Source: Methanomassiliicoccales archaeon (GTDB lineage Archaea; Thermoplasmatota; Thermoplasmata; RBG-16-68-12; SOIM01). Taken from it: DNA of 48,650 nucleotides. Position 1 is the stretch's first letter; each line of letters opens with the position of its first letter. Below, piece after piece: positions 1 to 48,650 of the stretch. Made by a program: the position numbers and the translations under genes. The stretch lies in assembly GCA_030593885.1 (NCBI GenBank), contig JAUVGH010000015.1, positions 1 to 48,650 of the forward strand, read 5' to 3'. The notes beneath the pieces were generated by a model. The model ran no database searches, was not told where the DNA came from, and saw only the letters and a list, made by a program, of their open reading frames with translations.

Positions 1-1
1 A

Positions 2-2833
2 GACGTCGGCGACGATCTGACGCCTGTCCAGGCAGACGGAGTCACTCTTGGGTTTGACACGGATGCGGACGGAAACTCGACGGCGGACGAGGACGATGTG
101 TTCGCGGTCAATGCGACCGAGGGCTGGCACCTTCGATACAACAGCACCAACAGCTCGTGGGAAGAGTTCGATTCCTGCCTCGCCGCTTCATCGCCTGATA
201 ACATGACCGTACCTACCTGCTCGGCAGGCCTCGGGGAGACCGCCTTCTCTAAAAAGCCCCACAGATTCTATGAGATCGCGATCCCGCTATCGTTCCTCGG
301 TGTCGCGCTACCCATCCCCAACGGTACGGCTCTTCGCTTCGGCGTGGGATCCCCGCCATACGATGGTCTCCTTGCCGCGGGCAACCGTTCGACCTGGCCC
401 CTGCTGTTCTCTCCCTTCCCGCCACTCACGCACTTCGGAGAGCTTGTGCTCGCCCGAGGGTTCACGCCGAACAGGGCCCCCGCCCTTGACTGGGTCGGCG
501 ACACCGGATTCGAGACCGACGGCCTTGATCCTGAATCGGGATTGACGAACATAACGTTCCTCTGGAGGATCTCGTATTCCGACATCGACGGCAACCCTCC
601 CGCCGTCGGTCAGCCACTGTTGCATATTTTGTCAGGGGGAGCGGAGATCGCCGGCGGACCATTTCAGTTGACAGCAGAGAACATGAGCGACCACGACTTC
701 CAGGACGGGAAGGTGTACCGTTGGGAGCTCTGGAACCTGCAGTGTGACCGTGACTACTCCTATTTCTTCTCAGTCAAAGACTCAGGCGGGCTGACGAACA
801 CCTCGCAGACCAAGAGTGGCCCTGAAGTGCAATGCCCGGACCAGCCGCCCATCCTCCAAGGCAGAGCGGTATCGCCGGTCCAGGGGATAGCCGGTGAAAC
901 GTTCACCTACCGCGTCGTCTACCAAGACCCAGAGGGAATCGCCCCGGCCTCCATTTTTGTGTTCCTTTCTATGGGCGGCTTTGACCTGACTTTCGCACCG
1001 CTTACGGTCACGGGCTGGATAGGCGACCCCGACAACTATTCGGCTGGCGCCCTCTTCGGGGCTCCCCTCGTGTTGACAGACCCAGGGCTGAACTACTCCT
1101 TCCAGTTCGAGGCTTCAGACCTAAACAGCACCGTGCGCACGCCCATATTCTTCGGACCGTACGTGCTCCCCAGGCCCCCGAACATCCTCTCGGTGGCGGG
1201 CGTGGATCTCGCGCCTATAATTGTCGACGAGGGTGCGCGGCTCGTGCCGTACTTGCAGCTCATCTTATTCACGTCTGCCCCAGACATAAACGTCACCGGC
1301 ATCCGCGTCGATTGCATCGGGACGGCCACAGATGCTGACGTTAACGGGATCCTTCTGTACAACGACCTGGACCATTCTGGCACACTGACCGGTCCCGACC
1401 AGCTCCTTGGCGCGAGCTCGCCCTCCTCCGGCACGGTGACCTTTCCCCTATCGCTTCAGGTGACACAGCCCTCGTCCACCTCTCTCCTCCTTCTCGTTGA
1501 TCTGGCTCGTCCTGGCACAGCAGACGCGAGAATCGGGCTAGAGGTCAAGGATTCCAGCTATGTGACAGTCGAGTCGGGCGACTTCGTCCAGGCGTTCACT
1601 GCAATCAGATCCACGCGGGCTCTGATCAACGTGCACCCGGAAGCACTAAACCTGATGGTCGATGGACACGCTGCAGGCAGTGATGGAATCAGCCATATAC
1701 GCCCCGACACGCCCACCCTCGAATGGCAATTCCAAGATGCGAACAGCGGAGATATGGCACAGATCGCCTTCAATGTCTCCGTAAGTCTTGTCTCGCCGTC
1801 CACTCTCCTATGGTACGACAACACAACTGGGGGCACAACGTCAGTCGCCTATTCCGGTCCAGCCTTGTCCGAGGGCGTCGACTTCATGATGAGTGTGTCA
1901 GTCTTTGATGGAAAGTTATGGTCCGCATCAGCTGGATCGTCCTTCAGGACCAACACGGCCCCGCCGGTACCGCTTCTCCTCTCTCCCGCCAACAACACGA
2001 CTGACCTGGATCCGAACGTCACCCTTGTGTGGCAACCGGTCACGGACGCTGACGGCGACCCTGTCACATACCACTACTGGGTCAGCGAGGACGAGGGGTT
2101 CAGCACATCGACCATGGGGACATCGTCCGACCCAAACGTCACCCTCGCCCTTGCGGAGGGAACCACTTACTTCTGGAAGCTTGGCGTCACGGATGGCTGG
2201 GAGTATCGAGGAAACACGAGCACCTGGCGATTCTCGACCAGCATAGTCGCACCTCCACCCTTGAAAGGTGAAGTGAGGGGACGCATAACGGATGCGACGT
2301 TGCCGCTCTCTGGAGCCCTCGTAGAGCTTCTGGTGAATGATACGGTGATCCGCGCAAACATCACAGAATCAGACGGTGTCTTCCGCTTCCTCGACCTGGA
2401 GCTGGGCCTCTACACGGTTCGCGTCAGCGCATTCGGGTTCGAGATGCGAACGCTAGCTGCGGAGCCTCGGCCTGAACAGCCCGTCGTAGATGTCGGTGAC
2501 ATCTCGCTCATGCGCGTCACGGACGACAGCGAGGACGACAGCGATGGCACACCATACGAGATTCCTTTATGGCTACTGATACTGATGGCGTGCCTAGCAC
2601 TCGCATTAGTGGCGATTCTCATCGTCTTGATACTGGTGCTTCGGCGCAAAAAGCCGGACAAGATAGACGAATCGACAAGTGCGAAGAAAGAGGAAGATGG
2701 AATCATAAGCCATGCTGAAACTGGTTCTGGGAGAGTCATTAGACGTCCCATCGGACCCTCCGAACAAGATCATCCTATCATTTCCAAGGAAGAGAAAGCT
2801 CAAAAGCCTGGTCAGGACAAGAAGAAGAGCTAG
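2..2833 (+). CDS. Membrane-anchored surface protein: CBM9/DOMON-like, FN3-like and carboxypeptidase-regulatory-like domains (5' partial)
   Basis: The reading frame is open to the left edge, so the GTG at 98 in the ORF track is an internal codon and the true start lies outside the window. The visible N-terminal part has a 'FDTDADGN' segment and 'YEIAIPLSFLG', which resemble CBM9/DOMON-like sugar-binding domains (family recognition, not proven). Several Ig/FN3-like domains follow. One middle module (around bases 1190-1590, motif 'ILLYNDLDHSGTLTGPDQLLG' in type) is shared in pattern with the N-terminal domains of the minus-strand surface proteins. Bases about 2260-2510 encode a carboxypeptidase-regulatory-like fold. 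A single TM helix at about 2562-2645 (IPLWLLILMACLALALVAIL) is followed by a 62-aa basic and acidic cytoplasmic tail. Many N-x-S/T sequons fit a glycosylated extracellular face. No enzymatic residues were recognised. It converges on the next gene. Confidence 0.85.
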   Translation, partial: DVGDDLTPVQADGVTLGFDTDADGNSTADEDDVFAVNATEGWHLRYNSTNSSWEEFDSCLAASSPDNMTVPTCSAGLGETAFSKKPHRFYEIAIPLSFLGVALPIPNGTALRFGVGSPPYDGLLAAGNRSTWPLLFSPFPPLTHFGELVLARGFTPNRAPALDWVGDTGFETDGLDPESGLTNITFLWRISYSDIDGNPPAVGQPLLHILSGGAEIAGGPFQLTAENMSDHDFQDGKVYRWELWNLQCDRDYSYFFSVKDSGGLTNTSQTKSGPEVQCPDQPPILQGRAVSPVQGIAGETFTYRVVYQDPEGIAPASIFVFLSMGGFDLTFAPLTVTGWIGDPDNYSAGALFGAPLVLTDPGLNYSFQFEASDLNSTVRTPIFFGPYVLPRPPNILSVAGVDLAPIIVDEGARLVPYLQLILFTSAPDINVTGIRVDCIGTATDADVNGILLYNDLDHSGTLTGPDQLLGASSPSSGTVTFPLSLQVTQPSSTSLLLLVDLARPGTADARIGLEVKDSSYVTVESGDFVQAFTAIRSTRALINVHPEALNLMVDGHAAGSDGISHIRPDTPTLEWQFQDANSGDMAQIAFNVSVSLVSPSTLLWYDNTTGGTTSVAYSGPALSEGVDFMMSVSVFDGKLWSASAGSSFRTNTAPPVPLLLSPANNTTDLDPNVTLVWQPVTDADGDPVTYHYWVSEDEGFSTSTMGTSSDPNVTLALAEGTTYFWKLGVTDGWEYRGNTSTWRFSTSIVAPPPLKGEVRGRITDATLPLSGALVELLVNDTVIRANITESDGVFRFLDLELGLYTVRVSAFGFEMRTLAAEPRPEQPVVDVGDISLMRVTDDSEDDSDGTPYEIPLWLLILMACLALALVAILIVLILVLRRKKPDKIDESTSAKKEEDGIISHAETGSGRVIRRPIGPSEQDHPIISKEEKAQKPGQDKKKS

Positions 2834-2971
2834 TCCACATACACCAACCGCCGTTTTCGACTCACCCGATTATCGCCGATGCGATTGGGTCTGGGGGAGA
2901 GGTGTATCCTGGTTGGCGAGAACAATTCAATTGTCTGCGGAATGAAAGCAAAGACTACGCTGACAACTAGT

Positions 2972-3007
2972 AAAAAAATGGTAAAAGTGGAGGGGCGTGG
3001 CCCCTCC
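2972..3007 (-). terminator. Hairpin plus T-tract terminator of the 3021-7685 gene
   Basis: A perfect 8-bp inverted repeat (GGAGGGGC, loop of 3, GCCCCTCC) at 2989-3007 lies 13 bp past the minus-strand stop codon. Read on the minus strand it is followed by ACTTTTACCATTTTTTTAC. The T-tract is on the minus-strand side only, so it mainly serves the minus-strand gene. The hairpin could also help to end the convergent plus-strand transcript. The rest of the 187-bp gap holds only a short palindrome, ACAATTCAATTGT, at 2922-2934. Confidence 0.75.
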
Positions 3008-3020
3008 TTGTTCGTCTTGC

Positions 3021-6000
3021 CTAGCTTAGGTCTAGGAAGATGAAGTCCATGTCTATGCCGTCGGTCATGAAGGGCGATGGGTACCCGCGCCCGTTGTCGT
3101 CATCGAAGACAATCAACGCTACGTAGTACATCGACTGCTGCATGTCGAAGGCATGTGCGGCCGTATCGCGGACACGATAGTTCGTCGTTCCCAGTGGGCT
3201 CAATCCTGTGTTGGCTGCTCTGTCGAAGAACGGCTCAGAGAACCCGAGGTGTTGCGGGTCAGCCAGAGTTCCGGCGCTCGTTGGCAGACCGTTGTTGTGG
3301 TGCACGTTGATTTGATACACCGAAGTCGGGTCGTTCAGGAGACTATATGGTGAGTTACCAACCGCACCCCATATCCATAGGAACGCCAAGTCGTCTGTGC
3401 CGGGATCGTAGGCTTCTGCAGCGAAGTCGATCTTCGCACCATGGCCAGAGTCGAGCAGTCCTCCCTTCAGCGTCGAGAGAGACTGCGGGATCACCTGTCC
3501 ATCTGCATCGAAGTCGTAGGAATACGATACAGTTCCATGGCCAGGCGTCACCGGGTCGCGCCAGGGGTTGAATATCAACCACGTTGGGTTGCTGCCACCA
3601 TTGGGCGCCGAGTATCTGAGCGTGGCTTCGTAGCTGTGTGCATTCAGGACGTCTATCTTGAACAGACCGCACTTCTCATCGGGCGGGTTCGGATCTCCGT
3701 CCTTCCTGACCGTGGTTGTCGAAGAGACGAGCAAACCGTCCTCGAAGACCTCCGCTGTGACCGAGTTTCCTTCCTTACCGGACACTCGCACGCACACCGT
3801 CGATGCGATGAACGCCTCGAAGTCGCCGACGTCTGAAGCGATCGTCGGGTCCACGTTGTCGACCGTGACGGTCATTTGCCTCTGGGTGTATGGAATGCCG
3901 GGTATAACCTCGACCGGCACGTTGTTGACCGGGTCCCAGACATAGCCCATGTCGTCGTCGATCACGTTCAGTTCGACCGTGTAGATGCCGTCGTCGCCAA
4001 ACTCATAGGTGAACGGCTTCAGGTTCGGGTTCGGTATGCCACCAGCAACCCAGCCGATCGCGTTGTACATCAGCTTGGGCATGTCGCTCCCTATCCCAGT
4101 CTGGGCAGTGATAGCGCCAACATGCGCAACCCTGGCACCGTTCGAGAGCTCCTTGGCTCCGATCGCACGGCCGCCGGCCGCTGTGTCTGCGAGGTTAACG
4201 CCGTTCATGCCGGCAGCGATTCCCAAGCCGCCGACCGTGACCGCGTTGTCCCCCATGCGCCAGAACGGGAAGGTCACAGCTCCGACGCCCGCCATGATGT
4301 CATGGCCGGGTTCGAAGACCGTGCCAAGCGTGGTGGGTGATGCAACAAGTTCGGACCGCTCGTAAGGACCGTAGTCCCAGTCCATGAAGCGTCCCCCGAG
4401 GTCCCATATCTGCCCGAGGCTCGGGTGGGTGCCGAACACGGCAAAGTTGGTTACTACGCCGCCGCGTCCCGAATCGAGGTACGCGGCGAGGCGGTCACCC
4501 GTCAGTCGTTTTGCGAGGTCCCAGGGGGCATAGTTGTTCCACCCATAGTTGAAGGACACAACGATGACATCGTAACTCATCAACGTCGCCAACGACGGAG
4601 CCGTTGGTGGGTTGAAGAAGTTGAAGGCGTCGACCGACGCAACATCGTTCAGACCCTCCAGCATGCTCACATACGCGTTACAGTAGAAGGCACAACCGAA
4701 GGAGTCCAATGAGTGTATCAGGAACACACTGAACTTCGGTGGGCTCATCGTTCCCTTGTATGTCCACTCTGTCGGGGTGCCGTCTCCCATGTTCCAGGAG
4801 TACGCAAACCACTCGGTCGGCGCATCGAGTGCCGGGTCGCTGACCGTGAAGCCCGAGAAGTCGAGACCCTGGGCCTCAACGCGGAACTCGGTGTCAAAGC
4901 CACCGACTATGGTTGGCGGTACGTTCGCGACCTCGGCAGTCCCGGAGGCTGATCCTAGTCCGGCGATCGTGTCGGCGTCGAAGACGGTGACCACGATATT
5001 GTCGAGGAACCACCAGTAGTCGTCGGCACTCTCGTACGTGAACCGGAACTTGACATTCGGGTATCCGCCTAGTGCGGCACTGTCAAGTGACAGGTGACCA
5101 GCGAAGTAGGCCGGGTTCATGTTGTGGTATTCTTGGAGCAAAATCGGGTACGTCGCTCCACCATCTATGGATGCCTCAATGTAGCCGTGCGAATCTCCGG
5201 CGGAATAACTCCCGTCCCATTCCGTGTCCAACTCAAGTCGGACTGCGTTGTATCCGACAGTGTTGTAGCTTGGCGAGAACAGTTCCGAAGTCCCGTCACC
5301 TGAGCCGTACAAAGGATCGTTGTAGTAATAGATGACCCCCGCAGCTCTGCTCGGGTAGTACGGGCTTGCCTCACATCTCCAGCCGTGCGACGGGTCCACA
5401 GACCATCCCGCGGGCCAGCCGTAGACGGTAGGTGATGCGTAGTAGCAGTCTCCCACGTTATTGAAGTTCTCGTCCGAGAGCTGATCCTGACTGTAGACTA
5501 TGAGCTTGCCATGGTCGTCGTCCCTGACTTGTACGGAAACAGGGACCGGGTCAACTGGCGTGGTCGTTTGAGGATCGTCGTCCATCATTGTAATCTTGTA
5601 CGCGTCGAGCTCGATGGGCATCGTCTTTGGTGCCGGATCCGGCTGCCGAGACGCCCACTTGATAGCGTTGACGGTAAGTCGCATGTAGTCGCCGCCCGCA
5701 TAGGATGAGTAAGCCCACCATGGCAATGCAACTGCGCGTGCGCCGTTGGGAACCACCGGGTTCTCATTTGTCGCAACTGCCACGTTGCCTGTCCCGAAGT
5801 CCGCAACCCTCGTTGCGCCCGAGTTCACTGAAGTCTGTAGGCCTTTGAATGTTGCGCTCATCGAGACAACGCCGTCAAGAATCGGGTGTCCAGGCACGTA
5901 GATACTGCTCAATGGCGAGCTCGGAAATGATGTGTAGCCTGCCAGTGGAATTGGCGCGTACTCGTCGGTCTGCCATCGTCCTCGGATGCCCCATGTGTTG

Positions 6001-7685
6001 CCAGAATAGAACGAGTTCAACATCATGACGACTCCGCCGCCCGTTGATCCAGCATCATCCATGTAGTCCGCGATGACGTCTCCCGTGGCGTCCCAGTCAG
6101 GGACCACGCCGTAGTTCGACATGATCACTATGACGTCGTATGGAGTCAGTTGGTTCAATGTGGGAACCTGGGCCGTTCCAAGAGGACCATAGTCCAGGAA
6201 ATCGATTGTCTTGCAGAACGATCCGCACACTGCCGCCATCTCTGTGAGTATGGCACCTTCCCAACCTGTCACGGTGTGAAGGACGAGGACATTCGCTCCG
6301 CCTGACAGCTTATCCACGTTTCGCCACGGGGTAGTCCCCGTAGGAGTTGTCCAGCGGTATTCCCACGTGTCGTCGCTTCCAGGATCGTCAAACTCTGCGA
6401 TGAAACTTATCGGTGTTCCTTCGAGGCCTGGGCTCGGGTCTGTCCTTATGCCGAAGACATCCGGTGCCACGTTCCTGACGTCCAGGTGTGAAGTGTCGTA
6501 CACCGTACTGGGTAGAATCAGGGTCTCGCGGAACGCGAAGTCGACAGTCGCAGCGTAGTTTGTCCCTCCCCAATTGAAGGTTTCCTTGCAGGTGTCCGGG
6601 GTCGGATCATAGCAGAAGCTTCCGTACATTCCCTGGTACGATAAGTACTCGCCGTCGAGGCCCGCAGGAATGTTGGCTCCAGTCCAGCCCTGGAACGAGC
6701 CATCGATGCGAATCCCGAGCCAGTACTGCTCATTTATGGCAAGGTTGAACGATGTCGGCAAGGTACACCAGTTCCATTGAAGGTTGTTGTGTGCCGGCTC
6801 GCACTCGCCAAGTTTCGGCCCAAACGCACCAAAGACCCAGAAGTACATCTTGTACCCGTTTCTTCCGGGGTACTGGTAGTAACCCAATTCCGTGACTGTT
6901 ATGGGCTTCTTCGCCTTGAAGCTGTTGCCCACGAGGCGCCACGTGCCACCGAACATGCCCATGCTCAGGTTCCAGTTCGTTGCCTCACCGATGATGTCCC
7001 CGGTGTTTATCACGATGTAGGTGCTTACGCCGTCCCAGCCTTCCACAACGATGTCGCTGTAGAAGTTGTCGTAGAAGGTATAGTCGAACTCGTTCGTGGT
7101 CACCCAGTCGCCCAGAAGACCAGCACTTGTCTGCTCAGGGTAGTCAAAGACACCATCGTCGTCCCAGTCAAAGCGGAACATGATGATTGTCGGGTCATTG
7201 ACGGTGACCGTGAACCGGATTGTGCATGTGCCCTCGAAGCAGTTTGGACCGCCATAAGGTCCGCCCGCATCGATCTCACCTGCTCGAGTGCCGGCCGTTA
7301 CCGTGCCGTGCTCCGAATGGTAGGTGATCTGGCCTGTAGGCGATTCCAGCAACTCCTGCCTCCTCACGATCTGAGTGACCGCTCTCCCGCCGTCTACAAT
7401 GAGCTCGGTGGGTTCATTCTCGACGACCGCTACTGGAGCAGATGTGTCCCTAATGGCTGTTTCCGGGAAGATCATGTTGCCGTTTCCGTCGTCTATAGCT
7501 TGTATAGTTTCTCCAGTCGCAAGAGAGATCGCTTCACGGACCTCTCCACGCGTCCCCGTATTAGAGGACACACTCACATTGCCGGACTCTGCTTGCACAA
7601 ATCCGACGAACCCGGTGAGCACCATCGCGAGGACGATGCACATCGCGCCCACTCCTTTCCTCAAATTTATTTTGTCTTTTTTCAT
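3021..7685 (-). CDS. Large secreted protein with DUF4082-like, MAM-like, PKD and two inserted GATase1/ThuA-like domains
   Basis: Predicted secreted protein of 1554 aa. The start is set at the ATG at 7685, which opens a classical signal peptide (MKKDKINLRKGVGAMCIVLAMV) behind a G-rich ribosome-binding site. The ORF-track extension of 97 codons runs over the TATA box and is rejected. Approximate order of parts: signal peptide 1-32; beta domain to 230; DUF4082-like domain 233-377; PKD-like segment; GATase1/ThuA-like Rossmann domain 463-680; rest of the PKD; MAM-like jelly roll 735-902; PKD first half 910-980; second GATase1-like domain 985-1215; PKD second half ending 'GIYTVELNVIDDD'; further PKD/Ig modules to the C-terminus. 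No TM helix follows the signal. No catalytic Cys is visible at the nucleophile-elbow position of the GATase-like domains, so a binding role is likelier than amidotransferase activity (inference). Confidence 0.88.
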   Translation of the reverse strand: MKKDKINLRKGVGAMCIVLAMVLTGFVGFVQAESGNVSVSSNTGTRGEVREAISLATGETIQAIDDGNGNMIFPETAIRDTSAPVAVVENEPTELIVDGGRAVTQIVRRQELLESPTGQITYHSEHGTVTAGTRAGEIDAGGPYGGPNCFEGTCTIRFTVTVNDPTIIMFRFDWDDDGVFDYPEQTSAGLLGDWVTTNEFDYTFYDNFYSDIVVEGWDGVSTYIVINTGDIIGEATNWNLSMGMFGGTWRLVGNSFKAKKPITVTELGYYQYPGRNGYKMYFWVFGAFGPKLGECEPAHNNLQWNWCTLPTSFNLAINEQYWLGIRIDGSFQGWTGANIPAGLDGEYLSYQGMYGSFCYDPTPDTCKETFNWGGTNYAATVDFAFRETLILPSTVYDTSHLDVRNVAPDVFGIRTDPSPGLEGTPISFIAEFDDPGSDDTWEYRWTTPTGTTPWRNVDKLSGGANVLVLHTVTGWEGAILTEMAAVCGSFCKTIDFLDYGPLGTAQVPTLNQLTPYDVIVIMSNYGVVPDWDATGDVIADYMDDAGSTGGGVVMMLNSFYSGNTWGIRGRWQTDEYAPIPLAGYTSFPSSPLSSIYVPGHPILDGVVSMSATFKGLQTSVNSGATRVADFGTGNVAVATNENPVVPNGARAVALPWWAYSSYAGGDYMRLTVNAIKWASRQPDPAPKTMPIELDAYKITMMDDDPQTTTPVDPVPVSVQVRDDDHGKLIVYSQDQLSDENFNNVGDCYYASPTVYGWPAGWSVDPSHGWRCEASPYYPSRAAGVIYYYNDPLYGSGDGTSELFSPSYNTVGYNAVRLELDTEWDGSYSAGDSHGYIEASIDGGATYPILLQEYHNMNPAYFAGHLSLDSAALGGYPNVKFRFTYESADDYWWFLDNIVVTVFDADTIAGLGSASGTAEVANVPPTIVGGFDTEFRVEAQGLDFSGFTVSDPALDAPTEWFAYSWNMGDGTPTEWTYKGTMSPPKFSVFLIHSLDSFGCAFYCNAYVSMLEGLNDVASVDAFNFFNPPTAPSLATLMSYDVIVVSFNYGWNNYAPWDLAKRLTGDRLAAYLDSGRGGVVTNFAVFGTHPSLGQIWDLGGRFMDWDYGPYERSELVASPTTLGTVFEPGHDIMAGVGAVTFPFWRMGDNAVTVGGLGIAAGMNGVNLADTAAGGRAIGAKELSNGARVAHVGAITAQTGIGSDMPKLMYNAIGWVAGGIPNPNLKPFTYEFGDDGIYTVELNVIDDDMGYVWDPVNNVPVEVIPGIPYTQRQMTVTVDNVDPTIASDVGDFEAFIASTVCVRVSGKEGNSVTAEVFEDGLLVSSTTTVRKDGDPNPPDEKCGLFKIDVLNAHSYEATLRYSAPNGGSNPTWLIFNPWRDPVTPGHGTVSYSYDFDADGQVIPQSLSTLKGGLLDSGHGAKIDFAAEAYDPGTDDLAFLWIWGAVGNSPYSLLNDPTSVYQINVHHNNGLPTSAGTLADPQHLGFSEPFFDRAANTGLSPLGTTNYRVRDTAAHAFDMQQSMYYVALIVFDDDNGRGYPSPFMTDGIDMDFIFLDLS

Positions 7686-7850
7686 CGGTTTCCCCCCCAG
7701 ATGAAGCGGTATCGAACCTACGACGTGACCTACCGTAGCACATGCGTGGGTGGCCAGCTCGTATCTCGGTTGCTCTTGGTGCCGTAAGTCAAAGGTACTC
7801 CTCACGCCCCATTGGGAAGAAAGCACTTGGGCAGAACTCAGAAAAACGAG

Positions 7851-7869
7851 GTGTGACTCTGAATCACAC
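7851..7869. other. 19-bp imperfect palindrome in the leader
   Basis: GTGTGACTCTGAATCACAC pairs at 8 of 9 positions around a central T. In the minus-strand RNA it could fold as a hairpin. As DNA it has the form of a dimeric-regulator site. It sits between the proposed TATA box and the ATG of the 3021-7685 gene. Its role is unknown. Confidence 0.4.
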
Positions 7870-7947
7870 ATTTTGGAACCCCGTCCTCCTGACAGGCTGA
7901 GTAACCTACCCAACCTCTCCCCCTGCGCGTTCCTCGTACCTGCATGG

Positions 7948-7971
7948 CTATATATCGTATATAACTTTATC
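7948..7971 (-). promoter_or_regulatory. Archaeal BRE/TATA promoter for the 3021-7685 gene
   Basis: On the minus strand the sequence reads GATAAAGTTATATACGATATA, a purine/A-rich BRE followed by TTATATA, with a second TATATA just after it. Transcription would start near 7930-7937, giving a leader of about 245 nt, unusually long compared with the 15-60 nt leaders inferred for the other genes here. Confidence 0.5.
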
Positions 7972-8095
7972 GTCAAACGCTCGTATGGAGGTAGGTTTTC
8001 CGTGCCTGTATCGACACATACGGGGCTTCGCGACCTCTAGTCTATCAAGTCCTCCCTGAGATCAGCAGGATAGACGGCAGTCTCTCTTGCAAGTT

Positions 8096-8120
8096 GAAAA
8101 ATGAAAAGAAAAGGGTTGGG
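8096..8120 (-). terminator. T-rich terminator after the 8127-11933 gene
   Basis: Immediately after the minus-strand stop codon the transcript reads CCCTTTTCTTTTCATTTTTC. Oligo-T runs of this kind are the usual archaeal termination signal. No strong hairpin precedes it. Confidence 0.55.
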
Positions 8121-8126
8121 GGGCTC

Positions 8127-11100
8127 CTAGAGCGGAGACCCACAAGATGTGCAGACGCTGATACCCTCGGGGTTCACCGTGCCGCAGTTGGGGCAGCTGA
8201 TCGGGCCACCCGCTGCCGCTTCTTCCTCAGCTGGAGCCTCTTCTGCAGGGGCTTCCTCTGCCGGAGCTTCTTCTTCCACCGGTGCTTCCTCGGCAGGGGC
8301 CGGCTCTTCCACGACCTCCTCTGGAGGTGCTTCCTCAACGACCTCCTCGGGCGGGGCTTCCTCGACGAACTCCTCTTCTGGAGGTGCCTCTTCTTCCACG
8401 AAGGCCTCTTCCTCGACGAATTCCTCCTCAGGCGGAAGCTCCTCCTCTTCTTCCAGAGGTGCCTCGGGTATCTCCTCTTCCGGCTTCTTCCTGGTCGCAA
8501 AGAATGCGATCAGGGCGACTATCACGATGATTATGATAATCAACAGAATCCAGACCCAGAGTTCGATTCCGCCGTCGTCGTCCGGCTTCTCCTCGACTGA
8601 GAATGTACCCGGTGTGGAGTCGCTGTTTGTAGCTTCGTCAGTTGCCGTTATTGTGTATGAGTAGCCACCAGTGTCCGTCAGTGCTGGGGTCGTGTAGGTG
8701 AACGTACCTGCGCTCAGTGTCATCACAGCGTTCGTTGCTATCGGTGTTCCGCCTGGTCCTGTGATCGTGATGACCACGGTGAGATCGTCTACTGGGAAAT
8801 TGTCAGTCACAGTCACAGTGATTGTCACTGTGTCACCCTCTTCTGGATCATCTGGTGCTACACTTGGTGTTCCGATTACCGGATCCTCTGTGTCAGGCGC
8901 AGTGGACGTAACCTCAATTGTCACGTGCTCCGTGCTTGTAATGTTCGCATTGCCCCACTCATCAGTGGCATAGACGTAGACGTCATAGGTTCCCACAGCC
9001 CAGCCCAATACATCTATTTCCACAGTGACATCTTCGACTGTTTCGTCGAATGCTCCGTCAACTGCGGTCATCAAAGTGCCTGGCCAAGTTGTAGCTCCTA
9101 TTGTATAGTTCGCGCCACCAACGTTACTCGCAGCTCCAGCCGTGTTTATGTCTGTTATAGTCGCTGTCACATTGACCGTCGTCCGTTTCCCCACTTGGAA
9201 GATTGTGGAATCAGATGCGACGCTTGAGATCTCGGGTGGATCGAGATCACCGGTGTCAGGTTGTACGGTGAGCGTGGCTTGTTCAGTCTCTAGGTAGTTG
9301 CAGTTCGGTATCACGTCACAAGCGTATATGTGCAAAGAGTAGGTATCATCTGGCCAGCCAGTCGTATCAAGGTCCACTGTCACCATCTCCATCCACGAGT
9401 CGAACGCACCGTCCTGGGCCGTCATTACATCTGTGTCATAGACGACTCCTGAACCGTCTCGTACCAGATAGCTGGCATTCAGAATGTTGCTTGGTCCCGT
9501 GGTTGTATCATCAACATCTCCTGTGAAGGTGACCGTTGTGCCCTCAGGCACAGTCTTTGCAGATTGGGTATCCACAGCCAGGTTCGAAAGCAGAGGAGCT
9601 TCGGTGTCCACATCGACGATGGTCAGCTGCATATTACAGTCGCCAAGCATATTGTCGTTTCCTAGCACATCGCTACCGTAGACACAGATTGTGTAGGGAC
9701 CTCCCACGACATAGGGTGGAGTGCCCGTTATTACAATATCGACGGTCACGCCCTCACTGGGGCTGTTAAATGCACCATCTGCTGCATTCATTGGACCCAC
9801 TATTGTGCCTTCAAAGCTGAAAGACGCATTGGCGATATTCGAGTTACCGGAGAATGCATCATCGACATCGGCAGTGAGAGTGGTCGTGGATCCAACAAGG
9901 ACGGTGTGCAAAGTGGGAATAGTGTCCAGTCTTAGGTTCGTGACTGATGGTGGACTTCCATCGATATTGATAGTTGCGCAGTACAATCCACCAGTGACGT
10001 GATTGTTCGTAGGAACTGCGGTATCCCAGGCGTCAGCGATGCAGATCAAGTATGAACCGTCTGCCCAGCCAGTCGTGTCAATGATTGCCTCCGCAGTCTC
10101 GTTTGGTGTATCAAAACCCCCAACTTGAGCTGTCATGGCAACATCCGGTCCTAGATTGACATCATACATCGCTCCTCCGATGTTGCTGTTGCCTTTCGCG
10201 GAATCATCTATGATGGCCGTGAAAGTTACCATAGTACCAGGAACCACTGTTGTCTGTACCATTCCGTCAACCAACGGCGAGTAGACATCTGGTGCGAAGA
10301 TGTCGTTGACTGTAACGGTCACCGTGGCAGCTGGACCAAGAGTGCATGTGTCGTTGTAGTTCGGCACAATGTCCCAACCTCTCACGTATATGTCGTAGAC
10401 ACCCGAAAGCAGCGTTGTATCGATGACATCGATCCCCACTTCGGTGGGGGAGTCCCATGCGCCGTCTTGTGGCGTCGTTGCATTTCCCGGCCATGTACAA
10501 ATATTGGCCTTCCATTCCGCTCCACCGATATTCGAGCCTCCGGTGTTGGTTTCGTCAATTGTGGTTGTAAGTGATACCATTGCGCCCGGAGCTACTACTA
10601 GATTGGATACGCCGTCGAGTAAAACCGATGGGATCTCAGGTCCAATCACGTCCCCAACATCAGGGTCGCAGATCTCCGCCGTCGAGTTTGTCATCCCCAT
10701 TACATCGGTGGCAGATATGACATAGCACCAGTCCATACCAACAGGCATGACCGTCTGGTAGGCATAGATCGCTCCACCAAGTGGATGGACGTAATCCCCG
10801 GGTGCGCCCACGTCGTTCACCCATGCCATTACGAAGGGCGATCCCGGCAGGGGTCCTGTCGACAAGCTGTAGATATCGATTGATGGTGAACCCATCTCGG
10901 GCCAATCATTGTTCGCGTCAGCGTACCAAACCTGCCATACGAAGTTTGTTGACGTATCTCCAATCAATGGACTCAGATATCCGAGTGGTCCTGGAATCCA
11001 CAATTGCGGCGGTTGATTCGGTGGTCCAACAAAGCCGCAGTCTATCCAGTCGAACATTGTATCCGTATCCACTCCAGGCGCGGTTCTTCTGTAACCATCG

Positions 11101-11933
11101 TCCGCAACGCAGTTAGCAAGATTGGGGTCCCAAACAGAACCCGCACCCTTGTCCAGTCCAATCGTGTCTCCACCAGAGACTTCCGTATCACCAATGTGAG
11201 GTCCCCACTCGATCTTGTCCATCACAACCGGATTCCCGGATGCAATGGTTCCCAGAGGATCCGTCCAAACAAGCTTCAGGTTGCTGTCAGCGTCCTGAAG
11301 AGTAACTGAATGTGGAACGGGACTCGTTCCCAACGGGGGCAGAACATCTGCCACCCCGAATCCCCAAATGCCGCCAGAACTGTCCTCGAGGTTCCAGTCC
11401 GCTGCCAGGTCCACATTGCTCGCTGCAGCCGGATTGTAAAGCTCCACCCAGTCTGAAACGTTCACAGGTGCAACCTGATTCAAGGTCACCATGTTCGGTT
11501 GGTTCGCAGACTGAACGATCAGGTTCATGGAAGTGTCCACAACACCATCGGTGTAGACCGGTGCGTTACTTGCTATATATGACTGTGGTTGTCCTGGTAC
11601 CATGACCCAGAAGATGATCGGTTCTCCGTTCACACCACCTTCTTTGGCCGTGTCGTTCGCAGTGTCCTCTCCGGATACGGTCAAGCTGTAGATGCTTCCA
11701 TCATACCCGCCTGTCCCGCCGAAGGTCGAGTCCTGTCCATACAAAGTTCCGTCTATCTCAGCGAACACTTCCGTATTGGGGGGTGCGTTCAACGCATTGA
11801 ACGTTATCGACCCGCTAAAGAAGTGCATGTTGGGCGGGGCTACCACAGGAACCGAGAAGATCCCCAGCATTCCAAGCCCACTCAATAGCACTACAAGTGC
11901 CCATATTCCGGCTGACATCTTTCTTCTTATCAT
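8127..11933 (-). CDS. Membrane-anchored surface protein: lamin-tail domain, five Ig-like repeats, TM helix, Glu-rich tail and cytoplasmic zinc ribbon
   Basis: 1268 aa, function unknown. The ATG at 11933 has a good ribosome-binding site (GAGAGGTGAT). Parts: signal peptide 1-32; beta domain; lamin-tail-like domain about 150-300 (DWVELYNPAAAS); five tandem repeats of about 116 aa from 430 to 1010, each with 'SNI(G/L)xA' and a later '(Q/V)DGAFD(S/E)' motif; a last cadherin/Big-like domain; a TM helix about 1122-1146; then about 95 residues dominated by Glu, Pro and Ala; and at the very end a CxxC-x10-CxxC zinc ribbon (C1247, C1250, C1261, C1264). The topology puts the zinc ribbon in the cytoplasm, so the protein may pass a surface signal or anchor a cytosolic partner (inference). 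It starts 23 bp after the 11957-15976 gene and is probably cotranscribed with it. Confidence 0.9.
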   Translation of the reverse strand: MIRRKMSAGIWALVVLLSGLGMLGIFSVPVVAPPNMHFFSGSITFNALNAPPNTEVFAEIDGTLYGQDSTFGGTGGYDGSIYSLTVSGEDTANDTAKEGGVNGEPIIFWVMVPGQPQSYIASNAPVYTDGVVDTSMNLIVQSANQPNMVTLNQVAPVNVSDWVELYNPAAASNVDLAADWNLEDSSGGIWGFGVADVLPPLGTSPVPHSVTLQDADSNLKLVWTDPLGTIASGNPVVMDKIEWGPHIGDTEVSGGDTIGLDKGAGSVWDPNLANCVADDGYRRTAPGVDTDTMFDWIDCGFVGPPNQPPQLWIPGPLGYLSPLIGDTSTNFVWQVWYADANNDWPEMGSPSIDIYSLSTGPLPGSPFVMAWVNDVGAPGDYVHPLGGAIYAYQTVMPVGMDWCYVISATDVMGMTNSTAEICDPDVGDVIGPEIPSVLLDGVSNLVVAPGAMVSLTTTIDETNTGGSNIGGAEWKANICTWPGNATTPQDGAWDSPTEVGIDVIDTTLLSGVYDIYVRGWDIVPNYNDTCTLGPAATVTVTVNDIFAPDVYSPLVDGMVQTTVVPGTMVTFTAIIDDSAKGNSNIGGAMYDVNLGPDVAMTAQVGGFDTPNETAEAIIDTTGWADGSYLICIADAWDTAVPTNNHVTGGLYCATINIDGSPPSVTNLRLDTIPTLHTVLVGSTTTLTADVDDAFSGNSNIANASFSFEGTIVGPMNAADGAFNSPSEGVTVDIVITGTPPYVVGGPYTICVYGSDVLGNDNMLGDCNMQLTIVDVDTEAPLLSNLAVDTQSAKTVPEGTTVTFTGDVDDTTTGPSNILNASYLVRDGSGVVYDTDVMTAQDGAFDSWMEMVTVDLDTTGWPDDTYSLHIYACDVIPNCNYLETEQATLTVQPDTGDLDPPEISSVASDSTIFQVGKRTTVNVTATITDINTAGAASNVGGANYTIGATTWPGTLMTAVDGAFDETVEDVTVEIDVLGWAVGTYDVYVYATDEWGNANITSTEHVTIEVTSTAPDTEDPVIGTPSVAPDDPEEGDTVTITVTVTDNFPVDDLTVVITITGPGGTPIATNAVMTLSAGTFTYTTPALTDTGGYSYTITATDEATNSDSTPGTFSVEEKPDDDGGIELWVWILLIIIIIVIVALIAFFATRKKPEEEIPEAPLEEEEELPPEEEFVEEEAFVEEEAPPEEEFVEEAPPEEVVEEAPPEEVVEEPAPAEEAPVEEEAPAEEAPAEEAPAEEEAAAGGPISCPNCGTVNPEGISVCTSCGSPL

Positions 11934-11956
11934 GTCATATCACCTCTCTATCAACT

Positions 11957-14900
11957 TCACTCTCCAGGTACCGTCCAGGTACCGTTCGCACTCATCAGGA
12001 TCCAATATCCCTTTCCATTCTCGATGCTCTGGAGCGGCGAACCACCTGGATCGTTGGGGTCGAACCACTTCCAAGGCATCTTTCTGTCAGAGGGATCGTA
12101 GTACATCACTATGACGTACAATCCCGAAAGACCGTTATTATCCAGCACATCTGGCAGAGCGCCAGGAGCGTCCAACAGGTTGGGATATCCCACGAAGAAC
12201 CAGGAGTCCAGACCTATCGTCAGTGCGATCGGTGTGCTCGTCGGCACACGGCCCACAGTGATGAAGTCCAGGTTGTTCTTGTCGGATTCCACACGGATTC
12301 CCTGCATGTTGTCCACATCAGTAAGAGGACCTCCGATCGTCGGCACCCATGACAGCCAGGTCGCGGTGGCAGTATCGTAGACAGAGACCTTCCTGATGTC
12401 TCCGGAAATATCGCCGAACACGGCGCCCACAGTGGTATCATGAAGTTCGAAAGGTATGGAGATGTCGTTGGTTCCCTTGTGGAGCTGGTTGTAGAACTTG
12501 CCGACCTTGTTCGTGTTGGACTCGATCAGCAGACTTGTGACGTTTATCGCTCTCACGACGTAGAAGTAATTGTTCGCATCAGCGGCTTCATTGGGGTCGG
12601 GGTCGGTCCACGGCGGTGCAGGTGTCTGGTCGTACGGCACTCCGAAGTTGAACCCGTCCACGGTCATCGATCTGAAGACGTTGAACTGCACATCCGGCTC
12701 GGAACTGCCCGGGGTCCAATCGAGCTCCAGGTCGGGGCCGACAATTGCTATTTGCAGGTTCGTAGGAGGCGGTGGCGGTACCGACGGGAAACAGGTCTTG
12801 CCGGCTGCCCAAATCATTGCGTTGTAAAGGATCTGCTTGTCATCTACGTTCGATGACATTTCGTGGGCATTGGAGAGGTATATTCCTTTTCCCACGTCGT
12901 TGGCTACGATCGCGCCGGCCGAAGGTACAGGTGTTGAGTTACCAAGGTACTCGCCTCCAGGTAGCAGATTGGTTGCTGTCCATCCGGCTGGATCAGGTAC
13001 GAAACCTCCAGGAGTAGATGATATTCCGCTACCTGTCGTGAATGGATCAGCTATGTTGCAGAACACCGTGTGTCCTCCATCTATCTGCTGATAGTCAGTC
13101 ACTCCAGTAGTGTCACCGTATGACTCGCTACCGTCTATTCCGAACAGCGGCGCCAACTGATTGTGGTTGATCAGACTGAACGAATTCAGCACAGTTCCAG
13201 TTCCCATGATTCCATGGCCAGCGTTGACATAAGCCTGGATGGCCGTTATCTCCGCGTTTGTGAACTCGGATGTGGAAAGGCCTGTTGAGTTCGAAGAAGA
13301 GATCAGCAAGATGTCCGCGCTCGAATACGTCAGGTCCAATGTGGTGATGTCCTCCTTGTCCAGGTATGTGTAGTCGATGAGTATCTGGAACGAACCATAT
13401 GTTGCCCAGTTCGTGTTCAGATCATCCCACGGTGCCATTCCTGCGTTGTCAGTGCCCCATGAATCCAGGACCATGATGATGATAAGACTCTGATCGACAA
13501 CTTCAATGTTCTTGCACACCTCGTTGTTGGACGTGTCGGTCTCTCCCACTACCTGCATCACCTTCATGCAGATGTTGTATGTGCCAGGTGTTGCAGGCGG
13601 ATCCCAGATCAATGTGACTGGTGTGGTCATTCCAACCCCGAGCGTTGGAATGTTCGTCGAATCCACGACCGTACCATCCTCGGTCAGGACAACATCTATT
13701 CCTGCAGTGCTGTTGTCCTCAACAACGCTGGCCAGGTTCGCCAAAGTGGCAGTGATGTCCATCGTCGGCGTGGGTTTCACCCTGTCCGGTCCTATCAGAC
13801 CAGACATCGCCACATCATGAGCGACTATCTGATACTGGCTCCAGACCATCGAATTATAGAGGATCTGTTTATCCACCGCGTTGCCGAACCATTCGGGCAT
13901 CCATGATATGTATACCAGCCGCTTGTACTCGACCAATGCCACCGACAGTCCTGTTGACGTGGCCACATAGGTTCCGCCAAGGGTGCCCGGTCTCATGTCT
14001 GCCGCGTCCCATGTTCCATCGTCGTCAGGAACGCTTGAGTAGTTATTCCCAATCGTGAACGGATCTGCAGCCACACCCGTTAGAAGTTGGTGGCCTGCAC
14101 TCACGTGGTTAACGTCAACCTCCGATGGGTTGGTCTGATTGAAGGTCTGATTGACTATGCCGAACATGTCTAACAATGCGTCGTTATTTGGTATCGTGGA
14201 GTAGAACGTAGTACCAGTGGCAACCAGTCCGTGGCCTTCCACGGTGTACTTCTTGATAGCCGCTATCTCAGCGTAGGTGAGTTCAGACCATGCCTGTGCA
14301 AGGGCCAACCTTGCAGACAAGGAGACCACCAAGGTATCTGCTCCGGTGGCTGCAATGTCCGCGTAGGTGATCGATGTCTTGTTCAACAGGCTCCATTCTA
14401 TCTCAACCGGAGTTACACCATAAGTCTCCCAGTTCGTATTCAAGTCCATCCAGGATTGAATCACCGGACCGCTCTTGGTTCCCATCGAACGGACGATAGA
14501 GATCTTCTTTGATGGAACGTCTCTGACGCCTATCGTCTTGCAGACCTCGTTGTTCCCGAGGTTCGTCTCTCCCTGAACAGGCCATGCCTCGATGCACACG
14601 CTGTAGTCGCCGGTCGATCCGGGGACCCATATGAAGCTGACTGGCTGCGATCCGGATAGAGGTATTGAAGGGATGTTGTCCACCTGGACATATGCACCGT
14701 CTATCTTCAGCCACGCGTCGACGCCGTTCGTGTTGTTGTCCTCGGCCGACTGCCCAAGGTTGTAGATGGTGGCGTCAACATTCACATTGTCCGTCGGCAG
14801 CGCATAGTTGGGGGCGCTGAAGCCTCCGACGCTTACGTCGTTGGCCTCTTGCGCACCATATACGTAAAGCCTGTCAATGAGCCAACCTCTGAACAGGTTG

Positions 14901-15976
14901 TTCTGATTGTCTATCGTATCAAAATAGAACTTGAATCTAACCGTCTTACCCGCATACACTCCCAGATCGAAATACTCCTTCGTCCAGTTGTCGGTGCCCG
15001 TTGTTATCCAGAGTCTCTGTTCCACCCAGATCCCCGGGTTCGACGTGTCCTCAACGAGGAACCTGGCCAGGTCGAAATTCATGAAGTTCTCGGTTCGGAG
15101 GTCGTGCCACAAGCTCATTGCTGGGTCGCTGTATCCGGACAGGTCAATGTTGCCGGAAGTTAGGTTACCATAGTTCCTCAAACCCAGTGGTGGTGGACCG
15201 TAGAAGTAAGTGTTCACCAAGAACGGGTCGGGCTCAGTGATGTTCGCATACCACCATGCAGTCGAAGGACTCTCACTCACGTAGGACCAATACGTGTCCA
15301 TGTGCCAGAGAGGGCTCGGTCCTCCGCTGAAGGTCCAGCTACCCTGACCGCTTTCCATCTCGTCACTCCAGATAACGGTCTTCACGAGTGTCTCACCCGA
15401 GCTCGGAGTATTGATCGTCGGAGCGGGATCGGCACAGATAATCGCGGTCAACTCGATGCCGAAAGTAACGCCCTCGGTTCCGGCTGCAACGTCAATATAG
15501 ACTGTAATATACTTCGGATTGAAAGGTCCGACGCTGTATCCGCTGAAGGTCATGAGTTGCGGAAAAGATGGACTCATCACCGATGATAGAACGCCGTTGT
15601 TGCCCGTTTCCACTTCATTCCAATCCATATCCACTTCGCCATCAAGATCGTTGAAAAGAAAGATCTCTTCAATGTCAGCGTCAATGGCCGTTGAACCCGC
15701 CGTTAAATCGAACGTCATGCTCGTGACGCTCACAGCCTCATCCTGGGGCTGCAAAGTCAAATGTAGCGTCGTTATGTTGTTGTCCTGGGGGAACACTCCT
15801 TCGACAACAGCGGAGTTCGATCCAGTCACCACAAGGTCGACAACAGCCACGACGTTCGTCGAAGCGAACGCGAAGACGGCTGCGAACCCAGCGACCACCA
15901 TTACAACACAAACGATCGCAGATGAGGCTTTCTTAATATCCTTCTCACTACCAGAATGTTTGCTCAATAGCTTCAT
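11957..15976 (-). CDS. Secreted surface protein with MAM-like, CARDB and two LNTNW-type GATase1-like domains
   Basis: 1339 aa. The start is placed at the ATG at 15976, behind GGAGAGGAGG, rather than at the GTG ten codons upstream. Parts: signal peptide about 18-45; N-terminal beta domain related to those of 18643, 23249 and 30763; MAM/peptidase-M6-tail-like domain 200-373; CARDB 376-482; GATase1-like Rossmann domain 490-713 (signature DLNTNWETYG); CARDB 718-823; second GATase1-like domain 829-1057 (DLNTNWATYG); FN3 1070-1155; C-terminal domain 1162-1339 with 'WKWFDPNDPGGSP' and the final 'GTWTVPGE'. There is no C-terminal TM helix, so it is secreted or held at the surface by its C-terminal domain. 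It is the first gene of a two-gene unit with 8127-11933 and has two tandem promoters (16039-16186). No enzymatic active site was recognised. Confidence 0.9.
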   Translation of the reverse strand: MKLLSKHSGSEKDIKKASSAIVCVVMVVAGFAAVFAFASTNVVAVVDLVVTGSNSAVVEGVFPQDNNITTLHLTLQPQDEAVSVTSMTFDLTAGSTAIDADIEEIFLFNDLDGEVDMDWNEVETGNNGVLSSVMSPSFPQLMTFSGYSVGPFNPKYITVYIDVAAGTEGVTFGIELTAIICADPAPTINTPSSGETLVKTVIWSDEMESGQGSWTFSGGPSPLWHMDTYWSYVSESPSTAWWYANITEPDPFLVNTYFYGPPPLGLRNYGNLTSGNIDLSGYSDPAMSLWHDLRTENFMNFDLARFLVEDTSNPGIWVEQRLWITTGTDNWTKEYFDLGVYAGKTVRFKFYFDTIDNQNNLFRGWLIDRLYVYGAQEANDVSVGGFSAPNYALPTDNVNVDATIYNLGQSAEDNNTNGVDAWLKIDGAYVQVDNIPSIPLSGSQPVSFIWVPGSTGDYSVCIEAWPVQGETNLGNNEVCKTIGVRDVPSKKISIVRSMGTKSGPVIQSWMDLNTNWETYGVTPVEIEWSLLNKTSITYADIAATGADTLVVSLSARLALAQAWSELTYAEIAAIKKYTVEGHGLVATGTTFYSTIPNNDALLDMFGIVNQTFNQTNPSEVDVNHVSAGHQLLTGVAADPFTIGNNYSSVPDDDGTWDAADMRPGTLGGTYVATSTGLSVALVEYKRLVYISWMPEWFGNAVDKQILYNSMVWSQYQIVAHDVAMSGLIGPDRVKPTPTMDITATLANLASVVEDNSTAGIDVVLTEDGTVVDSTNIPTLGVGMTTPVTLIWDPPATPGTYNICMKVMQVVGETDTSNNEVCKNIEVVDQSLIIIMVLDSWGTDNAGMAPWDDLNTNWATYGSFQILIDYTYLDKEDITTLDLTYSSADILLISSSNSTGLSTSEFTNAEITAIQAYVNAGHGIMGTGTVLNSFSLINHNQLAPLFGIDGSESYGDTTGVTDYQQIDGGHTVFCNIADPFTTGSGISSTPGGFVPDPAGWTATNLLPGGEYLGNSTPVPSAGAIVANDVGKGIYLSNAHEMSSNVDDKQILYNAMIWAAGKTCFPSVPPPPPTNLQIAIVGPDLELDWTPGSSEPDVQFNVFRSMTVDGFNFGVPYDQTPAPPWTDPDPNEAADANNYFYVVRAINVTSLLIESNTNKVGKFYNQLHKGTNDISIPFELHDTTVGAVFGDISGDIRKVSVYDTATATWLSWVPTIGGPLTDVDNMQGIRVESDKNNLDFITVGRVPTSTPIALTIGLDSWFFVGYPNLLDAPGALPDVLDNNGLSGLYVIVMYYDPSDRKMPWKWFDPNDPGGSPLQSIENGKGYWILMSANGTWTVPGE

Positions 15977-16038
15977 GACCTCCTCTCCTAACCACAGTAA
16001 TGCCACTTACGGGGACTTTCGGGATTGTATCCATTTCA

Positions 16039-16070
16039 GATATAAAAAAATGTTGGAACAACGTTTTGAC
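16039..16070 (-). promoter_or_regulatory. Promoter of the 11957-15976 operon with 18-bp element, copy A
   Basis: In transcription order the 18-bp element GTCAAAACGTTGTTCCAA (16053-16070 on the plus strand as TTGGAACAACGTTTTGAC) is followed by the TATA box TTTTTTTATATC (16039-16050). Transcription would start near 16015, about 40 nt before the ATG. The element sits at the usual place of an activator or repressor site just upstream of BRE/TATA. Confidence 0.65.
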
Positions 16071-16091
16071 TCCATTACACCCAGACCTGGA

Positions 16092-16109
16092 GGCAATAAC
16101 GTTGTTGCC
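16092..16109. other. 18-bp near-perfect palindrome between two promoters
   Basis: GGCAATAACGTTGTTGCC pairs at 8 of 9 positions with no spacer. It lies between element copies A and B. Its form is that of an operator for a dimeric DNA-binding protein. No other copy was noticed in the window. Confidence 0.4.
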
Positions 16110-16156
16110 GTCTAGGGAAAGGATTTCTCTCACCGTTCTTTCAACCGTTCTTGTAA

Positions 16157-16186
16157 TATAATATAAAATTGGAACAATCTTTTGAC
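16157..16186 (-). promoter_or_regulatory. Second, upstream promoter with 18-bp element, copy B
   Basis: GTCAAAAGATTGTTCCAA (plus-strand TTGGAACAATCTTTTGAC at 16169-16186) is followed in transcription order by TTTTATATTATATT. It lies exactly 116 bp upstream of copy A, in the same orientation and with the same element-to-TATA arrangement. The flanks of B do not resemble those of A, which suggests that the element itself is under selection. Confidence 0.6.
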
Positions 16187-16226
16187 CGCGACCCCCTTTT
16201 CCGATGACTTCCCGAGGTCTTCGCCC

Positions 16227-18602
16227 TCACACCTTCTTGCTGAGGTCCTCGTATTCGAGATGGGACCCGTTCTTAGCCACGGAGAGAAGTCCAATCTTCT
16301 GCAGCGACTTGATGTGGTAGTTGACGACCTGCTTGCTGGTTCCCAGTGCCTCGGCGATCTCGGTCTGTGTCAGGTCGGGGCCCTGTCTGATCATCTTCAG
16401 GATGGCCTTCTGGATCATGCTGGCCTTGGTCCTCTTCACCCTGGTCACACCCGCCGGATAGAATCTTTTGTTCCTGCCGTCCACGCGGGAGGCCACGAAG
16501 CCTTCCCTCTCCAAGATGTACAGATGATGAGTCAGTGTGCCGTTCTCCACTCCCATGGCCTTCTTGATAGAGGAGTAGTTCTCCCCTGGATATGCCATTA
16601 TGTAACCGTAGATCTGACCCCTGAGGAACTGGTTGAGCACTTTCTCCTTGTTCAGTTTGGAGTACAGTGGCACCAGGAAGTACAGGAAGAACCGGAACCT
16701 GCCGTATTCGGTGATTCCCGTGAATGCTCCCAGTGCGACAACAACAACTCCCATGGCTCCCAGGATGATCAGTGTGTTATCCACAGGTTCAGGATCCATT
16801 CCCTGCACCCGTATGTAGAATATCTGGACATCTCCGTCTTCACCATCTGTGACGTATATGAATATGAGATTTTGGCCTTCTTGGCCTTCTACCGGGCTCC
16901 AGGTGACCATGCCGGTGTGTTGGTCAATGGCCATTCCAACCGGCGCGTTGACCAGTGAGTGTGACAGAATGTCGTCCTCGTCCGGATCATATGCCTCAGC
17001 GAAGTAGACGTAGTCCTCGCCCACTTTTCCGTGTTCAATCGGGCTTCTGATGAAATATGGCGGGTTGTTGATTACGATCGGGGCTGGGTAGGCAATCCTG
17101 AACCACAGGTTCCCGCTTGCGGTGTTTCCCACGTTGTCTTGAACGATATAACTGACATTGTAATGCTTCTCCTCTGAGAAGGCGATCATGCCAAGATAAT
17201 CTCGGAAGGATCCTCCATCGGACGAGTATCTGAGGCTCTTAACACCTGAGCCAATATCGCTTGCCACCAGCTCCAGTGAAGTTTTCGAGTCGATTGTGAC
17301 AGGATTGCCCCCTTCGCCGCCAGGGTCCAGAGCCATGGAAACGGTCGGTGCTGCTGTGTCCAGAGAAAGGCTCTTGGAGTTCGTCGGTTCCTCGTTGTTG
17401 GCCGGATCGGAGCTGTAGAAGGAGATGGTATTGGCACCTTCTTTTGTCAGATGGAAGGGTGTGTGGTCGTACAGTTCCCAAGCCCCTCCGTCAATCGAGT
17501 ACTTGGTCTGAACGGGTTCTGTCCCTCCTGGTGAGACATCGAACGACAGCTGGGTTGCACCTATGTACATGGGCGCGGTCCCGTGAGTTGGACCCGAGAT
17601 CACCAGTGTCGTCACCGGATCCAGCTGATCTGCGAGAGTCAGATATTCTATCCTGTTGCCATCGATCCATATCTGTCCAACAGTGGCATTCGTATAGCCG
17701 AGCTTCGATGCTTTTATGACATGTGGAGTGAAGTGGGTCCTGTTCTCACCGAAGAACCCAAAGCTGTCCACATACTCGGTGGCAATGAGATGTGAAACCC
17801 CTTCACTGTTGGTAATCCCAGCGTCAGAAGCGGTCCCATTCGCATTGTCCTTCAAAAGAACGTCAGCGGCCTCTACGTCCTCACTTATCGAATTGTCCAC
17901 GTGGACATCCAAGAACCACTGCCTCTCTATGCCAGCGGTCGGATCCCCTATCTTGACCTTCGTATCATTGTAGGTGGTGTTGAGTGCCGTGACCCATGAG
18001 TTACCAGAAACATCGAAATCAAAATACGACATCCCTGAGTATAATGTGCAGTTCTCAAAGACCGGGTCGGAGTCCGAGCCGCTCCTCGAGTCAGCCACCA
18101 CGGCTGTTCTGAGTGCGCTTATCTCCGAGTTGACGAATCGTGGCGAAGATGACGATATCTGAAGACCATTGCGGGACATCATGATCGATACGTGCTCGAG
18201 CACCGATCCCTCGTCCTCAATGAATGCCAGTGACCTCCACAGCTTGTCCATAGATGCAAGCTTCGTCGTGATCAGGATGGGTTCAGCGGACGTTCCATTC
18301 GCGATGATCCTCCCTCTTACGTCGATTCCGAGATTGTCATCGACAAGCACCGTCACGCCTGCTTCGATGTAGAGCGTCTGTGTCGAATTCACTACGAAGT
18401 CCTGTCCGGTAATCTGGATCGGTAGCCCTTTGGCCCAGAATATGTCATTCAATCCTTGGGGGGGTTCGTCCCCGCCAACGGCGAATGGGCTGATGGAAAG
18501 TGCGCTCAATGAGAGTAGAAATGCCCCCAGCAGCGCCGCTGTTGTCAATCTCCTTACTGAGGAGATATCCCCATCTCTACCCTTGCCACAACTGTTTGTC
18601 AT
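16227..18602 (-). CDS. Transmembrane one-component regulator: extracellular beta-helix and Ig domains, TM region, tandem cytoplasmic winged helix-turn-helix
   Basis: 791 aa. The ATG at 18602 is preceded by GAGGT at a fair spacing. Parts: signal peptide about 18-42; right-handed beta-helix-like region about 55-210 (phrases such as 'SSSSPRFVNSEIS'); carboxypeptidase-regulatory-like and two Ig/OmpL47-like domains; cadherin/putative-Ig domain about 510-600 (GMVTWSPVEGQ); hydrophobic TM region about 604-642; then two cytoplasmic winged helix domains. The first (about 652-710) contains 'ENGTLTHHLYILEREGFV' and 'GRNKRFYPAG', the second (about 720-785) 'SKQVVNYHIKSLQKIGLL'. Tandem wHTH domains after 'PLYSKL' are a recurrent architecture of archaeal membrane-bound regulators (family knowledge). 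It would sense something at the cell surface and bind DNA directly. It follows the 18643-22728 gene by 40 bp with no obvious promoter between, so the two are probably one operon. Copy B of the 18-bp element lies 41 bp downstream of its stop codon. Confidence 0.9.
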   Translation of the reverse strand: MTNSCGKGRDGDISSVRRLTTAALLGAFLLSLSALSISPFAVGGDEPPQGLNDIFWAKGLPIQITGQDFVVNSTQTLYIEAGVTVLVDDNLGIDVRGRIIANGTSAEPILITTKLASMDKLWRSLAFIEDEGSVLEHVSIMMSRNGLQISSSSPRFVNSEISALRTAVVADSRSGSDSDPVFENCTLYSGMSYFDFDVSGNSWVTALNTTYNDTKVKIGDPTAGIERQWFLDVHVDNSISEDVEAADVLLKDNANGTASDAGITNSEGVSHLIATEYVDSFGFFGENRTHFTPHVIKASKLGYTNATVGQIWIDGNRIEYLTLADQLDPVTTLVISGPTHGTAPMYIGATQLSFDVSPGGTEPVQTKYSIDGGAWELYDHTPFHLTKEGANTISFYSSDPANNEEPTNSKSLSLDTAAPTVSMALDPGGEGGNPVTIDSKTSLELVASDIGSGVKSLRYSSDGGSFRDYLGMIAFSEEKHYNVSYIVQDNVGNTASGNLWFRIAYPAPIVINNPPYFIRSPIEHGKVGEDYVYFAEAYDPDEDDILSHSLVNAPVGMAIDQHTGMVTWSPVEGQEGQNLIFIYVTDGEDGDVQIFYIRVQGMDPEPVDNTLIILGAMGVVVVALGAFTGITEYGRFRFFLYFLVPLYSKLNKEKVLNQFLRGQIYGYIMAYPGENYSSIKKAMGVENGTLTHHLYILEREGFVASRVDGRNKRFYPAGVTRVKRTKASMIQKAILKMIRQGPDLTQTEIAEALGTSKQVVNYHIKSLQKIGLLSVAKNGSHLEYEDLSKKV

Positions 18603-18642
18603 GATGGCAGACCTCGCCCGCTTCGGATTGAGAGATCCGACC

Positions 18643-21600
18643 TTAACTACCTGGGAGCGACCAAGTTCCTAGCAGTGTCGTGTGCACCCAGATGCCCATC
18701 CCTGGTCTGAGTTCAGTCAATGGGCTGCCACTAGGATCGTTCGGATCGAACCACTTCCAGTGCTGCTTCTTGTCCAGTGGGTCGTACCACAGCACCAGGT
18801 CGTACTTCCCGGCCATTCCGTAATTGTCCAGCGCATCCGGAAGCGGTGTGTTCAGGTGCCTTGGGAAGCCCACGAAGTTCCAGTAATCGGATACAATGTC
18901 GTGGTACAGACTGATGTCGGTCATCGCCGAAACGCGTCCCACGGTCACGAAGTCAACGGTTCCAGCGCTTGGCTCCATGGTGACTCGGAGACCCATCGTA
19001 TGGTCCACGTCAGTCAGCGTTCCTCCGGTCGGGGTCCAGGCCTTCCAGACGCCCATTTGGGCATCGAAGGCCTCGATCTTCTTGAATAAATTCGTCAGCT
19101 GGCTGAACACGACTGATGTGGTGGTGACCTGCAACTCGAACGGTAGTGATATTTCGTTAGCTTTCGGATACAGGGTTATGACGAACTTCCCGGCGGTGTT
19201 CATGTTCATCTCTTCGTTGCCGTTGGAGTCGTACGCCCTGACGATGTAGTAGTAGTTGCTCGGATCAGGAATCCCGGTGTTCGGGTCGATGTACTGGGTG
19301 GTTCCGGCAGGCACTGTGGCCTCTGGAACTCCGAAAGCGAACGTGTCCACACTGTTGGCCTTGTAGATATTGTAGCCTACGAGTCCAGTGGATGGATTCT
19401 CCGTCCAGGTGAGCCTCAGGTCAGCGTCACCGTTCCAAAGCTCGACCCACAGGTTACTGGGAGCCTTGACGCTCGATCTTGCCCAGACCATGGCGTTGTA
19501 GAGCAACTGCTTGTCGTCGGTGTTCGACAGCCTCTCCACGAAGTTCGAGATGTAGACCGTGTTGTAGGTTCCTGGTTCATGTGCAATGACCGCACCATAT
19601 GGTCCAGTCGGGGGGCTCTGTAGCGCTCCGTAGGCTCCGCCGGTGAGGTGCGTGGCGTCCCATGGCTCAGGGCCGGTCATGAAGAAACCAGGTGTAAGTG
19701 ATGTGCCGTTCCTTGTGTTGTAGTTCGTCAGTATATTGTAGAACAGCGGATGGTTCTGTGCCGGGTTCTGGACCTCCATGTCGGTGACTCCATACGTCAC
19801 CATGTACTGAGCGGTCCCGTCCATGCCCATAAGCGATCCTAGCTGAACAGCATGGTTAGGCAGCGTATTCGTGTCGAACGTACCGCCGGTCACTATGAGT
19901 CCGTGTCCGTCGTTGACGAAGTTCTTTATCGCTGTCATCTCAGAGGTCGAGAAGTAATGTCCATCCAACACCGGGTTCTCCCCAGAAGTACCTGAGAACG
20001 AGCTCGATATCAGCAGGACATCAGCGTTCATGTCAACTAGCTCTTGATACTGGATGTTCTCCTTGTTGAAGGTGGTCCAGTCAATGAAGACCGGTGTGGT
20101 TCCATATTGTGCCCAGTTCGTATTGAGATTGGCCCATGGTGCCAGGACACCATTGTCAGTTCCCCAAGAATCGAGGACGAACACCTGAACCGGTGGATTG
20201 TTCCTCGCCTTGACCTCGGTACAGACCTCGTTGTTGCTGAGGTCCTCATCAATGAAGCCATTGATATCCGCCCTCATGCAGACGTTGTCATCGAATTCCG
20301 AGGACGGTGTATACTGAAGTGTCACCTTCTGGGAGCCTCCGGCAGCGGTAAGGAATATTGCTGTTGAATCCTGCTGGACCGTGTTCACCAAGAGTTTGAC
20401 ATCGACGTTTTCGTTGTTCTTACCGATGTTCTTGATGGTGGCTGATACGTTCACCGGATATCCGACTCTCGCATAGTTGGGTGCGATTATGTTCTCCGCC
20501 TTCACATCGTGGTCGAAGACCTGGTATTGGGCGTTGACCATCGCGTTGTACAGGAGCTGGTACACATCGTTGTTCGGTGTCCTCTCTGCCGCGAAGGACA
20601 TCATGTAGACGCCCTTGTTGATCACTATCGCGGCCTCCTGACCAGGCGATCTGGCGCAGTACACGCCAGTGCTGAGGTCGCCGGCTGCCCAACTGGTGTC
20701 GATCGGCGTCATTGTGGAGTTGAAAGGCAAAGTGAACGGATCGCTCACACCTTGGACCAATGGATCACCAGCGCAAGATGTCTCAATGTCCATAGTTGTG
20801 ATTGGCTCGTATCTCACATACGTCTGGTCCGTGATGCCCACGAGGCCTGTCAGATCGTTGTTATTCGGAATGTTTTCATTGAACACGGTGCCAGTGAGGA
20901 TTAGCCCATGTCCTTCCAGGGTGTACTGCTCGATCGCTGCCGTTTCCACATCCGTGAACTGGCCGCCCGGAGGAGTAACTCCATCTATGTGGCCTGCAGA
21001 GCTTGAGATCACAAGTGTGTCAGGCTTGGGAGACTGGCCTGATATGGTCGCATAATCGATCCCCGACATATCCAGGCTGGAATAGTCAATGATGACCTGA
21101 TCGCTTCCGAAAGAGAGCCAGTTGGCGTTGAGATGATTCCATGTATCTTTGGCTGCCTGGGTCGATGTTCCCTGTGATCGTACTACATAGATGTAATGCG
21201 CTGGAACGGAGCTAACCGTGACCACCCTGCAATCCTTATTGTTCCAGAGTTCTGTCTCTCCGGACACTGGATCTGCTACCATACACACCCAGTGGATGCC
21301 CAGGATCGTTGCCGCCCAGGTAAGCTGATGAATCACATTACTCCCGCTCAGGATGGACGGAATGTTGCCTGTGTCAACAGTTGAGTTGTCAACAGTCAAT
21401 CTTGTGCCAATGTTGGTCTCATCACTCGAGCCTATATTGTTATATTGCGCCGAGACGATGAGTGGGTTCCCTGGGGGAGAGACGACAGGGAGCGCATCGT
21501 TATTGTTAACGTGTATGTCGTGTGCCAATAACTTCCCGTAGACCACAAGGTCATCAACGAACCATCCTAGCCAATTGGCGTTGTTCATAGTATCGACCGT

Positions 21601-22728
21601 GTCGAACCTCAATTCCAGCTGAACACTGCTGCCAGCATATGCCGATAGGTTCACCGTTTCCTTCCACCAGCTTGAGTCGGTCGAGTCCCAGCCGTCTGGG
21701 TATGGCGTGATCTTATGCCACGTTCCATCGTTCAAGAACATGTGGCCGTTGTCTACCTTGTAAAGTCCCGTATCAGGCTCTCCAGCCAGCAAGTGACGGA
21801 AGGTCACAGCCAGACTGCTTCCGGTGGTGGCATCGATATTGGGGGTCGTCAGATTGCCCATGTTCCGCGTGGATGCGAACAGGTCGCCTGTCATATTAGT
21901 GTAATAGTTGCAGAAATAATCTCCGAACCAAAGATGCCTGCGGCCGTACCACCATCCGGTGGTTGGGCTCTGGTAGAACGGTTGATCGAACATGTTGTTC
22001 ATGCAGTCCTCCTCTCCAGAGCTCAGGTGCCAGAGACCCTCAGGCTCATACAAGTGTCCCTTGTCCCATCCTTCTCGCGACCATCCACCCATCCCGGATT
22101 CCATATCATCACTGAAGAAGATATGTAGTACCTCAACAGTGCTGCTCAATCCAGAATCTCCATTGATGCTCGTCGCATCCGTGGTCATGGTGTCAAGGCT
22201 GATGTTTATGGTGCTTCCCTCGATTGCCGATGCCGAGATCGAAACGAAGACCATTATGTATCGTGTCTGGAACTGGGGTATGATGTAGTTCCCAAAAGGT
22301 GAATTACAGTTGTTCAGGCTGCCCGCGGTCGGAAGTGTGAAGAATCCCGTCGGATTCGTGATCCTGGCCAGCTCACACTCATAGTAACCCTGCAGTTTGT
22401 CAGGCCCCACTATGCCGTTGGAATCGTCCCACAGCACAACACTCGAGACCTCACCTGCCCCGAACGTTCCTCCCAAGGTGAAATCCAATGAACTCACCCT
22501 GACATCACCGCCCGTCGGCATCATCTCTATCCACAGCATCGTCACGTTCGCGTCGCCGGGGAAAGTATGAGTTGACGGTGCGATGTCGTATACCCTTACG
22601 TCCAAATCTCCTGCCGTCGGCGGAGCCACCACAATCATCGGTGCCAAAACAATAACCGCCGCGATCATCATCGAGGTCAAAGCTGCCAATGACCCCACGT
22701 CTTTCATGCCTTCAGAAGCACTTTCCAT
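18643..22728 (-). CDS. Secreted surface protein with MAM-like, CARDB and two LNTNW-type GATase1-like domains
   Basis: 1361 aa, a full-length paralogue of 11957-15976 and 23249-27292. The ATG at 22728 follows GGAGGAGG. Parts: signal peptide about 15-40; N-terminal beta domain; MAM-like domain 204-394; CARDB 403-501; GATase1-like domain 511-734 (HLNANWLSFG); CARDB 740-838; second GATase1-like domain 846-1083 (NLNTNWAQYG); FN3 1089-1176; C-terminal domain 1180-1361 with 'WKWFDPNDPSGSP', ending 'GTWSLPGS'. Conserved cysteines in the MAM-like region (for example 'EEDCMNN') are also present in 23249 and 30763 and may form disulfides. It is first in an operon with the transmembrane regulator, which makes it a candidate partner or ligand-presenting protein for that sensor (inference from order only). 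Confidence 0.9.
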   Translation of the reverse strand: MESASEGMKDVGSLAALTSMMIAAVIVLAPMIVVAPPTAGDLDVRVYDIAPSTHTFPGDANVTMLWIEMMPTGGDVRVSSLDFTLGGTFGAGEVSSVVLWDDSNGIVGPDKLQGYYECELARITNPTGFFTLPTAGSLNNCNSPFGNYIIPQFQTRYIMVFVSISASAIEGSTINISLDTMTTDATSINGDSGLSSTVEVLHIFFSDDMESGMGGWSREGWDKGHLYEPEGLWHLSSGEEDCMNNMFDQPFYQSPTTGWWYGRRHLWFGDYFCNYYTNMTGDLFASTRNMGNLTTPNIDATTGSSLAVTFRHLLAGEPDTGLYKVDNGHMFLNDGTWHKITPYPDGWDSTDSSWWKETVNLSAYAGSSVQLELRFDTVDTMNNANWLGWFVDDLVVYGKLLAHDIHVNNNDALPVVSPPGNPLIVSAQYNNIGSSDETNIGTRLTVDNSTVDTGNIPSILSGSNVIHQLTWAATILGIHWVCMVADPVSGETELWNNKDCRVVTVSSVPAHYIYVVRSQGTSTQAAKDTWNHLNANWLSFGSDQVIIDYSSLDMSGIDYATISGQSPKPDTLVISSSAGHIDGVTPPGGQFTDVETAAIEQYTLEGHGLILTGTVFNENIPNNNDLTGLVGITDQTYVRYEPITTMDIETSCAGDPLVQGVSDPFTLPFNSTMTPIDTSWAAGDLSTGVYCARSPGQEAAIVINKGVYMMSFAAERTPNNDVYQLLYNAMVNAQYQVFDHDVKAENIIAPNYARVGYPVNVSATIKNIGKNNENVDVKLLVNTVQQDSTAIFLTAAGGSQKVTLQYTPSSEFDDNVCMRADINGFIDEDLSNNEVCTEVKARNNPPVQVFVLDSWGTDNGVLAPWANLNTNWAQYGTTPVFIDWTTFNKENIQYQELVDMNADVLLISSSFSGTSGENPVLDGHYFSTSEMTAIKNFVNDGHGLIVTGGTFDTNTLPNHAVQLGSLMGMDGTAQYMVTYGVTDMEVQNPAQNHPLFYNILTNYNTRNGTSLTPGFFMTGPEPWDATHLTGGAYGALQSPPTGPYGAVIAHEPGTYNTVYISNFVERLSNTDDKQLLYNAMVWARSSVKAPSNLWVELWNGDADLRLTWTENPSTGLVGYNIYKANSVDTFAFGVPEATVPAGTTQYIDPNTGIPDPSNYYYIVRAYDSNGNEEMNMNTAGKFVITLYPKANEISLPFELQVTTTSVVFSQLTNLFKKIEAFDAQMGVWKAWTPTGGTLTDVDHTMGLRVTMEPSAGTVDFVTVGRVSAMTDISLYHDIVSDYWNFVGFPRHLNTPLPDALDNYGMAGKYDLVLWYDPLDKKQHWKWFDPNDPSGSPLTELRPGMGIWVHTTLLGTWSLPGS

Positions 22729-22800
22729 GCTAGCCTCCTCCTTGTCCAGTTCAACAAACGGTCTGGTTCATCTTAGACGAATTCAGTATATTAAGATATT

Positions 22801-22833
22801 CACTATAAAAGAATATTGGAACAACCCTTTGAC
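22801..22833 (-). promoter_or_regulatory. Promoter of the 18643-22728/regulator operon with 18-bp element, copy C
   Basis: GTCAAAGGGTTGTTCCAA (plus-strand TTGGAACAACCCTTTGAC at 22816-22833) is followed in transcription order by TATTCTTTTATAGTG, giving a TATA box near 22801-22809 and a leader of about 50 nt. The sequence beyond the element also resembles that beyond copy A (TCCA... followed by CTGGAGGC / TTGGAGGC). Part of the A-C similarity may therefore come from duplication of the whole promoter region. Confidence 0.65.
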
Positions 22834-22856
22834 CTCCAGTAGTCCGGTTCTTGGAG

Positions 22857-22888
22857 GCGGAATCCGCTTTCACTATCATGAATGATAG
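22857..22888. other. Two adjacent palindromes between divergent promoters
   Basis: GCGGAATCCGC (22857-22867, 5-bp arms around one base) is followed by CTATCATGAATGATAG (22873-22888, perfect 7-bp arms). They lie between copy C and the TATA box of the plus-strand 105-aa gene and could be operators for either promoter. Confidence 0.4.
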
Positions 22889-22901
22889 ACACCCGACAGG
22901 C

Positions 22902-22909
22902 GTTATATA
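22902..22909 (+). promoter_or_regulatory. TATA box of the plus-strand 105-aa gene
   Basis: GTTATATA lies about 26-30 bp upstream of the ATG at 22935, so the transcript would be leaderless or nearly so. This spacing decides the start codon: the upstream in-frame TTG (22851) and ATG (22878) precede the TATA box. Confidence 0.6.
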
Positions 22910-22934
22910 CGCACGAGCTAGATTGTCCAAGTGT

Positions 22935-23252
22935 ATGGAGACTTCGGAACGTATAGTCCTATTTCGTGCCGTACCTTTCACCTCCGCGTTCAACGACGCT
23001 CTCAGGATACTCAAGAGCAACGACCTGACCATCGCCGAGTGTGACCCCGATAAGGGATTGATCAAGGCCAATGTAGACGAGAGCATGCCGCTCGAGGATT
23101 ATCAGATCGTTGCGAAGTTCTGGAAGGGCAAGGACAGGATTCTGATCGGGTTGAGAGGTAGCGTCTCGTTCAGCTTTTCCGGAGCGGAGAAGCTCGAGAA
23201 GAAGCTGAAGAGGCTGGAGACCGACTTCAGGCGGTTGGATTACGCCTATTAG
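22935..23252 (+). CDS. Small protein of unknown function, 105 aa
   Basis: Not recognised. The predicted pattern is alpha/beta: a helix in 'FTSAFNDALRILKSN', a strand pair with 'CDPDKGLIKANV', two more strands ('QIVAKFWKGK', 'RILIGLRGSV'), then a charged C-terminal helix with many Lys and Glu. There is no signal peptide, TM helix or metal-binding cluster, so it is cytosolic. It is divergent from the 18643 operon across a 206-bp region rich in palindromes. Its stop codon overlaps that of the convergent 23249 gene by 4 bp. The start at METSER rather than the ORF-track start follows from the TATA position. A role in controlling the divergent operon is possible but unsupported. Confidence 0.75.
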   Translation: METSERIVLFRAVPFTSAFNDALRILKSNDLTIAECDPDKGLIKANVDESMPLEDYQIVAKFWKGKDRILIGLRGSVSFSFSGAEKLEKKLKRLETDFRRLDYAY

Positions 23253-26200
23253 TCTCCCCTAACATCCCAGAACCCTGGTTGGGTAACGTGTATCCAGATG
23301 CCCATTCCCGGCCTCAGTTCCGTCAGTGGTGAACCGCTTGGATCGTTGAGGTCGAACCATTTCCATTTCTGTTTCTTGTCGGATGCATCGTACCAAAGCA
23401 CGAGGTCGTACTTCCCGGCCATTCCCCAGTTGTCCAGTGCCCCTGGCAATGATCTTGTCTCGAATGATGGATATCCCACGAAGTTCCAGCTGTCGCAGGC
23501 GATATCGGATGTGATCTCAATGCTTGTGAAGACGACCCTTCCCACGTTTATGAGCAGTCCTGTGGATCTCATGTTCACCTTCAGTCCCATGTTCCTGTGT
23601 ATCTGAGTTAGAGCGCCGCCGGTGGGCGTCCATGCTTTCCAAGTGCACGTGAACGGGTCGAACGCTTCGATGGTCTTGTACTGTCCATCAACGGACTCGA
23701 ACGCCACCGATGTGGTGCTGTCCTTGAGCTCGAAGCCAATGGATATCTCGTTGCTGCCTTTGTACAACTGCTGCGCGAACTTCCCGACCCTGTTCAGGTT
23801 CTGCTCTTCGTTTCCCTTGCCGTCGAATGCTCTAACGAGGTAGAAGTAGCTGTTCGCGTTTATGCCCACAGCCTCTGGATCGACCCATATATTGGTTGTG
23901 TTGTCCACGGTCGCGTAGACGTTGTTGAAATCGAAACCGTTCACCGTTGCCGCCCTGTAGATCCGGTAACCTTCGATCTTCGGAGATGTGGCCAAGGTCC
24001 ATTCCAGCCTTACAGTGTTACCATCTTTGTATATCCACAGATTCGATGGCGAGTCAATGCTTGTCCTGCCCCAGACCATCGCGTTATAGAGCAGCTGCTT
24101 GTCGACCACGTTGGAGCTCCTTTCCACGAAGTTGGTGATGTAGACTGAGTTGTATGCACCCGGCTCATATGCGATGACCGCGGCGTTGTCGGTCTGAATG
24201 GACATCGCTTTGTATTGTCCGCCTGCAAGTTGACCTGCCGTCCAGTTCTCCGCCCCTGTCATGAAGAAGCCAGGTGTCAACGTGGTCCCGTCCGAGGTCG
24301 TGTACGTGTCCGAGATCTTATTGAACAATGGGTGGTTCTGCTGTGGATTAAGGACCTGAAGGTTGTTGATTCCAGTCAAGAATGTGTATGTGTTAGTTGG
24401 ATTAAGTCCGAACAGCGGACCGAGATCGACCCCGTGCTTGGGGATCTTGTCAGTGTCGAACGTCAGGCCGGTCGCTATGATGCCGTGCCCTTCCTGAACA
24501 TATCGGATTATCGCATCGACCTCATTGTCCGTGAAGTAGTATCCTGCCAGAACCGGGTTGTCCATGTCCCCTGACCTGGAGCTCGATATCAAGAGAACGT
24601 CGGCGTAGGAGTCGACCAGTTCCTGGTAGTAGATGCTCTCCTTGTTGAACCTGGTGTAGTCTATGAAGACCGGCACGTTTCCGTACAGGTTCCAGTTCGT
24701 GTTGAGGTGATCCCATGGAGCAAGTGCTCCGAAGTCCGTTCCCCACGAGTCCAGAACGTATATCTGAACGGGCGGATTGTTGGTGGCTTCCACTGACATA
24801 CAGTCTTCGTTGTTTGCAGGATCCTGGTCCGTGAAACCGACGATATCGGCGAAGACGCATACCTGATGAATGCCAACTGTAGATGGTACCCAAGTGAAGT
24901 TGACAAATGCCTGGTCCGCATGCAGAAGCGGTATTACCTGCGTGTCAACCGGCGTTCCGTCGATCCTGAGGTCAACCTGAACAGAGGCAAGGTCCTTCTT
25001 GCCGATGTTCGCGACCACTGAACTGATCCTGGCTGGATAGGAAGGTCTCACGAATCTGTTCGAGTTGATGTCCGAGACCTTCACATCGTAGTCGAACGCT
25101 TGATATCGAGACCATACGAAGGTGTTGTAGATGAGCTGGATTTCCGCAGGCGTTGGCGATGCGTCAATTGCGAAGGTGAAATACACGGATCCCTTGAATA
25201 TCGTGATTGCTGAATATCGCTGTCCAGGTGAGTGTGCGCAGTATTGAGCGCCGTCGAGGTCGTCGGTGTCCCAAGACATATCATTATTGGGAGTTGCAGT
25301 CTGCTCGAAACCGTTCTGGAAGACGCCGGGAACGTTGTTGAATATCGGATGAGATGTGCATGTGCCGAGCACCTCGACGTCCGAGATGTTCCCCTTTGTT
25401 GTGAAAGGCTGGTCCTTTAATCCGACCAGACCCACCAAATCGTTGTTGTTGGGCACTAGCTGGTTGAATGCCGAACCTATCGCGACGAAACCGTGGCCTT
25501 CTCTTACATACCTCGCTATGGCCGCCGTTTCCACATCGTCCAATTCAGTTCCGAATGGAGGTCTGAAGTAGAAGCCAGAACCCGAGAGTACCAGCAGGTC
25601 GGCCTGAGTGTTGTTTATCATTTCATAGGTGATTGGATAAAGATCCAACGATACGTAGTCGATCAGAACCGGGTCGGACCCATAGTCGCCCCAGTTCGTG
25701 TTAAGGTGGCTCCACAACGCCTTGGGCCCGTCTGCCTGGGTTCCATATGATCTGAGAATGAGTATCTTCGTGTAAGTCTGAGAAGTTGCCGTCACCATAT
25801 TACACTGTTTGTTGTTCCAGAGAACGCTCTCACCCGGTACGGCGGCGCTTTCCACGCATATCTCGTAGGTTCCTTCCGCCGGCGGAGTCCATTGCATGGT
25901 AGCATTCGTAGTGGCGCCGCTGGCCAGGAATGATATGGTCTTTTGGTCCACCAATGACCCATCCTGGGTAAGATTAACCCTGATGTTGCTCTCATCGCTG
26001 GCCCCTATGTTGGATACTCTGGCCGTGATGTTCTGTAGCGTGAGCGTGACGTAGTCGGCCACACTCAGGTCAGTGACTGCAATGTCATGATCAAGAATCT
26101 CGCCATAGATTACGAGATCATCTATGAACCACCCCAGGAAGAGGTTATTCATAGCGTCCATCGTATCGAACCTGAATTCGAGCTGTACCTGCTTTCCAGC

Positions 26201-27292
26201 ATAGTCTGACAGATTGAGATTGAGCTTCTTCCACTGATCGTCCGTGAAGTTCTGCTTTGATATGAAGTGCAAACCTGCACCATCATTGAGATACACCTGG
26301 GCAAGGTCGAAACCCTGGGACGGCTCCCTGGAAAGGAACTGCCATATGGTCATTGATAGACTGGTCCCTTTTCGTGCATCGATCCACGGCGTGGTCAGGG
26401 TCCCCCAGTTTCGCGTTGGTGTGAGCGGTTTCCCAGTTTCATATGTATAGTAATTGCAGACATAATCTCCGAACCAAAGATATCTGTGGCCGTACCACCA
26501 CGACGTTCTGGCGGTGTGGTAGAACGGCATTCCCCTGACGTTGTTTATGCAGTCTTCCTCATTCGTGCTGAGATGCCACAGGCCAGTGGGATAGACTCCT
26601 CCCAAGTCCCCACCGGAGAACGTCCAGCCGCCTGGACCGTGTTCCATGTCGTCGAAGAAGAACCTCCTGTTGATATCTATCGTCCTGGAACAAGCTGGTA
26701 GTCCAATTACGGTCGCAGCCGAGCTGTCAATCCCACCATTAGGCACGCAAACCCGCAGGTCCCTGTCAGTGTACCTCTGCAAAGGATCGAAGTCCAGGTC
26801 CAAGTACACAATGAAGGCTCGGGATCTGTTCTGTTCTATCACCACTGGCTGTCCTATCAGGGGACCACTGCACTCTCTCATGACGCCGGACGGCGGGAGA
26901 ACATAAGGACCACTGGCATCCTCAGCGATTATGCACTCACCGTAGCTTCTATCCCTGTCAGCATTGTTGTCGCTCCACAGGAAGGTGCGGTTGATACCCT
27001 GGCTTGGAATGCCCCAGGTATCCACCTTAATGCTGTCCAAATTGATGTCCGCGCCCTCAGCCTTCAAGGAAAGCCATACCATGGACAGGTTGACATCACC
27101 TTGGAATGTGTTCGTCAACGGGGCCAGGTTCTCCCAAGTCACGTTCAATGTTCCGGCTGCCGGTGGCGCCTTGACGGTACTTCCTTCATATGGAAACAAG
27201 GATACGATGGATCCAGTTACCATCGCTACCGCCAGAATGAATGATACCGATTTCGATAGGCCACGCCCACTCAGGCTATCGTGATGCGACAT
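23249..27292 (-). CDS. Secreted surface protein with MAM-like, CARDB and two LNTNW-type GATase1-like domains
   Basis: 1347 aa. The start is set at the ATG at 27292, behind GAGGAGG and directly before a signal peptide (GLSKSVSFILAVAMVTGSIVS). The 17-codon upstream extension is rejected. Same order as its two paralogues: N-terminal beta domain; MAM-like domain about 209-397; CARDB 404-497; GATase1-like domain 507-729 (HLNTNWGDYG); CARDB 734-836; second GATase1-like domain 842-1076 (HLNTNWNLYG); FN3 1080-1167; C-terminal domain ending 'GFWDVRGD'. It has its own promoter without the 18-bp element, so it may be controlled differently from the other two. No catalytic residues were recognised. The stop codon overlaps that of the convergent small gene. 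Confidence 0.9.
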   Translation of the reverse strand: MSHHDSLSGRGLSKSVSFILAVAMVTGSIVSLFPYEGSTVKAPPAAGTLNVTWENLAPLTNTFQGDVNLSMVWLSLKAEGADINLDSIKVDTWGIPSQGINRTFLWSDNNADRDRSYGECIIAEDASGPYVLPPSGVMRECSGPLIGQPVVIEQNRSRAFIVYLDLDFDPLQRYTDRDLRVCVPNGGIDSSAATVIGLPACSRTIDINRRFFFDDMEHGPGGWTFSGGDLGGVYPTGLWHLSTNEEDCINNVRGMPFYHTARTSWWYGHRYLWFGDYVCNYYTYETGKPLTPTRNWGTLTTPWIDARKGTSLSMTIWQFLSREPSQGFDLAQVYLNDGAGLHFISKQNFTDDQWKKLNLNLSDYAGKQVQLEFRFDTMDAMNNLFLGWFIDDLVIYGEILDHDIAVTDLSVADYVTLTLQNITARVSNIGASDESNIRVNLTQDGSLVDQKTISFLASGATTNATMQWTPPAEGTYEICVESAAVPGESVLWNNKQCNMVTATSQTYTKILILRSYGTQADGPKALWSHLNTNWGDYGSDPVLIDYVSLDLYPITYEMINNTQADLLVLSGSGFYFRPPFGTELDDVETAAIARYVREGHGFVAIGSAFNQLVPNNNDLVGLVGLKDQPFTTKGNISDVEVLGTCTSHPIFNNVPGVFQNGFEQTATPNNDMSWDTDDLDGAQYCAHSPGQRYSAITIFKGSVYFTFAIDASPTPAEIQLIYNTFVWSRYQAFDYDVKVSDINSNRFVRPSYPARISSVVANIGKKDLASVQVDLRIDGTPVDTQVIPLLHADQAFVNFTWVPSTVGIHQVCVFADIVGFTDQDPANNEDCMSVEATNNPPVQIYVLDSWGTDFGALAPWDHLNTNWNLYGNVPVFIDYTRFNKESIYYQELVDSYADVLLISSSRSGDMDNPVLAGYYFTDNEVDAIIRYVQEGHGIIATGLTFDTDKIPKHGVDLGPLFGLNPTNTYTFLTGINNLQVLNPQQNHPLFNKISDTYTTSDGTTLTPGFFMTGAENWTAGQLAGGQYKAMSIQTDNAAVIAYEPGAYNSVYITNFVERSSNVVDKQLLYNAMVWGRTSIDSPSNLWIYKDGNTVRLEWTLATSPKIEGYRIYRAATVNGFDFNNVYATVDNTTNIWVDPEAVGINANSYFYLVRAFDGKGNEEQNLNRVGKFAQQLYKGSNEISIGFELKDSTTSVAFESVDGQYKTIEAFDPFTCTWKAWTPTGGALTQIHRNMGLKVNMRSTGLLINVGRVVFTSIEITSDIACDSWNFVGYPSFETRSLPGALDNWGMAGKYDLVLWYDASDKKQKWKWFDLNDPSGSPLTELRPGMGIWIHVTQPGFWDVRGD

Positions 27293-27375
27293 AATAACCT
27301 CCTCGTTTCGTTTGGTTTTCTCCCCCGATGCCCCTTTCATCAAGAAAGGTAACTTACTGTGATTAGATTGGTCTG

Positions 27376-27392
27376 AGAGTATAAATACTTAG
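27376..27392 (-). promoter_or_regulatory. Promoter of the 23249-27292 gene
   Basis: On the minus strand, CTAAGTATTTATACTCTC contains a TATA box (TATTTATA) about 90 bp upstream of the ATG, giving a leader of roughly 60 nt. It begins directly after the hairpin that ends the upstream zinc-finger gene. No copy of the 18-bp element is present. Confidence 0.55.
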
Positions 27393-27419
27393 CCTAGAAT
27401 CAGTGGCTTCCACTCTAGG
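27393..27419 (-). terminator. Hairpin overlapping the stop codon of the 27415-27870 gene
   Basis: In the minus-strand RNA, CCTAG-AGTGG-AAG-CCACT-GATT-CTAGG forms a 10-bp stem with a 4-nt bulge. The TAG stop codon is inside the left arm. Only a weak T-rich stretch (TATTTAT) follows, and that also serves as the next TATA box, so termination may be partial. Confidence 0.45.
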
Positions 27420-27870
27420 AATGGCTCTTGCTTTTTGTATGCTTCTTGACGCCTTCCCCTCTCCTTGCGGCGGCTCCCATTGTCACAAGCGCGAATATCA
27501 AGAGAATCACATTCACTATCAGGCCGATCGAGAACCAGTTGTCGAGGTCCGGGACGCTGATCGAGCTCGGATGGTTCATCCAGGAGAATATGGCTATTAT
27601 CATCTCAATTATCACGAACGGGACCGCGATGAGGACGGCTGTGGACCTTCTGTCTGATGCCAGCGCCTTCAGTTTTGCGGACGGGAGATACCTCTTACAT
27701 CTTGGGCATTTCTCTTCACTGTGCTCGCAAGCCTCGTGCAGTTCGACACCGCACCAGCCGCAGCCGATCGTCTTCTGATCGGCGGCGATCTCGGAGTTGC
27801 AGATCGGACATGCTTCCAGAGGTTCTTCCATCATCCCGACCTCCTCTTCCACGTATGTATCCTCCTCCAT
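27415..27870 (-). CDS. C4HC3 (RINGv/PHD-like) zinc-finger protein with two TM helices
   Basis: 151 aa. An acidic N-terminus is followed by C21-x2-C24-x12-C37-x2-C40-x4-H45-x2-C48-x6-C55-x2-C58, the C4HC3 order of RINGv/PHD cross-brace fingers. Two TM helices follow (about 77-98 and 112-135) and a short basic tail. Both ends should face the cytoplasm. The layout of an N-terminal RINGv plus two TM helices is that of eukaryotic MARCH-type membrane E3 ligases, but no ubiquitin-like or E2 gene is present here and spacing is shorter than in known E3s. A membrane zinc-finger adaptor is the safer reading. The start ATG overlaps the stop of the upstream gene (TGATG), which indicates translational coupling to the acidic-tail surface protein 27870-30680. 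Confidence 0.85.
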   Translation of the reverse strand: MEEDTYVEEEVGMMEEPLEACPICNSEIAADQKTIGCGWCGVELHEACEHSEEKCPRCKRYLPSAKLKALASDRRSTAVLIAVPFVIIEMIIAIFSWMNHPSSISVPDLDNWFSIGLIVNVILLIFALVTMGAAARRGEGVKKHTKSKSHS

Positions 27871-30680
27871 CAGACCACCCTCCTGTCCGAAAGGTCGATT
27901 ATGCCGTCTGCACCAGTCTCCTCTTCCTCTACGACCTCTTCCTCCAGCTCCTCAACTTCTTCGGGTGGCTCTTCTGCGACCTCTTCCGCCTCTTCATACT
28001 CCTCAACTTCGTCCAGAGGCTCTTCTATGTATTCTTCATATTCCTCTTCTTCAGGTTCACTATCCAATTCGGCTTCTTCCTCCTTCTTGAGAAGTGCCTC
28101 CTCGTACTCTCTCTGCTTCTTCCTTGCCATTATCAGAGGTCTCTTATGGCCAACGGCCGCTCCTACTATTATCATGATGATGATGAAGATTATCGCAAAG
28201 ATGGGTTTGTAGTTGGGCCCGAGAACAAAGACCTCCTGCTCATGTTCCTGTTCTGTGTTCCCGAGGTTGTCAACGCTCCTGAAGTATATGGTGTGCTCTC
28301 CGAATCTCTCGATTGTGAAGGGTCCGACATAGTGTATCCACTGAAGGTCATCATCCAGCCTGTACTGTCTTGCGTTGACGTCGCAACCTTCATCCGTTGC
28401 CGACAGGGTGATCTCACTGGTCTTCTCTATGAACAGCGTCCCATCTCTCTCAAAGCTCGGGTCCCCCAGCACTATTGATGTCGTCGGAGGCGTATCATCC
28501 ACGACAACCGTGATCATCTGGACGGTCTCATCGTTGCCAAGACGGTCCACCGAATACCACTCTATCTGTCTCGAACCATCTGTTGCTCCAAGGTCGATGG
28601 GATTGCCTGGGATGAAATCCGTCCAAGCTCGCCAGACAATGTTGAAGACCCGGTATGCAGTTCGTTCCCTACCAACGGCCAGAGTCGGCTCATCGTCCCT
28701 CGTCCAGTTCAAGTAGATTGATGTGATTGCCGTGTTGCTCCTGACCCAGGTGGTCCCCGCAGACGTGAACTTCCGTCCGAATATGTTCAGCGCCGTGATA
28801 GGTGGTGAGTTGTCCACGATGATGGCCTGAGCATGTGTCTGCTCCGTGTTTCCAAGGCTGTCAACGCTGTAGAATGTGAGATCATGCAGTCCCTCTGAAG
28901 ATATCGTGAAGGTCCCTGTCGAAGAGTAGTTTACTGAAGCTCCACCGTCCAAGGAGTAATGGGTGTAGGATGTGATCGAAGACTGGACATCGAAGTCGAG
29001 CGAGGTGGACGAAGTGATGTACAGGGTCGTTCCGTTGACGTAGTTGGGGGTTCCATAGACCAGAGTTGTGACAGGTCCAGGGAAGACGTTGAATTGTATC
29101 ACAAGCGTGTTGTTGAGTTCGTTCGACTCAGCAATATCTCCATCGTAGTCTACCTCTATGATAACGAAATATGTGGTCACTACGGTGACAATGGGTGCAA
29201 TCCATGTCGCGGAATATTGGACGGCCGAGGTCAGACCAGCGCCGATAGCTACGACATTGTCAGTCCCGAACGGGTTCATAGGATCCGTCTGATTGTAGAA
29301 TGCTATCGTGCTGTCTGCAAGCGCATCGAGAAGATCGACGTTGCTGACAAACACATCGATTGGTATGGAGGTTCCGGATGTCACATCTTGGACCAATGGA
29401 AGTGCCGGATTCCAGGGAATGTAGTCAGGGTATCCCACCAGGAATATCAGTATGAATGTGTTGTTCAGTTCGCTGATCTCGACCACGTCACCGTTGTAGT
29501 CGGCGGTGATGTTCACGTAGTAGTTCCCCGGGATCGCCGGCGCAACCCAAGGCACCGAGAAAGGACCATCATCGACCCCTGGGTTCAATGCGCTGACCAT
29601 GGGGATGTAGAATGGTATCCCGGAGATAGGTCCACCTTCTCCGGTCGTGTTGTAGAACGCCAGATCGCTGGCAACCGAAGAGAGCGTCCCAACGTTGGTC
29701 ACATTGGTCACTATGAAGGCCGTTGTTCCGGGGGTCATCGGTATCGGACTCGACCTGTAATTGGTCGCAGACACATCCAGATAGAACTGTGGGCCGTAGT
29801 TGGTGGTTATCCCAACCCCGGTTGGAGTGAGGTCAGCCTCTCCTACCGAGAAACAGACCATTTCAGAATTGTTGTTCTCATTGGTCTCGGTCACATTGTC
29901 GTTATAGTCCACGGTAATGTTGAAGCAGAAGTACCCGCTTGCCGGGGCGTTCCAGGTGAAGATGTATGGCCCCGAGGAAGTGCTTGAGTTGACGTAGATG
30001 GCGGTGTCCTGTCCCAGCACTCCAGATTGGTTCCGCAAGACGATTGTGTTCGGTTCGGCGATGTCTGTCTTTCCCACATTCGTGACGAACGCGGAGAAGG
30101 TTACGGTGGTGAACGGAGTGACTGCCATGGGCGGAGAATAGGGTTGGCCGTTGAGCTCAATGCTGGTGGGAATCAGATCCACGTTGGAACACATCACGTC
30201 CCATTGCTGCGAGTTGTTGAGACCTCCCCCTGTAAGCCAGTTTATCTCGTTGTTGTATGAGCCCCTGACAGAGAACTCACCCGGTGAGCCCGTCCCGTTG
30301 CTCGTCGCGTTCTCGGCCATGTCCCCCGAAGGTGTGCAGTCTATCTGGATCCTGTATTGGTCTGCATCGCTCCAGTTGATCTCCTTCTGGTCCCACGGAA
30401 GGGTGTAGGAATAGAAGCCGCCCATCGTGCCGACAGGGTCCCAGGTGGTGTTCGAAGGGAAGCCTTGCCATGTGCTGTTATGTTGTACCCATACCCTGAA
30501 GTCAGTGTCGTAAGGGAGAAGAAGCCCATCACTGTCGAATATCTTGCCCCAGAGGTATTGATCGTCGTCGGCGGCCATGACGTTTTCTGTTAGATACAAT
30601 GAGAACGCGAGTGCAAACATGCCCAAGACCATAAGCATCGCAGCTGTCTTCTTTCTCACCGCTTTGGACGGTCTGTGCAT
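27870..30680 (-). CDS. Membrane-anchored surface protein: N-terminal DDDQY domain, three CARDB, three OmpL47-like domains, TM helix and acidic tail
   Basis: 936 aa. The ATG at 30680 follows GAGGAGGAG. Parts: signal peptide about 10-36; a domain starting 'ADDDQYLWGKIFDSDG' that is shared closely with 30763-33840; CARDB domains, each with '(D/N)E.NN' near the end; three OmpL47/Ig-like domains (repeated '(F/W)YSVD(S/R)LGN'); TM helix about 822-846; then a cytoplasmic tail of 90 residues, mostly Glu, after a short basic KKQ stretch. The acid tail resembles that of 8127-11933 in composition. It is cotranscribed with the C4HC3 finger protein, which suggests that the cytoplasmic tail and the finger protein work together at the membrane (inference). 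Function unknown. Confidence 0.9.
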   Translation of the reverse strand: MHRPSKAVRKKTAAMLMVLGMFALAFSLYLTENVMAADDDQYLWGKIFDSDGLLLPYDTDFRVWVQHNSTWQGFPSNTTWDPVGTMGGFYSYTLPWDQKEINWSDADQYRIQIDCTPSGDMAENATSNGTGSPGEFSVRGSYNNEINWLTGGGLNNSQQWDVMCSNVDLIPTSIELNGQPYSPPMAVTPFTTVTFSAFVTNVGKTDIAEPNTIVLRNQSGVLGQDTAIYVNSSTSSGPYIFTWNAPASGYFCFNITVDYNDNVTETNENNNSEMVCFSVGEADLTPTGVGITTNYGPQFYLDVSATNYRSSPIPMTPGTTAFIVTNVTNVGTLSSVASDLAFYNTTGEGGPISGIPFYIPMVSALNPGVDDGPFSVPWVAPAIPGNYYVNITADYNGDVVEISELNNTFILIFLVGYPDYIPWNPALPLVQDVTSGTSIPIDVFVSNVDLLDALADSTIAFYNQTDPMNPFGTDNVVAIGAGLTSAVQYSATWIAPIVTVVTTYFVIIEVDYDGDIAESNELNNTLVIQFNVFPGPVTTLVYGTPNYVNGTTLYITSSTSLDFDVQSSITSYTHYSLDGGASVNYSSTGTFTISSEGLHDLTFYSVDSLGNTEQTHAQAIIVDNSPPITALNIFGRKFTSAGTTWVRSNTAITSIYLNWTRDDEPTLAVGRERTAYRVFNIVWRAWTDFIPGNPIDLGATDGSRQIEWYSVDRLGNDETVQMITVVVDDTPPTTSIVLGDPSFERDGTLFIEKTSEITLSATDEGCDVNARQYRLDDDLQWIHYVGPFTIERFGEHTIYFRSVDNLGNTEQEHEQEVFVLGPNYKPIFAIIFIIIMIIVGAAVGHKRPLIMARKKQREYEEALLKKEEEAELDSEPEEEEYEEYIEEPLDEVEEYEEAEEVAEEPPEEVEELEEEVVEEEETGADGIIDLSDRRVV

Positions 30681-30715
30681 CTAATCTCCTCCTCTTGTAG
30701 CAGAACCTGATAGGA

Positions 30716-30762
30716 ATACATATAGATTCCTGAAAAGAACCGCTTTTGAACAAGTTCCAATT
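30716..30762 (-). promoter_or_regulatory. Conserved promoter block, copy 1 (gene 27870-30680)
   Basis: A 47-bp block begins directly after the stop codon of the upstream gene and ends in the TATA box (AATCTATATGTAT). It is identical at 42 of 47 columns with the block at 33876-33921. Inside is the dyad TTGGAACTTGTTCAAA followed by AGCGGTTC. The leader would be about 15 nt. Confidence 0.65.
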
Positions 30763-33700
30763 CTACCAACCTACAAATGTCAGTCTCCCCAGTAGGGACT
30801 CTGTAACGGAAATCTGATAACCTTGGGATATCTGAACAAGCGCATCGTATGTTCCGGATGGCATATCCTTTGCATGGAACTTCCACACACCGAATGTGAT
30901 GTAGGCCATACCTATGATCCCAGGCATGTTGTCACAATACCAATCGAGCGAGTGTAGTACTGCTGGTTTCAAGGGCAGTGCAAATGTGTCCAATCCCACT
31001 TGGTAGTCAAATGTCAACACTCCGACGCTGTACGTGCTGCTCCCCATCTCTCCGGTTGAATCCAGAGGAATTACCATGTAGTAATACTCGCTCGTCTGAC
31101 TTCCCATGACTCCTGGGTCCGTCCAGTGTGTTTCGGTTGTGTTTGCAATGGATGGCAGCCAGAGATTCTGGAAACCATCTCTCTTTTCACTTCTGAAGAT
31201 CTCATATCTGCTTGCATCTGAGACGGATTCCCAGCTCAGGTTTACATCGTTACCTTCAATTTGGGCAGATAGGCTGTTTCGGAATGTGATTGAGTCTCCA
31301 AGTCCCTCGTGGAATCTGATCATTGATGCAGGATAGCCCCAAAAAGCAAAGCTGACGTCTTGTGATACTGAGATCTCGTACGCACTCCCCATCCTTACTT
31401 GAACATCGTTGACTCCCGTTCCCATGCTCGGGTAGTGAGTTATCCAATGACCCGTTGAATCCATCCATCTGATGAAATCAACATTCGGGATTGCATCGGC
31501 AAACCAACTGATATTCTTCTCATCGAAAGGTTGCAGAGGAAGAGAAAACGCGTTCAGACCCTTTGTGAATGTCTTGTTCCATATGCCTGCGGTAGCGCTA
31601 TTGACGCTGGTTCTCCCATCCGTGCTTACCGATTGGACCACGTAATAGTATTCTTGGGATGAACCAGGTGCCAAGGCCCCATTATCGGTCCAGTCCGTTC
31701 TCAGAGGATCAATATCCATAGAGGTATTGTAGATGGGATCGGAGAAGTTGAAATCCCTCTGATCGGTCGCCCTAAAGATGAGATAGTGACTGAATGCCGT
31801 GGAGTTAGACGCGGTCCATTCAAGAATCACATCATCATCGTTGGTTGTAGTAGAGGGACCCGCTGGAGGCAGGATTGGAGGAACAATCCTCCCATAGACA
31901 GTTATGTCGTCAATGAACCATCCAAGCCACATGTTGTTCAATCGGTCAACGGTGTCAAATCTGAACTCCAACTGGATTATCTCTCCGACAAATTCGGAGA
32001 GGTTCAGAGTCACCTTCTCCCAGCTACTGTCCGTGTGGTCATACGGGTCAGTTGTGATTTGATGCCAAGTATCATTCGTTATGTTATGCACCCAAATGTG
32101 ACCCGTGTCCACATCGATCAAAGGAGTATCAGGCTCACCGTACAGCAAATGCAAGAAAGTCACCGCGAGGACAGTTGCGCCAGTCGCGTCTATGATGGGT
32201 GTTGTCAGATTTCCCATGTTGTGCGTTGCGACCAGATAGTCTGCTGGCGTCCATGTATAATAGCTGCAAATGTACGTGCCCGGATCGAAAGGATCTTCAT
32301 AACGATGGCCGTACCACCACGATGTGTTGTGACTGCTGTAGAAGTCATGACCAAGCATATTGTTCTTGCAGTCCTCCTCGCCCGAGCTCAGGTGCCAAAG
32401 ACCGTCTGGTTCATGCATATGTCCTTTGTCCCAACCTTCTCTTGTCCACATGCCTCGTCCAGATTCCATGTCATCGCCAAAAAGAACAGTGTTCACATCA
32501 ATCGTTCTAGTTGTTCCTATCCCTCCATATATGATCCCGTCAGCATTGATTGCATCGACACTGACGGTGATTCTGTCCACGAACGGTTCCGCGGTTGAGT
32601 CGAGTGAAAGCAGGACTAGAATGTATCTGGTTTTAAGTTCATCGACGACGTAGTTGCCGAGTCCAAAGCACTCTTTCAAATCTCCTGACTGCGGGAGTCT
32701 GAAACTGAGTGAGTCGACCGGATTCCACGCCAGTTCACACTCAAACCATTGTGGTTTTTGATCCGGGCCACCGGGACCTGATATATCATCCCAGAGAGCT
32801 ACCCCTGAAATCTCAGTTGGTTGTATGTTGTCTCCTCCGAGTGTGAAGTCAATCGAGCTCACATGCACATCTCCGTCGCTTGCGGTCATTTCCAACCATA
32901 TCATCGTCACATTCACATCCCCCGGGAAGGTGTTTGTAATCGGTGCCAAATCATGGAACGTCACATCGAGGGTCCCTATGCTAACACAAATCATCTCGGA
33001 GTTGTTGTTCTCATTCGTCTCTGCCACATTGTCATAATAATCCACCGTCATGTTGAAGCAGAAATCTCCTCCCGATACTGGGTCCCATGCAAAATAGAAA
33101 GGACCTACGGAACCCCATTCATCAATTGTCTTGGCAGTGCCCTCTCCTATTACCTCCGTCTCGTTCACTAGGGCAATCGTGTTGTTTTCTGAGATTATCG
33201 GCTTTCCGTTGTTCATAATCTTGGCTGAGATGTTCACGGTATTGAAAGGAACAGCCACGATTGGCGGGGAGTAGGGTTGACCGTTGACCTCTATATTGGT
33301 GGGAATGAGGTCCACGTTGGAGCACATGACGTCCCACTGCTGTGAGTTATTGAGTCCTCCCCCTGTAGACCAGTTTATGATGTTGTTGTAGGAGCCTCTC
33401 GGAGAAACAGGGTCTCCTGCCGAGCCCGTGCCGTTGCTAGTTGTGTTCTCAGCTAGACCACCAGATGGTGTGCAGTCGACCTGAATACGATATTGATCAC
33501 CATCAGTCCAATTGCCGTCCTTGTAAGTGTCGTTGGTTTGCTTCTCATTCCAGGGGAGTGTGAACGAGTACCATCCGCCCATAGTTCCGACCGGGTCCCA
33601 GCTACCATCGCGGGGAAAGGCACGCCAAGAATCATTGTGAAGAACCCACACTCTGAAGTCAGTATCATAGGGTAGAAGATTGCCATCACTGTCGAAGATT

Positions 33701-33840
33701 ATGCCCCATATGTACTGGTCGTCGTCCGCGGCTTGCACATTCTCTATCGGGAGAACAGGTGCAAGGACAGTAAGCAAGGCAAGGACCAGAATCACCACTA
33801 CATGCTTCTTCCAAACTGACATCCCCCACCGACTATCCAT
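30763..33840 (-). CDS. Secreted mosaic surface protein: DDDQY domain, CARDB, MAM-like, duplicated FN3/C-terminal-domain units
   Basis: 1025 aa. The ORF-track start (MFKSGSF) lies inside the conserved promoter block. The ATG at 33840 with GAGGG upstream is preferred, directly before a signal peptide. Parts: DDDQY domain about 38-165, nearly the same as in 27870-30680; CARDB about 172-287; N-terminal beta domain of the 18643 type (FHDLAPITNTFPGDVN); MAM-like domain about 450-650 with 'SSGEEDCKNN'; then two rounds of FN3 plus a 'SLPLxP...GYxISV' domain, ending 'LTFVGW'. It therefore joins the N-terminus of one paralogue, the middle of another and the C-terminus of a third (33922-38988). It has no TM helix after the signal and no GATase1-like domain. 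No enzymatic function is apparent. Confidence 0.88.
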   Translation of the reverse strand: MDSRWGMSVWKKHVVVILVLALLTVLAPVLPIENVQAADDDQYIWGIIFDSDGNLLPYDTDFRVWVLHNDSWRAFPRDGSWDPVGTMGGWYSFTLPWNEKQTNDTYKDGNWTDGDQYRIQVDCTPSGGLAENTTSNGTGSAGDPVSPRGSYNNIINWSTGGGLNNSQQWDVMCSNVDLIPTNIEVNGQPYSPPIVAVPFNTVNISAKIMNNGKPIISENNTIALVNETEVIGEGTAKTIDEWGSVGPFYFAWDPVSGGDFCFNMTVDYYDNVAETNENNNSEMICVSIGTLDVTFHDLAPITNTFPGDVNVTMIWLEMTASDGDVHVSSIDFTLGGDNIQPTEISGVALWDDISGPGGPDQKPQWFECELAWNPVDSLSFRLPQSGDLKECFGLGNYVVDELKTRYILVLLSLDSTAEPFVDRITVSVDAINADGIIYGGIGTTRTIDVNTVLFGDDMESGRGMWTREGWDKGHMHEPDGLWHLSSGEEDCKNNMLGHDFYSSHNTSWWYGHRYEDPFDPGTYICSYYTWTPADYLVATHNMGNLTTPIIDATGATVLAVTFLHLLYGEPDTPLIDVDTGHIWVHNITNDTWHQITTDPYDHTDSSWEKVTLNLSEFVGEIIQLEFRFDTVDRLNNMWLGWFIDDITVYGRIVPPILPPAGPSTTTNDDDVILEWTASNSTAFSHYLIFRATDQRDFNFSDPIYNTSMDIDPLRTDWTDNGALAPGSSQEYYYVVQSVSTDGRTSVNSATAGIWNKTFTKGLNAFSLPLQPFDEKNISWFADAIPNVDFIRWMDSTGHWITHYPSMGTGVNDVQVRMGSAYEISVSQDVSFAFWGYPASMIRFHEGLGDSITFRNSLSAQIEGNDVNLSWESVSDASRYEIFRSEKRDGFQNLWLPSIANTTETHWTDPGVMGSQTSEYYYMVIPLDSTGEMGSSTYSVGVLTFDYQVGLDTFALPLKPAVLHSLDWYCDNMPGIIGMAYITFGVWKFHAKDMPSGTYDALVQISQGYQISVTESLLGRLTFVGW

Positions 33841-33875
33841 TGTGATTCCCTCGCTGAGAACATAACTTGCTCCAT

Positions 33876-33921
33876 ATACATATAAACTCCTGAAAGAACC
33901 GCTTTTGAACATGCTCCAATT
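33876..33921 (-). promoter_or_regulatory. Conserved promoter block, copy 2 (gene 30763-33840)
   Basis: A 46-bp block between the stop codon of 33922-38988 and the TATA box TTTATATGTAT. It matches the block at 30716-30762 with four substitutions and one missing T. The dyad reads TTGGAGCATGTTCAAA here. The downstream 30 bp up to the ATG is not conserved. Confidence 0.65.
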
Positions 33922-36900
33922 CTACCACCCCACAAATATGACGATTTCGAATCCCGCCTCTGAAACTGAAATCTGGTATCCTGAAGATACCTGGACCACA
34001 GTATCGTACACCCCAGCGGGCATCTCCCTTGCGTGGAATTTCCATACGCCATTCGTCAAGTACGATATTCCAACGACAACTGGTAATTGTGAACACAGTC
34101 CATCCAATGAGACAATCTCTTCGATCTCCACAGCCAACGCATATGAGGATATTCCCTGACCCAACGTCCTTCTGGAAACACCAAGGCTATAGCTGCTGCT
34201 TCCAAGCTCCCCCGATGCGTCCATCGGTACGACCATGTAGTAATACTCCCCGTCGGATGTCAAGGTGACAGTGTCCAACCAGCTGGAGCTTCCGCGCCCT
34301 GAAACATGCACCGGTTCTCCGAGGATCGAGAAGGATCTCGCTTGAGTTCTGAATATCAGATAATACTCCGCACCAGGGACCTCTGTCCACGTCAATGTCA
34401 CATCGTTTCCGATTACAGATGCTCCCAGAGAATACCTGCTGGCCAGCACCACGCCGAAACCTCCGTGATATCGTATCGTCGATGCAGGTCTGCCGGTGAA
34501 AATGTAGGTCGTAGCAGCGTCCAGATAGATCTCGTAGGCCTCCCCCATCATCACTGCAGCATCGTTCACACCAGGCCCCATCCCTTTGTCATGGGTTACC
34601 CATCGCCCGTTCGAATCCATCCATCTGATGAACTGCACATTCAGGATGTCGTTAGCATAGAAGCTCACGTTCTTCGGAGAATCTGGTTCGAGTGGAAGGG
34701 AGAAGACATTGAGACCCTGATTGAAGCTCTTCGTCCATTTGCCAATGGTCCCGTTGGATGCTGCGATGTTCCCGGTCGAGTCCACTGGCCTGATAGTGTA
34801 GTAGAGCTTGGACGGAGCCGCAGGTCCAGCTGCTCCAGGATCGATCCACGAGACGTTCAACGGGTCTGCGTCCCCAGAGGTATCATGATGAGGCGTCGTG
34901 AAATCGAAGTCGGTCTGGTTCTCGGACCGGTATATCAGGTAGTGGTCCAGATCTGGGTCCACAGGCGCAGTCCAGCTGAGCCCTAAGTCCTGACCCTGAA
35001 CGCTCAGAACAAAGTCCTCTGCCGGTCCTATAACGGCATCTGGCATCGATGTTGGGTTCAGTATCCTGGCATATATGTCCAAGTTCCCATGGCCGTTCCT
35101 GTCGGTTTCCCACGCCACGTAGATGTTGCCCGTGACATCGCCTGCATGAAGTGCGGCTTCTTGATCGCAAAGCGGGCTGTCGGTCATCTGGATGTCGTGC
35201 GACCACGAAGATGAGTTGTACCGTTTCAAGAAGATGTCCTTGTTCCCGTTCCTGTCCGACTCCCAAGCCACCCAGACGTCCCCGTTCTTCGCCGCGGTAA
35301 GAGCCGATTTGATGTCCCAACCCATATCCGTTGTGAGCTGGATGTCGGACGACCAGCTCGTCCCATTGTGGTATTTCACGTAGATGTCCTTGTTCCCGTT
35401 CCTCATGGATTCCCAGGCGACCCAGATGTATCCGTTCGCGTCGACGGCTGCTGAAGGTCTCACATCGTTCGCGGGGTTTGTGGTAAGCCTGTTGGGTGCC
35501 GACCAAGCGGTTCCGTTCCACATTGAGGCAAAGATGTCCCACTGAGTGTTCATCACTTCGCTTCCGTAGATCACCCACAGATTCCCAGCGTTATCCTCGA
35601 CGATCCTCGGTCCGCCCCACCATCCCTGGCTTCCCATCGAATCGTCCACCACCATCTGGCCCGACCAAGCCGTCCCGTTGTACATCACGGCGGTGACGTT
35701 CATGTCCTGGTACGGGATGTTGTCCATCTGGTGCCCGGCGGTGTAGAACTGGAAATGGGTATGGCGGTAGGTGACCCAGACCTCTCCCGTATCCGTCACT
35801 GTGACCCATGGAGTGTTATCCGAATGGTCCAGGATCTCTGCGAAACTGATCTGTTCATTGGACAGCCATTGCGTTCCGTCGAACTTCTGTGAGTATATGT
35901 CGAACTTCTGGCTCCAGTAGTATATGGCGCTCTTGGTGGAGATGAAGTCGTTGTACTCTATGATGTTGCTGGAATAGGACATCCATACGTTTCCCGAATC
36001 GTCAGCTGCGAGCGAGGGCCTGCTTGTCCTTTTGATCCCGATGGCGACAGGTTCCCTTTGAGACCATGTGCCGGCGGAGTAGTTCTTGGCGAAGATGTCG
36101 AAGTTGTCCTCTGTCGTGTATGTGTGCCAAGCGATCCACATCTTTCCGTTGGAGTCTTCCACAAGGGCGGGTTCTAGATCATTGTACGTGACATTGGTCA
36201 CTTGGATTGGTCTTCCCCAGTTCTTGTACCAGTCGGTCACGAACGTTTGTCTCGTCGCGTTGTTGTTATCCTCATCCATCTCGAATACGGTATCAGCGTA
36301 GTCCACCCTTACGAAGATGTCATATGCCCCTGTCTTTCCTGTCGTATCCCACGCCACGATTGCGCTCTCTGACGAGTCCTTGTCTATCGAGATGATGGTA
36401 ACAGTGGAACCTATCCGAGTTCCTCCCAGGTCCGGGTTGCCGTCGAAGAACTCCACATCGACGTCGTTGGCCGTATCAGTCCCTTGGTTCTGTATTCGCG
36501 CTTCCAGTATGACCAGATCCCCGTCTTCAGGTTCGGTGGGTGTTGTCGATATGTCTCCGGGTCCGACCGTTAAATCGATGAGTCCCGTGATTACCATCTT
36601 CGTCCTCAGCCTCTCGACCGCTGAGTCATAGAAGCTGTTGTCCGTGGTGTATGGCATTTCCAGCAGCAGAACCTCGGTGCTGTCATGGCTCATGGCGGTC
36701 ATGGGAACCTGGATGAAACCTCCGGCAGTACCGGTCTGTGATAGGAACGTCCCACCCATCATGCCAGGGTCATTGACACCCGCTGTCGGATCATAGAACA
36801 CCCTTGAAACCGCGATGCCTCTCGTGACGTAACCATCCTCCTCCGGGATGAATGGATAGAAGCTCACATTGCCCCCGGCCCAGGGGAATTCATCCCCCGC

Positions 36901-38988
36901 ATATTTGTCCCTGTACACCTGTTCCGCGAAATCTGGAATGTATCTCAGTATTGCCGCACCGGTCTCGGGATTCGCCACAACATAATAGTCAAAGAAGTCC
37001 TCGCTGTAGTTCTCGATCACGTATTGTCCGTCGTTGCTGTCCTGATCCTTGTAGAACCTGTAAGAGCCGTTCGGAAGCGGGTCCATGGTGTTGACGGCGC
37101 TCTCCGCCTTGTACAATCCCATGTTCTCCCAGTAGACGACCTCTCCATTGGAGAATCCGATCGCGAAATCCAGGTCCCCATCATCATCCAGATCTACCAT
37201 CTCTGGCACGCTGTGGTCTCTGGTCCCGTCCGTGGGTCCTCCTCTCACCGTGTTCATCATGTCTGGTCTCAGTTTGCTGAAATTGGGGTTGTTGTTATCG
37301 CCTGTGTTCAGGAATAGATTCACAGCCATGTAGGGCGCATCATCCGTTCCGGACATGAAATCCAGGTCCCCATCAGCATCAGCATCGGCGAACTCAGGTG
37401 CACTGTACAGGCCCGGTTTCTTGGTGTTGCCCGTGTTCAGCAGGTAGAATAGAGCGTCATTCTTGGTCCAAACCGGATTCGCTACGTCTCCGGTGTTCTC
37501 GTAGTACACTATCGTGCCGGTCTTCTCTCCGATTGAAAGATCCAGGTCTCCGTCTCCATCCAGGTCGGTCAGTTTGGGCTTGGCGTAATCCCCAACATCT
37601 ATCCCAGAGTACGCCGCGGATTTGTTTATCCATGAGGGGGTGAAAACCGTTCCCTCGTTCTCGTAATAGAGCAGCATCCCGTTCTTCATCCCGATCGTGA
37701 GGTCCAGGTCCCCATCGCCATCTAGGTCAGCAAGGTCAGGGGCCGTGTTGTTGCCCAGGTCTCCCAGTGTCGCGAACATGGTGGGGTCCGGTGTCCATTG
37801 TGGAACGATAGTGCTGCCAGTGTTCTGCCAATACAACAGCGCCCCACTCTCTTCTCCCATCACCAGGTCGAAATCAGCGTCATTATTCAGATCTCCGAAT
37901 GTTGGGGCACCGAAGTCCCCCGCGTCCACCGTGTCGAATGAAGAACTGGTCCTTCGTTCCCAGTAATAGTCTAGCGTCTTGCCTTTGGTTATCGTGTGGT
38001 TGCTGTTGCCGAAGATCGTCTGGTACTCCCCGTGTCCTGCATACAGAACTGAGAATTCCATCACGAAACCGTTGTGGTTGTGGAACTTCTCGTTTATCTT
38101 CTTCTTGGTGAATGTCTCAATCATCGGTCTATCGTTGTATATGTTGATCCTGACATCGGCGTGGATCGTGTCCACGTTCTTGTAGAGCTCCTGGCTCATC
38201 CCGAACCCCCAGTTTACCATTATCGGGGCTCTGTATTCCAGGTAGACCGAGACCATCACGTTCGTTTCGTCGATCTCCAATTTAGTCGGTGGTCCCCACG
38301 CGAGCTGGAAGTTGGTCTGGTCCAGGACCAGCTGATTTCCGCCAACCCTCACCAGGATCGAGCTTCTTGCCCGCACCGCGCTTCCGTTCGTGTACGTGAC
38401 CCGGACGCCTTCGGACCAGAACGAGAGCGTATGGGAGGTTTGTATTTCATATTGCCTTGGTCCGTCGGTCACGTAGATGTACGATCCCGCTGTGGACACG
38501 GACATGTCTCCCACCAATGAGGGCAAGATCCCGGCCACGACCTGGTATGATTTGGATTCACCCGGAGCAAAATCGTCCTGCAGGACGACATCGATCACCC
38601 TTATCGCTCCCGACGGATAATGGGTCGCAGTGCTGGCCAGAGCACCAGAGAGCACCTCTGCACCGCTGGTGGCATTTCTCACGAAGACCTGGGATGCGTC
38701 CCAGAGCTGGAAGTCTCTGAGGATGAGCTTGTACCAGACTATCTCATTCGGTCTTGAGTACGATGATGGATTGGTGACCTGAATTGGCACAACAGCATTG
38801 GGTTCAGGATAGATTATTCCGGTCGGGTCCTCCTGCAAATCCGTGATCATGAGGGGTTCCGTGGAAGGCGGGTCGCTAGTCCGCATCAACGGAAATGCAC
38901 CCAACACGAATAGAAGAACAACCAATATGGACAGATGTCTGCTAACACTCCCGAGCTCAACCAGTTCCCGACAGATTGGGGTACTCAT
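33922..38988 (-). CDS. Very large secreted protein with VCBS/FG-GAP and BNR-type beta-propellers, CARDB, FN3 and duplicated C-terminal domain
   Basis: 1688 aa. The ATG at 38988 follows GGGAGGGAAGGAG. Parts: signal peptide about 17-37; a beta-rich domain 40-330; at least four VCBS/FG-GAP repeats about 354-626 with calcium-loop motifs such as 'DLDGDGDLDL'; a less clear beta region; CARDB about 800-920; a second propeller about 930-1310 made of BNR/sialidase-like blades ('GNVWMSY', 'GYIWVAWESMRNGNKD', 'GDVWVAWESDRNGNKD'); FN3; and two FN3 plus 'SLPLEP...GYEI' units ending 'VIFVGW'. No sialidase active-site set could be traced, so binding is likelier than hydrolysis. It is transcribed alone, with its promoter in the 78-bp gap after icd. 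Repeats are regular and the frame is intact. Confidence 0.9.
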   Translation of the reverse strand: MSTPICRELVELGSVSRHLSILVVLLFVLGAFPLMRTSDPPSTEPLMITDLQEDPTGIIYPEPNAVVPIQVTNPSSYSRPNEIVWYKLILRDFQLWDASQVFVRNATSGAEVLSGALASTATHYPSGAIRVIDVVLQDDFAPGESKSYQVVAGILPSLVGDMSVSTAGSYIYVTDGPRQYEIQTSHTLSFWSEGVRVTYTNGSAVRARSSILVRVGGNQLVLDQTNFQLAWGPPTKLEIDETNVMVSVYLEYRAPIMVNWGFGMSQELYKNVDTIHADVRINIYNDRPMIETFTKKKINEKFHNHNGFVMEFSVLYAGHGEYQTIFGNSNHTITKGKTLDYYWERRTSSSFDTVDAGDFGAPTFGDLNNDADFDLVMGEESGALLYWQNTGSTIVPQWTPDPTMFATLGDLGNNTAPDLADLDGDGDLDLTIGMKNGMLLYYENEGTVFTPSWINKSAAYSGIDVGDYAKPKLTDLDGDGDLDLSIGEKTGTIVYYENTGDVANPVWTKNDALFYLLNTGNTKKPGLYSAPEFADADADGDLDFMSGTDDAPYMAVNLFLNTGDNNNPNFSKLRPDMMNTVRGGPTDGTRDHSVPEMVDLDDDGDLDFAIGFSNGEVVYWENMGLYKAESAVNTMDPLPNGSYRFYKDQDSNDGQYVIENYSEDFFDYYVVANPETGAAILRYIPDFAEQVYRDKYAGDEFPWAGGNVSFYPFIPEEDGYVTRGIAVSRVFYDPTAGVNDPGMMGGTFLSQTGTAGGFIQVPMTAMSHDSTEVLLLEMPYTTDNSFYDSAVERLRTKMVITGLIDLTVGPGDISTTPTEPEDGDLVILEARIQNQGTDTANDVDVEFFDGNPDLGGTRIGSTVTIISIDKDSSESAIVAWDTTGKTGAYDIFVRVDYADTVFEMDEDNNNATRQTFVTDWYKNWGRPIQVTNVTYNDLEPALVEDSNGKMWIAWHTYTTEDNFDIFAKNYSAGTWSQREPVAIGIKRTSRPSLAADDSGNVWMSYSSNIIEYNDFISTKSAIYYWSQKFDIYSQKFDGTQWLSNEQISFAEILDHSDNTPWVTVTDTGEVWVTYRHTHFQFYTAGHQMDNIPYQDMNVTAVMYNGTAWSGQMVVDDSMGSQGWWGGPRIVEDNAGNLWVIYGSEVMNTQWDIFASMWNGTAWSAPNRLTTNPANDVRPSAAVDANGYIWVAWESMRNGNKDIYVKYHNGTSWSSDIQLTTDMGWDIKSALTAAKNGDVWVAWESDRNGNKDIFLKRYNSSSWSHDIQMTDSPLCDQEAALHAGDVTGNIYVAWETDRNGHGNLDIYARILNPTSMPDAVIGPAEDFVLSVQGQDLGLSWTAPVDPDLDHYLIYRSENQTDFDFTTPHHDTSGDADPLNVSWIDPGAAGPAAPSKLYYTIRPVDSTGNIAASNGTIGKWTKSFNQGLNVFSLPLEPDSPKNVSFYANDILNVQFIRWMDSNGRWVTHDKGMGPGVNDAAVMMGEAYEIYLDAATTYIFTGRPASTIRYHGGFGVVLASRYSLGASVIGNDVTLTWTEVPGAEYYLIFRTQARSFSILGEPVHVSGRGSSSWLDTVTLTSDGEYYYMVVPMDASGELGSSSYSLGVSRRTLGQGISSYALAVEIEEIVSLDGLCSQLPVVVGISYLTNGVWKFHAREMPAGVYDTVVQVSSGYQISVSEAGFEIVIFVGW

Positions 38989-39046
38989 TCTCCTTCCCTC
39001 CCCTGCTGCATCGGCCTTGCGAGGATGGATTCGGTATTATCGGGAC

Positions 39047-39060
39047 AGTAAAAACCTTTG
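39047..39060 (-). promoter_or_regulatory. Promoter of the 33922-38988 gene and T-tract after icd
   Basis: The minus strand reads CAAAGGTTTTTAC about 65 bp upstream of the ATG at 38988, a weak BRE/TATA match that would give a leader of roughly 35-40 nt. The same T5 run lies just after the icd stop codon and could end that transcript. Confidence 0.4.
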
Positions 39061-39066
39061 CTGGTT

Positions 39067-40284
39067 CTATTCTTCAACGCCAAGCTCTTTCTGGAAACTA
39101 CTCCACTTGTCTTCCAGATTCGGATCTTGAATCGTTTCCATAACGTATTCGGAGATTTCTTGTGCGGTAGCTCCATCTGGCCTTCCAGTCGTCTCTATCC
39201 TCTTCTCGAATGTGAAGCATACGTCCAACGCCTTCTCCAACTCGGCCGCCTTTTCCTCGTGACCGATGTGCCCCAGAAGCATGACCACCGCTCTCATCAT
39301 GCTCTGCGGATTGGCGTACTGAGCCCTCCCTTCGTCCACCATTCTCGGTGCGGACCCGTGGATCGCCTCGAACATTGCGTATCGCTTGCCGATGTTTGCA
39401 GCGCCAGCGGTGCCCACTCCACCCTGGATCTGAGCCGCCTCATCGGTGATTATGTCCCCGTACAGGTTGGGGAGCACGACAACCTTGAACTGTTTCCTTC
39501 GCGCAGGGTCGATCAGCTTTGCCGTCATAATATCAATGTACCAGTCATCCCACTCGACATCCGGATATCTCCCTGCGACCTTCCTGGCGATGTCCAAGAA
39601 CTTGCCGTCCGTGGTCTTTATCACATTGGCCTTGGTGACGACCGTGACCCTGTTGATACCGTGTTTCTTTGCGTGCTCGAATGCCAGCTCGATTATCCTC
39701 TCCGAACCTTGGTTGGTGGTGACCGTGAAATCGAATGCCAGGTCGTCTGTAACAGCCACCCCCTTGCTGCCCATGATGTAAGCGCCCTCCGTGTTCTCCC
39801 TGAAGAAAATCCAATCGATTCCCTGATCCGGAATCTTCACCGGCCTCACATTCGCGAAGAGGTCCAGCTCACGTCTCATGGCAACATTGGCGCTCTCGAT
39901 GTTTGGCCAATCGTCGCCCTTTTGGGGCGTGGTCGTAGGTCCTTTCAAGATCACGTGACAGCTCTTCAACGCCTCCAGAACATCGTCTGGTATCGCCTTC
40001 CCGACCTTCACACGGTCCTCTATTGTCAACCCTTCGATGGTCCTGATCTGGACCTTCCCATCCATGGTATCTTCCTTGAGCTGGAATTCCAAAACCCCTC
40101 TGGCTTCGTCGCAGATTATGGGTCCAATACCGTCTCCTCCCACGACCCCTATTATGATGGGTTTGATGCCCTCATAATCCACCCAGTCCTCGGCATGGTT
40201 CAGTTCCTCCACCCTTGACATTTGCTCTTGTATGATCCCTCTGAAATGTTCCAGGGCTCTATCAACGGGGTCCTTTCCATCCAT
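39067..40284 (-). CDS. icd: Isocitrate dehydrogenase (isocitrate/isopropylmalate dehydrogenase family)
   Basis: 405 aa, a usual family length. It oxidises isocitrate to 2-oxoglutarate and CO2 in the cytosol. Seen: 'SANVAMRRELDL' matches the phosphate/substrate loop S-x-N-x-x-x-R of isocitrate dehydrogenases rather than the isopropylmalate type; 'RENTEGAY' and 'TKANVIKTTDG' give the catalytic Tyr and Lys; 'NLYGDIITDEAA' gives the metal-binding Asp pair. The cofactor loop reads 'HGSAPRMVDEGRAQYANP', with Arg-Met where NADP enzymes of the E. coli type have Lys-Tyr and NAD enzymes an Asp, so cofactor choice cannot be read with confidence. It is last of a four-gene operon, 4 bp after the aconitase stop. 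The upstream ribosome-binding site is weak, so translation is probably coupled. Confidence 0.92.
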   Translation of the reverse strand: MDGKDPVDRALEHFRGIIQEQMSRVEELNHAEDWVDYEGIKPIIIGVVGGDGIGPIICDEARGVLEFQLKEDTMDGKVQIRTIEGLTIEDRVKVGKAIPDDVLEALKSCHVILKGPTTTPQKGDDWPNIESANVAMRRELDLFANVRPVKIPDQGIDWIFFRENTEGAYIMGSKGVAVTDDLAFDFTVTTNQGSERIIELAFEHAKKHGINRVTVVTKANVIKTTDGKFLDIARKVAGRYPDVEWDDWYIDIMTAKLIDPARRKQFKVVVLPNLYGDIITDEAAQIQGGVGTAGAANIGKRYAMFEAIHGSAPRMVDEGRAQYANPQSMMRAVVMLLGHIGHEEKAAELEKALDVCFTFEKRIETTGRPDGATAQEISEYVMETIQDPNLEDKWSSFQKELGVEE

Positions 40285-40288
40285 GCGA

Positions 40289-43030
40289 TCAACTTTCCTG
40301 AACCATCAGTTCTCTGATAAACCTGTGCAAGATACCGCCGTTCTGATAATACTCTACTTCTATAGAGGAGTTGAGCTTCACGTTGACCAAGAACTCCTTC
40401 CTGCCCCCATCGGCACTCGTTGCCGCGACCTTCAGTTCACCTTTTGGCTCGATGCTCTCAATCCCGTCGATATTGTACACTTCCCTTCCATCCAGTCCCA
40501 ACGTCTCAGCGTTCTCTCCGTCCTTGAACTCGAGTGGTAGCACGCCCATTCCCACGAGGTTGCTCCTGTGGATCCTTTCATAGGACTGCGCTATGACAGC
40601 CTTGATCCCCAAGAGGTTGGTGCCCTTCGCTGCCCAGTCTCTGGAGCTGCCTGTCCCATATTCCTTTCCGGCGATCACGATCAAGGGGGTGCCCGTTTCG
40701 GCGTATCTCATTGCCGCATCATAGATGTTCATTTCCTCTCCCGTTGGATGATGGAGTGTCCATCCGCCCACCTTGTTGGGGGTCAGCTTGTTCCTCAAGC
40801 GGATGTTGCTGAAGGTCCCCCTTATCATCACTTCGTGGTTGCCCCTTCGAGACCCAAACGAGTTGAAGTCAGCTGGTTCGATCCCTCTGGAAATCAAATA
40901 CTGGCCTGCGCATTCTTCTGCAGGAATGGCACCTGCCGGTGAAATGTGATCGGTCGTGATGCTATCTCGGAGGTATATAAGCACTCTAGCTCCAGATATG
41001 TCACTTACGGCACAGCTTTCTTGTGATAGGTCCGTGAAGAACGGAGGTTCCCTGATGTATCCTGAATCGGGGTTCCATGAATATAGTTCACCTTCCGGGA
41101 CGGTCAGATCACTCCATAGCTCGGTACCCTCGAAGACATCTGAGTATTGCTCTTCATACATCTCCGACCTCAAGCAGGCGCGGATGATCTCATCAATGTC
41201 ATCTTTTCGCGGCCAGATGTCCCTAAGGAAGACAGGTGAGCCATCCGATGCAAAGCCCAATGGTTCCTTTGGGAGGTCGATGTCCACCGTTCCCGCGAGA
41301 GCATATGCGACCACCAGGATCGGGGATGCCAGATAGTTGGCCTTCACGAGCGGGTTTATTCTCCCCTCGAAGTTGCGGTTTCCGCTCAGTACCGCGGCCA
41401 CCGTGAGATCTCCACTGACCACCTTCTGCGCGACCTCTTCTGGAAGCGGTCCACTATTACCTATGCAAGTTGTGCATCCATAGCCAACGACGTAGAACCC
41501 CAGGGATTCAAGATGGGGCAGGAGCCCACACTCTCCAAGATACTCAGGAACCACTCTCGATCCGGGGGCCAGACTGGTCTTGACCCAAGGCTTGACCTTC
41601 AATCCACGCTCAACGGCGTTCTTGGCCAGCAGGCCGGCTCCGATCAATACTGACGGATTCGACGTGTTTGTGCACGAGGTTATGGCGGCGATCACCACAG
41701 AACCGTTGCTCACTTCCTCCACGGACTCAACATGCTCTGCCACTGAAGCATGCCCATCTATGTGGTCCCCTCCATCCTCCATCCATCTCACGCATTCCTC
41801 CTCAGATTCTGACTCCGGGAGTCCGTCCTGAATCTGAGACATCATCGTCTGATGGAAGCTGCGGGAGAGGTCACCGAGGGGGATCGTGTCCTGCGGTCTG
41901 GTCGGACCTGAGAGGGTTGATCCAACTTCACCCATATCCAGCACAAGAGTTTCGCTGAACGTTGGCTCCGGGCCTTCCCTTGATCGGAATAAGCCCTGTT
42001 TCCCTGAGTAGAGCCTGACCAGCTCCACGTGCTCCTTTGCTTTCCCCGTCAAGAGGAGATACCTCAATGTCTCTTCATCCACGGGGACGAACCCAACCGT
42101 TGCCCCATACTCGGGTGCCATATTCGATATTGTGGCTCTGTCCGGCAAGCTCAGGTCATCCAGTCCCGGTCCGGTGAATTCCACGAACTTACCTACCACT
42201 CCTTGTTGCCTCAACATCTTTGTCAAAGTGAGGACGAGATCCGTGGCGGTCACTCGATTTCTCAATTTCCCTTCAAGTCTGACGCCCACCACATCTGGGA
42301 CCGGCATGTGATAGGGCTGTCCGAGCATTACTGCTTCGGCCTCTATTCCCCCGACGCCCCATCCAAGAACCCCCAGACCGTTCACCATCGTGGTGTGGGA
42401 GTCGGTTCCGACGAGAGTATCCCAGTATGCTTCCCGACCCTTGCCATCCTCTTTCATGTGAACGACGGATGCGAGATGCTCGAGGTTCACCTGATGTAGG
42501 ATGCCTTTGCCCGGCGGGACCACTCTGATATTGTCAAACGCGTCCTGGGCCCAGCGGAGGAGTGCGTATCTTTCGCCGTTCCTCTCGAACTCCGTCCGTT
42601 CATTGAGCTCCAGCGCCTGATGGCTGCCGTAATGATCCACCTGGATTGAGTGGTCGATGACCAGGTCCACAGGAATCAAAGGGTTGATGCGGGAAGGGTC
42701 TCCTCCCAACCTCTGCACGGCCGACCTCATGGCTGCAAGGTCCACGATCGCAGGCACACCAGTGAAATCCTGAAGGAGTACTCTGGATGGAATGAATGGA
42801 ATCTCTCTATCCGACCTCTCGTCCGGACTCCATCCGGCGACGGATCTTACATCCTCTTCAGATACCAGTTGCCCATCCACCTTCCTTAGAACCGATTCAA
42901 GAAGGACCTTGATGGAGAATGGAAGACGGGAGATGTTCCCAAGACCCAGTTCCTCTGCTTTTGGAAGGCTGTAGAAGCTTACGGCCCCATAGCTGGAATC
43001 GAATGTGTCTCTGACTCCAAGAGGGTCCAT
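40289..43030 (-). CDS. acnA: Aconitate hydratase, AcnA/IRP type
   Basis: About 913 aa. It interconverts citrate and isocitrate through a [4Fe-4S] cluster in the cytosol. Cluster ligands are visible as 'SCTNTS' near residue 452 and 'GCTTCIGNSG' near 520. Substrate motifs include 'GTDSHTTMVNGLG' and, in the C-terminal swivel domain, 'DSITTDHISPAG', 'FGSRRGNHEVM' and 'GKEYGTGSSRDWAAKG'. Length and motif set are those of the AcnA/IRP1 class, common in bacteria and some archaea. Start: the ATG at 43030 (MDPLGVRDTF) resembles other AcnA N-termini; the ORF-track GTG at 43051 directly abuts GGGAGG and so lacks proper spacing, though it cannot be excluded. It lies between citrate synthase and icd in one operon. 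Confidence 0.95.
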   Translation of the reverse strand: MDPLGVRDTFDSSYGAVSFYSLPKAEELGLGNISRLPFSIKVLLESVLRKVDGQLVSEEDVRSVAGWSPDERSDREIPFIPSRVLLQDFTGVPAIVDLAAMRSAVQRLGGDPSRINPLIPVDLVIDHSIQVDHYGSHQALELNERTEFERNGERYALLRWAQDAFDNIRVVPPGKGILHQVNLEHLASVVHMKEDGKGREAYWDTLVGTDSHTTMVNGLGVLGWGVGGIEAEAVMLGQPYHMPVPDVVGVRLEGKLRNRVTATDLVLTLTKMLRQQGVVGKFVEFTGPGLDDLSLPDRATISNMAPEYGATVGFVPVDEETLRYLLLTGKAKEHVELVRLYSGKQGLFRSREGPEPTFSETLVLDMGEVGSTLSGPTRPQDTIPLGDLSRSFHQTMMSQIQDGLPESESEEECVRWMEDGGDHIDGHASVAEHVESVEEVSNGSVVIAAITSCTNTSNPSVLIGAGLLAKNAVERGLKVKPWVKTSLAPGSRVVPEYLGECGLLPHLESLGFYVVGYGCTTCIGNSGPLPEEVAQKVVSGDLTVAAVLSGNRNFEGRINPLVKANYLASPILVVAYALAGTVDIDLPKEPLGFASDGSPVFLRDIWPRKDDIDEIIRACLRSEMYEEQYSDVFEGTELWSDLTVPEGELYSWNPDSGYIREPPFFTDLSQESCAVSDISGARVLIYLRDSITTDHISPAGAIPAEECAGQYLISRGIEPADFNSFGSRRGNHEVMIRGTFSNIRLRNKLTPNKVGGWTLHHPTGEEMNIYDAAMRYAETGTPLIVIAGKEYGTGSSRDWAAKGTNLLGIKAVIAQSYERIHRSNLVGMGVLPLEFKDGENAETLGLDGREVYNIDGIESIEPKGELKVAATSADGGRKEFLVNVKLNSSIEVEYYQNGGILHRFIRELMVQES

Positions 43031-43066
43031 CTCCGAACCTATCTCACCCACCTCCCAGTGTGAGCC

Positions 43067-44161
43067 TCAAGACGTCTTGGCGCGAGGTCTTATCAACCTG
43101 TTGTCAGCATACTGCTCGAGAACGTGTGCGATCCATCCCGAGACCCTTCCGATGGCGAACATCGCGGTTGCAAGGGTCTCCGGTATTTCTATATATTTGT
43201 ATGTGACCGCGGAGTAGAAGTCCAGGTTTGGATAGATCGGTTTCTCCCGTTTCTCCACCAATTCGCGCTGGACAGTAGCTTCAATTATCTCTGCGATCTC
43301 GAACCATTTCGGATCCCCGTGATCTGCCAGCCTCTTTGCTAGTTTCTTGTATATTCTGTCTCTTGGATCGTGGGTCTTGTAGACTCTGTGGCCGAATCCC
43401 ATCACCTTCTCCTTCTTGGAGATCAAGTTCAATACGTGATCCTCGGCGTTCTCCGGTGAGGAGATATCATCCAGCATTTCCATTACGCACATCCGGGCTC
43501 CGGCGTGAAGCGGGCCTTTCAGGGTGCTGAGACCCGAGATGACTGTGGAGTGGATGTCGGCCAGCGTGGATGCGGTTACCCTCGCGGAAAAAGTGGATGC
43601 GTTCAGTTCATGTTCGGCGGAGAGCACGAAGTCTTTGTCCACTATCTCTGCCTCGAGTTCTCCCGGCTTCTTGCCCTTCAGCATGTACAGGAAGTTCTCT
43701 CCGTGTGACATGGATGCATCAGGCTCGATTACATCCAGATCATCTCTTACCCTGTGGAAAGCGGCAACCACCGTCGGGAACTTGGCTATCAGACCCGTGG
43801 CCTTGCGCAGGTTCGATTCAAGGGAGCTGTCTCCCAGATCTGGGTCGCAGTGGGACATGTACGAGACCGCTGTTCGGAGCGCGTCCATGGCCTGTATGTT
43901 GAAATCGCATGTTGTGAGCACATCTAATATGTCCTGGTCTATCTTCCTCGAACCTCTCAGTTGATCTGAGAAGGCCGCGAGCTCACTCTCATTGGGGAGC
44001 TTCTCGTACAACAGCAAGTGTGTCACCGCTTCAAAGGAATACTCCACCAGATCGTTGATGTCAGTTCCCCTGTATTTCAGAATCCCATTCTCTCCATCTA
44101 TGGAAGAGATCTTCGTTTCCAGAACTTCGACACCCTCTAGCCCCTTCTTCAATTCACCCAT
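43067..44161 (-). CDS. gltA: Citrate synthase
   Basis: 364 aa, the short archaeal/Gram-positive type. It condenses oxaloacetate and acetyl-CoA to citrate. Seen: 'GILKYRGTDINDL' near the N-terminus; 'SAEHELNAST' with the first catalytic His near 184; 'KGPLHAGARM' with the second His near 219; 'GFGHRVYKTHDPR' near 256; 'NLDFYSAV' with the catalytic Asp near 315. The second His loop is unusual: most family members have GGAN or GGAA where this has AGAR. The start is placed at the second ATG (MGELKKGLEG), which has GGAAGGTGA upstream and the usual family N-terminus. The ORF-track ATG at 44182 is seven codons longer with a poorer site. It lies 37 bp downstream of the rubredoxin-FMN gene. Confidence 0.94.
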   Translation of the reverse strand: MGELKKGLEGVEVLETKISSIDGENGILKYRGTDINDLVEYSFEAVTHLLLYEKLPNESELAAFSDQLRGSRKIDQDILDVLTTCDFNIQAMDALRTAVSYMSHCDPDLGDSSLESNLRKATGLIAKFPTVVAAFHRVRDDLDVIEPDASMSHGENFLYMLKGKKPGELEAEIVDKDFVLSAEHELNASTFSARVTASTLADIHSTVISGLSTLKGPLHAGARMCVMEMLDDISSPENAEDHVLNLISKKEKVMGFGHRVYKTHDPRDRIYKKLAKRLADHGDPKWFEIAEIIEATVQRELVEKREKPIYPNLDFYSAVTYKYIEIPETLATAMFAIGRVSGWIAHVLEQYADNRLIRPRAKTS

Positions 44162-44198
44162 CTTCTCACCTTCCTGACTCATTGACCCTATTCGTTCT

Positions 44199-45494
44199 TC
44201 AACTTTCGTTCTTGTCTATTACCTTCCGATCAATATCCGCCACAGTATTACAGCTCGTCAGCAGCATTCCTCTCTTGAGGTCCTTCACCATATACTCGAA
44301 CTGAAGCCTCACTCCGTCTGCGCCGCCGCCCAGAACCGCTCTGACCATATCTCTGCCCACTAACACGCCATCCGCTCCCAGGGCAATCATCTTCATGACA
44401 TCAAAACCCGTTCTGACGCCTCCCCCTGCCGTGATCGTGACCTTCCCCTCCAGGGCTTCCACGATCTCAGGAAGAACATCAGCAACACCTCTGGTCGAGT
44501 CCAGTATCCTCCCTCCGTGGTTGGAGACGTCTATCCCGTCAACTCCCGCATCCAACGCATCAAGAGCGTCCTCTACCGACATGATGCCCTTGACCAGGAA
44601 CGGAAGCTCTGTCGAATCTGCCAGTTCCCTGATTTCCGATGCCGATTTCCTGTACACCGGTTTGCCCCATCTCTCCCAGAAGGTGCTTCCGCAACCATCC
44701 AGGTCGATACCCACGGCGATCGCTCCGGCATCCTCGGCCATCTTGAACAGCTCGAACAGCCTTTCATTTGCCTGAGGCTTCAGGATCGGGATTCCAGTGC
44801 CGACTTCCTTGATTGCCTCCAATCCGGTCAGTTCTTGACCCTGGTCAGCTGTGTTCCCAATCCAACCGATGGTGCCCGCATCAACCGATCCTTGCAAAGC
44901 CGCTGTGGCGAATTGCATTTCGGTCATGCCGCCACCCATGCTTGCTTTGACTCCGCTCAAAGAGCTCGTCATAATCGGGAATGAGATCTCCTTTCCAAAG
45001 ATCGATGTTGCAGTATCGGGCTTGACATGTTCCGATATGAGCCTGGTCTTGATCTTGATCCTGTCCAAGGCCCTCACGTTCTCCGTGAAGCCCAGTCCTT
45101 TGCCCACACCGCCCAGACCAATTGGCTGGCCGTAGGTCTGACCCATACAGATCCTTTCGGGAAGGCCATCGCAGACCTTGTTCACTGAGCAGATGCCCAC
45201 TAGTTTGTCTTGGGATCGACGTCTAGCCTCGATCAACGTCAGATCGTCAGTTCCAGCCTCAGCAGCCTTTGTCTTATGGGATTGATCCTTCTCCAGAACC
45301 TCTCCATTTCCTTCATCAATGAGCTTCAGTGATTCCTTGGAAGCGTCGCAGATGGGGCATCTCCATGTTTCCGGTATGTCATCCCACGTTGTTCCCGGTT
45401 CAAGCCCTGTCTTGGGATCGCCTTCGGCCTCATCGTACCTGTAAGTGTTGCATACGGTGCATAGGAAAACCGACATACCTGGACGAACCCCCAT
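44199..45494 (-). CDS. Rubredoxin domain fused to an FMN-dependent alpha-hydroxy-acid dehydrogenase
   Basis: 431 aa, first gene of the TCA operon. Residues 12-49 form a complete rubredoxin iron site (C12-x2-C15 ... C46-x2-C49, 'PGTTWDDIPETWRCPIC'). After a charged linker, residues about 80-431 are an FMN_dh TIM barrel with the catalytic 'SNHGGR' near 325 and the FMN phosphate loops 'ITAGGGVRTG' and 'GADGVLVGRDMV'. A conserved extra region between linker and barrel holds 'ICSVNKVCDG', whose cysteines could bind a further metal (inference). Likely role: oxidation of a 2-hydroxy acid such as lactate, with electrons passed through the built-in rubredoxin. The substrate cannot be read from sequence, and a glutamate-synthase-like role is a weaker alternative. 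The ATG at 45494 fits a leaderless start about 25 bp after an AT-rich promoter. Confidence 0.85.
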   Translation of the reverse strand: MGVRPGMSVFLCTVCNTYRYDEAEGDPKTGLEPGTTWDDIPETWRCPICDASKESLKLIDEGNGEVLEKDQSHKTKAAEAGTDDLTLIEARRRSQDKLVGICSVNKVCDGLPERICMGQTYGQPIGLGGVGKGLGFTENVRALDRIKIKTRLISEHVKPDTATSIFGKEISFPIMTSSLSGVKASMGGGMTEMQFATAALQGSVDAGTIGWIGNTADQGQELTGLEAIKEVGTGIPILKPQANERLFELFKMAEDAGAIAVGIDLDGCGSTFWERWGKPVYRKSASEIRELADSTELPFLVKGIMSVEDALDALDAGVDGIDVSNHGGRILDSTRGVADVLPEIVEALEGKVTITAGGGVRTGFDVMKMIALGADGVLVGRDMVRAVLGGGADGVRLQFEYMVKDLKRGMLLTSCNTVADIDRKVIDKNES

Positions 45495-45514
45495 TACCGT
45501 GACATAATCCAGAT

Positions 45515-45531
45515 TCCCTTTTATCTTTTTT
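45515..45531 (-). promoter_or_regulatory. Probable promoter of the rubredoxin-FMN/citrate synthase/aconitase/icd operon
   Basis: The minus strand reads AACAAAAAAGATAAAAGGG, an AT-rich stretch centred about 27 bp upstream of the ATG at 45494. It is the only promoter-like sequence in the 74-bp gap after the stop codon of 45569-48650. The match to the TATA consensus is poor. Confidence 0.4.
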
Positions 45532-45568
45532 GTTATCCAGAAAGAGTCGGCTTGGTGCGTTCCCGCTG

Positions 45569-48500
45569 TCAGTAACCGACGTACGTGTATCTTGTTGCTT
45601 GGCCGTCCACCGAGAGCTGGTACCCCTCGCCCTGTTCTATGAATGGATCGTACACTCCGGCCGGCATCTCTCTCGCGTGGAACTTCCAGATCCCATAGGT
45701 CATGTAGGACATTCCGGTCGTCCCAAGTATCCCTTCACAGTAATGGTCCAAGGTCCACAAGCCGTATGGCTTCAACGGGAGCCCAATTGAATTGTGCCCC
45801 TCCTTGTACGTGACCGATATCACACCTGTGCTGTATGTGCTACTCCCCTCCTTACCTCCAGCTTTCAGGGGAACCACCATGTAATACCAGACCGCGTCCG
45901 ATGCTATTGCTCCAGAATCAGTCCAGCTCGTGGCACCGGGACCGAGGCTTGCGATCGGGGCAAGACTCGTCGAATGGAATGCCATCCTGTCGTTTGTCCT
46001 GTAGATCAGGTATCCGAAAGAACCCAGTGTGGACCTCCAGTAGAGTATGACCTTGTCCTGTATGGCTTGTGCGGTCAGCCCCTTTCTGAAGTTCAGTTCC
46101 GCGCCCAAGCCCTCCTGGTACATTATCATGGCCGCTGGCGTTCCCACGAATGTGAACGTCGAGGGAGCCGATGTGTAGATCTGGAAACCCTCTCCTGCGT
46201 CAAGCGGGCCGGGTCTTCCCAAGGGACCGCCCGTCCAATGTCTTACCCAATGGTCGGAATCATCCATCCAATCGATGTAGACTGTGTTTGGGATTGAGCT
46301 CGCATACCACTCGATGTCGTTACCCACCAATGGTTCCAGAGGAATGGAGAACGCGTTGAGTCCCGCGTCAAAGCTTCTGGTGAACTTGCCCACGGTATTG
46401 CTGGTTATGCTCTTGGCTCCAAGCGTGTTCACGGCCCTGACCGCGTAGTAGTACTCTTTAGGGGTTGGCGAAGCTGCTCCCACGTCGGTCCAGTCAGTTC
46501 TCGTCGGAGTAGGGTCAGAAAGGGTGCTTATCCACGGACTGGAGAAATCGAAGTTCCTCTGGTTCAACGATCTGTAGATAAGGTAATGGCTGATGTTAGG
46601 CCCGGGTATGGTCCATGCGAGGTGGACATCGTTCTGGTCGGCACTTATGTCGAGAATTGGTGGATTGACAGGTTCAGGAACCAATACGGTGATGAGAGTT
46701 TCAGGGAAGGAGACCATCTCGGTGGAGTTGTCCCACTTGGTGTAGTTGACCCTTGACTCTGGATAGATGTTCACGGGGACGTGACCGTCCAGCGTGGACG
46801 TGATCTCAAACTTGCAGAGCCAAGTCTCGTTGATGAATATCTTGTCCAAGTCCCAGTCCAGCGTTGTGCTTCCATCTGGATTGACAGTGATGGTGTCCGG
46901 GGGCAGGGGATTGTCATTCTGGTCTCGGAACGTTCCAGGCACGTAGTTGATGTAAGGTGGCAGTATGTCCCTGATCATCGGGTTAAGGTTCATGGGATCG
47001 TTGATCTTCGTGCCAGCGATGTTCATGATCTGCTGGAAGATGCCCAGGTATATGTCCTGGAGTGCAGCTGCCGTTGGTGCTGGATGATACTCTCCGCCTG
47101 TGATTGCCGCTATCTGTTGGAGTAATAGCTCGTTCACACCAGTGCCCGCAAGAAGACCAATGGTGAAGATTATTATCCCCTCGTTCGCCGCCCTCTGGGC
47201 CTCCTGAATCGCGACGGCGTCGTTAGCCGGGTTCGAATTAGCGCCATCGGTGAGAAGGATCTCGACCTTAACGTGGCCTGGGTCGCCATATACAATGAGC
47301 TCATCGGTAGCGATGGTCATGCCACCCGGTATGTTCGTACCTCCTCCCGGGGGCAGTATCCCATCTATGTCCGATTTCACCCCAGCGTAGTTCCAGGACA
47401 GATGGCGCCCGTTGACCAAGAAGGCGCCGCCGGCGAACACAACCGTCGCTGCCCTGTCCGGGATCTTCATCATGTCCACGTAGTCCTTAGCCCCTGTGAA
47501 CCTCAGGCTCAATGGGTCGTTCCATACCATGCTCCCAGAGTTATCTATCACGAAAACGGTGTCCTGCGGCACGTACCAGGTCAGTGGTGTCCCGGCACCC
47601 GTCACGTTGAGTGTGATCGTGGTCTCCTGTGGGAATACCTGAGTGCCTTCCAGCCATATCGTTTCCGGATCGGCCGTTTCGTTCAGGACCACGTACGGAG
47701 GAACAACCGCGGTCGTTCTCAGTATCAGGGTCACCATGAGATTGGGATTAACTGAAGATGTGGCTGTGACATAGACAGTGTTGATGTTGCCGCTCTGCGG
47801 GTCCATTGGTGCAGTGACCTCGACTTTTAGGTACCTCATGCTCCCGACGCCCATTGCTCCCGTATCAGGTATGAAGTCTCCATCGGTATCGGTCAGGGGA
47901 GCCCCAAGAGCGTCCGTTATAACGGTCGTCCATCCCAAAGATGAAGCGTAGGTTATATCCAAGACATCGGGGCTGCTTCCAGCGTAGGACAGGGGGACAT
48001 CATATGCAGCAACCTGGCCCACGTCCACCATCTTGGATTGATCTGGCCCCATGTAGATGATCTGGGGTGTGGGACTCCTGCCGAACCTCCATCCATCCTC
48101 GGTTGATGTCGGGTCGTTGAAGCTGTCAAATCCCCACTGAACCGGGTCATTCACCCTGTCCATGGTCTGCCCCGTGACATGCGGTGCGGACCATCCAACC
48201 ATGTCCACTAGCCGCCCCGTTCCATCATATAAGTAAACATTATCTCCCGTCGCCGTTCCATCGTCCATTGCGAAGTTGATGGGGAAGTCACTTCCTCTCA
48301 GAACGAAGTACCTACTCGTGGGACCGAGATCGACTGTAGGCAGCGCGTATTCCGAGTCGGCAACTACTGTCCATCCGGTCAGCCTTCTTGTCACGGGACC
48401 GGGGTAATACAGTTCTATGAACCTATCGTCAGGTTGGTTCATGTTGAAACCGATCTCGTTCAAAACGACCGGAGGTGGATCAAGTCTTCCTGGCCGGTCG

Positions 48501-48650
48501 TTCCGAGCCCCCAGGGTCGGAGTTGCGTCCCTTACCCATTCATCCGAGTAGTTGAATCCGTTCCAGTATTTGGCAATCGTTTCGTCCCTTAATGGATCAG
48601 GGGCTGGTCCCTGCTGCCCAAATGAGACGGAATCCAGTTTAAAACCAGTG
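45569..48650 (-). CDS. Surface protein with lamin-tail domains, VWA domain, DUF11-like domain, FN3 and duplicated C-terminal domain (5' partial)
   Basis: The frame is open to the right edge (about 1027 codons visible). The ORF-track TTG at 48463 is an internal codon. The visible start is the end of one lamin-tail-like domain ('DATPTLGARN') followed by a second ('VVLNEIGFNMNQPDDRFIELYYPG' in type). A von Willebrand A domain follows (about bases 47000-47570) with a complete MIDAS: 'DNSGSM', 'GGGTNIPGG' and 'LLTDGAN'. Next is a DUF11-like beta domain, then FN3 plus 'SIPLEP...GFQIY' and a second such unit, ending 'YTYVGY'. VWA with intact MIDAS points to metal-dependent protein binding at the cell surface, for example adhesion. 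There is no C-terminal TM helix. Its C-terminus is paralogous to those of 30763 and 33922. Confidence 0.88.
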   Translation of the reverse strand, partial: TGFKLDSVSFGQQGPAPDPLRDETIAKYWNGFNYSDEWVRDATPTLGARNDRPGRLDPPPVVLNEIGFNMNQPDDRFIELYYPGPVTRRLTGWTVVADSEYALPTVDLGPTSRYFVLRGSDFPINFAMDDGTATGDNVYLYDGTGRLVDMVGWSAPHVTGQTMDRVNDPVQWGFDSFNDPTSTEDGWRFGRSPTPQIIYMGPDQSKMVDVGQVAAYDVPLSYAGSSPDVLDITYASSLGWTTVITDALGAPLTDTDGDFIPDTGAMGVGSMRYLKVEVTAPMDPQSGNINTVYVTATSSVNPNLMVTLILRTTAVVPPYVVLNETADPETIWLEGTQVFPQETTITLNVTGAGTPLTWYVPQDTVFVIDNSGSMVWNDPLSLRFTGAKDYVDMMKIPDRAATVVFAGGAFLVNGRHLSWNYAGVKSDIDGILPPGGGTNIPGGMTIATDELIVYGDPGHVKVEILLTDGANSNPANDAVAIQEAQRAANEGIIIFTIGLLAGTGVNELLLQQIAAITGGEYHPAPTAAALQDIYLGIFQQIMNIAGTKINDPMNLNPMIRDILPPYINYVPGTFRDQNDNPLPPDTITVNPDGSTTLDWDLDKIFINETWLCKFEITSTLDGHVPVNIYPESRVNYTKWDNSTEMVSFPETLITVLVPEPVNPPILDISADQNDVHLAWTIPGPNISHYLIYRSLNQRNFDFSSPWISTLSDPTPTRTDWTDVGAASPTPKEYYYAVRAVNTLGAKSITSNTVGKFTRSFDAGLNAFSIPLEPLVGNDIEWYASSIPNTVYIDWMDDSDHWVRHWTGGPLGRPGPLDAGEGFQIYTSAPSTFTFVGTPAAMIMYQEGLGAELNFRKGLTAQAIQDKVILYWRSTLGSFGYLIYRTNDRMAFHSTSLAPIASLGPGATSWTDSGAIASDAVWYYMVVPLKAGGKEGSSTYSTGVISVTYKEGHNSIGLPLKPYGLWTLDHYCEGILGTTGMSYMTYGIWKFHAREMPAGVYDPFIEQGEGYQLSVDGQATRYTYVGY

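Follow-up and report, generated by a model that had tools for sequence, protein, structure and literature searches.

A conserved bipartite element upstream of TATA boxes in a probable archaeal surface-protein regulon and its candidate membrane-anchored tandem winged-helix regulator

The window, that is the whole stretch of 48,650 nucleotides that was analysed, comes from a Thermoplasmata-like MAG, and the locus described here is carried by the records JAGLME01, SOIM01 and CP070767. Analysis of the minus strand revealed two operons, as the first-pass annotation had proposed, P0002 and P0001 being separated by 40 bp and P0003 and P0004 by 23 bp (Table 1). P0002 and P0003 are distant paralogues with about 40% identity, while P0004 has a weak LTD-like domain, a C-terminal TM segment, an acidic tail and a zinc ribbon. 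For P0003 the ATG at 15976, which follows GGAGAGGAGG, is a likelier start than the GTG at 16006. The divergent 105-aa gene adjoins element C and is apparently leaderless; it may be controlled together with the P0002 operon, and does not necessarily belong to the regulon described below.

Table 1. Genes, domains and element copies of the locus, with window coordinates.
Feature	Position	Strand	Description
P0001, candidate regulator	16227..18602	-	791 aa; N-terminal signal, ectodomain, TM, two winged helices
P0001 tandem wHTH	16275..16622	-	Pfam matches, residues 661-776
P0002	18643..22728	-	Predicted surface protein, 1361 aa, CARDB domains; first gene of the operon of promoter C
P0003	11957..16006	-	CARDB surface protein, about 1340 aa
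P0004	8127..11933	-	Predicted surface protein, 1268 aa; second gene of the operon of promoters A and B
Divergent gene	22935..23252	+	105 aa; own TATA at about 22901-22908; copy C 68 bp upstream of that TATA
Element copy A	16053..16070	-	GTCAAAACGTTGTTCCAA; TATA 16041-16044 (box about 16040-16047); promoter of the 15976/11957-8127 operon
Element copy B	16169..16186	-	GTCAAAAGATTGTTCCAA; TATA 16157-16160; additional promoter, 116 bp upstream of A
Element copy C	22816..22833	-	GTCAAAGGGTTGTTCCAA; TATA 22804-22807; promoter of the surface protein/regulator operon

The ectodomain of P0001 contains an OmpL47-type domain (residues 438-495) and an Ig-like domain (527-599), and is followed by a TM segment at about 611-633, read from the sequence as a hydrophobic segment and present as a helix in the structure model. 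The winged helices differ in type, the first (661-724) being of the HVO_0163-N type with a score below the cut-off of that family, and the second (730-776) of the MarR/ArsR type. The AlphaFold2 model of residues 601-791 showed the TM helix and then two wHTH units, with a mean pLDDT of 80.6, and a fold search of the PDB returned generic wHTH relatives only (ESCRT-II, TFIIIC, SelB, ArsR/MarR). Strong OmpL47-type domains, the domain type of the P0001 ectodomain, were also identified in a 936-aa protein encoded at 27870-30680.

A search of the window with the 18-mer recovered the three copies exactly where the first-pass annotation had placed them, with the minus-strand consensus GTCAAANNNTTGTTCCAA; no fourth match was found in the window at up to three mismatches (shuffle expectation 0.38), nor was any weaker site detected there. 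The element is non-palindromic and bipartite, reading GTCAAA-NNN-TTGTTCCAA on the minus strand with its two parts about 11 bp apart, and is followed by 8 T-rich nucleotides and then TATA. The adjacency to the TATA box noted earlier was right and can be sharpened, since the gap is fixed at 8 nt in all 16 aligned sites from four genomes; copy B, too, has its TATA at the same distance as the other copies. The conserved unit amounts to 36 nt, the element continuing into the conserved T-rich stretch and the TATA. In the whole-genome scan that had been suggested, only the three window copies matched the consensus at 0-1 mismatches in the 2.14-Mb assembly and one site matched at two, while up to three mismatches gave 14 matches versus 16 with the reversed-pattern control. 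The element is almost certainly a functional promoter element.

The locus is kept in four of the five genomes of the family that were analysed, namely the window genome G000 and G001, G003 and G004, in which P0001 is 75%, 53% and 51% identical, respectively, to the window protein. The order in G001 and G003 is that of the window, element C-P0002-P0001-element B-element A-P0003-P0004, whereas in G004 P0001, B, A and P0003 are present and P0002 is a 3' fragment (L149 5318-6295); another P0002 relative with a C-type promoter was observed at G004 C1:1945131. The arrangement of surface protein, regulator and double element is conserved down to 51-53% regulator identity, and the regulator gene lies downstream of a candidate site across species, the element preceding P0002-P0001 in G000, G001 and G003. 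The 18-mer of copy A is identical in G001, G003 and G004, and the distance from A to B is 116 bp in the window and G001, which belong to one genus, and 121 bp in G003 and G004, which belong to the other. Alignment of the four intergenic regions revealed the strongest conservation in the elements and TATA boxes, and further conserved stretches between B and A. This interval (16072-16152) is partly conserved in the four genomes as GGTGAGAG..ATCCTTCCC..ACAACGT..GGCTCC, which would fit a conserved leader transcribed from promoter B.

Orthologues of P0001 were found in four of 37 genomes of the order, all within the family that has the regulon. Their tandem wHTH regions are 68-87% identical, compared with 51-75% for the whole protein, and recognition helix 1 is unchanged in all four. 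The fifth family genome, G002, carries one element before a P0002 relative; no P0001 orthologue was detected in it, and when the adjoining 20 kb of the window, which holds TCA-cycle genes among others, was used as the query against it, no orthologous stretch was found. Because the whole locus is missing from that MAG, the lack of P0001 is uninformative rather than contrary, and G002 was set aside as a counter-example. The TCA-type cluster of the window (39067-45494; isocitrate/isopropylmalate-type dehydrogenase, aconitase and citrate synthase), not found in the G002 assembly, adjoins a rubredoxin-fused FMN-dependent lactate-dehydrogenase-like protein.

The 37 genomes were scanned with a profile built from the element and its TATA, and the regulon was counted in the five family genomes at E<=0.05. 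Of the 24 sites, 19 lie in front of genes whose products are predicted to be secreted or surface proteins ("secreted" being judged by eye from a hydrophobic N-terminus), comprising 16 relatives of P0002/P0003 (CARDB) and three unrelated proteins, at G001 C28:266588 (498 aa) and at C28:325608 and C27:139679 (paralogous, 536 aa). The remaining five are four tandem B copies and one site (G003 C42) without an ORF behind it. Weaker sites were also located before secreted proteins in G003 C44 (384 aa) and G001 C38 (1061 aa), while several P0002 relatives, including that at 23249-27343 of the window, have no site. The profile search indicated that the regulon occurs only in this family, where the sites very probably form a surface-protein regulon.

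P0001 is one of about seven related transmembrane tandem-wHTH regulators per genome, and most of the others have a different conserved block of their own at the same place before the TATA box, the variants of the sister groups being recognised by eye on alignments. The 1090-aa paralogue has ATATTGANNNTCGCTCCAATNTTTATTTATA, found a single time in each family genome, ahead of its own gene, as well as in family f4, with none in the controls; in G011 a second site of this type precedes another gene. The 755-aa paralogue has ATTAGAAG..CG.ACCA, once per family genome and before that regulator only, and a related ATTCGA..ACCA precedes its orthologues in four other families; this element was searched by pattern, the calibrated profile (R2) holding too little information. 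The 633/849/866/1078/818 clade (tree support 100/99) has TATARAAG..GAACAA-like blocks in common, and the groups 484, 343 and 1456 have further variants, while no variant was recognised by eye on the alignments of group 742. A second regulator's own element, ATATTGANNNTCGCTCCAAT-TATA at L142 4758-4788 (G000 C29:34257-34287), is conserved in two families. At about position 1501 of L108, L117, L122 and L123 (family f4) there is a conserved, non-coding-looking TGTACCAATAAGTTTATATATTATACAAAACGCCGTACAAATCTGCTTTTATAT with two successive motif-TATA units, possibly the promoter of an RNA gene.

Outside the family, genome G005 carries the exact P0001-type 18-mer ahead of a gene for a 524-aa membrane tandem-wHTH protein, at 38 nt from its start codon, with the TATA 6 nt after the element, 2 nt nearer than in the family, and a weaker CTCCAAT-TATA site before a second gene of this kind. 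The phylogenetic tree places the G005 regulator on a long branch as a divergent family member, and it was ruled out as an orthologue of P0001. Since the 18-mer there precedes a divergent paralogue, another family member could be the binder in that genome; the G005 sites tie the motif to the regulator family and also warn that a different member may bind it. The pattern YTCCAAY-N6-TTATA, common to the P0001- and 1090-type sites, gave 20 matches in about 12 Mb versus 4 in the reversed control, and 17 of the 20 are P0001- or 1090-type sites, the other three (G001 C38, and the orthologous pair G001 C31 and G002 C43) preceding other secreted-protein genes. With N5 spacing the same pattern gave 5 matches versus 4 in the controls, which is background. 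A general BRE or promoter feature was rejected, the N6-spaced pattern being nearly confined to these promoters.

In one syntenic region the zones before the TATA were compared between orthologous genes, most gene pairs going unscored as a TATA was not found in both. The two regulators ranked near the top in conservation (20 and 16-17 of 22), and values were also high for two membrane proteins, one with a zinc ribbon (18 of 22) and one of small size (15-18). A conserved pre-TATA block alone is therefore not special to regulators. Co-variation between half-sites and recognition helices was significant with 11 groups and was mostly lost with one representative per clade, when only helix 2 versus the left half was kept (r=0.44, nominal p=0.028); it was dropped as evidence, the signal being mostly gone once related groups were removed.

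Judged from these sequence comparisons, it is reasonably probable that the element is an upstream activating site of the secreted and surface-protein regulon and that P0001, being encoded inside that regulon, acts on it and on its own gene, and P0001 is with similar confidence the candidate binder of the element. Of the autoregulated surface-protein regulon first proposed, the regulon is well supported by the relatives, while a role of the element as operator of P0001, and autoregulation, are suggested indirectly by the linkage in four of five genomes, the similar phyletic range and the paralogues' own elements. The ectodomain, from signal peptide to TM helix, would read the state of the envelope or the surroundings, and the two winged helices may bind GTCAAA and TTGTTCCAA, whose spacing is close to one helical turn, on one face of the DNA. 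Bound beside a T-rich, weak-looking BRE at 8 nt from the TATA, P0001 would recruit TFB/TBP and switch on P0002-P0001 and P0003-P0004, and with its own gene in the regulon it would control itself. By comparison, the family appears to have expanded by paralogy into sister regulators with diverged elements in the same layout before their own genes, and since the sisters are preceded by their own elements, autoregulation is probably ancestral. Tentatively, the order may hold a whole paralogous family of membrane-anchored tandem-wHTH proteins, each reading its own bipartite element at a single fixed position before the TATA of its own gene, with P0001 extended to a surface-protein regulon. If so, elements and recognition helices together would constitute a natural recognition code, in a membrane-to-promoter circuit for envelope composition.

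That the copies are instead functionless relics of gene and promoter duplication could be argued from the paralogy of P0002 and P0003 and from the many sites that precede relatives of these two. The related flanks that had been ascribed to copies A and C were not confirmed: ungapped flank identity is at most 42% upstream and 50% downstream, and the proteins behind them are distant paralogues (40%). Information content over 15 sites, almost every one from a separate locus, is 1.2 bits per position in the element versus 0.18 in the upstream 70 nt and 0.26 on the downstream side, and shared flanks are rare among pairs of sites. Since the element is an island of information within unrelated flanks, duplication does not explain it and was rejected as the origin of the copies. 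Most element positions are invariant while the flanks are unrelated, unrelated secreted proteins are preceded by sites as well, and no surface-protein ORF lies directly behind copy B, all of which makes relics highly improbable; as read from these alignments, the conservation of the element is selection on the site and not leftover duplication.

It is unlikely, though a more serious alternative, that the regulon site is real and has another binder (a soluble regulator, another of the transmembrane wHTH paralogues, or an alternative TFB that prefers a BRE of its own), with P0001 as a target only. The number of related regulators per genome, the exact 18-mer before a different family member in G005, and the right half of the element, which resembles that of the sister elements and abuts the BRE, speak for such a binder. 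Against it, most of the other paralogues open to examination have genes preceded by conserved elements of a different kind, P0001 is the member embedded in the regulon in four genomes, and three sites genome-wide are far too few for a general BRE, the N6-spaced pattern being almost confined to these promoters. If P0001 is the binder, activation is fairly probable and is a better guess than repression because of the activator-type position and the T-rich BRE stretch. A repressor that hinders TFB beside the BRE until an envelope signal releases it seems rather doubtful; the 3' end of the element lies within a few bp of the BRE, and wHTH proteins of the MarR/ArsR type often repress their own genes, both of which count in its favour. 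Against it, the site is upstream of the TATA and start, not over them. The characterised archaeal regulators bound at such a position are mostly activators (PMC5512572). The BRE stretch here is T-rich and probably weak, which also fits a repressor poorly.

To our knowledge, little is known of envelope regulation in archaea. The element is probably the docking site of a membrane-spanning regulator from the same operon, by which the surface coat could be adjusted from the membrane itself. Few membrane-bound regulators of archaea have been studied by experiment and have known sites, ArnR/ArnR1 being the case found, and the present locus offers a specific candidate regulator-element pair in uncultured archaea, with several sister pairs as a source for a DNA-recognition code of membrane-bound wHTH proteins. 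No description of this regulator family or of the element was found in searches of open-access full texts.

Known archaeal activators occupy sites upstream of BRE/TATA, from which they recruit TFB or TBP, in many cases where the BRE is weak (PMC5512572; PMC6737238 for Tar; PMC13286277 for CsmR). A site directly upstream of BRE/TATA, as in activators of the EarA/Tar/Ptr2 type, was observed here in 16 of 16 aligned sites. EarA (Methanococcus, Pyrococcus), CsmR (Haloferax) and Tar/TK0271 (Thermococcus) share this position in the available accounts, and EarA and CsmR also act on surface appendage genes, with TFB recruitment proposed for both; unlike P0001, all three are described there as DNA-binding proteins without membrane anchor and ectodomain, and their motifs are different. 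With wHTH matches at 661-776 and a TM segment at about 611-633, P0001 falls within the definition of the transmembrane transcription regulators (TTRs), which combine a DNA-binding domain and a TM segment in one polypeptide (PMC10269533). The available part of that census gives an archaeal mean of four per genome, versus about seven here, and does not give target sites for archaeal TTRs, whereas a candidate regulon and paralogue-specific elements are given here.

The nearest case by role is ArnR/ArnR1 of Sulfolobus acidocaldarius (PMC6396743), which are likewise membrane-bound HTH one-component regulators of surface-structure genes with cis elements upstream of BRE/TATA. In ArnR the HTH is N-terminal, with a HAMP/sensor part and two C-terminal TM helices, while P0001 has a large N-terminal ectodomain, one TM segment and a C-terminal tandem wHTH. 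The ArnR boxes are an inverted repeat, TCGAC-N5-GTCGA, in contrast to the non-palindromic bipartite GTCAAANNNTTGTTCCAA with its fixed spacing and its regulator inside the regulon. The reversed domain order, the TM number and the motif rule out P0001 as a member of the ArnR family; P0001 is ArnR-like in role, not in architecture.
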